This document shows positions 1-64,000 of a stretch of 64,000 nucleotides of DNA, piece after piece. Under the pieces are notes generated by a model. That model was not told where the DNA came from. It made no database searches and saw only the letters and a program-made list of their open reading frames with translations. The stretch covers positions 32,239,177 through 32,303,176 of the forward strand of contig OY482848.1 of the NCBI GenBank assembly GCA_960531495.1, read 5' to 3'. The stretch is from Zeus faber (taxonomy: Eukaryota > Chordata > Actinopteri > Zeiformes > Zeidae). Numbering within the stretch: the stretch's first letter is position 1; every line of letters starts with the position of its first letter. A program made the position numbers and the translations under genes.

Positions 1-424
1 AACATTATAGATTAATATAATTATTGATTATTGATTGACATAGTATGAAAAGAAAATCTTTAGTAGGCCTTAACTGTATATGATAAATCCTACTTTGGTA
101 TCCAGGAAATTCATTTTTAAAATATGACAATATAAAAAACAAACAAAATGAACATTTTAAATTACATCAAAGACAAAGTTCTTTGTAGTGGGCCTCAGTC
201 GCTTAGCAAATAATGTACACTATTCAACATATCATTTATTAAATTTTTTTTTTTTTTTACAAATTACATTAATGATTCATTTTTACAACCCAATTTCCAG
301 AAACCTTAACGCAAATGGTTTAATTCAGGATGTAAGATGACCCTGGACCCCACTCGGGAGTAGGTTTGGGGGTATTGGGGCTGTTGGGTAAACACCTGTT
401 CATGAACAAAGGGCTAAGCTGATA
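1..424. other. AT-rich flank, no gene seen
   Basis: No open frame, RNA gene or recognisable repeat terminus is visible apart from a poly-T run near 245-258. The recognisable L2 sequence starts just after this stretch. Confidence 0.5.
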
Positions 425-1022
425 ATGCAACGCCCTCTTAAAAGGCTTGCCGGCCTGTGCGGTGAAGCCACTTCAGATGATACAGAATGCGGCGGCGCGA
501 CTGGTGTTCAACCAGCCAAAGAGGGCACATGTCACTCCGCTGCTCATCGAGCTCCACTGGTTACCTGTAGCCGCCCGCATCAAGTTCAAGTCTCTTATGC
601 TGGCCTACAGAGTGATTGCTGGGAATGCTCCCGCCTACTTAAATGCTCTTGTAAGAGCACATGTTGCCCCCCGGATGCTGCGCTCGTCAAATGAGCGTCG
701 CCTGGCTCTGCCGGCCATACAGCCACGGCAATCCAGGCTATTCTCATTTGTAGTTCCACGTTGGTGGAACGAGCTGCCAAAAATGACCAGAGCGGGGACC
801 TCCCTCTCTGTCTTTAAGAAGCACTTGAAGACCCAGCTCTTCAGTGAGTACCTCCTGTCCTAACCTACAATTACTTAGCACCACCTTGCAGTATTTATTG
901 TTACACCAATGTTGTTGTTACACTAATCTCTGTCGCAATGTAGCTTGAATGTTATTCTCCGTTGTAAGTCACTTTGGATAAAAGCGTCTGCTAAATGACT
1001 AAATGTAAATGTAAATGTAATG
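425..1022 (+). mobile_element. L2/CR1-type LINE 3' fragment, copy 1
   Basis: The frame 447-863 encodes the C-terminal part of a fish L2-like non-LTR reverse transcriptase, with blocks such as IQNAAARLVFN, LHWLPVAARI and VPRWWNELP. It is followed by a short 3' UTR ending in the characteristic GATAAAAGCGTCTGCTAAATG stretch and a tail of TAAATG repeats at about 998-1020. The 5' part of the element is missing, as is usual for truncated LINE insertions. Family assignment is from protein motifs and the tail. Confidence 0.85.
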
Positions 1023-2075
1023 TTGTGAGTAATGAGTTTTGGTCAGTTGTGTAAGGACCATGACTTTAACGTGCAAATTCCTTGTGTCCACTTAAACTGC
1101 TATGCGGATGATACTCAACTCTATCTGTCCTTCCCGCCCGACGACCCCACTGTCTCGACGTGGATCTCGGATTGTCTCGCTGACATATCCACATGGATGA
1201 AGGATTATCATCTTCAACTAAACCTGGCGAAGACGGAACTGCTGGTCTACCCGGCCAAACAAGGTATTTATAACAACATTGATATTAAAATCGACTCTCT
1301 ATCTCTTGTTCCTACCAAGGCTGAAGGAATCTAGGTGTCATTATTGATGATCAACTGACATTCTCGGACCATGTTGCCGCCGTCTCCCGGTCCTGCCGCT
1401 TCGCACTATTCAACATCCGAAAAGTCAGACCGTACCTGACCCAATATGCCACTCAACTGCTGGTACAAACCTTGGTGATGTCCCGTCTCGACTACTGCAA
1501 CGCTCTCTTAACAGGCTTGCCGGCCTGTGCGGTGAAGCCACTTCAGATGATACAGAATGCGGCTGCGCGACTGGTGTTCAACCAGCCAAAGAGGGCACAT
1601 GTCACTCCGCTGCTCATCGAGCTCCACTGGTTACCTGTAGCCGCCCGCATCAAGTTCAAGTCTCTTATGCTGGCCTACAGAGTGATTGCTGGGAATGCTC
1701 CCACCTACTTAAATGCTCTTGTAAAAGCACGTTTACCCCCGGATGCTGCGCTCATCAAATTAGCATCGCCTGGCTCTGCCGGCCGTACAACCACGGCAAT
1801 CCAGGTTATTCTCATTTTTAGTTCCACATTGGTGGAACGAGCTGCCAAAAATGACCCAAGCAGGGACCGCCCTCTCTGTCTTTAAGAAGCACTTGAAGAC
1901 CCAGCTCTTCAGTACCTCCTCTCCTAACTTACAATTACTTAGCACTACCTAGCAGTATTTATTGTTACACAAATGTCTCTGTCGCAATGTAGCTTGAATG
2001 TTATTCTCCCTTGTAAGTCGCTTTGGATAAAAGCGTCTGCGAAATGACTAAATGTAAATGACTAAACTGGACCCT
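1023..2075 (+). mobile_element. L2/CR1-type LINE 3' fragment, copy 2
   Basis: A second, longer 3' fragment of the same family directly follows copy 1. It starts in the reverse transcriptase palm with a YADDTQLYLS motif (1032-1334), changes frame near 1334, and continues in 1472-1885 with the same C-terminal blocks as copy 1. It ends in a TAAATG-type tail at about 2040-2065. Stops and frameshifts make it a relic. The head-to-tail layout suggests insertion of one L2 copy into the tail of another, or a local duplication. Confidence 0.85.
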
Positions 2076-2111
2076 GTGTATTGCTGCCTGCAGCTATATT
2101 TATTATTATTA

Positions 2112-2480
2112 TTATTCTCTTATGGCAACAGGGTAAATAATAAGTGGAGCTTCATTCCTCCCTGATTTATTGGTACACGGACTAAAGAATGGGTGAATGG
2201 TGTCACGAAAACCATCTGTGAACGTGAAGATGAGCGCCTTTGTGGCAACATCGTAGAACGACACCTGTCCTTTGTCGCAGTCAACAAAGACTCCGATCCG
2301 CGAGGGCCTGAAGCCGAGGGTCAGGGCGGTGGAGGGATCCGTGCGGAAGGCGTAGTCCGTCTGATCTCGCAGGCTAAGGAACCAGTAACCGTGAGCAGGG
2401 CTCACCGTGATCTTTCCCTTCCGGTTGATGGAGCGACTGACTATGCCAAGGTCCCAATCCGTCTTTCCCCCGACTTCCAC
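2112..2480 (-). CDS. TRIM exon 10: SPRY segment and stop
   Basis: Encodes VEVGGKTDWDLGIVSRSINR, a GYWFLSLRD block, RIGVFVDCDKGQVSFYDV and a C-terminus ending PVAIRE. The stop is TAA at 2112-2114. An AATAAA hexamer lies about a dozen bases past the stop (2098-2103), and the opposite-strand L2 tail begins about 40 bases on, so the native 3' UTR is either very short or was displaced by L2. Confidence 0.93.
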   Translation of the reverse strand: MEVGGKTDWDLGIVSRSINRKGKITVSPAHGYWFLSLRDQTDYAFRTDPSTALTLGFRPSRIGVFVDCDKGQVSFYDVATKALIFTFTDGFRDTIHPFFSPCTNKSGRNEAPLIIYPVAIRE

Positions 2481-5400
2481 CTGGATGAGGAGAGAGAAGG
2501 AAAGATGGTTGCTTAGCTTTTATATTCTTAGGGAGTATGCACACACTTCAGTGTATCATTCAACATCTGCGCTAAATAGACTTAACTGTAAGCGTGTTTA
2601 CAGTACATATCGTATATGCAAATATTGTATGACTACTCAATAATTGTAGTGAAGTTATTGGAAAAACAACTTTCTTTCAAACAAAATTCCAAGATAATTC
2701 ATTCACAATTCACACACGACATCAATAGCAGTCACTAGTGCTGTACAAACACGAAAGAGACAAAAAAAGTCTCCTCCTCTCCTCCCTTTTTTTTTCTCCG
2801 CCAAGATTGGGCATGGGATCCAATCCATCAGGGATTGGACCGCATTTCCGCGTTCATACTGCGTTGAGATTTTAGATTCCTAACATGGATGGAAGAATCG
2901 TGTACCAGCCATCAAGCTTCAACGTCCGCCCCATTGGACTGCATTTAGTGAGAAGCAGCAGCAGAGGGCTACGTTTCTGCCTTTGATAAACGGTGAGGCT
3001 ATATCTAAGTGATTAATGATAATATACAGGTATATACACAGACCCAACAGCATGCACATCCCGCTTAGGAACAAACAATCTTTGTCATCTGGCACACCCG
3101 AAACTATACACAAAAAAGTCGATGACCTACATGAAGTTTCATGCATCCCATGGCGGTTTTTCATCGGCTCTTTTGTAGGAATTTGAGAAAAGTTTGGTTA
3201 ATGAGATGCAGCATAGATCCTTTTCTGATTTTTCCGATAGATGGGAGAAGCTACTCCATTTTTGTATGTTAAAAATGTACTTTTCACTCTCGGCTTAAAG
3301 GTGCAGTGTAGAATTTATGGAACAGACTTGGCAGAAATATCATATTCGATATTGCGATCTACACCTCACCTCTAGATGCCACTAAATTCTACACACTGCA
3401 CCTTTTAATACAATTTCCAATAATCCTCTAAGTAATGTAATGCAATTCATCTTACAAATTAAAAAATAAATACAATATATGGATACAGTGGTACCTCGAC
3501 TTACGACTGTAATTCGTTCTATAAGAACGTTCGTATGTTAAAACAGTCGTATGTCGAAGCAATTTCTCCCATGTCCACGCTCATATTTTTCTATGATTTC
3601 CTTCTTAGTTTCAATGGGAATCATTGCCTTTTTCTTTTTCCCATCATCCTTCTACTTAGGACTCATCATGAAGGGTGAAAATAAACAAAATACACAGCAC
3701 AAACACAGTAAATATGAAAAAAATATCGATAAGCCAAGAACGACGTGCTCACACCATGTAGGTCGCCCGCTGTGACTGACTGCTGACTGACCGCCGACAT
3801 GCCAACTGAAAATTTCCATGCTCGTATCTTGGAGCAGTTGGTCGCAAGTCAATACAAATTTTCGCGACAATTATTACTTGTATCTTGGATTAGTCGTAAG
3901 TAGATGCAGTCGTAAGTCAAGGTACCACTGTATTTGGTTTATACATATATTGGTGTTTGACCTGTTTACATGTTGGGATGCCACCTATAAAGAGAAAATG
4001 ATTACTTACTACTACTAATTACATTACTACTTGATTGAAAAAACTGAAAAACAGGCAGAAATTCTATCTTGTTCTTCCATCTAGTGGTTAAAACTTTTCT
4101 GCATGGCACACTTGTCTTCACCCAGATCGATGATGTCAGAATGCCTCAAAAGAGGCACTCTGATATCATCGTGTGTCTATCTAAGGCAGAGACACACTCA
4201 CTCCCTATCCGTCATTTTGCAATCTCTCAGCAAGTTGCATTTTTGGGTTTCTTTATGTTATGTGTTGTGGGAGTAAAGACGACTCTTTAAAGGACAGCCT
4301 GCCAGTTATTGGGACAGTAATTCACAGGGCTCCCACCTACCTCCCAATAGTGTCGCCCAGAGCTGAAGCTTTGACGTGCCAGGACGCACACAACCCGATT
4401 GAAGCGTTCGGGGGTCTCTTCCACCTGCTGGTGACGGTCCCCACAGCACACCTGCTTGCCATCGACTGAGATGATGAGACGTGGGTGGGCTGTGTTGGGA
4501 TCCAATGTGATGTCCTCTGATGGAGATAGAGTGATAGTGACAGTTGGATCGCTCTGAGTGCAGGGACATAGTCTGTATCAGCCTTGGCTGCATGCAAGGC
4601 TCAATTGTCAAGAAATGATATACCTGCATACTCTTGCACCCTCTTTAACTCTGCGGAGAAAAAATAGTGGTTAGTTGCTTGGTTTAGTTGTTTCCACACA
4701 TTGTTATCCACAGTAAAGTATGTGGAGTAAAGTATGACAGACAGAAATATTTGCAAATCAGCATCTTACCTGGGTTGGACCTGTATACGGTTTTCTCCAC
4801 AGGAGATCGCTGACCTATTGGCAAAGACAAAAATATATTTTACTGTTCTACGAAATCATACGTGGTTATCTATCTTGATGGTGTTCGCCATTTCCCACTG
4901 GTGGAGAACTCTAACCAAGAGGTTGAAAAGACCTCTATAGGTCTAGGCTAATTTTGCTAAATTTGGTTCAAAAGTGAAAGTTTAGTAGACATCCACTGCT
5001 AGACGGCCATGGTTGACTCCGCATATTTTCAATGACTACAGTATATCTCACTGTCTCACGAACATTTTTGGTAGTTAGTGCAATGATAGATGATATTTTT
5101 GCAATTTTGAGGCGAAAGTGGTCTACATGATTGATTTCATTTGAGGGTAAATGAATCCTCATATTAACCAGACTATTTCAAGCTGAATTTGACGAAGCTA
5201 TGCTGCTACAGGCCACAGTATTAGTACAATAAAATGTTTTTTCTAATGGTAATGAGACATGCCAGCATGGATCAACAAACTTCACATCACTTTTTGACCA
5301 GGGCTCGACATTTCAAACTTTTGGTGCATAATCTGTTAAATTGTCCAAAAAATGCAGGGCAGTGACTGTGTAATCAGTCTAACTGCAGTTCAGAGAAAGG

Positions 5401-7048
5401 CCTTGAAGTTCTATCACCTAGGTTGTACCCGAGTTCTGAACAGTGACTTACAGATCTGCGGCAGTCTCCGCAGATCCTCCTCGAATCGTTCCATCATCTG
5501 AGTTACAGTCCAGAGCACCGCCCCTGAAGTCCGCTCCGACGTCAGCCGTGCTTCAGACCAGTCCTTGGCCAGAGGAGCACTGGAAATGACTGGATAAGTC
5601 TGCGGCGGGAGGGAACAGAGTTGGAAAAGAGCAGGTTTATCTAAGAATCAGGGGTGGGGGGCATCCTCACGAGAAAAGCAGAGGCGGAAGAATCCACATA
5701 ACTTGCTTCCTATGGTTTTAAATGGTTCTAGAAAGTCTCTTGTAAACTATTTAATGAAGAAATACTACCTTTTGAGTACCGATGAATGTTGCAAACGAGA
5801 AAAATTAATAAGACAAAATGATATTGCCGTGGTGGCAGTGAAAACATATCGAGCTGTCCTTCTGCTATGGCCCATCCCTACTTTGAGAAATAGTATGTAG
5901 TCATTGGTCTGAGCTAGCTGGCTCAGCGTTGTGGTCCTTTTCTTCAGCTCAGCGATTTCCGTCTCAAGCTCTGCAACCAGACCCTGGGCTCTGTGCTCTG
6001 CGGACCGACGGGCCATCTCTATCACCTGGTGACAGGGAGAATTCAGCTGCCTCAACCATTTTAACGATCACTCATTAAACAATGTGTTGAGATGATAGAT
6101 TACCCCTTAGAATCCGAAACATCTGGCTGCTGTGGTTAATATTTAAAGGACAATTTTTTCCAACCCAGCAAGTTGGCTACAGTATGCTGTCGGTAGAATG
6201 CGGTGCAACTTCATGTTTCTGGAATAGGCAGAATTTGCGTGGAAGCAGTAATGCAATAAAATATAATGGTTTTACGAAATAAATCTTAATTCTATTGTGT
6301 TTGATTTTGTAATAAATTAATTTTTGAGCACTCATGTGATATGGCACGTGACGTTAGATGCGAGTTTTGAGTTATGTGAGGGACGCAACAAAAGGCTTTC
6401 ACTTCTACACTAAGTAAGGACAGGTTATTTAATATATACAGTATATTTCACAAGCCTACTGTAACAACAGGCAACACTGTTGCTGAGCGTTTTCTAACGG
6501 TGTTCGCGCTTTAAGGTGGATATGAGGGAGTGTGCATATTTCATAGTTTTCAATTTAACAAAATAAGTTCATGTGTACATTAAATGTATTAAAAAGGGTT
6601 AATGAAAAATGAAAGCTTAACATTATAATATAAACAAGTTGATAATTAACTTTTAACAGACTTTAACTTCAGGGTTGCCAGTGCACTTCAGCTGTGTGCG
6701 CTCATATGTAAGACAAATACCCTACATAAGCCGTGTGTGATATAGTACAACGTTGTCAGAAACAGATTTTATGTGCTGTGTTGTTTGGCTTTATATCAAG
6801 CTAAGCACTATTGTCTTCTGTTACTGTATGTTTATGCGTACACGCTGCTCAATAGCTGGACTGTGTACTGACGTCAGTTAAAAAATATTTGCCCTCCCCC
6901 CCAGCAAAAGTGTCACACACCCCCAATGGTTTCTAGTCTCTTATAATAGTGTAGAAGTAGCCAAAAGATTATTATTATTATTATAAGATTCAGGTTTTTT
7001 AACCTTTTGAATACTTTAAGTCAATATATCATTCACTATATACTGATA

Positions 7049-7097
<49 letters not shown>

Positions 7098-10000
7098 AAA
7101 TAACTGGTAACATATTAATTTCTGCAGTTATTTTAGTCAGGTATGTGCCTTAATACAAATGAACTGTTGACATACTCTGTAATCTCTGAAAACTAGATAT
7201 TGTACCTTTTATCTTCTACCAACTTACCTCCAAGACTTCTGCTTGGCAACGTTCCACACTGGAGACCAACATGGAAAAGGCTTGAACGCTGCCCTCTGTC
7301 TCTGATGCTGCGCAAGCCTGCCAACCATTTCACAAAGGAATCCTTTTAGCACAGCTTATTATTCCCGGAAGGCCAGGCACGTTATTTTTATTGTGCATTT
7401 AATACACAACAGCAATTTTAAGTGCTTTACATAACATTTGAAACTCATTATATACATACAAAGAAGGAGAATAAAAGCATGAAAATTAAAAGAAAAGCAA
7501 CAAATGGAAGACATAATAAAATCTGATTAAAGGACAAAGTGCATTTTAAACCAGGCTGACTATTCGCTGAAAGGCAGTCGCAAGTACAGGTACTCCTCAC
7601 TTAACGACGAGTTCCGTTCCTACAACCGGGTCAAATTGGTCGATAAGCGAGGACCTATGTTATTTCACGATTGCGATGGCGATTGCGAACGCTAGTGTAG
7701 TGAATACTGGCAGACTGCGGGAACGAGACTGGAACTGAGGATGGTGATGAGATGAGATGTATACAGTGTATCTAGCATATATAGTATATATAGTGTATAA
7801 GGTATGAACTGTATAGTATATAGTGTATATAGTGTATATAGTATATATAGTATATATAGTGTATATAGTGTATAAAGGGTGATGCGCGATGAGACGCTTG
7901 ACGATGAGACGCCGTGCATGCTCAGTTAGGTCGTTAAACAGGTAGGTCGTTAAGTGAGGAGTACCTGTATAAATGTTTTGAGTCTGGATTTAAAAGTAGA
8001 AATCATTGGGGGAAGTTTGAGATCTGTCTAGCATCAATGTCACAGAATAATAACTAAATGCTGCCTCTCTTCTTCTTGTGTTTGTGCATACCCTAAGTAC
8101 AGTTTGCCTAAGTCCCAAATGACCAAAAAGGGCTGTATGGTTCATATTGTAAGAGCAAAGAGGTGTATTTTAGTCCTAAGCAATCTCTTAAAATCTAGAC
8201 CTGAGATGTGTATGTGTTCAGCTTTCTTGGTTTGTGTGAGAATTCAGCAGCAGTGTTCTGAACGAGCTGCAGTTTACTAAGAGCTGTTCTGAAGACACAT
8301 GACAGAAGATCATTGCAGTAGTCTATCCTACTAGAAATGAAGGCATAGATATTTATGTCTCTGTCTTGTCACAAATCCTCAAATTCTTGTTTTAGGTTTT
8401 TGGTAATAGGCGGATTTTGAAATTTTTTTAATCTGGCTGTAAAAAGTCTATAATATTTGCATTTTTGCGTGCAGAGGAAGAAGGTGAGCAGTGCCTAAGC
8501 TCGCCATGAGGCTGCAGACGTCCCTGACCACCTCTGAATGTTTTGGTGATTGGATCCTAAAAGCGTTTTTCGTCCCAGGCCTTATTGAAAACTTTGGTTC
8601 CCATTATTTATAAATGTTCATAGCACAACCTCGCTGAACGCTTTACTATTGAGAAACTTACCTGCTGTGGCTTCTCACACTTATGTGCAGTCCAGCTGGG
8701 CAAATGTTTAGATACTAAAAAAAAATACGTTACATCTCCTCTTCAAAAATGGGAAGCTCTCACCATAGCCAATAATGGTTGCAAACCATGTATTTTATCT
8801 TGTTTTTTTGTGGGGTTTTATCGACTCTTTTGCAGCTTTGGCAAATCAGCTCTTTTCTATACTATAGTGCAGACTACATCTTCGCTAACATGAGAGACCA
8901 GAAACAAGAAGTTGTCTCGCTTCCTACTGGCAACCTACTGCAACATTTTTTAAGGCTTGATCGTTTGCCGCATTGGAATGCATTTAAGCACATTGAGGAG
9001 CTGCAGCAGAGTGGTAAGTTTCTCAACAGTGCAGCATTCAGCGAGGGTGTGCTGTGATCAGTTACAAATGATGGCAACCAACATTTTAAAGGAAAACTCA
9101 AGCCTTTTTAACCCAAACATCTGATCATCGGGATTGTGGCACCAGAATCTTTTCAATTGCTACAGGATTGAGAAAATAGCTTAAGAGCACTGCCGTTCAT
9201 CAAGCTACAATATGTTGTACTGAAAATACAAAGTTGTCCTTTAATAAATCCTGCGTTGAAAAATGGCAAACTTATCCTTTAACACCGGCATTTATAGCTG
9301 TCTGGTAGGGATCTAATGACCTGAGGTAGATTTTAATGCCAGATCTGAACGGAGTCATAGACCATGTTGTAGACGAGACAATTGTAGACAAAGAAAAGCA
9401 CAGTAATACCTGGATGTCCTGCAGCGTTTGTTGGATCTCCTCCACTTTTTGCTGCCTCTCCTTGATGAGGTCTCTTAACTCCACCTCTTTAATACCAATC
9501 TGGGACTGCAACAGGGGGAACCATTAATAGCCAGGTGCTGTGCAGCTGTGTGCACAACGACTGTGTGCAGCCGGGTCTGCACACAGTCGTTGGGATCGGT
9601 ACATTGGCAGACTTGCGAACCCCTCCAGCAGCAAACGTACCTTCTTGATCTGCCACTCTCTTTTTGCAGGGATGGTGCTGTGGCCCTGGTGCTCGGCTGT
9701 CTCCAGACAGGAAGCACAGACACAAGTCTGGTCATTGCGACAGAAGAACTCCAGGCCCCTTAGGTGGTTCGGGCACAGAGGCACGTTAGGGGTCGAATCA
9801 GCTGGGCCGCTCAGAGTGTACCTTGAGAAGACACAGTTGTGTTTTTAATTCTTCTTGCTTTTTTTCTTGAGAAAGAGCCTGAAACAAAACAACGTCGGGT
9901 CAGGTGCTGATAAGTCATGCTGAGAAGAGAGGAGTAACATGAACATATGAGTGTAATTGATTGTTGACGCCATGTCAGTCATGCCTTCCTGCATGCTTCT

Positions 10001-11248
10001 AAAACCATGTATTTTGATTGTACCAAAGAACAAGATTCAGATGGGATAAAAATTATGAATGCTACTACACTCATGGAAATCTTTGTATGTATACTGGGTC
10101 ATGCAATATTCAATATTTTGTGCATTAAAAAAACTTGAGGGATCGTCAATGAACTGAAGACACTTTTGTCTAGTCTCTGCATAATGCTTTCTGCAAAGAC
10201 AGTCGAGAAACATAAAAATGAGATCTTATGCAGCTACATTTTGAGATATTTTGAAGAATCACCATTTATCCATCTGCCGGTTGCAGTGATTATAAGCTGC
10301 GTGTGAAATTCACTGCTTTGGTGCTGCAGGGTTGCCAGTACAGTCAGTGGAGTTGTTGATGATAACATTCTGGAGTGTTGCAGTATGTGCCTGGCAGCAC
10401 CCAACTCACTTGAAGCAGCACATTACAGTCTGTTGCGCTATTTACACAACTAAGATTGTTTACACAGCCGCATTGTTTAAATAACTCAGCTTTTCAGATG
10501 CTGGAAATTGTTTTTCCCAAATTCCACAGGAGCTAGGCTAGTTAATCCTCTGTACTGGACACACAGGGATAAAACTGGTATTGAACTTCTCGCATAAATC
10601 TGATTATGATTGACATGAAGCTAAAATCCCTTTAGCATCCCTTTAAGATTTCCTTCAGTGCCACCAATTTTTATCATGTTTATCTGTATACAAGCATCCA
10701 CTTTCATGCCCCCTGCATTCACTTCCTCTCCTTGTTTACCTGCGTGGGGGGGAGTAGGGCAGAGGGTGGTCCAGGTGTGTGTGGGACAGGTGGCTGTCAT
10801 CGCGATGTTCCAGGCTCCGGGCCCCCTGCAGCCGCATCTTCATCTCGGCCAGAACGCTCCCTGGCATCTCCCCTGGCCGCGAGCAGCGATGGGGGTGCAC
10901 ATTGGACCGGTGGACGCTGTCCTCTCCCGCGCTGTCCTCGCCCACCGCCGTGCTCCTGCGACGAGGGCTCCCCGCATCTGCATCTACCCCGCCACCAGGC
11001 TCCGCCATGAGCTTGAACTGCTCCGTGATCTCCTTCAGGGTGCGGTTGATGTGCAGCTCGGGCCGCCTGCGAAAGGACTCCTTGCATAAGGGGCACAGGC
11101 ACGACTTGGAGCTGCCATCCCAGTAGGATGAGATGCAGGCTAGGCAGAAGCTATGGCCACAGGGCGTGGACACCGGGTTGGTGAAGACATCCAGGCAGAT
11201 GGAGCAGGTGAACTGATCTTCGGTGAGGAACGCAGTCGCCACAGCCAT
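2112..11248 (-). CDS. TRIM-family E3 ubiquitin ligase (RING, B-box, coiled coil, PRY-SPRY), ten coding exons
   Basis: A complete spliced gene on the minus strand. Coding exons in order of translation: 11248-10740, 9821-9641, 9505-9410, 7317-7228, 6025-5882, 5599-5452, 4814-4770, 4650-4624, 4516-4341 and 2480-2112. All borders are GT/AG, the phases match at every junction, and the total is 1785 nt (594 aa plus stop). The RING (C3HC4) begins near residue 16, followed by a B-box-2 with CPNH and HQGH motifs, a coiled coil of about 110 residues, and a C-terminal B30.2 (PRY then SPRY). Family knowledge: such proteins transfer ubiquitin through the RING, dimerise through the coiled coil and bind targets through B30.2; many fish members act in antiviral signalling. 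The set resembles the TRIM25/TRIM47-like class, but I cannot fix orthology. The start ATG (11246-11248) gives MAVATAFLTEDQF just before the first RING cysteine. Confidence 0.92.
3299..3414. mobile_element. 116-bp MITE flanked by TTAA
   Basis: A short element with inverted termini (left AGGTGCAGTGTAGAATTTA, right end its near-complement with a 2-bp difference) flanked by TTAA at 3295-3298 and 3415-3418. The TTAA duplication suggests piggyBac-type mobilisation. It carries no coding sequence. Confidence 0.7.
3486..3930. mobile_element. 445-bp Tigger/mariner-like MITE
   Basis: The termini CAGTGGTACCTCGACTTACG and its complement at 3907-3930 match over 24 bp with one mismatch. They are flanked by TA at 3484-3485 and 3931-3932, the Tc1/mariner superfamily target duplication. 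The interior is non-coding. Confidence 0.8.
4341..4516 (-). CDS. TRIM exon 9: PRY segment of B30.2
   Basis: 176 nt encoding DITLDPNTAHPRLIISVDGK through SFSSGRHYWE. The LDPNTAHP and GRHYWEV landmarks are diagnostic of PRY-SPRY. The acceptor is CTCCATCAG|AG and the donor GGGAG|GTAGGT; it ends in phase 0. Confidence 0.93.
4624..4650 (-). CDS. TRIM exon 8: 27-nt micro-exon
   Basis: Encodes (E)LKRVQEYA(E), the conserved lead-in to the PRY domain. The acceptor is TTTCTCCGCAG|AG and the donor GCAG|GTATAT. Phase 1 at both ends. Confidence 0.85.
4770..4814 (-). CDS. TRIM exon 7: 45-nt micro-exon
   Basis: Found by splice logic. Joining exon 6 directly to exon 8 or 9 creates a TAG. This 45-nt segment has a good acceptor (GTCTTTGCCAATAG) and a perfect donor (CCCAG|GTAAGA), and restores the frame as C-QRSPVEKTVYRSNP-E. 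It lengthens the linker before PRY by 15 residues. Transcript support is still needed. Confidence 0.78.
5452..5599 (-). CDS. TRIM exon 6: post-coiled-coil linker
   Basis: 148 nt, TYPVISSAPLAKDWSEARL through FEEDLRRLPQI, ending in phase 1. The acceptor is CCGCCGCAG|ACT and the donor ATCT|GTAAGT. The KDWS and amphipathic helix pattern is usual just before the B30.2 domain in TRIM25-like proteins. Confidence 0.88.
5882..6025 (-). CDS. TRIM exon 5: coiled coil, 144 nt
   Basis: 48 codons, VIEMARRSAEHRAQGL through TNDYILFLK. The acceptor is CTGTCACCAG|GTG and the donor CTCAAA|GTAGGG, weaker than the others because the last exonic base is A. Phase 0 at both ends. Confidence 0.88.
7051..7095. repeat. 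(TA)n microsatellite
   Basis: About 22 uninterrupted TA units in the intron between TRIM exons 4 and 5. Confidence 0.95.
7228..7317 (-). CDS. TRIM exon 4: coiled coil, 90 nt
   Basis: 30 codons, phase 0 at both ends, beginning ACAASETEGSVQAF and ending ERCQAEVLE. The acceptor is GGTTGGCAG|GCT and the donor GGAG|GTAAGT. Together with the next exon it makes 234 nt, the usual length of a single TRIM coiled-coil exon, so an intron of about 1.2 kb splits that exon here. Confidence 0.85.
7380..8400. repeat. Old interspersed repeat interrupted by a MITE
   Basis: The flanks around the MITE (about 7380-7585 and 7970-8400) carry phrases recurrent in fish LINE relics, such as a TAAGTGCTTTACATAAC block and a TTGCAGTAGTCTATCCTACT block similar to one near 15400. 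No frame is open. Assignment to a family is tentative. Confidence 0.4.
7587..7967. mobile_element. 381-bp Tigger-like MITE with internal minisatellite
   Basis: Perfect 22-bp inverted termini beginning CAGGTACTCCTCACTTAACG, flanked by TA on both sides. The interior holds a TATAGTGTATATAGTATA-type minisatellite (about 7765-7875). A sister copy lies at 56522-56929. Confidence 0.85.
9410..9505 (-). CDS. TRIM exon 3: coiled coil, 96 nt
   Basis: Exactly 96 nt, the classic length of the first coiled-coil exon in TRIM genes. It encodes a charged helix beginning SQIGIKEVELRDLIKERQ. The acceptor is CCTGTTGCAG|TCC and the donor CAG|GTATTA. Phase 0 at both ends. Confidence 0.92.
9555..9592. repeat. Perfect 16-bp inverted repeat in a 135-nt TRIM intron
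   Basis: Arms CAACGACTGTGTGCAG (9555-9570) and its exact complement (9577-9592) are separated by CCGGGT. The hairpin sits in the short intron between the B-box exon and the 96-nt exon. Confidence 0.85.
9641..9821 (-). CDS. TRIM exon 2: B-box zinc finger
   Basis: 181 nt. The acceptor is CTTCTCAAG|GTACAC at 9821 and the donor AAG|GTACG at 9641. The first base completes the split codon of exon 1. The B-box-2 signature is seen as CPNHLRGLEFFC, CVCASC and EHQGHSTIPA. It ends in phase 0 with WQIKK, leading into the coiled coil. Confidence 0.93.
9822..10739 (-). other. TRIM intron 1
   Basis: Non-coding. A 19-codon coiled-coil-like segment preceded by TTTTGTTTCAG (about 9830-9890) looks exon-like, but it leads to a stop before the B-box and is not needed for a continuous frame. 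Confidence 0.7.
10740..11248 (-). CDS. TRIM exon 1: start codon and RING finger
   Basis: Encodes about 170 residues. The RING runs from FTCSICLDVF through PCGHSFC to CPLCKESF, with all zinc ligands present. The rest is a low-complexity linker rich in S, R, G and H. The donor is CGCAG|GTAAAC at 10740/10739, leaving phase 2. Most minus-strand TRIM evidence upstream is missing: the next 400 bases hold only presumptive 5' UTR or promoter. Confidence 0.93.
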
Positions 11249-11684
11249 GATTAGACTGGAGCGACAATCGGAGACAGGACAGAGAAGGAGGGAAAATGAC
11301 AGAGGGAAAGAAATAAATAATATGTGCTGTGATTTAATGGCCTGGGCATCCTGGAGTTGGAGTTCACATTTTAGTCTGCGATTGGGGGATTTTTCTGTCT
11401 TTCAACACTGTAATTGTCAGTCACACCGATCGGCTCTCTAAATACAATGGTACAATTAGGAGTTTTATTGCATGCCAAAATGATCTATCAAAGCTATCAA
11501 CAGTCAACAAGTTGGCGTCACTTCTGTGGAAAAAACAACCAAGAACCCTTTTAAGGTTCTTGTTTCTCAATGGTTCATCATCCTGTTCCCGTATCCGTGC
11601 CCTGGTGGAAAACATATGCTGCGTATGGTTTCCTTTGCGTGGTGCATGCGCGCACGCACTAACACACGCACACACAGACACACA
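11249..11684. other. TRIM 5' flank
   Basis: Presumptive 5' UTR and promoter of the TRIM gene. No TATA box or other site could be fixed by eye. Confidence 0.4.
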
Positions 11685-11820
<136 letters not shown>

Positions 11821-12777
11821 AACATTGCATGTGTGTCTCAGCCTACGAAAGCAGTCATATTGCAAAAGCAGGAAACCCAGGCTCGGTTGGGGACATTCAG
11901 AACCGTTCTGCACCAACTCTGAATGGGGATTATGTGAGGAACACACCTAAAATAGACACATTTGAGGTACATGCACTGACGTCATTCGTCGTCTTCGTCG
12001 TCTGTTGGGGAACTCGTTGGGTGACATTTTCGTGAAGAGTTCTTGTCCACTGCCCGGCAACCTATTACTTCAGTAATTTATCACACGATCATGTGTGTGA
12101 GGTATGCGGAATGACAAAGTCTTAACATGGTGATAATACCTGAGATAAAGGAGGAATCAACCGTGAGAGAGACTCGTGATTTGAAACATGGCCTTTCTTG
12201 AGAGATCAATTCATATTGATGTACACATGATGCACGTCTTTTGTGGTTTTCTTATGGAAAACATATAATTAAACAAAAATATATTGAATTGGCTTCAGAA
12301 AGGAAGAAGCAGGACTCTTACATAACCATAATGACAATGGCCAAGTGCCAGTTTTGGATGGCTCCCAGCTCATTACGACGATAAGTTAGGTACATAAGGT
12401 AGATCAGGTAGATACACTTATGTGTGCACACACTGAAATGCCTTTTTAATCCTTTTTTTTCAAACATTGTTTCATAAGATGTGCTGAGGTGTCATACCTG
12501 TGTCTGCCGTTTGAGATTTCCACAACCGCTCCTTCTCTGGTCAAGGGCTGAGAAATGTTGTGGTCATTGGGAACCCATTATTTTTCCTCACTTATCTGGC
12601 TGCTCCGTCCTTTTGCACTGTTCCCTTCCTGCCGTGCTGGCTTTTCTCTTCAAATTCCCCCACGCCTTCTCCACTGTTTCATGAGAGAACTCAACAGGCC
12701 TTTACACTGGTCGACTCCCTCCCTCCCCACAAGCTTGTCTGACCCAACCTGCTAGACAGGTGTTGCTGCTGCTGCTC
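11821..12777. other. Intergenic, nothing recognised
   Basis: No gene, RNA or repeat terminus recognised. Confidence 0.4.
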
Positions 12778-12780
12778 AGG

Positions 12781-12835
<55 letters not shown>
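12778..12835. repeat. (CT)n microsatellite
   Basis: About 28 CT units with one CCC interruption. Confidence 0.95.
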
Positions 12836-12838
<3 letters not shown>

Positions 12839-15251
12839 CAGCTAATTATATGCTGTAAATGGTGCTGAATGGAGATCATTGTAGATGGAGAGAGTAGATG
12901 AGAGGAGAATCCCTCCCATCTCTCCTGCCTGGTGCGTGAGTCAAAACCCGGTTGCCTGCATTCCAGGTGTGACGTAAAAAGGAAGGAAAAATCTGACTTT
13001 TTCAGAGAAAAACTCAAAAAATGTCATGTTAACGCCCATTTAAAAAAATTTCTGGGCCTTTTCAGGATTACTGGGAAGGCCTGTGCAGACATCTTGAGAG
13101 GGGCAGGTGCTCAAAGTAAAAGGGCACATGGAACACGATTTGGAGGGGAGTGTAAGAGAGTGACCACGTCCCCCTCGGGATGGTGTCCTAGGTGGTCTTC
13201 TATGTCGCCAAAAGGAAGCGTAGGCCCTGCCCACACTGTATATGTGTCCATCAATTTCTTCCTACGCCAATTCCACCAATAATGACTTGTTTGTACTGGA
13301 CCACTGAGGATGCGTTCAGAACACATAATCCTGATCCAAGGTTGAACCTGCCTTGGTTTAAAACGTTCATATCATACAAGTAGAAACTAACGAAAACAAT
13401 AGATCTGAAATATAAACACAGTAAAGCCAGAACACAGAAACCGCAAGGGATTCGCAGTGCAGCGCTGGAGGAGAAAAAAAAAATACACTGATGCTAGGGT
13501 CACACTGCTGGCAACGGGGCTTCCTTGCACCTGGTGTATCTGTGCATGTGCGGGCCCTCCAAACATTTCAAACCTCTCTCCTTTTCCGTATTTAATATAC
13601 ATTATATAGATTAATGGGGCAGTGTCCAATTATTTTTTATTAAAATGGTGTGATTTGTTTTCTTGGCAAAATAAATAACCTCTTGAAAAGAAATCCTTCA
13701 CTTAAAATAAAGAACTGCTCTTGTTGAAGAAACATAAAATGACATTTTCCTTATTTTATCGATAGTTTTAGTGACGTTTTTCATTTAAAAAAAAAGGAAG
13801 ATTGCAGTGGTCCGAGCGTCCATTTTCCAATGACCAGCGCCATTGAGAGTGTATATTTCCTCCTATTTGCTGTTGCCTGGCACTCTGCGCTGCTCATTTG
13901 CATAAAGTTGAAACCTGCTCAGCTTTTCTTGTTGCAGTAAAGCTGTCAGCTCATTGCTCCACCCCCTGCGGCTGGATGAAGCCGTGCTCCATTTGAAATG
14001 CATTGCAGCCTGTCGCTTTGCAGTGCCCCGTGGCTGGCGGTGTGACCGTACCATGACTCAGCTTGTTTACCGGTTTATATTTGAGTACCTGTTTATAATT
14101 GAGGAGACACGGTTTATATAAAACATGCTCCTAATGTTGCTGCTCTGGAAAAAAACTAGGTTGTTGACCCGGGAAAAGGAGGAAGTTGAAGTCCGTCCCC
14201 TGCCATGACTCCAGGGCATTTGGACCAATCGCGACAAGGGGAGCTGTCAGAATGAGAGAAGGACAAAAGACAAAGTTCGCCTCAGAGGCTTGTGCAGGGA
14301 GCACTTCAAGAACACAGATTACCACATCAGTTTGTTCTTATCTTGTTCTGAACACATCGTTTTGGTCAAAAACTTTTACTTCTTGTGTACCTCCACCTTT
14401 ATGCTTTGGATATACCACAGAAGTACTGCAAAAAGTAGTTTTAAATAAAATGTGATATTACCATTACTCAAATATGTTGGATAGTGTGACTATGTAACAT
14501 TTTAAATATTAAAGATTTTAAATGGCAAGTTTTTCAATAGTAAAGATTTCAGAAGAGTTCAGAACAAATGGCATGAGAGCATGGGTTATGCATGGTTATG
14601 CTAGTGGTTCTCAATTGTACCTGAATGTCACAGGGTGGACCACTGCCATGTAGCCATCCACCCAGATGCAGCTCTGAAAGTCAGTTCTTGTCGTCATGAT
14701 AATCACAATACAAAAATGACATTGGTTTGGTTAGAGCGAAAAAACATGAGAGGAGTGGAGAGGCAGTAGATGACGTCCCAGGCAGCTAGGTTGAGTGCAA
14801 AGAACTTGGAGGTAATTGTCTCAACCGACCCATTCAATATTTCCCACGGGACAAGCCGTTAGCAGGGGGACCCACCAGAATGTGGACCCCGGGAGCCACC
14901 ATGTAAATCACCAACGGGGGGGGTGACACCATAATTCTAATTATTCTTCATGCGTAACTGAGTGATTCCCGCAACACAAGTTAAATTACAAAGACAGTTT
15001 CTCTTTCAAAATATACCCTCCACGAATTCACTTGGAGGGTTCTTGAAGGAAGCGGCAGGTATACCTATAATAAAAAAAGTAATAATAATAATAAAGATAT
15101 GCAAATTGTTGGCACACCTGTGCATTTTCACATGATACGGTTTGAGAAACCAAAGTAAACATACCTGGACAATTTATTTCGAAAATTTAACAAATTCTAG
15201 TTGGATAACGTCTGGGAATGTATAGAGGGGGAGTTAAGGAATGTGTTTACG
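12836..15251. other. Intergenic, nothing recognised
   Basis: Small open frames exist on both strands, but none shows family motifs, splice structure or a codon pattern that I would defend as coding. Confidence 0.4.
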
Positions 15252-15470
15252 TTAACATATTTAGCAGACGCTTTTGTCCAAAGCATCTTACATGAAAGGT
15301 GACATATGCACTCTTAGGCTGGTTGAAAACCAGGCATGCTGTTGCATTCTGAATCATCTACAAAGGTTTAACAGTGCACGCTGGTAGATCAGCCAGTAGA
15401 GCATTGCCGTAGTCTAGGCAGACATGCGCCTGTACAAGGAGTTGTGCCGAGCTGAACATTTATGTGGACT
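15252..15470 (-). mobile_element. L2 3' end fragment, antisense
   Basis: The complement starts with the L2 3' hallmark GGACAAAAGCGTCTGCTAAA (15260-15285). The following bases read as degraded LINE sequence, and an AWMKKRHLKLNLSKTDLL-type reverse transcriptase block lies antisense just beyond, at 15470-15540. Confidence 0.6.
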
Positions 15471-16245
15471 TACCAGGATGATGAGGAGATCTGTCTTGGA
15501 GAGATTCAATTTGAGGTGGCGTTTCTTCATCCAGGCAGATGTCTGGGAAGCATGCCAAGATGCTTGCCGCGCCAGCGGTATCCCCTGGAAGAAAGGAGAG
15601 GTACCTCTACCTCTCCTTTGACACTGGAGAGGTACGCTGACACCCAGTTGCTGATGATTCAGCAACACCTGGTTCGACCCGAGGCATCGTGGGTCGATAT
15701 TTGTTGTGTGCATGGGGATATCCACACGTATCCGATAGTGCGGCTTGAAATTCGCTATGAAGGGAAAAAGCATATGGTAACGGTCGCGGTTAGCTCCTGC
15801 CTGTCGCACCCCCTGATTTCGGGCACAAATTTGTTGCGTTTCGATGTATTAATTAGAGAAGCGTGGGGGTGTGCTCACAGTCTGCAGGGAAACGTGAGTG
15901 TTGCGTGCCAGGCGACGACACAGAGGTCACACCGGCAGAGGTCACCAGAGTGGGGAAGGGTGAGCACCAGGTGGGAACTTCCTCTGACCCCCGAATTCAG
16001 CCAATGGAGGATTTTTAGGTGGAACAGATGAGGGACGATACACTTCGCGGGGCCTTTGAGCGGGTAGATAAAACCGATGGCGTGTTTGTGTGCCCACACA
16101 CTGTGCTCACTCACCCGTATTTCACGGTCATTATGGATAGATTATACCGAGTGAACTGTGACGTTTAAACAGTAGAAGAGATAGCCCAATTGTTGGTCCC
16201 TTAAAGCAGTCGGGGTTTTGTTTCCAGGAGGCTCAATACAACCCG

Positions 16246-17285
16246 ATGGCCAGCCACTTAGGACCCAAAAAAACACTCGAGTGGATAATGGCCCGCTTCT
16301 ATCGGCCAGGCTTCTGGTCTGACGTGTGGCAGCGCTGTGCCGCCTGTCTCGAGTGTCAGCTGGTGAATCCACAGGCTATTCCCAGAGCACCATTGAGATG
16401 CCGTTTGCGAGAATCACTATGGATCTCATCGGGCTATTAGAACGCAGTGCTCAGGGCGATCGATTTGTATTGGTCCTAGTGGACTATGCAACCTGAAGCA
16501 GTGCTGCTGCGCAGTATTACGGCCAAAAATGTGGCGCAGGCCCTGTTTCAGGTCATCTACCGTGTCTGGATGCCAAAGGAAATCCTGACCAACCAGGGCA
16601 CTTTGTTTATGACATGAACACTGTGCGAACTGTATGGGTTATATTATGTGGTGTTAAAAGGTTGGACTTACCAGGATGATGAGGAGATCTGTCTTGGAGA
16701 GATTCAATTTGAGGTGGCGTTTCTTCATCCAGACAGATGTCTGGGAAGCATGCCAAGATGCTCGCGGAGCCAGTGGTATCCCCTGGAAGAAAGGAGAGGT
16801 ACCTCAACTCTCCTTTGACACTGGAGAGGTACACTGACACCCAGTTGCTGATGATTCAGCAACACCTGGTTTGACCCGAGGCTTTGGTAGAGGCATCGTG
16901 GGTCAATATTTGTTGTGGTGCATGGTGATATCCACACGTGTCCGATAGTGCGGCTTGAAATTCGCTATGAAGGGAAAAAGCTTTGTTTATGACATGAACA
17001 CTGTGCGAACTGGACAGGTTGCTGGGTGTCCACTCAATTCAGACTAGCATTTACCACACGCAGACAGAGGAGCTGGTCGAGCACTTCAACGAAATTTGGA
17101 AAAACATGACCTGGAAGTTCGTCCACGATGACAGCCGGAATTGGGACACATGGCTGAACCCCCTGCTGTTCATGGTGTGGGGGGTTCCCCAGTCTGGTGC
17201 TGCAGCGGCTCTTTGCCGATGTGTTCTCACCCCCGCCCGCCAAACACCCGCATACTCCACCATGTGGAGACGACCCCGGGAGTGA
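16246..17285 (+). pseudogene. Integrase remnant of the Gmr1-like relic
   Basis: The HHCC-type finger, the first catalytic Asp (MDLIG), the second site changed from DQG to NQG, and the glutamate region (HTQTEELVEHFN) can be followed in three broken frames. The 16633-17012 insertion interrupts it just after NQGT. Confidence 0.75.
16601..17012 (+). repeat. 380-bp insertion flanked by 32-bp direct repeats
   Basis: The 32-bp stretch at 16601-16632 recurs exactly at 16981-17012. Between them, 16668-16980 is a diverged second copy of 15470-15769. The integrase frame resumes after the second 32-mer, so the segment was added to a pre-existing element. Confidence 0.85.
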
Positions 17286-17289
17286 AGGT

Positions 17290-17880
17290 GCGCTCCTGGC
17301 CGTATCGCCTGCCCTAACACAAACGCAAAATTGTGCAGGCAGAATTAGATGCCATGCTGGACATGGGGGAGATAGAGGAATCTAGAAGTGAATAGTCCAG
17401 CCCAATTGTGCTTGCGGGTAAGTCCGATGGATTGGTACTGTTCTGCATTGATTTCCACAAGGTGAACGCGGTGTCAAAGTTCGATGTCTACCCGGTGCCC
17501 CATGTCAACGAGCTTCTCAACCGGTTAGGTGCGACTTGTTTTTTTACGACGCTGGATTTAACCAAGGGCTACTGGCAGATTCCCTTGTCCCAGCAGTCCA
17601 AGGATATATCAACCTTCTCCACTTCGCAAGGCCTTAACCAGTTTCAGGTGCTTCCCTTCGGGGTTGTTTTGTGCCCCCCACATGCAACATTTTCCGCTGC
17701 GTACTTAGACGATGTGATTATTCACAGTGATATGTGGGAGCGGCACCTGCAGCATGTGGGTGCGGTACTAACGTCCCTGAGGCATGCAGGGCTCACTGCC
17801 AACCCAAAGAAGTGTGCGGCTGGGCGGAGAGAGGTACAGTATCTGGGGTACTACTTGGGGGGGAGCTGCTCCGAACCCAG
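17290..17880 (+). pseudogene. Reverse transcriptase remnant of the Gmr1-like relic
   Basis: Fingers and palm are recognisable: LFCIDFHKVNAVSKFDVYP, LDLTKGYWQIPL, LPFGV and the catalytic YLDD (AYLDDVII), then a LTSLRHAGLTANPKKC thumb block. One TAG lies near 17389. After about 17880 no RNase H can be followed. Confidence 0.82.
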
Positions 17881-18249
17881 GTGGATAATATTGCTGCCGT
17901 CGCAAACACGCCGAGAACCAAGACTAATAACCGTGGTACCTGGCACTCCAACCCTTCAACTTCCGGGTGGTGCACAGGCCAGGCATCCAGATGGTTATAG
18001 CCGATTTCCTATCTGGGCGAATCCAAGTTTCAGTGAGTACCAGAACTTGGAGGGGGTGGGGAAGGCAGAAATTAAGTCGGCCTTGTTGACCGCAGGCTGG
18101 CAGTTCCACAGCCCCATGGAGAAGGGGGTGGTAGCGGCAAACGCTTCCTGAAGCTTGCACAGGTTGAGAAGGTTGCGAGTTTTCCTGGAAAAGGAATGAG
18201 ACGTGAGCTTGCAGTGATGACAGGAATATACTGAAAGCACATGGTGAAT

Positions 18250-18490
18250 TTAGTGGCACGGTGGCACAGTGCATTGCACTGCTGCCTCACAGCAAGAAGG
18301 TCCCGGGTTCGATTCTCGCCTGGGGCGCTGTTAGCACCGTTTAACAGCGCCGGAGCACTGTTATGTGTGTGTGTATATAGTAATTGATTCAAAAACTGTA
18401 CATTGTGTGTTTTGTCATGCATGTCATTGCTGCTGCAACACTCGAATTTCCCTTTGGGGACTAATACAGTATCTTTATCTTATCTTTATA
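18250..18490 (+). mobile_element. tRNA-derived SINE, unit 1 copy
   Basis: A GGCACGGTGGCACAGTGCA head resembles a pol III A-box region, followed by the B-box-like GGTTCGATTC (18306-18315). A LINE-like tail, AATTTCCCTTTGGGGAC, ends in TATCTT repeats. Confidence 0.75.
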
Positions 18491-18973
18491 TCCGACCCCT
18501 GATTGGAAATAGCTGTTACCGCCTACTCAATTATCACCGAAACTGACTAGGATTACCGTAGTCAATGACTGTTAAACTAACTAAAACAATGTGTGAACAA
18601 TCACATGACCTGGCACTTACAGTTATGGTAAAACAACAACAGCAAGACTTTATCTCACCTTTAGTTAACAAACATCAAGCTAAATATAAACAAGAAACAA
18701 TTCATAAACACTTACAAATTTTGGTGTGCTCCCAGTCAGATGGGATGGAATGCTGCAAGGCATATTCACTCTATATGCTGTTTATATGGACTCTGGTGCT
18801 CTATTCAGTGTTATCTTCAACGGTTATTGACAGAAGTGCCACTCTCTTGAACAGTAGTAAATGCTGTAAAGGTGATCTGGAAACAACCTGAGAAGTTTCA
18901 CATCACGGTCATCATTAGACAGGAGCATTTTGCACTACCTGTCTATCTGCTTTCCGCTATTGAAAATAAATTC

Positions 18974-19453
18974 ACAAGCCCCTTCCACACATGCAGCCTA
19001 TCCCTGAAATGTTCAGGAACATTTCCTGCATTGGGTCATGTGTGAATGGGAGCATGGATCGATATTCTGGGAAATCTGTACCGCCAATTTCCCACCTAAA
19101 GACCTGGTAACATTTCCAGGAAAATGCCGGTATGGCTGTGTTGTGAATTAAAGCAGAAATTTTGCAGGGACAAGCACGTAAAGGGTTTTTTCCGTCTGAC
19201 GAAAGAAGTCGCACGTGGAGCAAGTGAACCAGACTAGGCTAGATGTAAAAGTACATCTAGCCTCGCCCCATCTTTTCTTCTTCTGCTGGACAGTCATTTG
19301 TGCCATCGAATCCGGCATTGCCATCGTATGTGTAAAAATGCAAAAGACGGAGATGTTCCTGAAAGTAGCCGCATGTGTGAATAGTGAAAATCACGCGCGG
19401 GGCCTGAAAGGTTATCCCAGTAATTTAAAGGGAACTTTGTGTGAAAAAGGCTT
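18974..19453. mobile_element. Foldback MITE inside the ERV scrap, unit 1
   Basis: The ends AAGCCCCTTCCACAC and GTGTGAAAAAGGCTT are imperfect inverted repeats. Several internal blocks repeat in inverse, and the centre carries a perfect 12-bp stem with a 4-nt loop (19236-19263, AGGCTAGATGTA arm). No coding sequence. The superfamily is uncertain. Confidence 0.6.
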
Positions 19454-19469
19454 AAGATGCTGGAATGTG

Positions 19470-19745
19470 GCACCTGTTCATCAGATCTGGGGTAATTGTA
19501 GAAGAGCTGTTTATCACCCGCAAAGCCAAGGTGTTTGTGAAAAAATGAATGGTGTGCTGAAAAATCGCATTGTTAAAATCTGTCAGCACACAGGACTGAA
19601 TTAGGTAGAGGCACTTCCGCATTAATGGTGTGTCGTTCAAGTGGGCTCCATGATTTGCACATGACCCCCCATGAGTTGGCTACGGGTAGGTGGATGCCAA
19701 CACCTTGTTTGTGGACAAGTGGAAAGGGTCCAAGCTTAGCCCTTT
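19470..19745 (+). pseudogene. ERV integrase scrap, unit 1
   Basis: AVYHPQSQGVCEKMNGVLKN is close to residues 384-403 of the minus-strand ERV frame. A TAG follows QHTGLN, then frames break before a jump to the 3' non-coding region near 19750. The same scrap is at 21711-21986. Confidence 0.85.
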
Positions 19746-20490
19746 TAGAAAAGTTTGTTTATTACAATGTAACCTGTATTATTGATGAATTCTGTACTCT
19801 ACACTAGATATTTTAAGCAAGACATATTACTTTGATTCAGTATTGTTTCTTTGAAGTTTTCTGTAACAGGGTGAAGTGAATATATTGGGTTCTCAGGTGT
19901 TTTCTTTTTTTGCGGGTTTTGAGGGACATTGGTGATAGGCAGGGAAAGGTTCACTGGAAGGTCCGATGGGTCAACCAGCCTGACTTTGGACAAAATATTT
20001 GATTAATGTCTGAGGTTCTAAATGTATGCATTGATATGTAACATCCTGTACAGTTTTCTAAACCCTTCTTCTTTGCGGTTAATTGATTTGGAGTGCAATA
20101 GGTGGTTGCCTGGGGCAGAGGGACCGTGAGAGAATTTTCCTGTCTTGATTGTTTGATGAAAGAACTAAGAAAGGAAGCTGCCAGATGGGTTTTTCGCTCT
20201 CACACTCCACAAATTTATTGTATTGCTACGACTTAGCATGGTCAGAAGGGTATATTATAATAATTTTATGTGATTTCTATTTCTGCCAATTAACGTCATA
20301 AGTTCAATTACTCTTCGCAGGCTGGCAGGCTGGCAGGCTGGCAGTTCCACAGCCCCATGGAGAAGGGGGTGGTAGCGGCAAACGCTTCCTGAAGCTTGCA
20401 CAGGTTGAGAAGGTTGCGAGTTTTCCTGGAAAAGGAATGAGACGTGAGCTTGCAGTGATGACAGGAATATACTGAAAGCACATGGTGAAT

Positions 20491-20731
20491 TTAGTGGCAC
20501 GGTGGCACAGTGCATTGCACTGCTGCCTCACAGCAAGAAGGTCCCGGGTTCGATTCTCGCCTGGGGCGCTGTTAGCACCGTTTAACAGCGCCGGAGCACT
20601 GTTATGTGTGTGTGTATATAGTAATTGATTCAAAAACTGTACATTGTGTGTTTTGTCATGCATGTCATTGCTGCTGCAACACTCGAATTTCCCTTTGGGG
20701 ACTAATAAAGTATCTTTATCTTATCTTTATA
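20491..20731 (+). mobile_element. tRNA-derived SINE, unit 2 copy
   Basis: Counterpart of the 18250-18490 SINE, identical apart from the tail base AATAAAGTATC. Confidence 0.75.
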
Positions 20732-21214
20732 TCCGACCCCTGATTGGAAATAGCTGTTACCGCCTACTCAATTATCACCGAAACTGACTAGGATTACCGT
20801 AGTCAATGACTGTTAAACTAACTAAAACAATGTGTGAACAATCACATGACCTGGCACTTACAGTTATGGTAAAACAACAACAGCAAGACTTTATCTCACC
20901 TTTAGTTAACAAACATCAAGCTAAATATAAACAAGAAACAATTCATAAACACTTACAAATTTTGGTGTGCTCCCAGTCAGATGGGATGGAATGCTGCAAG
21001 GCATATTCACTCTATATGCTGTTTATATGGACTCTGGTGCTCTATTCAGTGTTATCTTCAACGGTTATTGACAGAAGTGCCACTCTCTTGAACAGTAGTA
21101 AATGCTGTAAAGGTGATCTGGAAACAACCTGAGAAGTTTCACATCACGGTCATCATTAGACAGGAGCATTTTGCACTACCTGTCTATCTGCTTTCCGCTA
21201 TTGAAAATAAATTC

Positions 21215-21694
21215 ACAAGCCCCTTCCACACATGCAGCCTATCCCTGAAATGTTCAGGAACATTTCCTGCATTGGGTCATGTGTGAATGGGAGCATGGAT
21301 CGATATTCTGGGAAATCTGTACCGCCAATTTCCCACCTAAAGACCTGGTAACATTTCCAGGAAAATGCCGGTATGGCTGTGTTGTGAATTAAAGCAGAAA
21401 TTTTGCAGGGACAAGCACGTAAAGGGTTTTTTCCGTCTGACGAAAGAAGTCGCACGTGGAGCAAGTGAACCAGACTAGGCTAGATGTAAAAGTACATCTA
21501 GCCTCGCCCCATCTTTTCTTCTTCTGCTGGACAGTCATTTGTGCCATCGAATCCGGCATTGCCATCGTATGTGTAAAAATGCAAAAGACGGAGATGTTCC
21601 TGAAAGTAGCCGCATGTGTGAATAGTGAAAATCACGCGCGGGGCCTGAAAGGTTATCCCAGTAATTTAAAGGGAACTTTGTGTGAAAAAGGCTT
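21215..21694. mobile_element. Foldback MITE, unit 2 copy
   Basis: The same element 2241 bp further on. It was copied with the unit, so its insertion predates the duplication. Confidence 0.6.
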
Positions 21695-21710
21695 AAGATG
21701 CTGGAATGTG

Positions 21711-21986
21711 GCACCTGTTCATCAGATCTGGGGTAATTGTAGAAGAGCTGTTTATCACCCGCAAAGCCAAGGTGTTTGTGAAAAAATGAATGGTGTGCTG
21801 AAAAATCGCATTGTTAAAATCTGTCAGCACACAGGACTGAATTAGGTAGAGGCACTTCCGCATTAATGGTGTGTCGTTCAAGTGGGCTCCATGATTTGCA
21901 CATGACCCCCCATGAGTTGGCTACGGGTAGGTGGATGCCAACACCTTGTTTGTGGACAAGTGGAAAGGGTCCAAGCTTAGCCCTTT
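21711..21986 (+). pseudogene. ERV integrase scrap, unit 2
   Basis: Second copy of the 19470-19745 scrap with the same stops. Confidence 0.85.
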
Positions 21987-22596
21987 TAGAAAAGTTTGTT
22001 TATTACAATGTAACCTGTATTATTGATGAATTCTGTACTCTACACTAGATATTTTAAGCAAGACATATTACTTTGATTCAGTATTGTTTCTTTGAAGTTT
22101 TCTGTAACAGGGTGAAGTGAATATATTGGGTTCTCAGGTGTTTTCTTTTTTTGCGGGTTTTGAGGGACATTGGTGATAGGCAGGGAAAGGTTCACTGGAA
22201 GGTCCGATGGGTCAACCAGCCTGACTTTGGACAAAATATTTGATTAATGTCTGAGGTTCTAAATGTATGCATTGATATGTAACATCCTGTACAGTTTTCT
22301 AAACCCTTCTTCTTTGCGGTTAATTGATTTGGAGTGCAATAGGTGGTTGCCTGGGGCAGAGGGACCGTGAGAGAATTTTCCTGTCTTGATTGTTTGATGA
22401 AAGAACTAAGAAAGGAAGCTGCCAGATGGGTTTTTCGCTCTCACACTCCACAAATTTATTGTATTGCTACGACTTAGCATGGTCAGAAGGGTATATTATA
22501 ATAATTTTATGTGATTTCTATTTCTGCCAATTAACGTCATAAGTTCAATTACTCTTCTCTCTGTCGAGACTTTGTGTAGTCTTGAAGGGGGGAATA

Positions 22597-22942
22597 TGAA
22601 GTGTCTTGAATGGGTGGCGTCCCAAGAAAGTACCCATTGTATAAGATAATTACTAACAGACGGTGCCAGGGGTCTCAAGAGAGAGAGCCCGTTGCCAGGG
22701 GTCCCGGAGATAAGGGAGGTGGAAAGTGACCTGTGACCTATGTAGGGGAATCAGATGGACAACATTGTCTCTGGACAAGCATAAAAGCACGCTCCTTAAT
22801 TCAATCCGGCAGAGAACACTTCCGGCTTTGTTCTCTCCCGGGCGAACCATGGCATGTCTGGTCTGATGCTGTTCTTTTGTAATAAACCTATTATTTTAAT
22901 CAAGTCAGCATCAACGGTCACTCTTTCTTCATCAACACATCA
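22597..22942 (+). repeat. ERV 3' LTR, plus strand (346 bp)
   Basis: Starts TGAAGTGTCTTG right after a polypurine tract (GAAGGGGGGAA, 22584-22594). It contains a TATA-like CATAAAAGC (about 22779-22788) and a polyadenylation signal AATAAA near 22880, and ends CAACACATCA. The termini match those of the LTR at 26917-27357. Confidence 0.85.
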
Positions 22943-25900
22943 AATTCATCAAGAAACTTCAGTTTTTATGTTATTGATATGGGCTGAACGCCCCTCCACA
23001 ACGATTATAATTAAAAGTTGTCTACCTTTTTACACCACATGGGGGCCCACTAATGAGCTAAATTTCTCACTTTTTTTTTTTTTTTTTATAAAACCTTGAC
23101 TAGAATCTTTATTCTTTCCACACAGGCATCATGGCTCAGGATCATGTTCTTGTTTAGTGTGATTCATGCATCCAAATTCACTCTTCAAAACTGAAACAAC
23201 TATATAAACATTATTTAAAAAAGCATTGCAAGCCTAAAGCTCCCTGCCAGTGACTTTACCCCCCTCTCGACATCGTGTAGTACTCTCACCAGTGTAATGC
23301 TGTGTTTAAAATTTACCGTTTACCGTTTACAAGGTTAATAATGATGTAGCAAACTGCAGGAGATGCCTGGAAAATCCAGATGAGATTTTTTACAACATAA
23401 ATAACATAAAACTATTCTAAATAGTTGCTGGTAAAACTGTGGACATATATTTGATATGAATGGTGTGCATAGCCCTCTCAAGTTTTGAGGGCATTCTGGG
23501 ATCAAGTTGTTATAATAATGGAATCCATATACGAGTGTCAACATTTCACAAGTCCAGTAAACCTGATCCTTGAAACTCCCCCTGTAACCTCATCCAGCAA
23601 GGCCTCTTGACATACATACATATATAGAGTACTTTTTTTTTTCTCTAAATTGAATGACAAAAAATGGCTTATCCCACAAAAAACAGAAATGAATAAATGG
23701 AAAGAAACAGTTTATGTATACCAAATAGAATTAAAAACACAAAAAAAAACTTTGAGCTAAGATGGGAGTTGAACAAATGGGTACATTTTAATTTTCAAAG
23801 TAATAATAAACATAATCTTAATAATCTTTGGTATATCACCCATGGGAACCCTGTAATATATGAATCTAGGTATGTAAATGTGTATTGATGAGTCATCACA
23901 CTTACCCCAACTTTCTTTTTGTATTCTAACTGGTCTGTACTATCCATGTAACCATATGTGACCCACCGCAGACTTGAGGTACATATGGTGGCTTTTGACT
24001 ATTTTTTTGAAAGTGAAGAATCAGAGCTTCAAAACAAGGTGTCACTTGCTCAAATCAAGCAAATGTTTTTAAAGCTATGACTTGTTAATTACAAGGGGGT
24101 GGCAAACTGTGATTCTGAGATAATCACCTTCAAAGTTTTCCCCACACTTGGCTTCATTCAGCCAGCTCCCAGAATGCAAATGGTTGGAGGACCAACACAA
24201 CCTGGTTACTTCCACATGGCTACTTGACACCCTGCTCAATGGAGACTTGACACCCTGCTGAATGGGGCAATCGCATCGAACAACCGCATTGTTCTTGTGT
24301 TTTGAGGGAATGTTGAACAGCGTCATCTTCCTCCACCCGCTTCTCGTCATCCATAACAACATGGAAACGAAAGTTTCCGGATCCTCGGCTTGTTTACGGA
24401 AGTGACGTCAGCATGACTTCTTCAGTGGTATACGCCCACTCCACAATAATGTCTCTGTGTGTGTAATCTCATTTTCCTTCTAGAAAGGTTTTTTCAATTT
24501 ATTTGGCGGCTCCTGGCGATATATGAAATGCGCAAGATAGTGCCCCACAGATTGGGGCTCTTCATGAATAGATTCCTGTCTGCATGTTCTTAAAACTTTC
24601 TACCAGTACTTAATACTCTTTTTCTTCTATCCTTGACTCTTCATCTCATTTTGCTTCAGCACAAATACTGACCATCAGTATTTAAGAATATGCTTTTGAA
24701 ATTGGACAATTAAACTCAAAAATTGGATAATAATATGAAAGGAAACACTGGAGATTGTTTTACTATTTTTTGATAGTGAAACCTCAAATACCCAAATCTT
24801 TAAAATATTTACCTTGAAAAAAAATGAACAGAAAAGTGAACAAGGTTTGTAAAGAAAATTCCCAACAGGACGACAAACCAGCCAGGATTGATGTGTGATA
24901 CAGCAGCATACAGGAGGTGGAGAGACTTAGCCAGTCAGTGAGGTTAAAGCCTTTTTTTTTTTTTTTTTAACTCCTGACATCAAAGCTCTCCTGTCCTTGA
25001 AGTCCTTCAGTTTTTCTTATGCTTCTTCATTCAAATGATTGCTCCTGTAATGGGCAAAGAGTTGTTTATCATTTAAAAGACAAAATGGTTTAAAGAAGTG
25101 ATTAATAAGTCATTTAAGAAATTCACATTGTTGTGAACTTTTATTGAAATTGTATAAGCACTCCTGTTTTCTGGCTTACCTCCAGTGGTACTCTGGTCCA
25201 CATTTATACAATTCCTTGCCTTTGTCACGGTAAACAACAGTGTACAGTTGCAAGGGCGTGGACTCTTGCCTGTGTCAAAGCCACACGTTAAAGCCACACG
25301 TTTAACAGTTACAGTAAAATTTTGACATCTAAGAAGGTTGTGCCATGTTCCACGTTGTGTCCATGTTGCAGGTGTATTATTAGATTCATTGCATTATGCA
25401 TTATAAGATTCTAATGGATATTGACAATGAGTTAAAGTGTGACATGTAATAATGTAAAATACCTGGTCTACAAATAAAAAAAAGTGAAATCTCACCTCTG
25501 GCGGAAGCACATCCATGACAAATGCCACCGAGAAGCACAACATTGAGCCTGTCCTCCTTCTTTGCACAAGGAGATGTGACTTTTCTGCTTCCTTCTTTTT
25601 CCTGTGATGATTGCCTGCAACTAAATTGCTTTTTTTACAATAAAATGAATCACAGTTTACTTCGACATTTCAAACTCACTTCGAGATGTAGCAGTAAGCT
25701 TTTGTCTTCAGTGATAAAATCCCTTACCAAGCCAGTGGTCTGTCCTGGTTAGTGCTGGGCATCTTGAGCTCTTCCCTAAAATGAAATTATAGGGTGCTTA
25801 AACATGTTACAATGAATAGGTGCAGTTAAGTACTCTGAATAAGTTATTTAATTTCCTTGATCATTTGCACTTCCTTACTGACCACAAGCCTCTTGAAAGA

Positions 25901-26583
25901 TGGGTTCTTACCATCCAGGCTTCTGATATCTTTGTCCATGGTAACATCACTGTGGCGGATAAAGGGACATGGTTAAGAACCAGCTGCAGACCACAGCACA
26001 GTTTCCTTTCCTGCGGCCACCAAGCTGCCTCAAATCGGCGCTGATTGGTCCGACTCGAGGCAGGGAGTTTTCTTAATGTTTGTGTGTCTTACAGAGGGGG
26101 ATCGGTGCATGGGCTCATGAGCAGCCCAGCAGCGGTACACCATTTCTCCTGAGCCAGTGAGGATCATTATTATCCACATTATTATAATCATAATCCTCAG
26201 TTGTTATATAAAGTTGTGGCCAGCGTGCCGTGTTGTGAAATGGACAATAAAACTCTCGCCATGTTGCCGCGCCACAACCATTAAGGCTCATCTCCCTTCC
26301 CAAACCCTTACCTGTGGGAAGAGACCGTGGTTTTCCGGGGAATCATGTCCCCTTGGGATCACATTTTTTTGTGGACATTTGTTGGTTTAAGATAGTGGAA
26401 CCCTGTTTCAGAGTCTGGTGTTTTATTATTTTAAGGTAGAGGAACCCTGCGCCACGCCCCATGCTAGGCAAAACCGCCACAGTGTGATTATAATTATTTG
26501 ATTTTAGTTTGAAATACTTACTCAAACAAGCGGCAATGGACTGGCCTGCATCCCACACCACCTGCCGTTTTGGAGATGCTCTG
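22943..26583. other. Host spacer between two convergent ERV tails
   Basis: No gene recognised. It contains a short tandem repeat at 24222-24262 (CTTGACACCCTGCT twice) and, at 24335-24470, an unclassified repeat shared with 43100-43262. Homopolymer runs and small orphan frames only. Confidence 0.45.
24335..24470 (+). repeat. Unclassified repeat shared with 43100-43262
   Basis: Shared blocks include GTTTACGGAAGT, CATGACTTCTTC, GTGGTATACG and ATGTCTCTGTGTGTGT in the same order and orientation in both copies. Confidence 0.65.
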
Positions 26584-26662
26584 ATTCAAGATTCAACATT
26601 CAAGAGGTTTCTTTGTCACATACATATACATACTTTCATACATATATGCAGTGAAATGTAAT
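26584..26662 (-). mobile_element. LINE 3' end scrap with TTGAATC tail
   Basis: Complement of the LINE 3' terminus seen in full at 62176-62660: ATTCAAGATTCAACATTCAAG followed by TTTGTCACATACATATAC. It is truncated after about 80 bp. Confidence 0.75.
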
Positions 26663-26916
26663 ATTGGATTGACCCAGTCGTCTAGCCACCACAATTTGGT
26701 ACTTGTCAAAGTTGCTCAGATCCTTATGCTTGCCAATTTTTCCTGCTTCCAACACATAAACTTTAAGAACCGACTGTTCACTTGCTGCCTGATATATCCC
26801 ACCTCTTGAAAGGTGCCATTGCAACAAGATAAGCAATGTCATTTACTTCACCTGTCACCTGATTTAATGTTGTGGCTGATCGGGCTATGTAGTGTAGTTT
26901 AGTTTCTAGATGGGTG

Positions 26917-27357
26917 TGATGTGTTGAAGAATGAAGGAGTGACCGCTGACACTGACTTGAATAAAATAATGATTTTATTACACAAATCAGCATCAAACCA
27001 GACTTGCCATGGATGTCCTGGGAGAGACCCGAGCCAGATGGAATCTCTCCCAAGTGCCGCTCTGCACTCGCTTTTAAAGCTATACAAAGATAACATACCA
27101 CATCTGGTTCCAATCCATAGGTGCCCGCTCAGCCTATATCCTGTCCTAAATGTAAACCTTTCCTCCTCTGGTCGAGCTGGAAGAAGCAACAAAATTCCTC
27201 TCCCATAGGACCTCTCAATAGACCCATTGTTGTTTTCGTTCTTCGTATGACATCGAGGCAATAAATCTAATACTAACATAGTTAATATTATGACCGCACT
27301 ATATCTCAGCTTTGGGAGCTCAGTAACCTATTCACCTCAAACCTTCCAGACACCTCA
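26917..27357 (-). repeat. 3' LTR of the minus-strand ERV (441 bp)
   Basis: In minus-strand sense it begins TGAGGTGTCTGG and ends CAACACATCA, the termini of the 22597-22942 LTR. TTTAAAAGCGAG (about 27068-27080) is a TATA candidate, and AATAAAAT near 26960-26985 supplies the poly(A) signal. The middle differs strongly from the other LTR in sequence and length. Confidence 0.82.
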
Positions 27358-27359
27358 TA

Positions 27360-27370
27360 TTCCCCCCTTC
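27360..27370 (-). promoter_or_regulatory. ERV polypurine tract
   Basis: GAAGGGGGGAA on the minus strand immediately before the LTR, conserved in the plus-strand copy (22584-22594). It primes plus-strand DNA synthesis in retroviruses. Confidence 0.8.
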
Positions 27371-27402
27371 GAGACTACACAAAGTCTCGACAGAGAGAAG
27401 AG

Positions 27403-27753
27403 TGTCAGGGTTCGCCCGGGTCCTACCAGCATCAGCCACTAGATGCCGCCAGTACTGCCTTTTCAAGGTTGCTCTGCTTCACCTATTTCTGTTCCTGATT
27501 ACCCTGCCTCATTAGATGATATGTTTCACCTGTGTCTCGTTTGGTCGTCCCTATTTAGACCCTGTCGTTTGTGTCCTCGGGCGCTCAGTCTTGAGTTTGT
27601 CTAACCTCATGACAACGCTCTTGTTCCAAGCTCCCGAGACTTCTTATTTGTTTTTGCCCAGTTTTGTACTTGTTTTGAGTAAAACCTCTATTTTTGCCAC
27701 CTCGCCTCTGCCTTGTTCTCTGCACCTGGGTTCACTCAGCATACCCCCTAACA
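27403..27753 (+). repeat. Gypsy 5' LTR
   Basis: 351 bp, TG...CA ends. Compared with the 3' LTR it has T for C in GCCAGTACTGCC and T for C in TTGTTCCAAG. Confidence 0.95.
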
Positions 27754-27771
27754 GCAAGACTGAGCCACAAC

Positions 27772-28758
27772 ATGGACCCAGCAGAGAGCCAGCCTCCAGA
27801 GGTGGAGAGCCTGCGGGTGGCCTTGACGAACCAAGGGGCTGCGATTGGCCGACACGAGCGGGTTCTCCAACAAGTCCTGGACAACCTGCAGTCGCTCGCC
27901 CAGGCCGTCCAGCAGAGCCAGGCACAGGCTCCACCTATGGCCCCTGCGCCAGCGCTGCCTCCCATGGACCCGCGTCCTCCAGAGCACCGCGAACCACGAC
28001 TGCCGGCGCCAGAGAGGTACGACGGTAACCCAGGGGGCTGTCGTGGCTTTCTGACACAATGCTCCCTGGCTTTCGAGCTCCAGCCGTCACAGTTCCCCAC
28101 CCAGCGCTCACAGGTGGCATACGTGGTCACGCTACTCACCGGCAAAGCACTCTCCTGGGCCACAGCCATCTGGAATCGGCAAACCCCGGCCTGCTCCAGC
28201 TACCAGGCTTTTGCCGGGGAGATGCGCCGAGTGTTCGACCACTCAGTCAGTGGGAGGGGGGCGTCGACACGGCTCCTCCGGCTCCGCCAGGGGGGACAGA
28301 GCGTGGCGGACTACGCCATCGCATTCCGCACCCTCGCCGTGGCGTCTGGATGGAACAGCGAGGCACTCATCGCGGCCTTCCAGGAGGGCCTCAATGAGGG
28401 GGTCAAGGACGAGCTGGCATCCCGGGAGGCGCAGGAGGACCTGGACACACTCATCGATGCAGCGATTCGGGTGGACAACCGCCTCCGGGAGAGACAAGGG
28501 GAACGCGTTTTCCCCGCTTCACCAACACCAGCGCGCAGAGCGGCTCTGGGGACGAGGCCTCCCGAGCATCTCCTGGCTATCCCGAGCGCGCCTCCAGCAT
28601 CAAGGGAGGAGCCGATGCAAGTAGGCAGCACATGGCTCTCTCGGTCCGAACGTGACCGGCGGATGAGAGAGCGCTGCTGCTTGTACTGTGGGATCCCGGG
28701 GCATTTCCGTTCTTCCTGCCCTGAGCTCTCGGGAAAAGCCAACTCTCGTCCAGGGTAG
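27772..28758 (+). CDS. gag: Gypsy Gag (capsid and nucleocapsid)
   Basis: 328 aa from [18 protein letters not shown], the first ATG after the 5' LTR; an upstream in-frame ATG at 27694 lies within the LTR. The N-terminal helix has a coiled-coil look ([14 protein letters not shown]). The middle matches the Ty3-type capsid fold region ([18 protein letters not shown]). A single zinc knuckle [14 protein letters not shown] (CX2CX4HX4C) near residues 303-316 would bind RNA. Gag forms the particle that packages the element RNA. Confidence 0.92.
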
Positions 28759-31700
28759 GGAGAACTGCGACGACGCCAACCTTCTCTCCCGAGCTCGAGG
28801 CGACCAGGGTCCTGCTGGCTGCCTCCCTCGCCTGGGGAGATCAACATCACTCCCTCCAAGCTATGGTGGATGCCGGCGCTGCAGGAAGCTTCCTGGATGT
28901 AGGGCTAGCAAAAGCCCTAAAGCTCCCTCTGGCACCTCTAGAGCACCCTCTCACGGTGACAGCCCTGGATGGAAGACCACTGGGTTCCGGTAGCGTGTGC
29001 CATCTCACCGCTCCCCTTTGGCTGTCACTGGAGGGAAAACATTCAGAGGTAATCCAGCTCCACCTCATCCACTCTCCTGAGTTTCCACTGGTCCTGGGCT
29101 ACCCATGGCTAGCCCGTCACAACCCACATCTGGACTGGGCCTCCGGGCGTCTCACCGAATGGGGCCCTGCCTGCCACACCACCTGTCTTCGTTCTAGTCC
29201 GTCTTCTCACCCTCTCGAGTCTCCAGTCCGTGTCCAAGCTCGGGCCCCTTCCCAAGCCCCTGCCCACTCCGGAGTTCCTGTCCGTGTCCTGGCTCCAGTC
29301 CGTATTCAAGGTCCCATCCATCCCGAGTTTTCACGAGTGCCCCACGAGTATGCCGATCTGAGGGAGGTCTTCAGCAAGAGACGGGCCACCACGCTTCCTC
29401 CCCATCGGTCCTATGACTGCGCCATCGACCTTCTGCCTGGCACCTGCCCTCCTCGAGGACGTCTCTTCTCTCTCTCTGCCCCTGAGACTACAGCCATGAA
29501 GGAGTACATCCGGGGGGCGCTCACCTCAGGGTTCATCCGCCCTTCTACCTCCCCGGCGGGCGCAGGCTTTTTCTTCGTGGGTAAGAAGGATGGCGGCCTG
29601 CGTCCCTGCATTGATTACCGTGGTCTGAACAAGATCACGGTCAAGAATCGCTACCCCCTTCCTCTCATGTCCACATCTTTCGAGCAACTGCAAGGCGCCA
29701 CCATCTTCACCAAACTCGATCTTCGAAACGCATACAATCTCGTCCGCGTCCGCGAGGGGGATGAGTGGAAGACCGCCTTCAACACACCTACCGGCCATTA
29801 TGAATACCTGGTCATGCCTTTTGGATTGGCCAATGCTCCCGCTGTCTTCCAGGCCTTTGTAAACGACGTCCTCCGTGAGTTTCTCAACCGCTCCGTGTTT
29901 GTCTACATCGATGACATCCTCATCTTCTCCAGGACCCTTCCCGAACACATACAGCATGTGAGACAGGTCCTTCACCGCCTGCTCGCCAATGGCCTCTATG
30001 TGAAGCTGGAGAAGAGTGAGTTCCACGCCACCACCGTTCAGTTCCTGGGGTTCGTCATCACCGAGGGTCACGTCCAGATGGATCCTGCCAAGACCGAGGC
30101 CGTCCGGGACTGGCCACCACCCACCTCGGTCAAACAGGTGCAGCGCTTCCTCGGGTTTGCCAATTTTTACAGGCGATTCATTCGGGGTTTTAGCACGGTT
30201 ACAGGTCCCCTCACCGCCCTCACTAGGACATCCACAGCCCGCTTCGCCTGGACTGCGGAGGCTGAGGGGGCGTTCAGGGCTCTCAAGATGCGGTTCACCG
30301 CTGCCCCTGTCCTGGCCACACCAGAGCCTACCCTACCCTTCGTGGTGGAGGTGGATGCTTCCGATGTGGGAGTGGGGGCCGTTTTGTCCCAAAGGACTCA
30401 CGACAGGAAGCTCCATCCATGTGCTTTCTTCTCCCGTCGCCTCACCCCAGCGGAACGGAACTATGACATAGGGAACCGGGAGCTACTGGCAGTCAAACTG
30501 GCGTTGGAGGAGTGGCGGCACTGGCTGGAGGGGGCCCAACACCCATTTGTCGTCTGGACCGACCACAAGAACCTGACATACATTCAGGAGGCCAAACGCC
30601 TCAACTCCCGTCAAGCCCGATGGGCCTTGTTCTTCAATCGGTTCAACTTCATCCTGTCGTATCGTCCCGGGTCCAAGAACCTCAAGCCCGACGCTCTCTC
30701 CAGACAGTTTCAACCTCCTGAGCTGGTTGAACTCCCCGAGCCCATTCTCCAGAGCTCCTGCATCTTGGCTCCGGTCCGCTGGGGAATCGAGACGCAGGTC
30801 CGGCAGGCCCAAAGGAGGGAGGCGGATCCCGGCAACGGGCCCCCGGGTCACCTGTTTGTCCCGAAGGCTGTCCGATCACAAGTCCTGCAATGGGGGCATT
30901 CATCCCGCCTCACTGGCCACCCGGGGATCTCCAGGACCCTCGAGTTCCTCCGCAGGCGTTTCTGGTGGCCTACCATGGAGCAGGACGTCTGGTCCTTCGT
31001 CGCTGCCTGCACCATCTGCACCCAGAACAAGAACCCCCGGTCACGTCCCATGGGGCTGCTGCATCCCCTTCCCATCCCCAGTCGGCCCTGGTCACACCTC
31101 TCAGTGGACTTCATCACCGGCCTTCCACCGTCTCGGGGCCACACTGTCATCTTTGTCGTTGTAGACCGGTTCTCCAAGGCTTGCCGTTTTATTCCTCTGC
31201 CCAAGCTCCCCTCAGCTCTGGAGACTGCTGAGCTCATGGTGCAGCACGTTTTCAGGGTGTTTGGCCTGCCCCTGGACGTGGTGTCAGACCGCGATCCGCA
31301 GTTTGCATCCCGGTTCTGGAAAGCATTCCACCAGCTCCTCGGCGCCTCCGTCAGCCTGTCCTCCGGTTTCCACCCGCAATCCAATGGCCAGACGGAGCGG
31401 GTCAACCAGGACCTGGAGACAACACTGAGGTGCCTCGTGTCCTCCAACCCTGCCTCCTGGAGCGACCATCTAGTGTGGGCGGAATACGCTCACAACACTC
31501 TGCGCTGCTCTTCCACTGGCATGTCCCCGTTTGAGTGCCAGTTCGGGTACGTACCTCCTCTGTTTCAGGAGCAGGAGGCGGAGGTGGGAGTGCCGTCAGC
31601 CCAGCGGTTCGTCCAGCGGTGCCGACGGACCTGGCAGAGTGCTCGTCAGGCCCTGCTGAGGACATCCCGGCAGCAGCAGATCCAGGCTAACCGACGGCGC

Positions 31701-32219
31701 AGACCAGCGCCTATGCTCCGTCCGGGCCAGAGGGTCTGGCTGTCCACCAGGGACCTTCCATTACGGGTGGAATCACGCAAGCTCGCGCCACGGTATGTTG
31801 GGCCCTTCAAGATCGTGCGGCGGGTCAATCCTGCCGCATACCGTCTTCTGCTCCCCAGGTCCATGAGGATAAACCCCACCTTCCACGTGTCGCGGCTCCG
31901 ACCGGTGGTCACCAGCACCTTGGCGCCCACCACGAGGCCTCCTCCGGCGCCTCGCATCATCGACGGTCAGCCCGCCTACACGGTCCGCCGGCTCCTGGAC
32001 TCCCGCCAGGTCCGCGGGGCCCTGCAATACCTGGTGGACTGGGAGGGTTACGGGCCGGAGGAGCGCTCCTGGGTTCCGGCCCGGGATATCCTGGACCCCT
32101 CCCTGATCCAGGATTTCCGCCGTCGCCACCCGACACTCCCTGGAGGAACGTCGGGAGCCGTTCCTAGACGGGGGGGTCCTGTCAGGGTTCGCCCGGGTCC
32201 TACCAGCATCAGCCACTAG
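28725..32219 (+). CDS. pol: Gypsy Pol: protease, RT, RNase H, integrase, chromodomain
   Basis: Open in the -1 frame relative to gag from 28725; from the ATG at 28863 it is 1118 aa. Protease: VDAGAAGSF, with Ala where Ser/Thr usually follows the Asp. [23 protein letters not shown] and the catalytic [10 protein letters not shown]. RNase [18 protein letters not shown]. Integrase: [10 protein letters not shown] and CTICTQNK (zinc finger), [19 protein letters not shown] and [13 protein letters not shown] (DDE). The C-terminal chromodomain ([28 protein letters not shown]) may steer integration to chromatin marks. Pol is most likely made as a Gag-Pol frameshift product. Confidence 0.95.
28731..28737 (+). 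promoter_or_regulatory. Candidate -1 ribosomal frameshift site G GGA AAA
   Basis: In the gag frame the heptamer reads G GGA AAA, an X XXY YYZ pattern, inside the 34-nt overlap of gag (to 28758) and the pol frame (from 28725). Slippage by -1 continues directly into pol. No pseudoknot was modelled. Confidence 0.65.
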
Positions 32220-32530
32220 ATGCCGCCAGCACTGCCTTTTCAAGGTTGCTCTGCTTCACCTATTTCTGTTCCTGATTACCCTGCCTCATTAGATGATATG
32301 TTTCACCTGTGTCTCGTTTGGTCGTCCCTATTTAGACCCTGTCGTTTGTGTCCTCGGGCGCTCAGTCTTGAGTTTGTCTAACCTCATGACAACGCTCTTG
32401 TCCCAAGCTCCCGAGACTTCTTATTTGTTTTTGCCCAGTTTTGTACTTGTTTTGAGTAAAACCTCTATTTTTGCCACCTCGCCTCTGCCTTGTTCTCTGC
32501 ACCTGGGTTCACTCAGCATACCCCCTAACA
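32180..32530 (+). repeat. Gypsy 3' LTR
   Basis: 351 bp, preceded by a purine-rich GACGGGGGGG tract (32169-32177) that probably serves as the polypurine tract. The pol stop codon (32217-32219) lies inside it. Confidence 0.95.
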
Positions 32531-32535
32531 AAGAG

Positions 32536-33496
32536 TAATTGAACATACGATGTTAATTGGCTTAACAGAAATCACTTAATAACAAACACAATTGGTTATA
32601 ATATACCCCTCTGACCATGCTTAGTCATAGCAATACAGAAAATTTGTGGAGTGTGAGAGCGAAAAACCCATCTGGCAGCTTCATTTCTTAGAACATCCAT
32701 CAATCAATCAAGACAGGAAAATTCTCTCACGGTCCCTCTGCCCCAGGCAACCACCTAAGGTACTCCAAATCAATTAACAGAAAAAGACGAAGGGTTTAGA
32801 CTACTGTATAGGATGTTACATATAAATGCATACATTAAGAGCCTCAGAAATAAATCAAAAAATTTGTCCAAAGTCAGGCTGGTCGACCCATCGGACCTTC
32901 CAGTGGACCTTTCCCTGCCTAGCACCAATGTCCCTCAAAAACCCGCAAAAAAAGAAAATACCTGAGGTCCCAATGTATTCACTTCATCCTACTACAGACA
33001 AAGAAGAAAAGAAAACAATAGCAAATCAAAGTAATATGTCTTGCTAAAAATATCTAGCGTAGAGTACAGGATATTCATCAATAATACAGGTTACATTGTA
33101 GTAAACAAACTCCAATATTATAAAAACATTCAGGACACACATGTATGTATTAAACTGTTGCTTTTTAACACCATCAACTTTTAATGATATTTCACTCGAC
33201 ATTCCTGATCATGATGTCTTCATTCAGGGTCCGCCGTCCATTTTCGAGTGTCCATGTTTGAATGTTCAAGTCCATTAGGCAGTTAGGATCTCTGGACACA
33301 GCCATCCTCTGACTGGTCCTGAAAGAAAGAATCACCAGCCAGTATCTTGCACAAACATCAAATACAGTATAATAATTTCACTTTTGCATTATACTTTAAC
33401 ATTATTCCAACATATGATTAACTTTTTCCTTTCCCCCCTTTGTCCATGTATTTCCCTTGTTAACAATAGTGTTGAGTAAATGATGGAATCAGATAT
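32536..33496 (-). other. ERV 3' non-coding region between env and the Gypsy insertion
   Basis: Colinear with 19750-20316 and 21990-22557 of the plus-strand ERV, sharing for example AGCTGCCAGATGGGTTTTTC on the coding sense. No frame is kept. Unusually long for a retroviral env-to-LTR gap (about 1 kb plus 45 bp past the Gypsy element). A recombination scar or lost accessory gene is possible. Confidence 0.7.
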
Positions 33497-34264
33497 TCAA
33501 AATGGGTATTTCTCTGCTAGTGTTAGCTCCTCCTTTATCACTATTTCCTCCTCATCTTCCCCGACGTCCTTACCACCCAAGAGTGGCATCTGAACACTTT
33601 CTCCCAGCATTACAACTCCTACCCATCTCAATATCATGGCCTTAGCAAAGGTCAACACCACCGTACAAAAACAAAACATCACACACAGTGATAAAAGAGC
33701 AGCTCCCATAACCTGAGCTACTATAGCTCCTAATGGTCCTAATTTGTCTTGCAGCCAGGCATTAGCTGACCACCCAGCTCCTTTTGATGGCCCAAACGCA
33801 TCCCGTATTTGTTTTAACGCATCTATGATGTTAGTCATATTGTCAGAGCCATCAGGAATCAACGTATAACAGTCATCTCCGGTTAGATTTAAAGCCACGC
33901 AAAGGCCACCTTGTTTGGCCAAAATATAATCAAGAGCCATGTCGTGTTTCATCAACGTCAATCGATGACTCCTCTGTGCGTTTGACAAATAATCAAAACC
34001 TCTTATGGTCTCATTTGCAAACCCTTGTAGAGTATACGTGATATTATCAATATGATCAGCTAAGAATGTAACCCCGTACCATGGAAACAATCCTATAGCC
34101 CATTTTTCTCCTAAAGATATCCTCCAATGATAAGACTCCAAATTGTGAAATTGTGCCAACTCTCTTTTCTTCCTACTTTTGGCAGTCTTTGCAGAATCAC
34201 CCTCATCTGTCTTTTGTCCCTTCTGAAGGACAAAAACATCATAAGGAAGTTTCAACTGTGCCAT
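33497..34264 (-). pseudogene. env: ERV env, transmembrane-subunit (TM) frame
   Basis: 255 codons from the first Met. A furin-type SRKKR site lies at residues 30-34. A GGLCVALNLTGDDCYTLIP segment (119-137) stands at the place of the gamma-type immunosuppressive/CX6CC region, but the usual adjacent cysteine pair is absent. A hydrophobic membrane anchor is at about 178-206 and an acidic cytoplasmic tail ends EKYPF. There are potential N-glycosylation sites at NIT, NET, NLT and NMT. The frame differs from that of the SU segment, with overlap at 34252-34264, so as it stands env is broken here unless the two are expressed differently. Confidence 0.85.
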
Positions 34265-34989
34265 ATAGCAACATCCAGTCCATCCATACGGCAGAAATAA
34301 GTATGCTTTATCTCCACATACCCACCAAATATCTTGAATGTTCCTATAGTCACATTACCCGGTAAAGTTTGATTCTTTACGCTCAATGTTTTACTGTGAC
34401 GACTATTTGGCGCATGAAAGGTCACTCTATAAATTTCACCAGTTGTTCTTTTTATACTTTTTCCAAATTCCATCATGTAGATTTCACATTCTGATATCCC
34501 CATAAACATACCATCTCCTTCATGAGTGTCATTAGAACAAAAGCAGTCCATACCTTTTGCAGGTGCCACTTCCATCGCTTCAGGTGTTGCTGTTCTAATA
34601 TCTTCATACTTATCAAGAAGATTTAAATATGGCAATTCTCTCAACCAGGAACACTTACGTTCAGGTCTAAATAGCTTAACCGACAGAGCCATCCATACAT
34701 CATTGGCTGCTTGTTGTCTGAATAGCAGCCACGATAATGCATTACTTTGACATTCAGACGTCAAAGGTTCCGGTACTGTCTCTAGAATTGATGGCCATGT
34801 GCCCGGAGCTGGAACTTTCACTACACACGGACAATTGGAATTAGTAGTTATTCTAACGGAGTGAGTTATCTGTTGGAACCACAGATTTCTCTTAGCCCAT
34901 GGGTCTGTTATTTGCATCGCCGAGGAATCAAACCCATATGCTTTCCACTGGGTTTCTCGCTTCTTTAAAGCATGAAGATGATCAGTCAT
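34252..34989 (-). pseudogene. env: ERV env, surface-subunit (SU)-like frame
   Basis: 245 codons, Cys-rich (for example CPCVVKV and MDCFCSND), with NDT, NQT and NVT glycosylation motifs. Its position before the furin-type site and its in-frame relation to the upstream Ig-containing frame argue for SU. I see no clear receptor-binding family match. It is separated from the upstream frame by one TGA (35011-35013) and from TM by a frame change. Confidence 0.75.
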
Positions 34990-35006
34990 GTCTTCTGATG
35001 TCCACA

Positions 35007-35040
35007 GTGGTCAATGATTTTCAAGAAAATCATTGACCAC
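35007..35040. repeat. Perfect 16-bp palindrome with 2-nt spacer at the stop codon
   Basis: GTGGTCAATGATTTTC, AA, then the exact complement. The second arm (minus sense) supplies the TGA that ends the Pol-Ig frame. Downstream the same frame is open to 34252. Confidence 0.9.
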
Positions 35041-38000
35041 TTTTGTCATCGTCATCTGAGCTTTTTCTCCTGAATTACTATCAATCTCCTCAGCAATTGG
35101 CTCTCTAATTCCAGAGCTCTCCTTGCTATTATTTAACTTAATTTCCAACTTCGCCATAGTCTTCTGGGTTATATTTATCCACTTCTCAGATGATGGGGAT
35201 GTAGCGACAGTTGTCAGTGTCTTATCTACAGACATTTTAGATACCAAAGAAGTCATCAGTGTTTTATAGGTGGTGGATCTCATCCTCACAACCTCTCTTG
35301 TATGATTACCGAGAGTTACAGAAATAGAAGTTGTCATCATCGTAGTAGTAACATCATTTTCTGCCAATGTTGGGGCTAGAGTGGTAACTGACAATGATAC
35401 GTTAATACTACTAGTTATTCCCCGAGCTAAGGAAGTAGATGTCCTCGGTCCAACAGTCACCCTTGGTGTGACTAGTTGTTTTTGGGTTTCATTAGCAATC
35501 ATGCTTACTTCTTTACTAACCAGACCTTTTACTACCAGCATTATCTTACGAGTTCTGTATCCCGCTTCCCAATAATTTTGTCTTGGGACGTATTTAAACT
35601 CTGGATCCAAATATGTGCATGTATATTCTCCTTGATCTTCCCATAGTACATTATGTACTACTAGTGAACAGTCATTTTTAACTTTAACCCCTCTCCTGTC
35701 ATTCATCAACACAAACTTTCGTTGATTGCGAGGCACACTGCTAACCTCAGGTACTGCTAGCACTATGTCTTCACCGCGTGCATTTTTCCATTTGGGGGAG
35801 ATATTTCCACCAGTATTCCATTTACTACATTTACATGGAAGGTTAGCTGTATTTCCTAATTTAGTTCTAATCACAGTATTCACTGAAATTGAAGTTGTTG
35901 GAATCATCTGAGGCACAGCAGTAGTTAACTGCAATTCCTCTGTAACATTGGTGAATTTCAAACCTAACAAGGCAGACGTCTGCTTTGTCTCTTCAGTTGG
36001 TGGGGGAGTTGATACTTCAGTTATTAATTTTCCTATTTCTTCAAAAACTGTGGGCTCTACAATTTTACTTTCATTCAAAACCACAAGAGTCACAATTTTA
36101 TATCTGTAGTCAGGCTTTCTTTGCACTCCATCCTCTCTCACAATCACAAATTTAGGATCAAAATAAGAACACTTGTAGTCTCCTTGATCTTCAATCTGGG
36201 GTCTACGTAGATAAAGACTACAGTCATCCTTCATCTTCAGCCTTCTTCGATCATTTAGCAACACATACTTCTGTAGCGGTGACGTTCCCGACAAGTCAAT
36301 TACCTTCCCATGGTTATCTTCCCACTGGACTTGAACTTCCCCTTTTTCATAATTTTCTTTGGTACACTGACATGGCAGCTGAACTGACTTTCCCAAAATC
36401 ACTTCAACTCTAGTCCTCGTATCGTTTTGGTTTAACCCTTTTTCGAGATTGTCTTGGACTCCTGGGTCCAACTGGGTTGGTACAGTTTCCTGGAGAGGTG
36501 TCACAGCCCTCTGGAGTCTTTGACAATTCATTTTCTCTGGGATTAGACTCTGTTGTGTCTGGGACATGTTGTAAATCAATGTCCCTGAAGTGTCTTTCTT
36601 GCTCAGGGACTGACAATTCATCCCTGGGATCATCAAAAGTGTGCTCATCAACATTAAGCACACCCACATCATCGCCAATCCCTTCTTCTGGGTCTGGTCC
36701 TCATGAACCTCTGGTGTTTCAGCAGCTTCTGTTGGCTCTCTTGAGCTTTCAACATTTCTGCTCAGGGATCGTGGCGCCTCTTCGTTTGGCGCTCTAACAC
36801 AATGCGATAAATGGTACCATGTAGGAGAACCTTCAACCTGAACCGCAGTTCCTGTACTGCGAACAACTTTGAATGGTCCTTCGCGGCGTTCGTTAAACCA
36901 TTTCCTCCTAAACACTTTCACGAATACCTTGTCTCCAGGTTGCACCGCGTTCCTCTTTTGCTCATCAAGTCTCTCTAGCACCTCCTCTTGTTTTTGCCTG
37001 TCAGAGACATATGTGTGTATTTTCTTATGCAGTGTTGCCATGTAGTTAACATACACTCGCATTTCATCTTCTAAAAGGGCTAAGCTTGGACCCTTTCCAC
37101 TTGTGCGCAAACATGGTGTTGGCATCCGTCTACCCGTGGCTAACTCATGGGGTGTCATGCGCAAATCACGGAGCCCACTTGAACGGCACACCATTAATGC
37201 CAACGGAAGCGCCTCTACCCAATTCAGACCTGTGTGCTGACAGATTTTAACAATGCTATTTTTCAGCACACCATTCATTTTTTCACCAACTCCTTGGCTT
37301 TGTGGATGATAAACAGCTCCTAAACGTTGTTTAATTCCCAATTTTTGCAGAATTAATTTTACTGTTCTATCCACGAACTCTTTCCCATTATCTGAGGATA
37401 TCCGATCTGGAAGTCCCCACCTGCTTATGACCTCACAACACAAGAACTTGGCAACCGACTGAGCATCTTTACGCTTGGTTGGACATGCCTCAGGCCACCG
37501 TGAAAATCTATCCACGACGACTAGCATGTATCTTTTACCTCCTATTGGTCTTATCATGTCAACAAAATCCACAACCAACTCACGCATAGGACCTGTCGGA
37601 GTTGGAATGTGACCGGGTGGACTCAACACACCCCTCCGAACGTTATTTTTAAGACAGATTGTGCATCTGCCTATGACATAATCAATTTGCTCAAGCAAGT
37701 ACGGTGCCCAAAAACCATACTCTTTCGTGATCTTTCTCCTTACCTCCCCCCTTGCAACATGGGCTAACCCATGTGCTTCCTGAATCATCAGACCTAGTAG
37801 GTCAGGGGGTGCTACCATCAGTCCTTCATGATTTCTCCACAGACCAGTAGAATCTTGTGTGGCCCCTCGGGCCAACCATAATTGTTTATCGATGGCTGAC
37901 GCCGCCTCTTGCATCGCGATCACATCTCTGAGCGTGATTTTATCTTCCAAGTCCACTTCATGAGTGACCAGAAGAACCTTGCCTGCTTTGTTTGCTCCTG

Positions 38001-38466
38001 TAACTGCTTTAGCAGCCTCATCAGCCGCTTTGTTACCTTGTGTGACCCTTGACGTGTCCATTTTGTGTGCTGCACACTTAGCTACAGCTATTTCCTTTGG
38101 TTTCATCATTGCATGCAACAATTTCATTATTTGGGCATGATGCTGTATCGGAGAACCATCGGTTTTCTTAAATCCTCGATTTTTCCACACTGATCCAAAT
38201 AAATGACACACATTATGTGCATATGCCGAATCTGTATATATTGTCACTCGCTTGCCTTCGGCCAATAGACAAGCTTCAGTCAGGCCCACAAGCTCAGCAA
38301 GCTGTGCAGAAGCAGGTTGTGGTATTACTTCTGCTTTCTCAACAACAAATTCAGTTCCCTGGGCTTTGACTACTGCATAACCAGCACTCAATGTGTCTCC
38401 TATTCGATAGCAGGACCCGTCAGTCCAATACTCCACATCTGACACATGAAGTGGGAAAGCTTGCAA
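35011..38466 (-). CDS. ERV Pol remnant fused in frame to an Ig-domain module (1151 codons)
   Basis: Counted from the first Met; the frame is open further upstream to about 38570. Residues 1-155: RNase H (WTDGS and YTDSAYAHN catalytic blocks). About 200-560: integrase with HGLAH and CTIC zinc ligands, VVDFVD, SSDNGKEF and GVGEKMNG (DDE) and a C-terminal GPFKVVR motif. About 595-619: hydrophobic signal-peptide-like stretch. About 687-796 and 863-980: two Ig V-like domains. 981-1150: Ser/Thr-rich stalk. The stop at 35011-35013 lies in a palindrome. The Ig half would normally need a spliced env mRNA; a continuous Pol-Ig frame without a stop is unusual. Confidence 0.9.
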   Translation of the reverse strand: MQAFPLHVSDVEYWTDGSCYRIGDTLSAGYAVVKAQGTEFVVEKAEVIPQPASAQLAELVGLTEACLLAEGKRVTIYTDSAYAHNVCHLFGSVWKNRGFKKTDGSPIQHHAQIMKLLHAMMKPKEIAVAKCAAHKMDTSRVTQGNKAADEAAKAVTGANKAGKVLLVTHEVDLEDKITLRDVIAMQEAASAIDKQLWLARGATQDSTGLWRNHEGLMVAPPDLLGLMIQEAHGLAHVARGEVRRKITKEYGFWAPYLLEQIDYVIGRCTICLKNNVRRGVLSPPGHIPTPTGPMRELVVDFVDMIRPIGGKRYMLVVVDRFSRWPEACPTKRKDAQSVAKFLCCEVISRWGLPDRISSDNGKEFVDRTVKLILQKLGIKQRLGAVYHPQSQGVGEKMNGVLKNSIVKICQHTGLNWVEALPLALMVCRSSGLRDLRMTPHELATGRRMPTPCLRTSGKGPSLALLEDEMRVYVNYMATLHKKIHTYVSDRQKQEEVLERLDEQKRNAVQPGDKVFVKVFRRKWFNERREGPFKVVRSTGTAVQVEGSPTWYHLSHCVRAPNEEAPRSLSRNVESSREPTEAAETPEVHEDQTQKKGLAMMWVCLMLMSTLLMIPGMNCQSLSKKDTSGTLIYNMSQTQQSLIPEKMNCQRLQRAVTPLQETVPTQLDPGVQDNLEKGLNQNDTRTRVEVILGKSVQLPCQCTKENYEKGEVQVQWEDNHGKVIDLSGTSPLQKYVLLNDRRRLKMKDDCSLYLRRPQIEDQGDYKCSYFDPKFVIVREDGVQRKPDYRYKIVTLVVLNESKIVEPTVFEEIGKLITEVSTPPPTEETKQTSALLGLKFTNVTEELQLTTAVPQMIPTTSISVNTVIRTKLGNTANLPCKCSKWNTGGNISPKWKNARGEDIVLAVPEVSSVPRNQRKFVLMNDRRGVKVKNDCSLVVHNVLWEDQGEYTCTYLDPEFKYVPRQNYWEAGYRTRKIMLVVKGLVSKEVSMIANETQKQLVTPRVTVGPRTSTSLARGITSSINVSLSVTTLAPTLAENDVTTTMMTTSISVTLGNHTREVVRMRSTTYKTLMTSLVSKMSVDKTLTTVATSPSSEKWINITQKTMAKLEIKLNNSKESSGIREPIAEEIDSNSGEKAQMTMTKVVNDFLENH
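35014..35526 (-). other. Ser/Thr-rich stalk after the ERV Ig domains
   Basis: About 170 residues with roughly a third Ser/Thr, several NxS/T motifs (NET, NVS, NHT, NIT) and few aromatic residues, suggesting a mucin-like spacer between the Ig domains and the SU-like part. Confidence 0.7.
35527..36672 (-). other. Signal peptide plus two V-type Ig-like domains in the ERV
   Basis: From Met599 a hydrophobic MMWVCLMLMSTLLMIPG segment looks like a signal peptide. Ig1 (residues about 687-796) has LPCQC, VQWED and EDQGDYKCSYFDP. Ig2 (863-980) has LPCKC, PKWKN and EDQGEYTCTYLDP. Both share LLNDRR/LMNDRR and DDCSL/NDCSL blocks, so one probably arose from the other by duplication. The Cys...Trp...DxGxYxC pattern is the V-set hallmark, and the extra CxC at the first cysteine recalls CD300/pIgR-like V domains. 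Capture from a host immune-type receptor is an inference. Confidence 0.8.
36787..38466 (-). pseudogene. pol: ERV RNase H and integrase portion of pol
   Basis: First 560 residues of the long frame. All DDE integrase residues are present (Asp300, Asp359, Glu395). RNase H keeps Asp16 and Asp79. Reverse transcriptase, which should precede it, is missing because the element is truncated at about 38570. Confidence 0.9.
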
Positions 38467-38570
38467 GTCTGATCTGAGCTTTGCATATCTCTCTACTTCC
38501 TGAATACAATCATGTGGCTCTCCATTCCCTGGTGTTGGTAAATTATCAGCTGGATTTACCGTGGCGCACC

Positions 38571-39073
38571 TTACCTACTGTACTGTATGTAGCATACTGT
38601 ACCGCATACTGTATCACTGTTCAGGGTTGTTCGTGATGCCGTATTGCTGCGCCGTACTGTTGTATACTGTGCTGTATTATCCCAAACACTACCTCACACT
38701 ATTCACATTCACATGCCACTTTAATTCACATGCCACTTTAAATGCACATATCTGTATATACATAGCCATATTCCTTCTACCTATTCCATTTTATTTCAAT
38801 TTATTTTTATTGTATTTTATTCTATATATTTTTTATCTTATTCTATAAGTATTCCACTTACTGTATTACGTTTTAGGAGTCAGTTAGTCGGTCTATTAGA
38901 AAGGAATTTTCTACTTTTTATTTTATTTTATTTTTGTACTTTTTCCTAGGACTTATTGTGTGCTATCACCGGGTGCGTTGCATTACATTTCACTGCATAT
39001 ATGTATGGAAGTATGTATATGTATGTGACAAATAAAAATCTTGAATCTTGAATCTTGAATCTTGAATCTTGAA
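38571..39073 (+). mobile_element. LINE 3' UTR fragment with TTGAATC tail
   Basis: Closely matches the complement of 62176-62660, the 3' UTR of the LINE at the right edge. It ends with TGACAAATAAAAATCTTGAA and four TCTTGAA repeats. A 5'-truncated insertion that marks the break of the ERV pol. Confidence 0.9.
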
Positions 39074-41870
39074 ACGCGATAGAGAAAAAACACTTATTAC
39101 AGCCATCAATGAAAAGACATCAAAAACATACACCCTGCAAGAGATCATTAACATATTTAGAGACTTATAATAAGCTACATCACTTGTATACTGAATCTAA
39201 TATATCAAACATTCACTCATTCCTTGATGATATTGACCTCCCTAAACTTTCGACAAAGCAGGCTACGACATTACATCAACCACTTACTCTAGAGGAACTC
39301 AGGAAAGCTCTCTTCTTCATGCCCAATAATAAATCACCTAGATCAGATGGCTACCAAGTGGAATTCTAGAAACAATTCTGGCCACCTATATCCCAATTAT
39401 TCATCAGAATGTTTACAGAGATTAAGTCAACCTCCACCATGCCTCCGCACATGAATACAGCTCTCATTTCAGTTTTGCTCAAACCCAATAAGGACCCAAC
39501 CCCTCATCTGCAGTAATAGACTCATAAGCCTTATTAGTTGCAATCTAAAGATTATTAGTAAAACACTTACCGACAGAATTGAAAAAGTAATTCCACTTGT
39601 AATTCACCCAGACCAAACAGGCTTTGTCAAAGGCAGACACTAATCCAGCAATATGCGTTGTTTATTCAGTCAGATCACCATATCTCAAATGAACAACTAA
39701 AATACTGTTATTGCTCCGTTAGATGCCAAAAAAGCATTTGACAGAGTTGATTGGACAAATCTCTTTTCAATCCTCAACAAATTTGGCTTTTGAAAGTCAC
39801 TCAATCAATGGATTAGAATCCTCTACTTCTAACTCTCCATCTGCTTCTGTCATCACCAATGGTTACCCTTCACAGCTTTTCACTCTAGAACATGGCACAA
39901 GACAAGGATGTCCGCTCTTCCCTTTACTATTCACCATCTTTATTGAACCCCTCGCAGTGGCCATCCATCAAAACAGTAATATCGTAGGCATACAAACAGG
40001 AAACTCTGTTAACAAAATCAGTTTGAATGCAGACAACATCTTGTTGTACGTACGGAACCCAATATCTTCACTACCGAAGGTGTTCAATGTTATATCTAAA
40101 TTCTCAGCTATCTCAGACTATTCAACAAATTTGACTTAAACAACAGTCATAGCATTAAGTGGGGGGACTGCAAAGCTGCAACCCAGAAACTTCCCTTAAC
40201 CATCACAACGGGCAATATTAGATTCCTTGGTATTGATACCAATCTGTCAGATCTGTTTACCCTTAACTTTACTCCATTGCTCAAATCCATTAAAGAAGAC
40301 CTAATTCGATGGAACAACCTACCCATCTCACTAATTGGAAGGATAGCAGCAGTAAAAATGTTAAACAGTTAAAGCAGTTAAACCAGCAACACTACAGAAA
40401 AACAAAGACTGTGGAGGCCAAGCAGCCCCAAACTTCAGATACTACTATTTAGTGAAACATCTTCAATTTATAAAAAAATGGTTACAACCAGAGCAACATT
40501 TGGGCCATGGATGGCCAGACATTGAACAAATAGAATGTCAGGAGTTATCATTATCTGATCTCCCATTCCTTCTTGAATCTATAAGGAAACATAATTGCTT
40601 TAAAAACCCATTCATCACAACAACTCTGTCAGCCTGGTGGAGATTCCTCAAACTCAGTGGTCACACTCTATCACCAAACAAATTCACATCAATCTGGCAC
40701 AACCCAGATTTTATGGTTAAAAGCAAACCAGTAATCCTTTGGTCTTGGAAAAGACAAGGAATTACTCATCTGGAACACATATTTGAAAACAATTTGCGTT
40801 TATCATTCCCAACCTTAACCCAAAGGTATAATATCAGTGGCCATGGCTTCCTTCAATTCCTTTAACTACAGCAGTCTCTAAAAGTTAAAATCAAATTGAC
40901 GAACAACATCCTACAACCACCTCCAGTGGTTGTAGGATGACCTCCAGGTCATTTAAAAACTCACTTTTCCAGAATATACAAACTTCTATTAAAAACAGTT
41001 GACACTTATTCTTTACCTACAATGGAATGGTAAAGAGACCTTGCTGTTTCCACCGATATCAATCAGAGATAACTACTTTCATGCCTTCTGGCTCTGCCCA
41101 ACAGGCCTAGCATTCTAGACCAAGAAGCTATCAACCCTTCTGGGTCGCAGCATTTCACTCTTCCCGACTATTTGTCTCCTTGAGGACCTCTCCTCAGTTA
41201 CACCACCACTTAAACACCACCAACCCATTTTGATTGCCTTAACAATTGCCAAGAAAATAAGATTACTCAATTGGAAAAACAGAGATAATCTCACCACATC
41301 CCAGTGGTTACATTTATTAATAGAATACATCTCAATGGAAAATCTATTGGCAATATCCAAAAACAATGAGGATTCTGGACGTTGCTCCTGGAGAGTACCT
41401 GCAGCTGGTGTCCGTGTGTTGGTTTGGGGTGTGGTTGCGTATTTGGGGTGTGGGGGGCAGCTGTCAGCCTTTGCTCCCACTGCGTGGCTTCTCTGCGGTG
41501 GGTGCCCGGGGTGCCGGGGGTGGTGGAGGGCCCACTTATCTGGCAGCCTGCTGGCATTGGCGGGGGGGGCTAACATCCAGGTGCCCCGCGCTGAGCACAC
41601 ACTGCTACATGGATGGGCACTCGGCACTTGTGGCCGGGTGGGGTGTCTGGTTGCCTGCGGTGGGGCGGGCCTCGCCCTCGCCCTTGCGCAGGTTGTGGGT
41701 GGTAATGGGGGTCCCGCCGGCTCGCCTGCAGGGCGGGCAGTTCAGGTGGGGTGTCGGTCTGTTGGTGTGGGGCCTGGATCCGGGCATGTGGTTCGTGCCT
41801 GGTCGGTGCCCCACTGCCGGAAAAGACGTCTCCCTCCCAAGACCCACACTGGTGGGTAGAGACTCCCACA
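39074..41870 (+). mobile_element. L1-type LINE relic
   Basis: ORF2 scraps follow in order: the fingers region with LEELRKALFFMPNNKSPRSDG (39288-39350), QTGFVKGR (39610-39630), the palm with PLDAKKAFDRVDW (39718-39755), RQGCPLFPLLFTIFIEPLA (39901-39960), then thumb and C-terminal segments (40450-40865 and 41230-41370). Stops and several frameshifts break it, and parts are deleted. The last 500 bases are G-rich and may be 3' UTR. The L1 clade is inferred from these blocks. Confidence 0.8.
40905..40940. repeat. Short inverted repeat in the L1 relic
   Basis: CATCCTACAACCAC and its complement flank CTCCA. Probably a local foldback with no known role. Confidence 0.7.
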
Positions 41871-42839
41871 GCCATTTATTTTTGTCGCATTTTGTGAAGT
41901 GTCGCCAAATAATGTGTGAACAATACATAATGTGAATCTGGTTACGTAAATACTGCATCTTAAACCATTCCCTTCGTTAGTTTGCTTTGGAGTTTAATAC
42001 CAGCAATGGCCACTAGGCGGAGTTGGGCTGATGGTCGAGGAGATGGAAATAACGCTGCATCTTTAAGCCTTTTTGCACTATTATGCATTTTCCATTTACT
42101 GTTGCAAATGGCCCTATTTGCAGCCACATTTTATTTAAAGAAAAATGTTAAAATAGCTCAGTAATAAGTAAAGCATAGTTTTGACTACACGTTGACTACA
42201 CAGTGTTTGACCTTGCTTTTTAATTCAACAGTTCCATCCGTTTGGAGGGTTGAATCTAATTCAACAGGCCTTGCTCTGTTTGGATCACTGGGGACTGAGA
42301 CAGCCGTGGTTCACTACACAACGCAAAGTCAAGGGTTAGTGCAAATGGTTAGTCCTTGGGACGGGGTAAGGAGGGGAATTGAAGTTACAGGAACTGTTGT
42401 CCCTCCCAGTGTCAGGAACCTACAGCCATGTATTCTCTCCTTTCTAAAGAATGCAGATGGAAGTTGGACACTCTTGACCTTCCTCCCCCACTGCACCCCC
42501 TTAAGTGTAGATTATTTTATCACAGTGAATATTTGCCTGTTGCCTGTTCTGGGTTGTTGGGTGAGCCATTCCAGACAAATGTTCCAACATCGCCCATGAC
42601 CCGGAAAAAAAATGCATGAAGCATTTGAACAGTCTCTTTGACCTGTTTTTTTTTTATCTTTTAATTTTTACACTGGTTTCCTCGATGACACATAATACTG
42701 AAATGAATGAAAGATCCGACAAGCAAGTCCCTCTTACAGTTGCATTTCTGGACGAGAATAAAGCGTTTTTTTTTTCTAATTCCTTGGAGAAAGCTGTGGC
42801 AGATCACCCTCAGTCTGCCCCCTGAAGAAGTCCAGATTG
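41871..42839. other. No recognisable gene
   Basis: Small frames (for example 42192-42599) lack family motifs. Possibly the degraded gag region of the following Gypsy relic. Confidence 0.35.
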
Positions 42840-44910
42840 AATAGGTATTGCTCTATCAGGATGAGCAGAGGGAAACTAGCTCCGTACACTCTTTAGTTCA
42901 AGAATTGACTGTGAATGGAGGAAATGTGAAAGTATTGTTAGACAGTGGTAGCTTCATGTCATTGGTAGAGAAATGTTGCACATCACTGTTGGAGAACGGA
43001 CTATCACCGCGGAAAATGAAGTCTAGTACGCGCTGCTTACACTGACTTGGATCTATTGCACTGGTCAGATTAAGGTCCGCGATATGATTTAGATCATCCG
43101 CCACTCACTTCTCGTAATCCATAACAACACGCAGATGAAAGTTTTCAGACAAGTAAAACCAAAGGATCCTGGTGTTGTTTACGGAAGTAACGTCACCATG
43201 ACTTCTTCGGTGGTATACGTTGGTATACATCCCCTACATGAAGATGTCTCTGTGTGTGTGTAAAAGTAATATGACTTAAAGGTTGAACTCTATCAAAACG
43301 GTTTCACATTGTAACTTCACATCACATGAAATATGGAGGAATGATCTTCACCTGAACGGTCGCATTAAAGGAAATGATCGATCTGCGTTGTTCAGCGCTG
43401 TTCAGTGAACTGTGTTCCCCATGTAATCAATAATGGGACAATTTAACTCCACAACATTTTTCTACTATTTATAAATCAAATTTGGTTTTGAAAATATGTT
43501 GAGAGTTTAAAAAACCCCACAAAGGAACACAAATCTGAAAAAATCTAAGTTTTTTATTTTTTTCAACTTCTTTGGCTGCTACTAGCACATTGCCATGGAT
43601 ATCGTCACCCCACTGGAAAATAGGACAGTACATCCTTTTTTTTTGTGATTATGCCTATTTCCTGAAGCCTTCCAACTACACAATATCAAGACACTGAAAA
43701 TAATTAATGCTCTTGGCCAACTGTTTGCCCGGGTAGGTATTCCAGAAGAGATCCTCATAGACCAAGGCACCAACTTCACGTCAGACCTTATGAAGCAGCT
43801 GCACAGGGAGCTTGGCACCAAGGGGATCTGAACCATACCTTACCATGCTCAAACAGACAGACTGGTCGAGCGATTCAACGCTAAAGCAAATGTTACGGAG
43901 ATTTGTTTTGGATACTGGCCGAAATTGGGATGTACTGGATTCTCTCCATTTGAGCTCATCTATGGCTGGTCAGTACAAGGACCTGCTAGAGTCGGGAAAA
44001 TCAAAAAAGCCAGCTCCTGTGGGTGTCCTGTCCTACCTACTGCAGATGGAGGATCAGCTGGAGAAGTACTGTGAGGAGGCCAAAGTGAACCTGGAGCAAG
44101 CTCAAAGGGACTAGAAGCAATGGTACAACAAGAGAGCTTGCCAAAGAGAGCTACAACCCAGACAAAATGTGCTGATTCTCCTTTCTTCCAGTACCAACAA
44201 GCTGCTTGCTAAGTGGCTGGGGCCCCACCAGGTGCTGAGGAAGATGGGGCCAGTGAACTATGAAGTGCTACATCTCGACAAGGGATAAACAAAACAGGTC
44301 TACCATCTCTTAATCTGCTGGAGTGGATAAGCGAGACACCCAACCGGCTGAGGTATACTTGTGTTGCAAGTAGAGGAAGAGTATAATGATACAGACATTG
44401 GCCTGCAGCAACTAGCAGAGCCAAAGACCCTCAGCTTGGCGCACCTTCTAGAACAGCAGCAAAAGATCTCTATCAGTGTGGGGAGCTGACGGGGAAAGTG
44501 TCCGAAACAACTGGCTATTCCAGGAGGGTCCAGGCCACCCTACCGGATTGCTGAGTCACTGGTGACTGGCCTTAAGTAGGAGGTCAAGACGATGCTGTAA
44601 AGGGAGGGGGGATGTACCCTCACACAGTGAGTGGTCCAATCCAATGGTTATTGTGAGTAAGAAAGTTGGCTCACCTCAACACTGTATTGATTTCAGGAAG
44701 GTAAATGCCAGATGATGATCTCATTGATATCATAGAAAGCTATCTGACAACACCAGACCTCAGTAAAGCTACTGGCAGATTCCATTGGACGAATTTCAAG
44801 TCATACAGGCATTCTGTACACTACTGGGACTCTTCCAGTTTACTCTAATTCCATTTGGTCTCTATTGAGTGCCTGCTACCTTCCAGAGACTGATGGACAA
44901 TGTACCCCGA
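42840..44910 (+). mobile_element. Second Ty3/Gypsy relic with IN before RT (Gmr1-like)
   Basis: Plus-strand order: protease (VKVLLDSGSFMSLVEKC, about 42930-42985), integrase core (GIPEEILIDQGTNFTSDLMKQ, about 43738-43800; then a TDRLVERFNAKAN glutamate region, about 43855-43895), integrase C-terminal scraps to about 44350, then RT scraps (ADSIGRISSHTGILYTTG-like and PFGLY, 44770-44870). Frames are broken throughout. The order PR-IN-RT matches Gmr1-like elements and the 15.5-18.1 kb relic. Confidence 0.72.
43100..43262 (+). repeat. Unclassified repeat shared with 24335-24470
   Basis: Same blocks in the same order as the other copy. Here it interrupts the Gypsy relic between protease and integrase, so it is probably a mobile element of its own. 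Confidence 0.6.
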
Positions 44911-46758
44911 GGATGTGAGATATGTAGCTTATAGAGATACATAGAAGGAGTATGTGTATTACAATGTATAAAGGAAATATCTGTACATAATTACAGGGAA
45001 AAAAAAAGATTTCCCCTCCCCATAAGGACTAGGTTTACCTCCATTCAGGGTAGCAGGGAGGGAGCCTCCTGTATGTGCAGAGAAAGAATCCTTGTACATA
45101 TTGTACATAGTGTAAATAGTTTGGTGGTGGTATTTTTTTTACATTTATGCCTGTGCTGGTCACCTGTTATTAGACTCAATTTAAGTTCTGTCTGGCTTTT
45201 AGTTACATTTTTGAGCAATTTCTTTATGTGCCTTTAGACAACCAATCCTCACTCAGGGTTGAGTGAGGCGAATCACAAGTCTTTGGGTCTGGCGTGAGCC
45301 CTATTTCAGCCTCCTTTAGCTGGGCTGTGCTTCCTACATTACCACCAGAATGAGAGATGTGTGATTGACTGGAAATCAGTCTCAACAAGCCAGTAAATCT
45401 TGACAATAAACAAGCAATCTTTTTTTCTTATTGTTTCGGGATAAATTTACTATGGTCTAATGATTTGTGATTCTCTTTTTCTATGAATACAATCTTCCCT
45501 GCACTGTTTCAATTATTGTTTGAGTGATAATTCAGTGTGAAAAATATTTTACTTGCATTGATTCAAATAAGTTTAAGGCTTATGCTTAGGCTTAGGCTTA
45601 TATAATGTAGCGTATGATTTGATTCCGTGGGTTGTGGGCATTCTATGTATGATTCCCCATATTTGCTTCGCCTTTCTCTAGCTGCCAAAATCCAGAGCAT
45701 GTTGCTCCCTGGCGATGCAAAAAGTGTTCGTGTCTCCGCGCAGCCCGTGGTGGAGCAGGAGGGGGGAAGAGATGAAGCTGATGCACAAATAAAAGAGCTA
45801 ATAAAACTTCTGTGTGGCTCTATCCGTGTGGTTTTAGGTTTCATGCCCATGTCATGTCACTAAGAATAATTTAAGTTGTTTGAGGCAGAAATGGAATGCA
45901 TTTCTTTTGATGTAAATAATAATACTAATAATAATTTTAACAAATCAATCAACTCAATATTGTTCTTTCCTCGCTATTTTATATAGCAAAGCTCTTTAGT
46001 ATTGTAAATGTAATCCTGCCAATCCGGTCCTCAAATTGTCTCTCTCTCTCTCTCTCTCTTTTTCTATTTCTCTTTCTATTTTTCTTTTTCTTTTTCCCTC
46101 CAGCCTAAAATATGAATGGAGCATTTCTGATTGAGTAGTCTCACAAATCAGACTGTCTGATGAGAGTCTGTTGGGAGTGGCACTAAAATATGTGTAAACG
46201 GGGCGCTTCACTTTCTTTCGCTTCTTCTATGTTGAGAAATCATCTTACTGGGGGGCGGGGATCTGTTATAATGCATTTACATGGAATGAGTTTCTGCTGG
46301 AAACAACCTGACCAGGAAAACCACAACAATAACATGGTCATTGAACCGTGACATGGCTGACATCGATTGCCAGGGACTAAAAAATAACCTTTCAGAAAAG
46401 GACCGCTCGGATCCCAGATAACTCCTTGTCTAATTGCTAAAACAATCTCAGCCAGCACTGATAAATTCAACTTTTCCAGTAGCCGGTGGGAAGAAAAGCT
46501 AAAACATCCTATCCTGACACCAACGTTCTGAGACAAAGTTTCTGTAAAGGTTTCCAATCGCCAACATCGTGTAGACTGGCCACTGCAGAAACACTTGTAA
46601 AAATCCCATCTTGCCTCTGGCAAAGGAGTTTCTCTTCGGCATGATGTCCCCGCAACACTCCGGAAATGGGGCATGGTTAAAACCTAAGCCGGCCCCCTTT
46701 GAATCTCTGGTTTCCGGCGCAAACTCACAGGGGCTTTCCCCCCAGAAGTCCTTTTAGA

Positions 46759-46852
46759 AAAAGACTGCTGGGGTCCCAGATCACTGATTGGGTAACATGG
46801 TCTATAGAGACCATGTTACCCAATCAGTGATCTGGGACCCCAGCAGTCTTTT
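46759..46852. repeat. Perfect 45-bp hairpin with 4-nt loop
   Basis: The arm 46759-46803 (starting AAAAGACTGCTGGGGTCCCA) is the exact complement of 46808-46852; the loop is ATAG. No TIR-type element around it is recognised. Either strand would form a very stable stem. Confidence 0.95.
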
Positions 46853-47680
46853 GAAACAAAATGACAAATATGAAACAAAAAAAACCCATTTCTATTTCTT
46901 TCATTATTTCTAGAAAATAAAGCAGATTTGAAGTTATCGTGTCATGCCATTCTAAAATAGCAAGCAGCATTGTTAATGATTAAAAAGAAAACACACTATT
47001 GAATAGGTAATCCTGAAGAATCTGGGGAAAGACAGCCTGGGTTGCTTCAGTACAAACTACCCGACCTTCCCCAGAAACAATTCAACATCTGAACAGTTTA
47101 CCATCGATATGTTGTTTTGTCTTTTATAGCTTTTTAAAGCTGCCTATAATTACTTTTTGATGATAACATATTCACTTATAATTGCTAGTGGATTTGGCAT
47201 CTGTGTAAATGAGCACACTGGATTGTACATTGAAATAAAATAATATATAATACCACCGACTGCAGCTTAAATACAATAATCCGGAACAGTTCATGTGAAA
47301 CTGTGAATTATGATGATAGTAATTGCATTTCAACAGTGTTTACTCAAGACTCTTTCTGTCAAAATTTCATGACAGACCGTAACATATTTATAACACTTTG
47401 CAAAAAAGTATTTTTTAAAGGTTTTATTTTTAACGTAGAAACACTGTACATAAATTACTTTCTCTGAGACTAATATTGATGTACTGATAAGTGGATTGTT
47501 CAACATAAAAAAAAAAAAGAAAAAGCAAAAAAACGAAAACAGATTAATCCATTTAACATTTGTCAAATCTGCCCAACAATTGTCACTGAAAGAAAAAAAT
47601 AACCAAAAAATGTATTTCAATCTCGGAATTATTCCTTCCCTTTGCCATTTAAAATGCGTCCAGATGCCGTTAACCTCCCT

Positions 47681-47685
<5 letters not shown>

Positions 47686-47762
<77 letters not shown>
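47686..47762. repeat. (CA)n microsatellite
   Basis: About 38 CA units, then imperfect CA-rich sequence to 47800. It reads (TG)n in the sense of the teneurin transcript. Confidence 0.97.
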
Positions 47763-47768
<6 letters not shown>

Positions 47769-48641
47769 TACAAACACACTCACTCACACATACACACACA
47801 AACAGATCTTCTCTAAACAGAGTACCCAGAAGACCCACGCTCAATGAAGCGGAACCCCCCACTTTTTGAGCCATTACAGCTGCCGTACAGTCACTGGCTG
47901 TCCGTCATGAAGGGAAACAAGCAGAAAACTTGGAGAGGCAGCAGTTAAGTCACTACAAACAGCAACCCCCCCCCCCCCCCTCCCGCCCCCCCATCACTAA
48001 AGCTCTGTTACCATGACGACATGTTTCTACGGCAAACAAGACTACTACCTCTGACCGATCCAAAAAATTCTTACGAAGGCAAGGTTACATTTTTCGCGGA
48101 GGTAAACGACTTTTGACCTAAAAGCGAGACCGATGCGTTTTATTATTATTATTATTATTTATTTTATTTTTTTTAAAGAACAAAAATTGTTTTGTACATG
48201 ACCGGTGAGCCCACTCGGTGTCGAGAAAAGAATACGTCCGTCAAAGAAAAAAAGGTATTGTTAAAACAGCCTTGGGTTTTTTTTTTACGCAGTCCGGCAA
48301 ACGTCTTGTCCTGCTCTCTGGCACTTGGTCGAAAGGAAATGCAACTTCTTTGACCTGAATTCAGAAGAACTCGCAAGGGTGTGTTTCATGGACGGCGGTT
48401 GATTCCTCATCGAAACAGAATCCGAAAGGAATTTCAACATCAGCTATTTTTGTATGGCAGGAGAACAAAAGACAAAAAAAAATTAAAAAAAGCTCAGATG
48501 TTCAGATCGCAATCCGTTTCTGGTGCAGTTGCATTAATAGTGGTCGTATAGTGGTATAGGTTATCACATGTCAACTTTTTTTATTGTTTTTTTTGTTTCA
48601 ATCCTCTCCTTTTGTCTGAAGCAATTTGAGGAAATTTTCAT

Positions 48642-48770
<129 letters not shown>

Positions 48771-49439
48771 AACAAACAAAAACCTAACTAAAAATCCTGA
48801 AAGGTCCTTATTGTGGCTTTTTTTTTTCTTTTATTGTGTCCTGTCTCTCTCCAGCAGTCTACAGCAGTTACGTAGTTACGTTTTAATGGTTGGATTTGTG
48901 AAAAACACTAAATTGGACCATCAACCCCCCCCCCCGTATCAGAGGACTTATAGACCTACAGGGAGGGGGCGGTCAGAGGGTCCGGGGGCTGGCGGTACCC
49001 CTAATAAACAGAGGGGGACATTCAGCAGGAGGGGGTTAGGCTTTGTTCACATCCGACCGTCCTTACAGCTAGATGGCACAAGGTGCAGCGCTAGAGTGGG
49101 CTAGGCTGGGGTGGGGACAGGGACGCTTCTCAATCATTTTTTGGCAGCTCTACCCGTTTTTCAGCTGTTGACCTGCAAGTTGCCAAATGCTTTTAGAAGG
49201 TTGTTTTAGTAATGATTGTTAAACCGTCCATCCTTCTAGAAAATCCTACTTTTACATTCTTGGAATAAAAAAACAAATACCCAAACAAAACATAAAGCAA
49301 CGCCAACGCTGGCAGTCCATTCGGTGGCCATTTTTATAGCCTCGAAACAGCCGTTTGGTTGAGTTTTAAGTCTTTTGGGTTGAGTGGGTTTGGGGGTTGG
49401 GATTGGGAGCTCGCTGGGCATTTCAGGGGCCTTGTTGTG

Positions 49440-50195
49440 TTACCTCCGCCCTATCTCGCTCTGCCGGAGGAACTGGATGTTGTTGGCGCTGTCGGCAAGC
49501 TCGGGGTACTGCTCCACAGACAGCACGTAGTAGCCGTCATAGCCCAGCACCTTCCCGCCACTCAGCAGTTGCCTCTTCTCCCCTTCCGTCCACGGCCGGG
49601 CACCCTCCTCGCCATCCCGCACCCGCTGCTGCTCGCGGGCCCACGCCCTGCCCAGCGCTCGCTGCCGTGCCTGCTCCAGGACCCGCGCCTTCTCCTCGTC
49701 CAGTGTCATGCCATAGCGCACGTGCAGTGCCAGTGCGCCGTGCTGCAGCTCCACGTCGGCAAAGCGGCGAGTGCGGCCATTAACCACGGTGGTGGACTGT
49801 GACACGGTGACGTTGACGCCATTCTCCAGTGCCCGGCGGCCTGAGGTGAGGCGCAATGCAGCCAGATCGCTCTCCGGGAGGCTGGTCTTGATGAAGTAGT
49901 GTGTGTCGCGGCCCTCCACTGTGAAGTGCAGCTCTTCCAGGTAGAAGGCGTTGTTCAGCACTGCCGCGGCCTTGATGCAGTCCTCGTTGGCCACGTTGAG
50001 GGCATGCGTAACCACGCGGCCCTGCGTCACTGCCAGCATCACGCCCTTGCCCACCAGCGACCTGGCGGCGGCGAACCAGAGCCATGGCTTGGCTCGCTCT
50101 GAGCGCCTCCGACCTAGCTGGATCTCTGGCATGCGCTCAAACGACAGGAAGGCGCCGGACTTGCGGGTCACTTCCTGTTGCACACCCGAAATGGA
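49440..50195 (-). CDS. tenm3: Teneurin last exon: Tox-GHH-like lobe and TCAP
   Basis: 252 codons, [20 protein letters not shown] through [10 protein letters not shown] and TAA. It contains [20 protein letters not shown] and an Arg-rich helix ([19 protein letters not shown]). A GC-rich exon. Confidence 0.96.
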
Positions 50196-50471
50196 CTAGC
50201 GGAGAGAGAGAGAGAGAGAGAGCATGACATTTCTACAATCTGTCGCAACCATGCCCAAAACCCTTCCTGTACGCCCCCATTATGACAAATTACAATAGGG
50301 ATTACAGGACTAACACCAATTTAATAATACTAATTCACTTTTAATATTGATATGAATAATAATAACAATAATAATAACATTGAATAATAACAATAATGAC
50401 AACAATAAAATAAAAGAGATCAGCAGACCTGACCATTTTTTAATTTTAATTTTACAAGAAATTATATATGT

Positions 50472-50507
<36 letters not shown>

Positions 50508-53500
50508 ATTTTTTTTTCTTGCAATGAGTGGGAAACAGAACATGTGTGGGAGAAGGAACACAACCCGGGAGAAAGGTCTTTGCTGTGCTCCGCCACACCC
50601 TTGCGCAAATTTACCACTAATGAGATGATATGTCCAGCCACACAAGAAAAAAAACAGACCCCTACAAAACAAGGTTGTCATTTGCTTTACCCCCCCCACC
50701 CCACACACACACACACAGACAGAAATAATTGTCAGAGGACGTTTTGTTTTGTTCACTAAAGAAACCAACTCAGACATTATGCTCAACGCAAAGATGTGAG
50801 CATTTCTGTGTGTATATACAGTATATAGATAAACTTGAAAAGTACCATTTAAGAAAGGTGCTTTAAAAATTGAAGCGCTAAAAGCAGTATACTACTGTAT
50901 ATAGATATCTATACATCTATATATATTTATAGATATCTATATGTATATGCATTAAGGCAAAAAAATCCCACCAGATTGGGCGTAGGGATATGGTGTATGG
51001 ATACGTACGGGCAGGTCATCCCACAATTGGCTCTTCTTCATCTCCAGCGAGGGCTGCGTCAAGTCGAACTTGGGGATGGGGAATCCTGGAATAGCATTGT
51101 GAAGGTGGAACCCGAAGGTGACCAACCAGATGTTGACATCTAGAAAGACGGAGGCAACCATGTCAAATCTGGCTGGTGATATGGCGTTTTAAACAAGGAA
51201 TTAAGGGATTCCTTCAGGTTGGCATACCCAGTGAATTCGTGTGTGAGAAAATTCTGTAACAATTTTATTTAAAATTACTTGCATTTTTTTTAACTTAAAG
51301 TTACAGCTGGACTAATTTTTGCAATGCAGTTAGCCACGGCCACCTAAAAATCAGACATTGTCCTTGAACAAGCACGCGAAAAATGTAAACACAGTGTATA
51401 ACTAAGAGATGGTTCCGCACCGTTGCACTTTCCTTCAGCTGTCTGTCTTTTAGAAAAAGACAGTGTGTTTTTATTTTATACTGTTAAAGCTAGAGTGTGC
51501 ATCTTGCACAAGCACGGTACTTCACCATCCTAAACTGCTGTAAAACTAAAACTGACTGACTTGCCGACTGGCAGTCAGTGAGACTATGTTTACCCTGCGT
51601 GACGACACCGGTTGATGAAAAAAATATATAATTTTTTACGTGCAAACTTAAAACACCTACATTTTTCCTGTATTTTTGCCCTTGTCACCTGTAAAAAAGT
51701 TTATTTTTGTTTCAAACTATTTTCTCCATAAGCCCAAAATTACAAATTCATAAAAAAAATGTAACCTGATAGTTGCTATTTTTGAGTGAGTGTGATTATG
51801 ATTTGACATCCTTTTTTCCCCCATTGTTTCATATGTTCACGTTCTGTTTTTTCTCCATTTTTATTCATATTTCCTGTAAAGCACATTCAATCTGAGATAA
51901 AGTTTGCCTTGCTTTATCTAAACAATCATCACCATTGTCATGCAGCGCTGTTGTTTCTCCTGTTACAATTATTTGTTAATCGTAGAGGTCGTACCTGTGA
52001 CATACTCCTTCACCTGGTGGACCTTGCTGACTGGGTTGTTGTTACGAAACATGTACAGGTTGAAGGGCTGCGGCTCTTTGCCCACCCGAGTCCACGTGCC
52101 AATGTCTGGGGTGGTCCACCTGTACAGCAACAAGCGCTCCGGTTAGAGTTGTGGATGATCAGTACTTCACAGACTTGATCATGTAAGGACATCCTCATTA
52201 TTTGCTGTCCACCACAAAGTTAACCCCCGGTCAATTTTAGAAACACTTATTTTACTTGAGAGTATTTCTAAATAAATGAATGTGGCATAGCTTGCAGAGT
52301 TTTTTCTGTCAGACAACTCGACACGCCACGCGATTCCACACCCTTATGGGCCGGCCTATTCAAGCAGCCAATCCCTCCTGCCCTACCTGCTTTGCTTCCT
52401 GCTTTACTACATTCTTACTTGCTGCATTGCTGCACTCCCTCCACCTCCCCTGCATTCACCTGTTGGCCTCTTCTCTTCTATCAAGTGGCTAGATTAAAGC
52501 TCATCACTCAATGTAAACAATGTAAATAAATAAAGATTTTATTTTTTATAAATCAAAGCTGTCTTGTCATGTGTTTTTATATCAAATGTATGTATTCTCA
52601 GTCATTTATTTGTCTCTTGTTGTTGTGACTTCCAAAATGCTTCCAAAATCTCTTCTTCCTCTATGTGGTTTGAACACAAACACGAATAAGCGAGAATTTA
52701 CTGAATGTAGCTCGGAGTAACTATTTGTCTCGATACATTCTCACTGCTACTCAAGTGGTAAATTGGAACTACTTTTACTTCAGTATCATATTTGAGCAGC
52801 TCTCCCCAACTCTGTTGGAATGTATTTTCATTTTCAAGATAAGATGGGTTGAATACAGAGGATGTGGCACCACAGGAATGTTTTTTTCATCCACCAAAAA
52901 AAATCTTGAATAGACCCAGCAGTGTGTGAAGGAGCATTGCCATGGCACTGAAGCCGACGACCATTTTTACCTCACAACGAGAGGGGAAAAAAAAGTTGAA
53001 TCAAAACCTCTTTATAAAAAATGCACGACTTGATTTTCGAATGTGAGGCACATGTTCCTGTTAAACAATACCTCACTGAGAAATAATTTTTTGATGAGAA
53101 TTTTGTATATCTCCGCAGAACTGAGCTGCTCCTTAAGCAGTGTGACAAGCTGTGTAGAGCCCAATCTCACACTCTGCTGTAACTTCACCTGCTCCCCCAC
53201 ATCGCCGAATGAATAGCTGCAGGATGACACACTAGGACATGAGTTAAAGGTCAAATAAATTAAAATCATGAAATGCTCATTCAATCAGATTTGATTGTAA
53301 GGATGCACGAATGTCCATACATCTGTTTTTCTGACCTGAATTTGTTGAAGGCATGTTTAAGTAGACATGGTTTCTTACTTAAAATGTCTTATTCTTTATG
53401 CAAAATCAATTAGACGAGTGTCAAGAATCATATTAACATCAAAATGATTCAGGAGGCCCTAATAGGCTATTGATTATAACTATCTTAATGAAACTTGTTC

Positions 53501-54750
53501 AAAGTGATAAATTATGATATATGGATGATTTAAGAGGGTGCAGTCACTTTGTCGGCTCTTTTTCTCAAGGTTTCCCTTGAAGTGTGGCCTTTTACTAAAG
53601 GTTTGCCTATATTGCACTGCTGCCTCACAGCAAGAAGGTCGTGGGTTCGATTCCCGCCTGGGGCCCTGTTGGCACCGTGCTCCGGCGGGTTATCTCCTAA
53701 ATAGGAGCCTTTCTGTGTGGAGTTTGCATGTTCTCCCCGTGCTCACATGGGGTTTCCTCCACCTACCATCAGTAAGGACCCCCACCAAAAACATGCACCC
53801 ATCATCGTTTGACCAGCGATGGACACTCGTTACCGGGCGGGTCGACGAATGCTTCCCACTGCTCCTGGCTGCCCCCCCGGAGGAAGGACAAGCCAGGATG
53901 GGTCAAATGCAGAGGCCTCATTTCACCGGCCACCATCCAAAGCATGTGCATGTGTGTGTGTGTATGCATGTGTTATGGTGTGGTGCTTGACAATTAAAGA
54001 TTCTGCTTCTTCTTCTTCTTCTTCATTTAAGCACAGTGAGAAGCTGCAGCAGAGCACTTAGTTACTCAGTTGTAAAGTGTTCAGCAACGTTGTCCTATGA
54101 ACAGTTATAAACGATGGAAACCAACATTTCAAGAAGGCCTGGGTTGAAAAGTAGAGAGAAGTCCTTTAATAATATACGTGCTATAAACACTTGTATTACA
54201 TTGTACATACTATCAATACAGTATAATAAATTATCAATATTTGTAGTTTATACCCTATAGACCCATAACAGTAATTTATCCTGTGCATAGTGTCATATTT
54301 TGTTTATTTTTCTATATCTGTTTTGTATTTTCATTATTTCATTATTCTCAATTTCAGACAGTTTTAAATGCTAATCGTCTTCAGCAAATGCACCAAAACT
54401 CACCATTTCCTAGTATGTAAATGTACCTGGCGGAGTAAACCGGTTCTGATTCCAGTGAAGTGACTAAAATCAACAAGTTTAAATCAGTATGCGATTTTGT
54501 TAAGCAAAGTGCAATCTCCAGTAAAATGACGGATGTGTGGATGTGTGAATGATGAACTAAATCACTGCAGGATGGGCATCAGCGTGAGGTGAAGTGAACT
54601 GGGTTACCTCCCAGCGGGAATGTCGTAATCCCGGTCTCCAAAATGCAGCAGCCGGGTCAGTGGGTCGTACAGGCCTCCATGGAAACCGATCACCAGCACA
54701 AAGTCTGGGTTTGAATCAAAGTACACTTCACCATAAGCGGTGTATTGCAC

Positions 54751-54816
<66 letters not shown>

Positions 54817-57800
54817 TTATGCATGTGACAATGGAAAAATCTGAATTATCTTCGCCATTATTAACATACATATACATACATTATTATCTGAAAGATACTT
54901 ATAATCAAATCAAAATAGTGTTAAAACAAACCTCAAATGTATTTTAAAGTAAAAGATGTGTGTTATAATATTATATATATCGATATTTTTGCCATTCCTG
55001 TAACGAGCCGTAACAAAATATAATACAGATTATACGCAGAAGTAAAGGATGGATGTTTGTGAAGTTTCTTATATATCGATACAGACTTTCATATAAAGAC
55101 TTTGTGTGAGTGTACGTATGGACGTTGATAGGAACTGAGTGACTTCTTTGCCCGTTGCGGACAACAGAGTAAAGTAGCCTAGATTGTTGAGATAACAAAA
55201 TGAACACCATCCCAAATAGGGCGATGAACAGATGTAAGTGGTGGAGGATGTGCTCCCCCTGATGGCTCTAGTCAGTTACTGTGACAACGAAGATAATACC
55301 GTATATAAACTTAGGATAGTGTTAAAGGTGTGAATATTTCTCACCCTCATCTATATATACAGTTAGTGTCATTGATTATTGTGGTACGCTTATAGGGACA
55401 CATTTGGGGTTCGGTCAAAATGACCTAGCAAGTGCAACTTAGACCTACAAGTTTCTGAAGATAACTCGATCCAATACAACATCCAGTGCAAACAAAAAGA
55501 CAAGATTTTTACCTGTTTAAGTAACAACCCATTACTGCTGAAAACGGCCAGTGGCGTCCCAGTGTTGTCGCATGCAATGTAGAACTCCTCCCCGCTGCTG
55601 ATCTCCATGGCAAACATATGGCCCTGCACAGTGACAAACAGTCTAACTGTACGGTACTGTGTACTTAATCCACTTTTTTCTTTTTTTCTTTGGGGGGGCA
55701 TTCAGTCAGCAGACACCCCCAGTGTTGTAACAGATATTACCAATATTTCCTGCATTGACTGTTGATTATATTTACTCATCGATGATGTCAATATTTTCCA
55801 TGGATGCACATTTATCAAAAGACTAGCATTATACTGTAAATTTAAGTTTTGGAGACTTTCAATTGGCCAGCCTGGGCAAAACAATTCCTGAGTTACCTGT
55901 AGGTCGTAGTAGAGCGAGGTGATCTCAGAGCTGGAGTGGTTGTACACGTGCGTGATCCTGGTGGGGTAGTTGAGGTCAGCGTAGAAGAACTGCAGGTGCT
56001 GGCCGAGGCTGTTTCTGGAGGACACGCGCCTGCCTAGACCATCATAGCGGTACTGGATAGTCCAACTAGCTGCCTTGCTGTAAACCCGGACTAGGAGGCC
56101 TGGGGGTTTAAGGTGAAGGAAGCCAAAAAATACAAATAAAATCACTGACTCGCAAGTCAATTTAACTTCCTTGATTTCCACCTCGGTTTTACTACCAAAG
56201 GAGGCAGGGTGCACCTATGGAAACTGGTGATAAACAATGCGGCATGTTGTCCTTCCCTCGTCTTACCTTTGGAGTTGTATTCAAATATCTCGGTCCCTCT
56301 CTGTCTCAGGAAGCCGTCCTCGTCCAGCCGGTACTGGACGTCTCCGAGCCTGGTTATGCGGTCTCTCAGGTCATACCGCAAGGGGGTCAACCGTGCGCTG
56401 TTCCCTGGGTTCAACAGCTGCAGGTTGCCGTTCAAGTCGTAGTTGTACCTGTGTTGGCGGGGCCGAAATAGTGCATATAGTTGAGTTGTTTTAGATTTGA
56501 CGCCTGCATTTTTTATACATACAGGTACTCCTCACTTAACAACCGAGTTCCGTTCCTAGGACCAGGTCGTTAAGCGAATCGGTCGAGAAGCGAGGAGCCG
56601 CGTTATTTCACAGTAAGGGGGCGTGGCCATTGCGGACACTAGTGTAGTGAATACTGACAGACTGGAGGAATGAGACTGAGACTGAGAACAGTGATGAGAT
56701 GAGATGTATACAATATATGTAGTGTATATAGTATATAAAGTATATATAGTGTATATAGTATTTATAGTATATATAGTATATATATAGTGTATATGGTAAA
56801 CGTGGCGTATATAGTAAATGAAGGGTGATGCGAGATCAGATGCTTGACACTGAGCACAATGCAGACAGGTCAGAAGTTGCAAATCCGAGCGGTCGGTAAG
56901 TAGGTACTTTGTTAAGTGAGGAGTACCTGTATCGTTTAATATGAGAACATTGAACAGGGTAATATTATTTGCCATACTGCCCAGCCATAGGTCTAAAATC
57001 ACACGAATGTATACATTTACAAAGGTTACCAGAAAACTGTCCTTGGGGGAACATAAGGCTTGAATGGGACAACATAGAAATTCTGATTGTGAAAACATTG
57101 ATAATCTACAAGGAAAATCTGATATGGTTAAGTTAGTACTTAGTATAGTATTAGTATAGTAGGTAGTATAATTACCGTACGTAAGCCAGACTGTTTCTTG
57201 GTGTGCTGCATACCACTTACATACTGTAACAAACTGCGTGAATGTTTCTGAAAAATCCTATTGAGATTTCTCGTAGATATGAGTACTCATATTTCATTAA
57301 CATACTAATAATAAAAAAATTGAAATGCCTAATAACACAACTTTTATTCTGATTCCTTATAGCTATCTTGCACTTGAATCTTGGGAACACAAATTGGGGC
57401 GAGGTTGCCCCAATGCTCGATTTATGCTTTGATTGTTTCTAGCCTGTCATGTAAGTTGCTTTGGACAAAACTGTCTGCTTAATCAATAAGTGTAAAATGT
57501 AAATTTCTCTCTTACCGCCACATCATCTTCTCATTGAGGAAAACGGTCTGCAGCTGCCCGTCCGCGTCGTACTCGTAGCCGTACTTGGTGGTGTTGGCGA
57601 ACGGGCCGATTTTGATCTCCCGCTTGGTGACCCGGCCCGTGTTGTCGTACTGAATGGTGATCCAGTACATCAGCGACCTAAAGATCTCGTACTGTATCTC
57701 CTTGATACGCCCGTGCTGGTCAAAGTGCTTGGTGTAGGTCATCACGGCCGTGGAAATGATCTGACGCCGCAAACGAGAATGGGGACAGGTTTTATTTTTT

Positions 57801-59265
57801 TTCTTTTGGAAGAGACGTTAGAAAGTTCTAAAAGGTTTTTAAAGGAGAGGCCAACTGAAAATGTACATTTGGCTTTTGTAAAACTGTGAATTTTATCTGG
57901 AATTTAAATCTGGAACTTTGGAGGTGAATTTCCCCAGAGATGGGTTCAGATCGGGATCTAATTCACTTTCAATTTGTGAACGTTGGAGGAATCCTGTCAA
58001 TAGAACTAATTTGATCAATACCTCATTCTGCCGGGCACTAAGCTGCAGCTGCCCCACTGGAGTGATGGCAGGAGGATATCATAAGCACGCTGATTTATCT
58101 TATTTTTTTTACTTTGGGAATGGCGGGAAAAAAACTCACATAGAATGGGTGCATGCAATCGTGCACACGCCCATTGCTTTCCACCAAAACAAATGAGTAA
58201 ATTTGTTTTGGTCTCCGTGTTTGTGCTTTGCTTTACACTACCACTATATAAGTAAATGGTCCAAGCCACATCACAGGGCAAAGTAATAATGTAAAAATTA
58301 AAATTGTAATTTTAATTGAACATAGGGATGAATAGAATATGATACAAATAGAGTCAGTATAACATGCATCAAGATTCAAGATTCAAGAGGTTTATTTGTC
58401 ACATACGTTCATACATGTACGCAGTGAAATGTGTTCATGTATTCCTCCTCCACGTAAACAAACTTCACATGGTGTGGCGGATGGGATGGCTTGTGCAGCC
58501 ACACCTGATGCTCGTTTGCTGGGCTAACACGTTTAAAAACCCCGTCCACACACTCAGTCAGGATGGGAGCCCTGTGTCATGACATGTTCCATCTGCTCCT
58601 GGCTAATTCCACCTAGCCTCATCTCTACAATAAACTGGTGTTATCAACCCCCCGTCGTCTGTTACTCTGTGCCGGAGGTCCCTGAACACGCTACTTGGAT
58701 GGCATGTGGTGGCGATTCTGCCACAGTACCCCTTTGTCCGGCACACATGGTTTCTATGACGTGTATGAAACCGGTTAGAATAAAGACAGTGCCTAACGCC
58801 TATAATTAATCTCAGCCAAATTATGAATCCATCATGGAAGCCGGCCGCAAAGCGAAGCAGGTGGCGACCCTCACCTGGTTGATGTCGTAATAGATGACCC
58901 CGAACTTTCCAAACTGCTCCACCTTGCCCGAGATGTCGTCAAACTGGTAGAGGTCGATGGGCAACGGTGTCTCGTTGATTACCGCCTGCATGCTGGTCAC
59001 CCGGAAGCTGTTGTCATAGGTGTAGTCGAAGCGAGCGTTCACCATGCCGTCCTCGCTGAAGCGGAAGATCTGCCGGTCCACCAGTGGGCCGATCTGCCGG
59101 TAGCGGATGGAGCAGATGAAGCCCTCGCTCTGCAGGTTGACTGTCTTCAGCACGCCAGCCGTCTCATCGTAGGTGAAGCTGACCCGTGTGGAGTCGTACA
59201 GGATCTCCGCCAGCTTGTTCTGGGTGGCCGGGGTTGAGAAGGTGGCAAAAGTTGAACAACAAATC

Positions 59266-59296
<31 letters not shown>

Positions 59297-60751
59297 CTAT
59301 TTAAAAGAAAAAAACCTTGAAAAAATGAACTGATCAATTGAAGGTACCTGTCTGCGGTACTTATACAGGATGCGGCGACCAGTTCCCAGGTGAGAAACTC
59401 TAAGGAGCTGGTTAAAAAAACAATTACAAAAACATGTTCAGGACATTACCCAGACACACAGACTCCAGTACAAGCCCAACTTCACATTATCCATCAAAAT
59501 AGAATACCAACACTTATACACAAATTAATGAAAAAATAAATGTTATTCTGCCTAATACGGCGTCTCTCAAGCTCTCAAGCTTGGGCTTGAGAGAAGACAA
59601 TTTTCAGACCTCAGGTCTAAGTAAGAACTTCAAATACTGTATTTATCTCACTTAGAACACATTGAATGTGAGAACTTGTGTTTTCCCTTGACGGTCTGCA
59701 TCAAGGGAACACAATTTAACATTACCGTGGGGGGGGGGGTTTGAAGCACTTATCGAGGATTTCCATCATTTTCCTGGAACCCTGTGCTTCATACAGGACT
59801 GATAGGGTGATGTATTTTTTTACTGAATGACAAAAGTTCTGCGGGGAGTAAGCCAGACGCAGAGCCGAGACATAGTTTCATATGACAGGCGATGGAGGAG
59901 ATGATTGGCGCTAAAGCAACCTCTTTGCGTACGTGCTTAGTTATGTAATACGGGATATCTCCTGTCCCAGATTAGTATCTCCCTTCTTTGCCAATAGCTC
60001 CATGCTCTTCATGCTCGCACCCATCCAAAAATGAGGCACTATGTACTCCATACTACATGTTCTTACCGCCATCCAGCGTACTTTTTGTGTGCGAGTAAAA
60101 AGAACAATGTATGACCGGATACACTCGATCGTCATACAGTATACGCATGCCATTGCCTTGCAGCACGTTACAGGTTGATGACAACACTGCGTAGAAGGTT
60201 TTATCGGTGTCTTGCCCTCACAATGCATTGTGGGATACACTTGCCAGCGTAGCGTTCCGTCTTTGTGTCTATTCGCTGGTAGTATGGTTTCGACATACTA
60301 AACTCATCTAATTTGGCATGATAATAGTAAGTTAGTATGCCATTTTACGTGTTGCTTACATTGTTGCTAGCCTGCTTGGAGTCACGAGACATTGGATCAT
60401 CAGCCTCAACCAATGAAGGAAGAAAGGATTAATAGACTTGCTCTACTTTAGACATGGGCCAATCCTGATGCAAATGAACTACTGTTGCCATTTACGATTG
60501 TAATTCGGTGGCAAACAACAATGAGTCAAGGTTGGAACCATCCACACACACACCTGGCCATCTTCAGAGTAATCGACAGTCACCGAGGCGTTGCTCTCAG
60601 GGGGGCGGTAGATGTTCCTGTAGTAGCCAATGGATCGTACAGTCTGCATGGTGTGTCTGGCCACGCTGGGCATGGTCACCGCTGACAGACGGTCCCCAGA
60701 GTCGTAGTCGAAGATGTACTGGTGCTGGCTGTGCAGGAGCAGAACCATGGA
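49440..60751 (-). CDS. tenm3: Teneurin, C-terminal eleven coding exons (partial; 5' part outside window)
   Basis: Exons in translation order: 60751-60554, 59407-59348, 59219-58875, 57760-57516, 56448-56267, 56099-55897, 55623-55513, 54750-54608, 52119-51995, 51139-51009 and 50195-49440. All borders are GT/AG, phases agree, and the total is 2499 nt (832 aa plus stop). Teneurins are type II transmembrane adhesion proteins; their large extracellular region contains a YD-repeat barrel, an Rhs-type core and a Tox-GHH-like end, and binds latrophilins at synapses. The YD/Rhs landmarks and the terminal [10 protein letters not shown] fit vertebrate teneurins; the last exon reads most like TENM3 to me, though TENM2 or TENM4 is possible. 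EGF repeats, NHL domain and transmembrane segment must lie beyond 64000. Confidence 0.93.
49443..49571 (-). other. tenm3: TCAP-like peptide at the teneurin C-terminus
   Basis: The last 43 residues, starting [15 protein letters not shown] and ending QSEIGRR, correspond to the teneurin C-terminal associated peptide, a bioactive peptide with a Gly-Arg-Arg type end suited to processing and amidation. Release in fish is known only from family literature, not from this sequence. Confidence 0.8.
50196..51008 (-). other. Teneurin intron
   Basis: Holds (AG)n beside the acceptor, (TA)n near 50475-50503 and AT-rich stretches, and no element termini. Confidence 0.7.
51009..51139 (-). CDS. tenm3: Teneurin exon: [20 protein letters not shown]
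   Basis: 131 nt, ending SQLWDDLP. The acceptor is GTCTTTCTAG|AT and the donor TGCCC|GTACGT. Confidence 0.95.
51995..52119 (-). CDS. tenm3: Teneurin exon: [20 protein letters not shown]
   Basis: 125 nt, with [14 protein letters not shown]; it ends in phase 1 at YVT(D). The acceptor is TTGCTGTACAG|G and the donor TCACAG|GTACGA. Confidence 0.95.
53600..54028 (+). mobile_element. tRNA-derived SINE with CTT tail
   Basis: Opens with CACTGCTGCCTCACAGCAAG and a pol III B-box-like GGTTCGATTCC, continues through the common fish block GTGTGGAGTTTGCATGTTCT, and ends with (CTT)n at 54006-54027. It shares its head with the 18250 and 20491 SINEs but has a different body. Confidence 0.75.
54608..54750 (-). 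CDS. tenm3: Teneurin exon: Rhs core signature
   Basis: 143 nt. [20 protein letters not shown] is the Rhs-associated core motif. It ends in phase 2. Its acceptor is preceded directly by a long (TG)n tract. Confidence 0.95.
54754..54814. repeat. (CA)n/(TG)n tract at a teneurin 3' splice site
   Basis: About 30 units. On the transcript it is (UG)n running directly into the GCAG acceptor of exon 54750-54608, replacing a normal polypyrimidine tract. Confidence 0.95.
54815..55512 (-). other. Teneurin intron
   Basis: Non-coding upstream part of the intron between exons 55623-55513 and 54750-54608. AT-rich, nothing recognised. Confidence 0.6.
55513..55623 (-). CDS. tenm3: Teneurin exon: [20 protein letters not shown]
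   Basis: 111 nt, phase 0 at both ends, ending SNGLLLKQ. Confidence 0.95.
55897..56099 (-). CDS. tenm3: Teneurin exon: [21 protein letters not shown]
   Basis: 203 nt, separated from the previous exon by only 167 nt. It includes [20 protein letters not shown] and ends at YYDLQ. Confidence 0.95.
56267..56448 (-). CDS. tenm3: Teneurin exon: YD shell, [20 protein letters not shown]
   Basis: 182 nt. It includes [20 protein letters not shown] and ends in phase 1. The acceptor is GCCAACACAG|G. Confidence 0.95.
56522..56929. mobile_element. 408-bp Tigger-like MITE, sister of 7587-7967
   Basis: Termini CAGGTACTCCTCACTTAA and complement, TA duplicated on both sides, and the same TATA-rich minisatellite core. 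Confidence 0.85.
57438..57502 (+). mobile_element. L2 3' end scrap
   Basis: GTAAGTTGCTTTGGACAAAA, CTGCTTAATC and a degenerate TAAATG tail, as at 960-1020. Confidence 0.65.
57516..57760 (-). CDS. tenm3: Teneurin exon: YD shell, [17 protein letters not shown]
   Basis: 245 nt. It ends in phase 2 after LNEKMMW. The acceptor is GCGGCGTCAG|ATC and the donor GTGGCG|GTAAGA. Confidence 0.95.
57761..58874 (-). other. Teneurin intron with LINE end and an LTR-like stretch
   Basis: A LINE 3' scrap at 58368-58430 is followed by 58430-58700 with TTTAAAAACC and ACAATAAACT spaced like a promoter and a poly(A) signal. A solo LTR is possible, but no terminal repeats were found. Confidence 0.4.
58368..58430 (-). 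mobile_element. LINE 3' end scrap
   Basis: Complement of the TTGAATC tail and GTATGTGACAAATAAA-type terminus of the 62176 LINE family. Confidence 0.75.
58875..59219 (-). CDS. tenm3: Teneurin exon: YD shell, [19 protein letters not shown]
   Basis: 345 nt, 115 codons, ending GVIYYDINQ. The acceptor is CGGCCACCCAG|AAC and the donor ACCAG|GTGAGG. Confidence 0.95.
59265..59302. repeat. (ATCT)n microsatellite
   Basis: About nine TATC units in a short teneurin intron. Confidence 0.95.
59348..59407 (-). CDS. tenm3: Teneurin 60-nt exon
   Basis: 20 codons, [20 protein letters not shown]. The acceptor is TTTTTTTAACCAG and the donor GACAG|GTACCT. Phase 0. Confidence 0.9.
59408..60553 (-). other. Teneurin intron
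   Basis: Non-coding, with no repeat recognised except a poly-G run at 59730-59740. Confidence 0.6.
60554..60751 (-). CDS. tenm3: Teneurin exon: YD shell, [17 protein letters not shown]
   Basis: 198 nt, phase 0. Blocks [16 protein letters not shown] and [18 protein letters not shown] are characteristic of teneurin YD repeats. The acceptor is TTTCCCTAG|TCC and the donor GCCAG|GTGTGT. It is the most upstream exon visible. Confidence 0.95.
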
Positions 60752-60818
60752 CTAGGGAAAGAAGAGGGGGAGTATACTGTTAGAAGAGTGCTGAAATTGA
60801 ACTGAAGACACTGGACAC

Positions 60819-61829
60819 TAGGGCTGAATGATTTAGGAAAATAATTGAATTGTGTTTGAGACCAATATTGCAATTGCGATTTTGTATGCAATTTTTTAAA
60901 AGTTCATTATCTTCTGTAATATTCACTAAATACAAGCAATAAATCATTCTAAAGTATGACCAACACAAACATTGATTCAGTCAACAAGTAAACTGTGTTA
61001 TGATGAAATTAGATAAATTGATGCATGAATTGATTTGAATAACATATCTTTATTCAAATATTGAATCGTAAAAAGAGTAGGATCATAGTAGAATATTGAC
61101 TCAGTGATTTAATTGTTCGAATCTGAAAGTTAACATAACAAACCAACAGAAATATGCAGTGTTTAAGCAGAAATGTATTATTTTTTTATAAAAATGTTGC
61201 GCACCTACATCCACATACACGGAGCACAGCTACGGCCATTAAATAATAAAAAAAAAAACGGAAAAAAACAGACGCATTATCCTGAAAGAGGCTCTGTCCA
61301 AACTCTACAGGTGTCCTGCCAGCAGCACACGCCACACACGCCGGCCCGGGCCGGAGCACCAGGTCTCACCGGAGGGCAGCGTGGAGGGTTAAAATAATCG
61401 CTATAGGCAGGGGCTGGGGGGAAGTCATGGAGAAGGTGTCCCCATTACGCATGGTTGCGTTCCATTAGGAGATAAAATTAAATAAAAACACACTGTTCTG
61501 GCGCACCAATCGCGAGCACCCCATCGCTGGCACGCGCATTGTCTGTCCCATCGGAGAGGGAGACAGGTCTGCAAAATGTGCCCCGATCGCTCCCTCTCGG
61601 CACCCCCCCCCCCCCGGGGTGGCATGCTAGGCGTCCGCGTTTCTCGCCTATAGGAAGAGACAGTGGACCCTGGACAGTGCTATTTGGTTAGATTGTGTAA
61701 CATAAACATAAAAGAAAAAAAAAATTGTATTGCAGGCTTTGCGAATTGAAAATTGCTATTGCTATATTATATTGCTATATTTTGTTAAATTGCACTGTCG
61801 GTTTGAATTTGATTAATCGTTTAGCCCTA
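60819..61829. mobile_element. Non-autonomous hAT element (1011 bp)
   Basis: Termini TAGGGCTGAATGATT and AATCGTTTAGCCCTA (inverted, imperfect) are flanked by the exact 8-bp duplication CTGGACAC (60811-60818 and 61830-61837), the hAT hallmark. The interior shows no transposase frame. It sits in a teneurin intron. Confidence 0.9.
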
Positions 61830-61837
61830 CTGGACAC

Positions 61838-62175
61838 AGTTGCTACATTTGGGACACTAGCCTTGTATGTGTTTGCCAAGTTTAGTTATTTAGAGAGAGA
61901 GAAAGGCAGGGAAGCGAAATTAACCTCCATGAGTAGCTTTTGATCTCGGCTAATGGAGCACAAAGCAGGTATTAGCATCTACTGGCCCTGTTTAATTAAG
62001 TTCCCCTTGACCTCTCAGCCAGATCTAATGGCAGAGAGGGCATCTGTGTGGGAAGATTCTAGTGTCTGCGTGCCCGGTGTATTGGTGAGAGCATGAGAGA
62101 GAAAGAGAAGACAGATGAGAAAGAAAGATGGCTAATATCAATCTGAGCTGCTGTAGAGGGATTTAATCGCAACAA
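61838..62175. other. Teneurin intron, nothing recognised
   Basis: Short host spacer between the hAT element and the LINE. Confidence 0.5.
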
Positions 62176-64000
62176 GGTTCAATATTCAAGATTCAAGATT
62201 TTTATTTGTCACATACATATACATACTTTCATACATATATGCAATGAAATGTAATGCAACGCACCCGGTGATAGCACACAATATGTCCTAGGAAAAAAAT
62301 AAAAAATAAAAGTAGAAAATTCCTTTCTAATAGACCGACTAACTGACTCCTAAAACGTAATACAGTAAGTGGAATACTTATAGGATAAGATAAGAATATA
62401 TAGAATAAAATACAATAAAAATAAATTTAAATAAAATGGAATAGATAGAGGGAATATGCCTATGTATATACAGATATGTGCATTTAAAGTGGCATGTGAA
62501 TTAAAGTGGCATGTGAATGTGAATAGTGTGAGGTAGTGTTTGGGATAATACAGCACAGTATACAACAGTACGGCGCATCAATACGGCATCACAAACAACC
62601 CTGAACAGTGACACAGTATGCGGTACAGTATGCTACATACAGTACAGTAGGTAGTGGAGCCTAGTGTATGGCTCAGTTAGGACCCCTGGTGAGGTCAGCG
62701 TTGACAGTTCTGATGGCTTGAGGGAAGAAACTCCGTCTCAGTCTCTCTGTTCTTGCTGCGTGACTGCGGAGGCGCTTGCCTGACCGCAGCAGCTGAAACA
62801 GTCCGTTGTTGGGGTGATGAGGATCCTTCATGATCCTACGGGCTCTGCTACTACACCTCCTGGTGTATAACTCCTGCAAGGGGGGGAGGGTAGTTCCAGT
62901 GGTACGTTCAGCTGAACGCACCACCCTCTGCAGGGCCCGTCTGTCCTGGGCGGTACAGTTCCCAAACCAGGCAGTGATGTTGCCTGTCAGGATGCTCTCC
63001 ACTGCTCCAGAGTAGAAGGACTTGAGGATCCTCACCGAGACCCGGAATTTCCTCAGCTGCCTGAGGGGGTAGAGACGCTGCCTCGCCTTTCTCACCAGAG
63101 TGTCTGTGTGAACAGTCCATGTTAAGTCCTCTGTGATGTGGACTCCCAGATATCTGAAGCTGCTCACCCTATCTCCCGTAGTCCCATTACTCCACAAGGG
63201 CGCGTGCGTCCTCGATTGTGATCCACGCCTAAAGTCCACAATCAGCTCCTTGGTTTTGCTGACGTTCAGGTGGAGGCTGTTGTCCTGGCACCAGAGTGAC
63301 AGGTCAGCCGCCTCCTCGCGGTAGGCCTTCTCATCGCAGTCGGTGATCAGGCCCACGACCACGGTGTCGTCAGCAAACTTGATGATGGTGTTGGAGCTGG
63401 ACCTGGCCACACAGTCATGTGTGTACAGGGAGTACAGTAGGGGGCTGAGGACGCAGCCCTGGGGGGATCCTGTATTCAGGGTGAGGGAGCTGGACATGTA
63501 CTTCCCCACCTTGACCACCTGGGGGCGGCCCGTGAGGAAGTCCAGGATCCAGGTGCACAGCGGAGCATTCAATCCGAGCTCCATCAGCTTGACAGCCAGT
63601 CTGGTGGGGACTATGGTGTTGAAAGCTGAACTATAATCGATGAACAGCAATCTTACATAGGCCCCCTTCTGGCCATTCAGGTGCGTGAGCGTGGTGTGCA
63701 GTACCTGGGAGACCACATCATCTGTGGATCTGTTTTGCCGGTACGCGAACTGCAACGGTTCCAAGGTGCGGGGAAGGGAGGCGCAGATGTAATCCTTAAT
63801 CAGCCTCTCGAAACACTTCATGACCACCGAGGTGAGGGCCACCGGACGGTAGTCATTCAGGCAGGTTGGAGAGGCCATCTTCGGCACAGGAACGACGGTG
63901 GACCTCTTGAAACAGGACGGGACCACTGATTCAGCCAGGGAGATGTTGAAAATTGTGGTGAACACCGGAGCTAGCTGGTTAGCACAGGTCTTCAGTACTC
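62176..64000 (-). mobile_element. Jockey-superfamily LINE (L2/CR1/Rex1-like), 3' portion to window edge
   Basis: The reverse transcriptase frame is open to the window edge and is followed by a 3' UTR of about 500 bp ending in ACAAATAAAAATCTTGAATC repeats. The UTR matches 38571-39073. No frameshift within the visible part, so it may be a young insertion. Confidence 0.9.
62673..63999 (-). CDS. LINE reverse transcriptase, C-terminal part
   Basis: At least 430 codons, continuing past the edge (open to 64000). RT blocks: [63 protein letters not shown], the catalytic [12 protein letters not shown], then [18 protein letters not shown]. It ends LTRGPN. It copies its own RNA at nicked target DNA. An N-terminal endonuclease would be expected outside the window. 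Confidence 0.93.

What the first reader, a model, noticed from the sequence alone, without database searches (positions are those of the whole stretch)
35011..36672. Two immunoglobulin V-like domains embedded in a retroviral pol-env region
Between integrase and the SU-like env frame the ERV encodes a signal peptide, two similar Ig V-like domains (each with Cys, Trp and DQGxYxC landmarks) and a Ser/Thr-rich stalk. I know of no described retrovirus with a tandem Ig module at the N-terminal side of Env. It could be a captured host CD300/pIgR-like receptor used as an adhesion or decoy module.
Basis: partly seen in the sequence, partly recalled or inferred. Interest (0 to 1): 0.9.

Follow-up and report, generated by a model that had tools for sequence, protein, structure and literature searches.

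The report
Retroviral envelope wearing two immunoglobulin domains
A family of endogenous retroviruses in this animal's genome carries two antibody-like (immunoglobulin V) domains built into the front of its envelope protein and has kept them through repeated rounds of spread, which suggests that the virus used them to attach to cells or to mislead the host.

Summary
On the minus strand of 35011-36672 lie a signal peptide, two V-set Ig domains (Pfam V-set E 7.5e-8 and 4.1e-8, both above cut-off) and a Ser/Thr-rich stalk. They belong to env, not pol: the window copy is broken, and in L002, L005 and L006 the module is the N-terminal part of one open Env frame, signal peptide-Ig1-Ig2-stalk-SU-TM. 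It is not a local oddity: 39 other places match the module's DNA at 97-100%. Of 40 diverged pieces fetched, 35 keep the module between IN/signal peptide and stalk/SU/TM. Six LTR pairs differ at 0-3 of 464 positions; 5 of 6 have an exact 4-bp duplication. Between old and young waves the Ig domains changed under purifying selection (net dN/dS 0.24 and 0.39; stalk 0.74). A single-Ig variant looks derived from the tandem. The host donor is unresolved. The nearest published case seen replaced env by captured nectin-3; here env is kept and fused. Most likely role: membrane-distal attachment module of SU, untested. Structure prediction was uninformative. Whether Ig-free relatives exist was not tested; that search did not complete.

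The parts
36673..38574 (-). pol remnant: RNase H, integrase core, MLV-type integrase C-terminal domain
   Evidence: Pfam RNase_H 1.8e-21, rve 2.8e-19, MLVIN_C 2.6e-8. The ERV probably ends near 38571, where another repeat begins (match to 62173-62653).
36413..36700 (-). C-terminal tail of pol in the other frame, overlapping the start of env
   Evidence: 96-aa frame ending ...KRVKPKRYED; in L002, L003, L005, L006 it is the in-frame end of pol, 260 bases inside env
36610..36672 (-). Env signal peptide
   Evidence: Met start and hydrophobic stretch (from L005); position inferred, no signal-peptide predictor run
36412..36609 (-). linker between signal peptide and Ig1
   Evidence: no Pfam match; net dN/dS of the signal-peptide and linker piece 0.83
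36040..36411 (-). Ig1, V-set domain
   Evidence: Pfam V-set 33.0 bits, E 7.5e-8; net dN/dS 0.24
35896..36039 (-). Ser/Thr-containing linker between Ig1 and Ig2
   Evidence: sequence
35521..35895 (-). Ig2, V-set domain
   Evidence: Pfam V-set 33.8 bits, E 4.1e-8; net dN/dS 0.39
35014..35520 (-). Ser/Thr-rich stalk
   Evidence: 51 of 169 Ser/Thr, no Cys in L005; no Pfam match
34255..35010 (-). SU core; in the window copy cut off from the module by a stop
   Evidence: continuous with the module in L002, L005, L006; no Pfam match
33500..34354 (-). end of SU, furin-type site RKKR and TM subunit with membrane anchor; other frame in the window copy
   Evidence: matches GP2 ectodomain 4n21 (E 7.6e-6) and Syncytin-2 7oix (E 4.1e-5)
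32531..33499 (-). ERV 3' untranslated region, interrupted by a Ty3/Gypsy insertion
   Evidence: 97.5-98.5% to the same region of four other copies
26893..27357 (-). ERV 3' LTR
   Evidence: 96% to the 5'-side LTR in L017; LTR of the family

Best explanation
An endogenous class I retrovirus family whose Env protein is an extended gamma-like fusion glycoprotein with a tandem V-set Ig module at its N-terminus. Shown here: the module is encoded in frame in env, recurs in young and old copies, and was under purifying selection while the lineage spread. Inferred: a V-set protein cDNA of a host was joined into env by recombination at reverse transcription; the module sits on a mucin-like stalk, farthest from the viral membrane, and binds an Ig-family or other surface ligand on the target cell, bringing virus and cell together before SU/TM-driven fusion. 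Most likely it is a second attachment site or a replacement of the usual receptor-binding domain.
For: V-set domains by profile. One open env frame in L002, L005, L006; 16 rows besides the window with an unbroken frame of 1073-1088 codons (14 at 1088, one 1085, one 1073) of 142 rows. Order kept in 35 of 40 diverged pieces. LTR pairs with 0-3 mismatches of 464 and exact 4-bp duplications in 5 of 6. Net dN/dS Ig1 0.24 (90% bootstrap 0.13-0.52), Ig2 0.39 (0.21-0.89), SU 0.38, stalk 0.74, signal peptide and linker 0.83. Disulfide Cys of Ig1 and Ig2 kept in 25-27 of 27 and 34-37 of 36-37 copies. TM related to GP2 and Syncytin-2.
Against: No binding partner, expression or particle data. No confident fold model and no structural match at E <= 0.001. 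No close host donor among 40 host V-set pieces. The pairwise test for Ig2 gave dN<dS in more than 95% of bootstraps in only 17 of 27 copies. A variant with one Ig exists, so the tandem is not indispensable. Many copies are broken.
Confidence: 0.5

Rival explanations
1. Immune decoy: the Ig module mimics a host immune receptor and, on virions, infected cells or shed SU, soaks up or triggers host ligands, so it serves evasion rather than entry.
For: V-set fold, stalk and signal peptide resemble leukocyte receptors; position outside SU core and TM. Viral Ig decoys are known in other virus families (recalled).
Against: It is fused to the fusion protein, not a separate accessory gene; no close host counterpart found, though the sample was small and chosen by Pfam score.
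Confidence: 0.25
2. Shield or spacer: the module and its glycosylated stalk chiefly cover the conserved fusion machinery from antibodies, without a specific ligand.
For: 17 N-glycosylation motifs and a Ser/Thr-rich stalk in L005.
Against: A spacer would not need strong constraint, yet Ig1 net dN/dS is 0.24 while the stalk is 0.74.
Confidence: 0.12
3. Passenger: captured by accident and copied along without function.
For: Broken copies are frequent; single-Ig variants.
Against: Net dN/dS below 1 for both Ig domains with 90% bootstrap limits below 1; landmarks kept.
Confidence: 0.06
4. A host Ig exon or an assembly error lies by chance between integrase and env at this locus.
For: The window copy is broken and carries another element inside its 3' end.
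Against: 39 other places with the same module DNA, order kept in 35 of 40 diverged pieces, unbroken env frames.
Confidence: 0.01

Closest known systems
CrocERV31 with captured nectin-3 (Chong et al. 2014, PMC4299795; passages seen)
   Same: ERV family that captured a host Ig-superfamily mRNA (three Ig-like domains) and multiplied with it under purifying selection
   Different: There nectin-3 replaced env; here the Ig domains are fused in frame to a kept SU-TM. CrocERV31 belongs to another ERV class
CrocERV29 with captured KIT-ligand (same paper, passages seen)
   Same: Host gene added near the pol-env junction without loss of viral genes
   Different: Separate frame between pol and env and not an Ig domain
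Gamma-type retroviral Env (review PMC9967133; passages seen)
   Same: Furin-type site, immunosuppressive-domain-like stretch before the first TM Cys, TM related to Syncytin-2 and GP2
   Different: N-terminal tandem Ig module; no CXXC and no CX6CC in L005, TM has C-X9-C. The two places with 'immunoglobulin' in the review include one reference title; the passages shown mention no Ig domain within an Env
Feline leukaemia virus with transduced T-cell receptor gene (recalled, not checked)
   Same: Ig-superfamily gene carried by a retrovirus
   Different: Recalled as an acute transduction, not a stable part of Env in a multiplying lineage

Membership tests
Immunoglobulin V-set domain | Pfam V-set profile above curated cut-off | tested here: met
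   33.0 and 33.8 bits against 26
Immunoglobulin V-set domain | B-F strand Cys pair, core Trp, D-x-G-x-Y-x-C | tested here: met
   invariant or nearly so in 17 aligned domains and kept in most copies
Immunoglobulin V-set domain | Ig fold in three dimensions | tested here: inconclusive
   pLDDT 30.6 and 45.2; Foldseek hits mostly Ig domains but none at E <= 0.001
CD300/pIgR family | second Cys pair in the C-C' region (recalled) | tested here: not met
   present in host exon L082, absent in Ig1 and Ig2
Class I (gamma/epsilon-like) retrovirus | RT nearest to MLV-type RT | tested here: met
   best PDB matches 5.1e-64 (MLV/XMRV-type, label recalled) against 3e-32 for the next group (foamy-type, label recalled); MLVIN_C in the window copy
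Class I (gamma/epsilon-like) retrovirus | gag and pol in one frame with a stop between | tested here: met
   L071 and L018
Class I (gamma/epsilon-like) retrovirus | genus placement by an RT tree with named fish retroviruses | not testable with these tools
   no vertebrate virus collection; protein database off
Gamma-type Env | TM homologous to gamma-type TM or GP2 | tested here: met
Gamma-type Env | CXXC in SU and CX6CC in TM | tested here: not met
   neither in L005; 13 of 14 TM rows show C-X9-C, the other is frameshifted
ERV with captured host gene | identified host donor gene | tested here: inconclusive
   40 host pieces compared, best 18.9 bits; 150 of 847 V-set candidates scored

The most novel reading that the evidence does not exclude
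A retroviral lineage whose entry glycoprotein is a lasting fusion of a captured host tandem V-set receptor with a fusion machine that has lost both gamma-type intersubunit Cys motifs: the Ig module has taken over receptor recognition, so this virus enters through a ligand of a host immune-type receptor.
Probability: 0.3. Interest if true: 0.92.

Novelty: new variant of a known kind. Interest (0 to 1): 0.8.

Why it matters
Gene capture by retroviruses is known, but it usually costs a viral gene. Here an Ig receptor module is built into Env, kept by selection over two waves of spread, and still present in near-identical recent copies. That makes the question of how retroviral Envs gain new recognition domains directly testable: the donor gene, the ligand, and the intermediate one-Ig form can all be sought in one genome.

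Tried and rejected
Structure prediction: the window module alone gave pLDDT 30.6; Ig1 with Ig2 as the only other row gave 45.2. Foldseek on the latter returned mostly Ig domains in the 50 rows shown, none at E <= 0.001 and with low TM-scores; I count this as no evidence either way. NCBIfam gave nothing for the Ig domains or for the C-terminal 500 residues of Env from L005. Two scans of viral contigs, with the Ig module and with TM, found no relative.

Host donor: the V-set search of the genome scored 150 of 847 candidates. I compared 40 host pieces chosen from it. A cluster on C2 near 47.5 Mb shares the four-Cys pattern by eye (L093), but scores only 14.6 bits, and its place inside Ig1 in the tree (support 39) looks like a long-branch artefact. 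No donor is claimed.

One Ig or two first: the body of the single-Ig domain matches Ig2 (73-79 of 100-102) and strand A matches Ig1 (10-13 of 16); in the domain tree the single-Ig bodies group with Ig2 at 94 and with each other at 71. Against a single origin: in the stalk-SU DNA tree (38 of 48 pieces) the single-Ig copies fall in two weakly supported places, one with a tandem copy among them.

Selection: rows dropped before counting were seven intermediate copies, five single-Ig copies and rows whose match was locally off frame (Ig1: L032, L035; Ig2: L033, L042, L046; stalk: L029, L056). TM was left out there for want of old rows. Within the old group dN/dS is 0.59 (Ig1) and 0.67 (Ig2), so that group is not purely neutral decay. 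In the pairwise test dN<dS in more than 95% of bootstraps held for Ig1 16 of 17, Ig2 17 of 27, SU 6 of 6, TM 5 of 5, stalk 6 of 17, signal peptide and linker 0 of 13.

Not tested: whether Ig-free Env relatives occur in this genome. The TM search was asked many times and never answered (see below).

Full report
What is there. On the minus strand the frame 38574-35011 runs from RNase H and integrase into a signal peptide, two V-set domains and a Ser/Thr-rich stalk. Both domains pass Pfam's V-set cut-off. A profile of 17 of these domains finds Ig-superfamily chains in the PDB: otk 4.8e-8, JAML 5.8e-8, then VEGFR2, contactin, CD4 and CD8 alpha; single-sequence search gave FGFR3, butyrophilin 3A2 and CD4 at 0.003-0.005. 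Two Cys beyond the canonical pair, a C-x-C and one before strand E, recur in both domains.

It is Env. Here the module is fused to pol in frame and cut from SU by a stop, and TM lies in yet another frame. In L002, L005 and L006 it is the start of a single frame through stalk, SU and TM to the end of the fetched piece, while pol ends in another frame 260 bases inside env. RKKR stands before TM in L002, L003, L006 and the window copy; L005 differs there. TM resembles GP2 and Syncytin-2, with an immunosuppressive-domain-like stretch, but L005 has neither CXXC nor CX6CC; the TM motif is C-X9-C in 13 of 14 rows, the other being frameshifted.

The virus. LTRs are 464 bp. Six proviruses with both LTRs show 1, 0, 1, 2, 3 and 0 mismatches (one pair also one gap column), and the 4-bp flanks agree in 5 of 6; four of the six span 14.6-14.8 kb, two are longer. 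Gag and pol share a frame with a stop between (L071, L018). Gag has a zinc knuckle; PR and RT are recognised, and RT is nearest MLV-type RT in the PDB (virus names recalled). So this is a class I ERV family with very recent insertions. The host is probably a teleost with 22 large chromosomes; that is inference from contig sizes and gene content, not from a named record.

Copies. Besides the window, 39 places match the module DNA at 97-100% (40 of 191 candidates scored). I fetched 40 diverged pieces. The module has IN or signal peptide upstream in 38, stalk, SU or TM downstream in 37, both in 35. Five pieces have a single Ig (L038, L039, L050, L051, L052). Its strand A is like Ig1 and its body like Ig2, and the bodies group with Ig2 (support 94), so a collapse of the tandem is simpler than a single-Ig ancestor. 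The stalk-SU tree puts these copies in two weakly supported places, so one or more collapses are possible.

Selection. Subtracting within-group divergence from old-versus-young divergence gives net dN/dS of 0.24 for Ig1, 0.39 for Ig2, 0.38 for SU, 0.74 for the stalk and 0.83 for signal peptide plus linker (90% bootstrap ranges 0.13-0.52, 0.21-0.89, 0.24-0.52, 0.51-1.22, 0.41-2.58). The Ig domains were thus constrained like SU, and more than the stalk, while the virus was replicating.

Mechanism. Shown: in-frame Env module, kept through two waves under constraint. Inferred: capture from a host mRNA, since no intron separates the domains; display on the stalk; binding of a cell-surface ligand before fusion. 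Attachment is favoured over decoy because the module is part of the fusion protein itself, but no experiment separates them.

Literature. Ten full-text searches (two returned nothing) of an open-licence library showed no retrovirus with Ig domains inside Env in their listings. The nearest is nectin-3 capture in CrocERV31 with loss of env (PMC4299795, passages). A gamma-type Env review (PMC9967133, passages) and a zebrafish ERV survey (PMC8672886, passages) mention none in the passages shown. Subscription papers and preprints were not searched, so priority is not established.

The window copy. It is probably truncated near 38571, where another repeat begins, and its 3' end is split by a Ty3/Gypsy chromovirus (27403-32530; LTRs 351 bp, 99.4%; 5-bp duplication AAGAG).

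Noticed in passing
27403-32530: Ty3/Gypsy element with chromodomain, 1118-aa pol frame, 351-bp LTRs 99.4% alike and 5-bp duplication AAGAG, inserted in the 3' region of the ERV.
   Followed up: partly
19504-20316 and 21745-22610: Two fragments, opposite in orientation to the ERV, in which a pol piece is joined directly to the ERV 3' untranslated region (88-91% identity): older env-less derivatives.
   Followed up: partly
L073 (G000:C15:1834000-1838500) and LTR pairs on C56, C12, C21: Four LTR pairs about 9.9-10.1 kb apart carry near-identical LTRs. L073 lacks about 1 kb of gag, and no Ig match lies between these LTRs in the capped list, so they may be internally deleted, env-less forms that still spread.
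   Followed up: partly
L072 (G000:C4:35395900-35399900): About 3 kb between the 5' LTR and gag without a frame over 190 aa: an unusually long leader.
   Followed up: no
L071 (pol piece, residues 115-320): About 200 residues between the protease and RT matches without a Pfam family.
   Followed up: no
49443-57098: Exons of a teneurin gene on the minus strand (Teneurin_ABD, Tox-GHH, YD-shell); the ERV lies beyond its 3' end.
   Followed up: no
34997-35041: Short imperfect inverted repeat of 45 bases at the point where the window copy's env frame stops.
   Followed up: no
17408-18148 and 62676-63965: Two frames with reverse-transcriptase domains, the second with the ALKBH8_N match: other retroelements in the window.
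   Followed up: no
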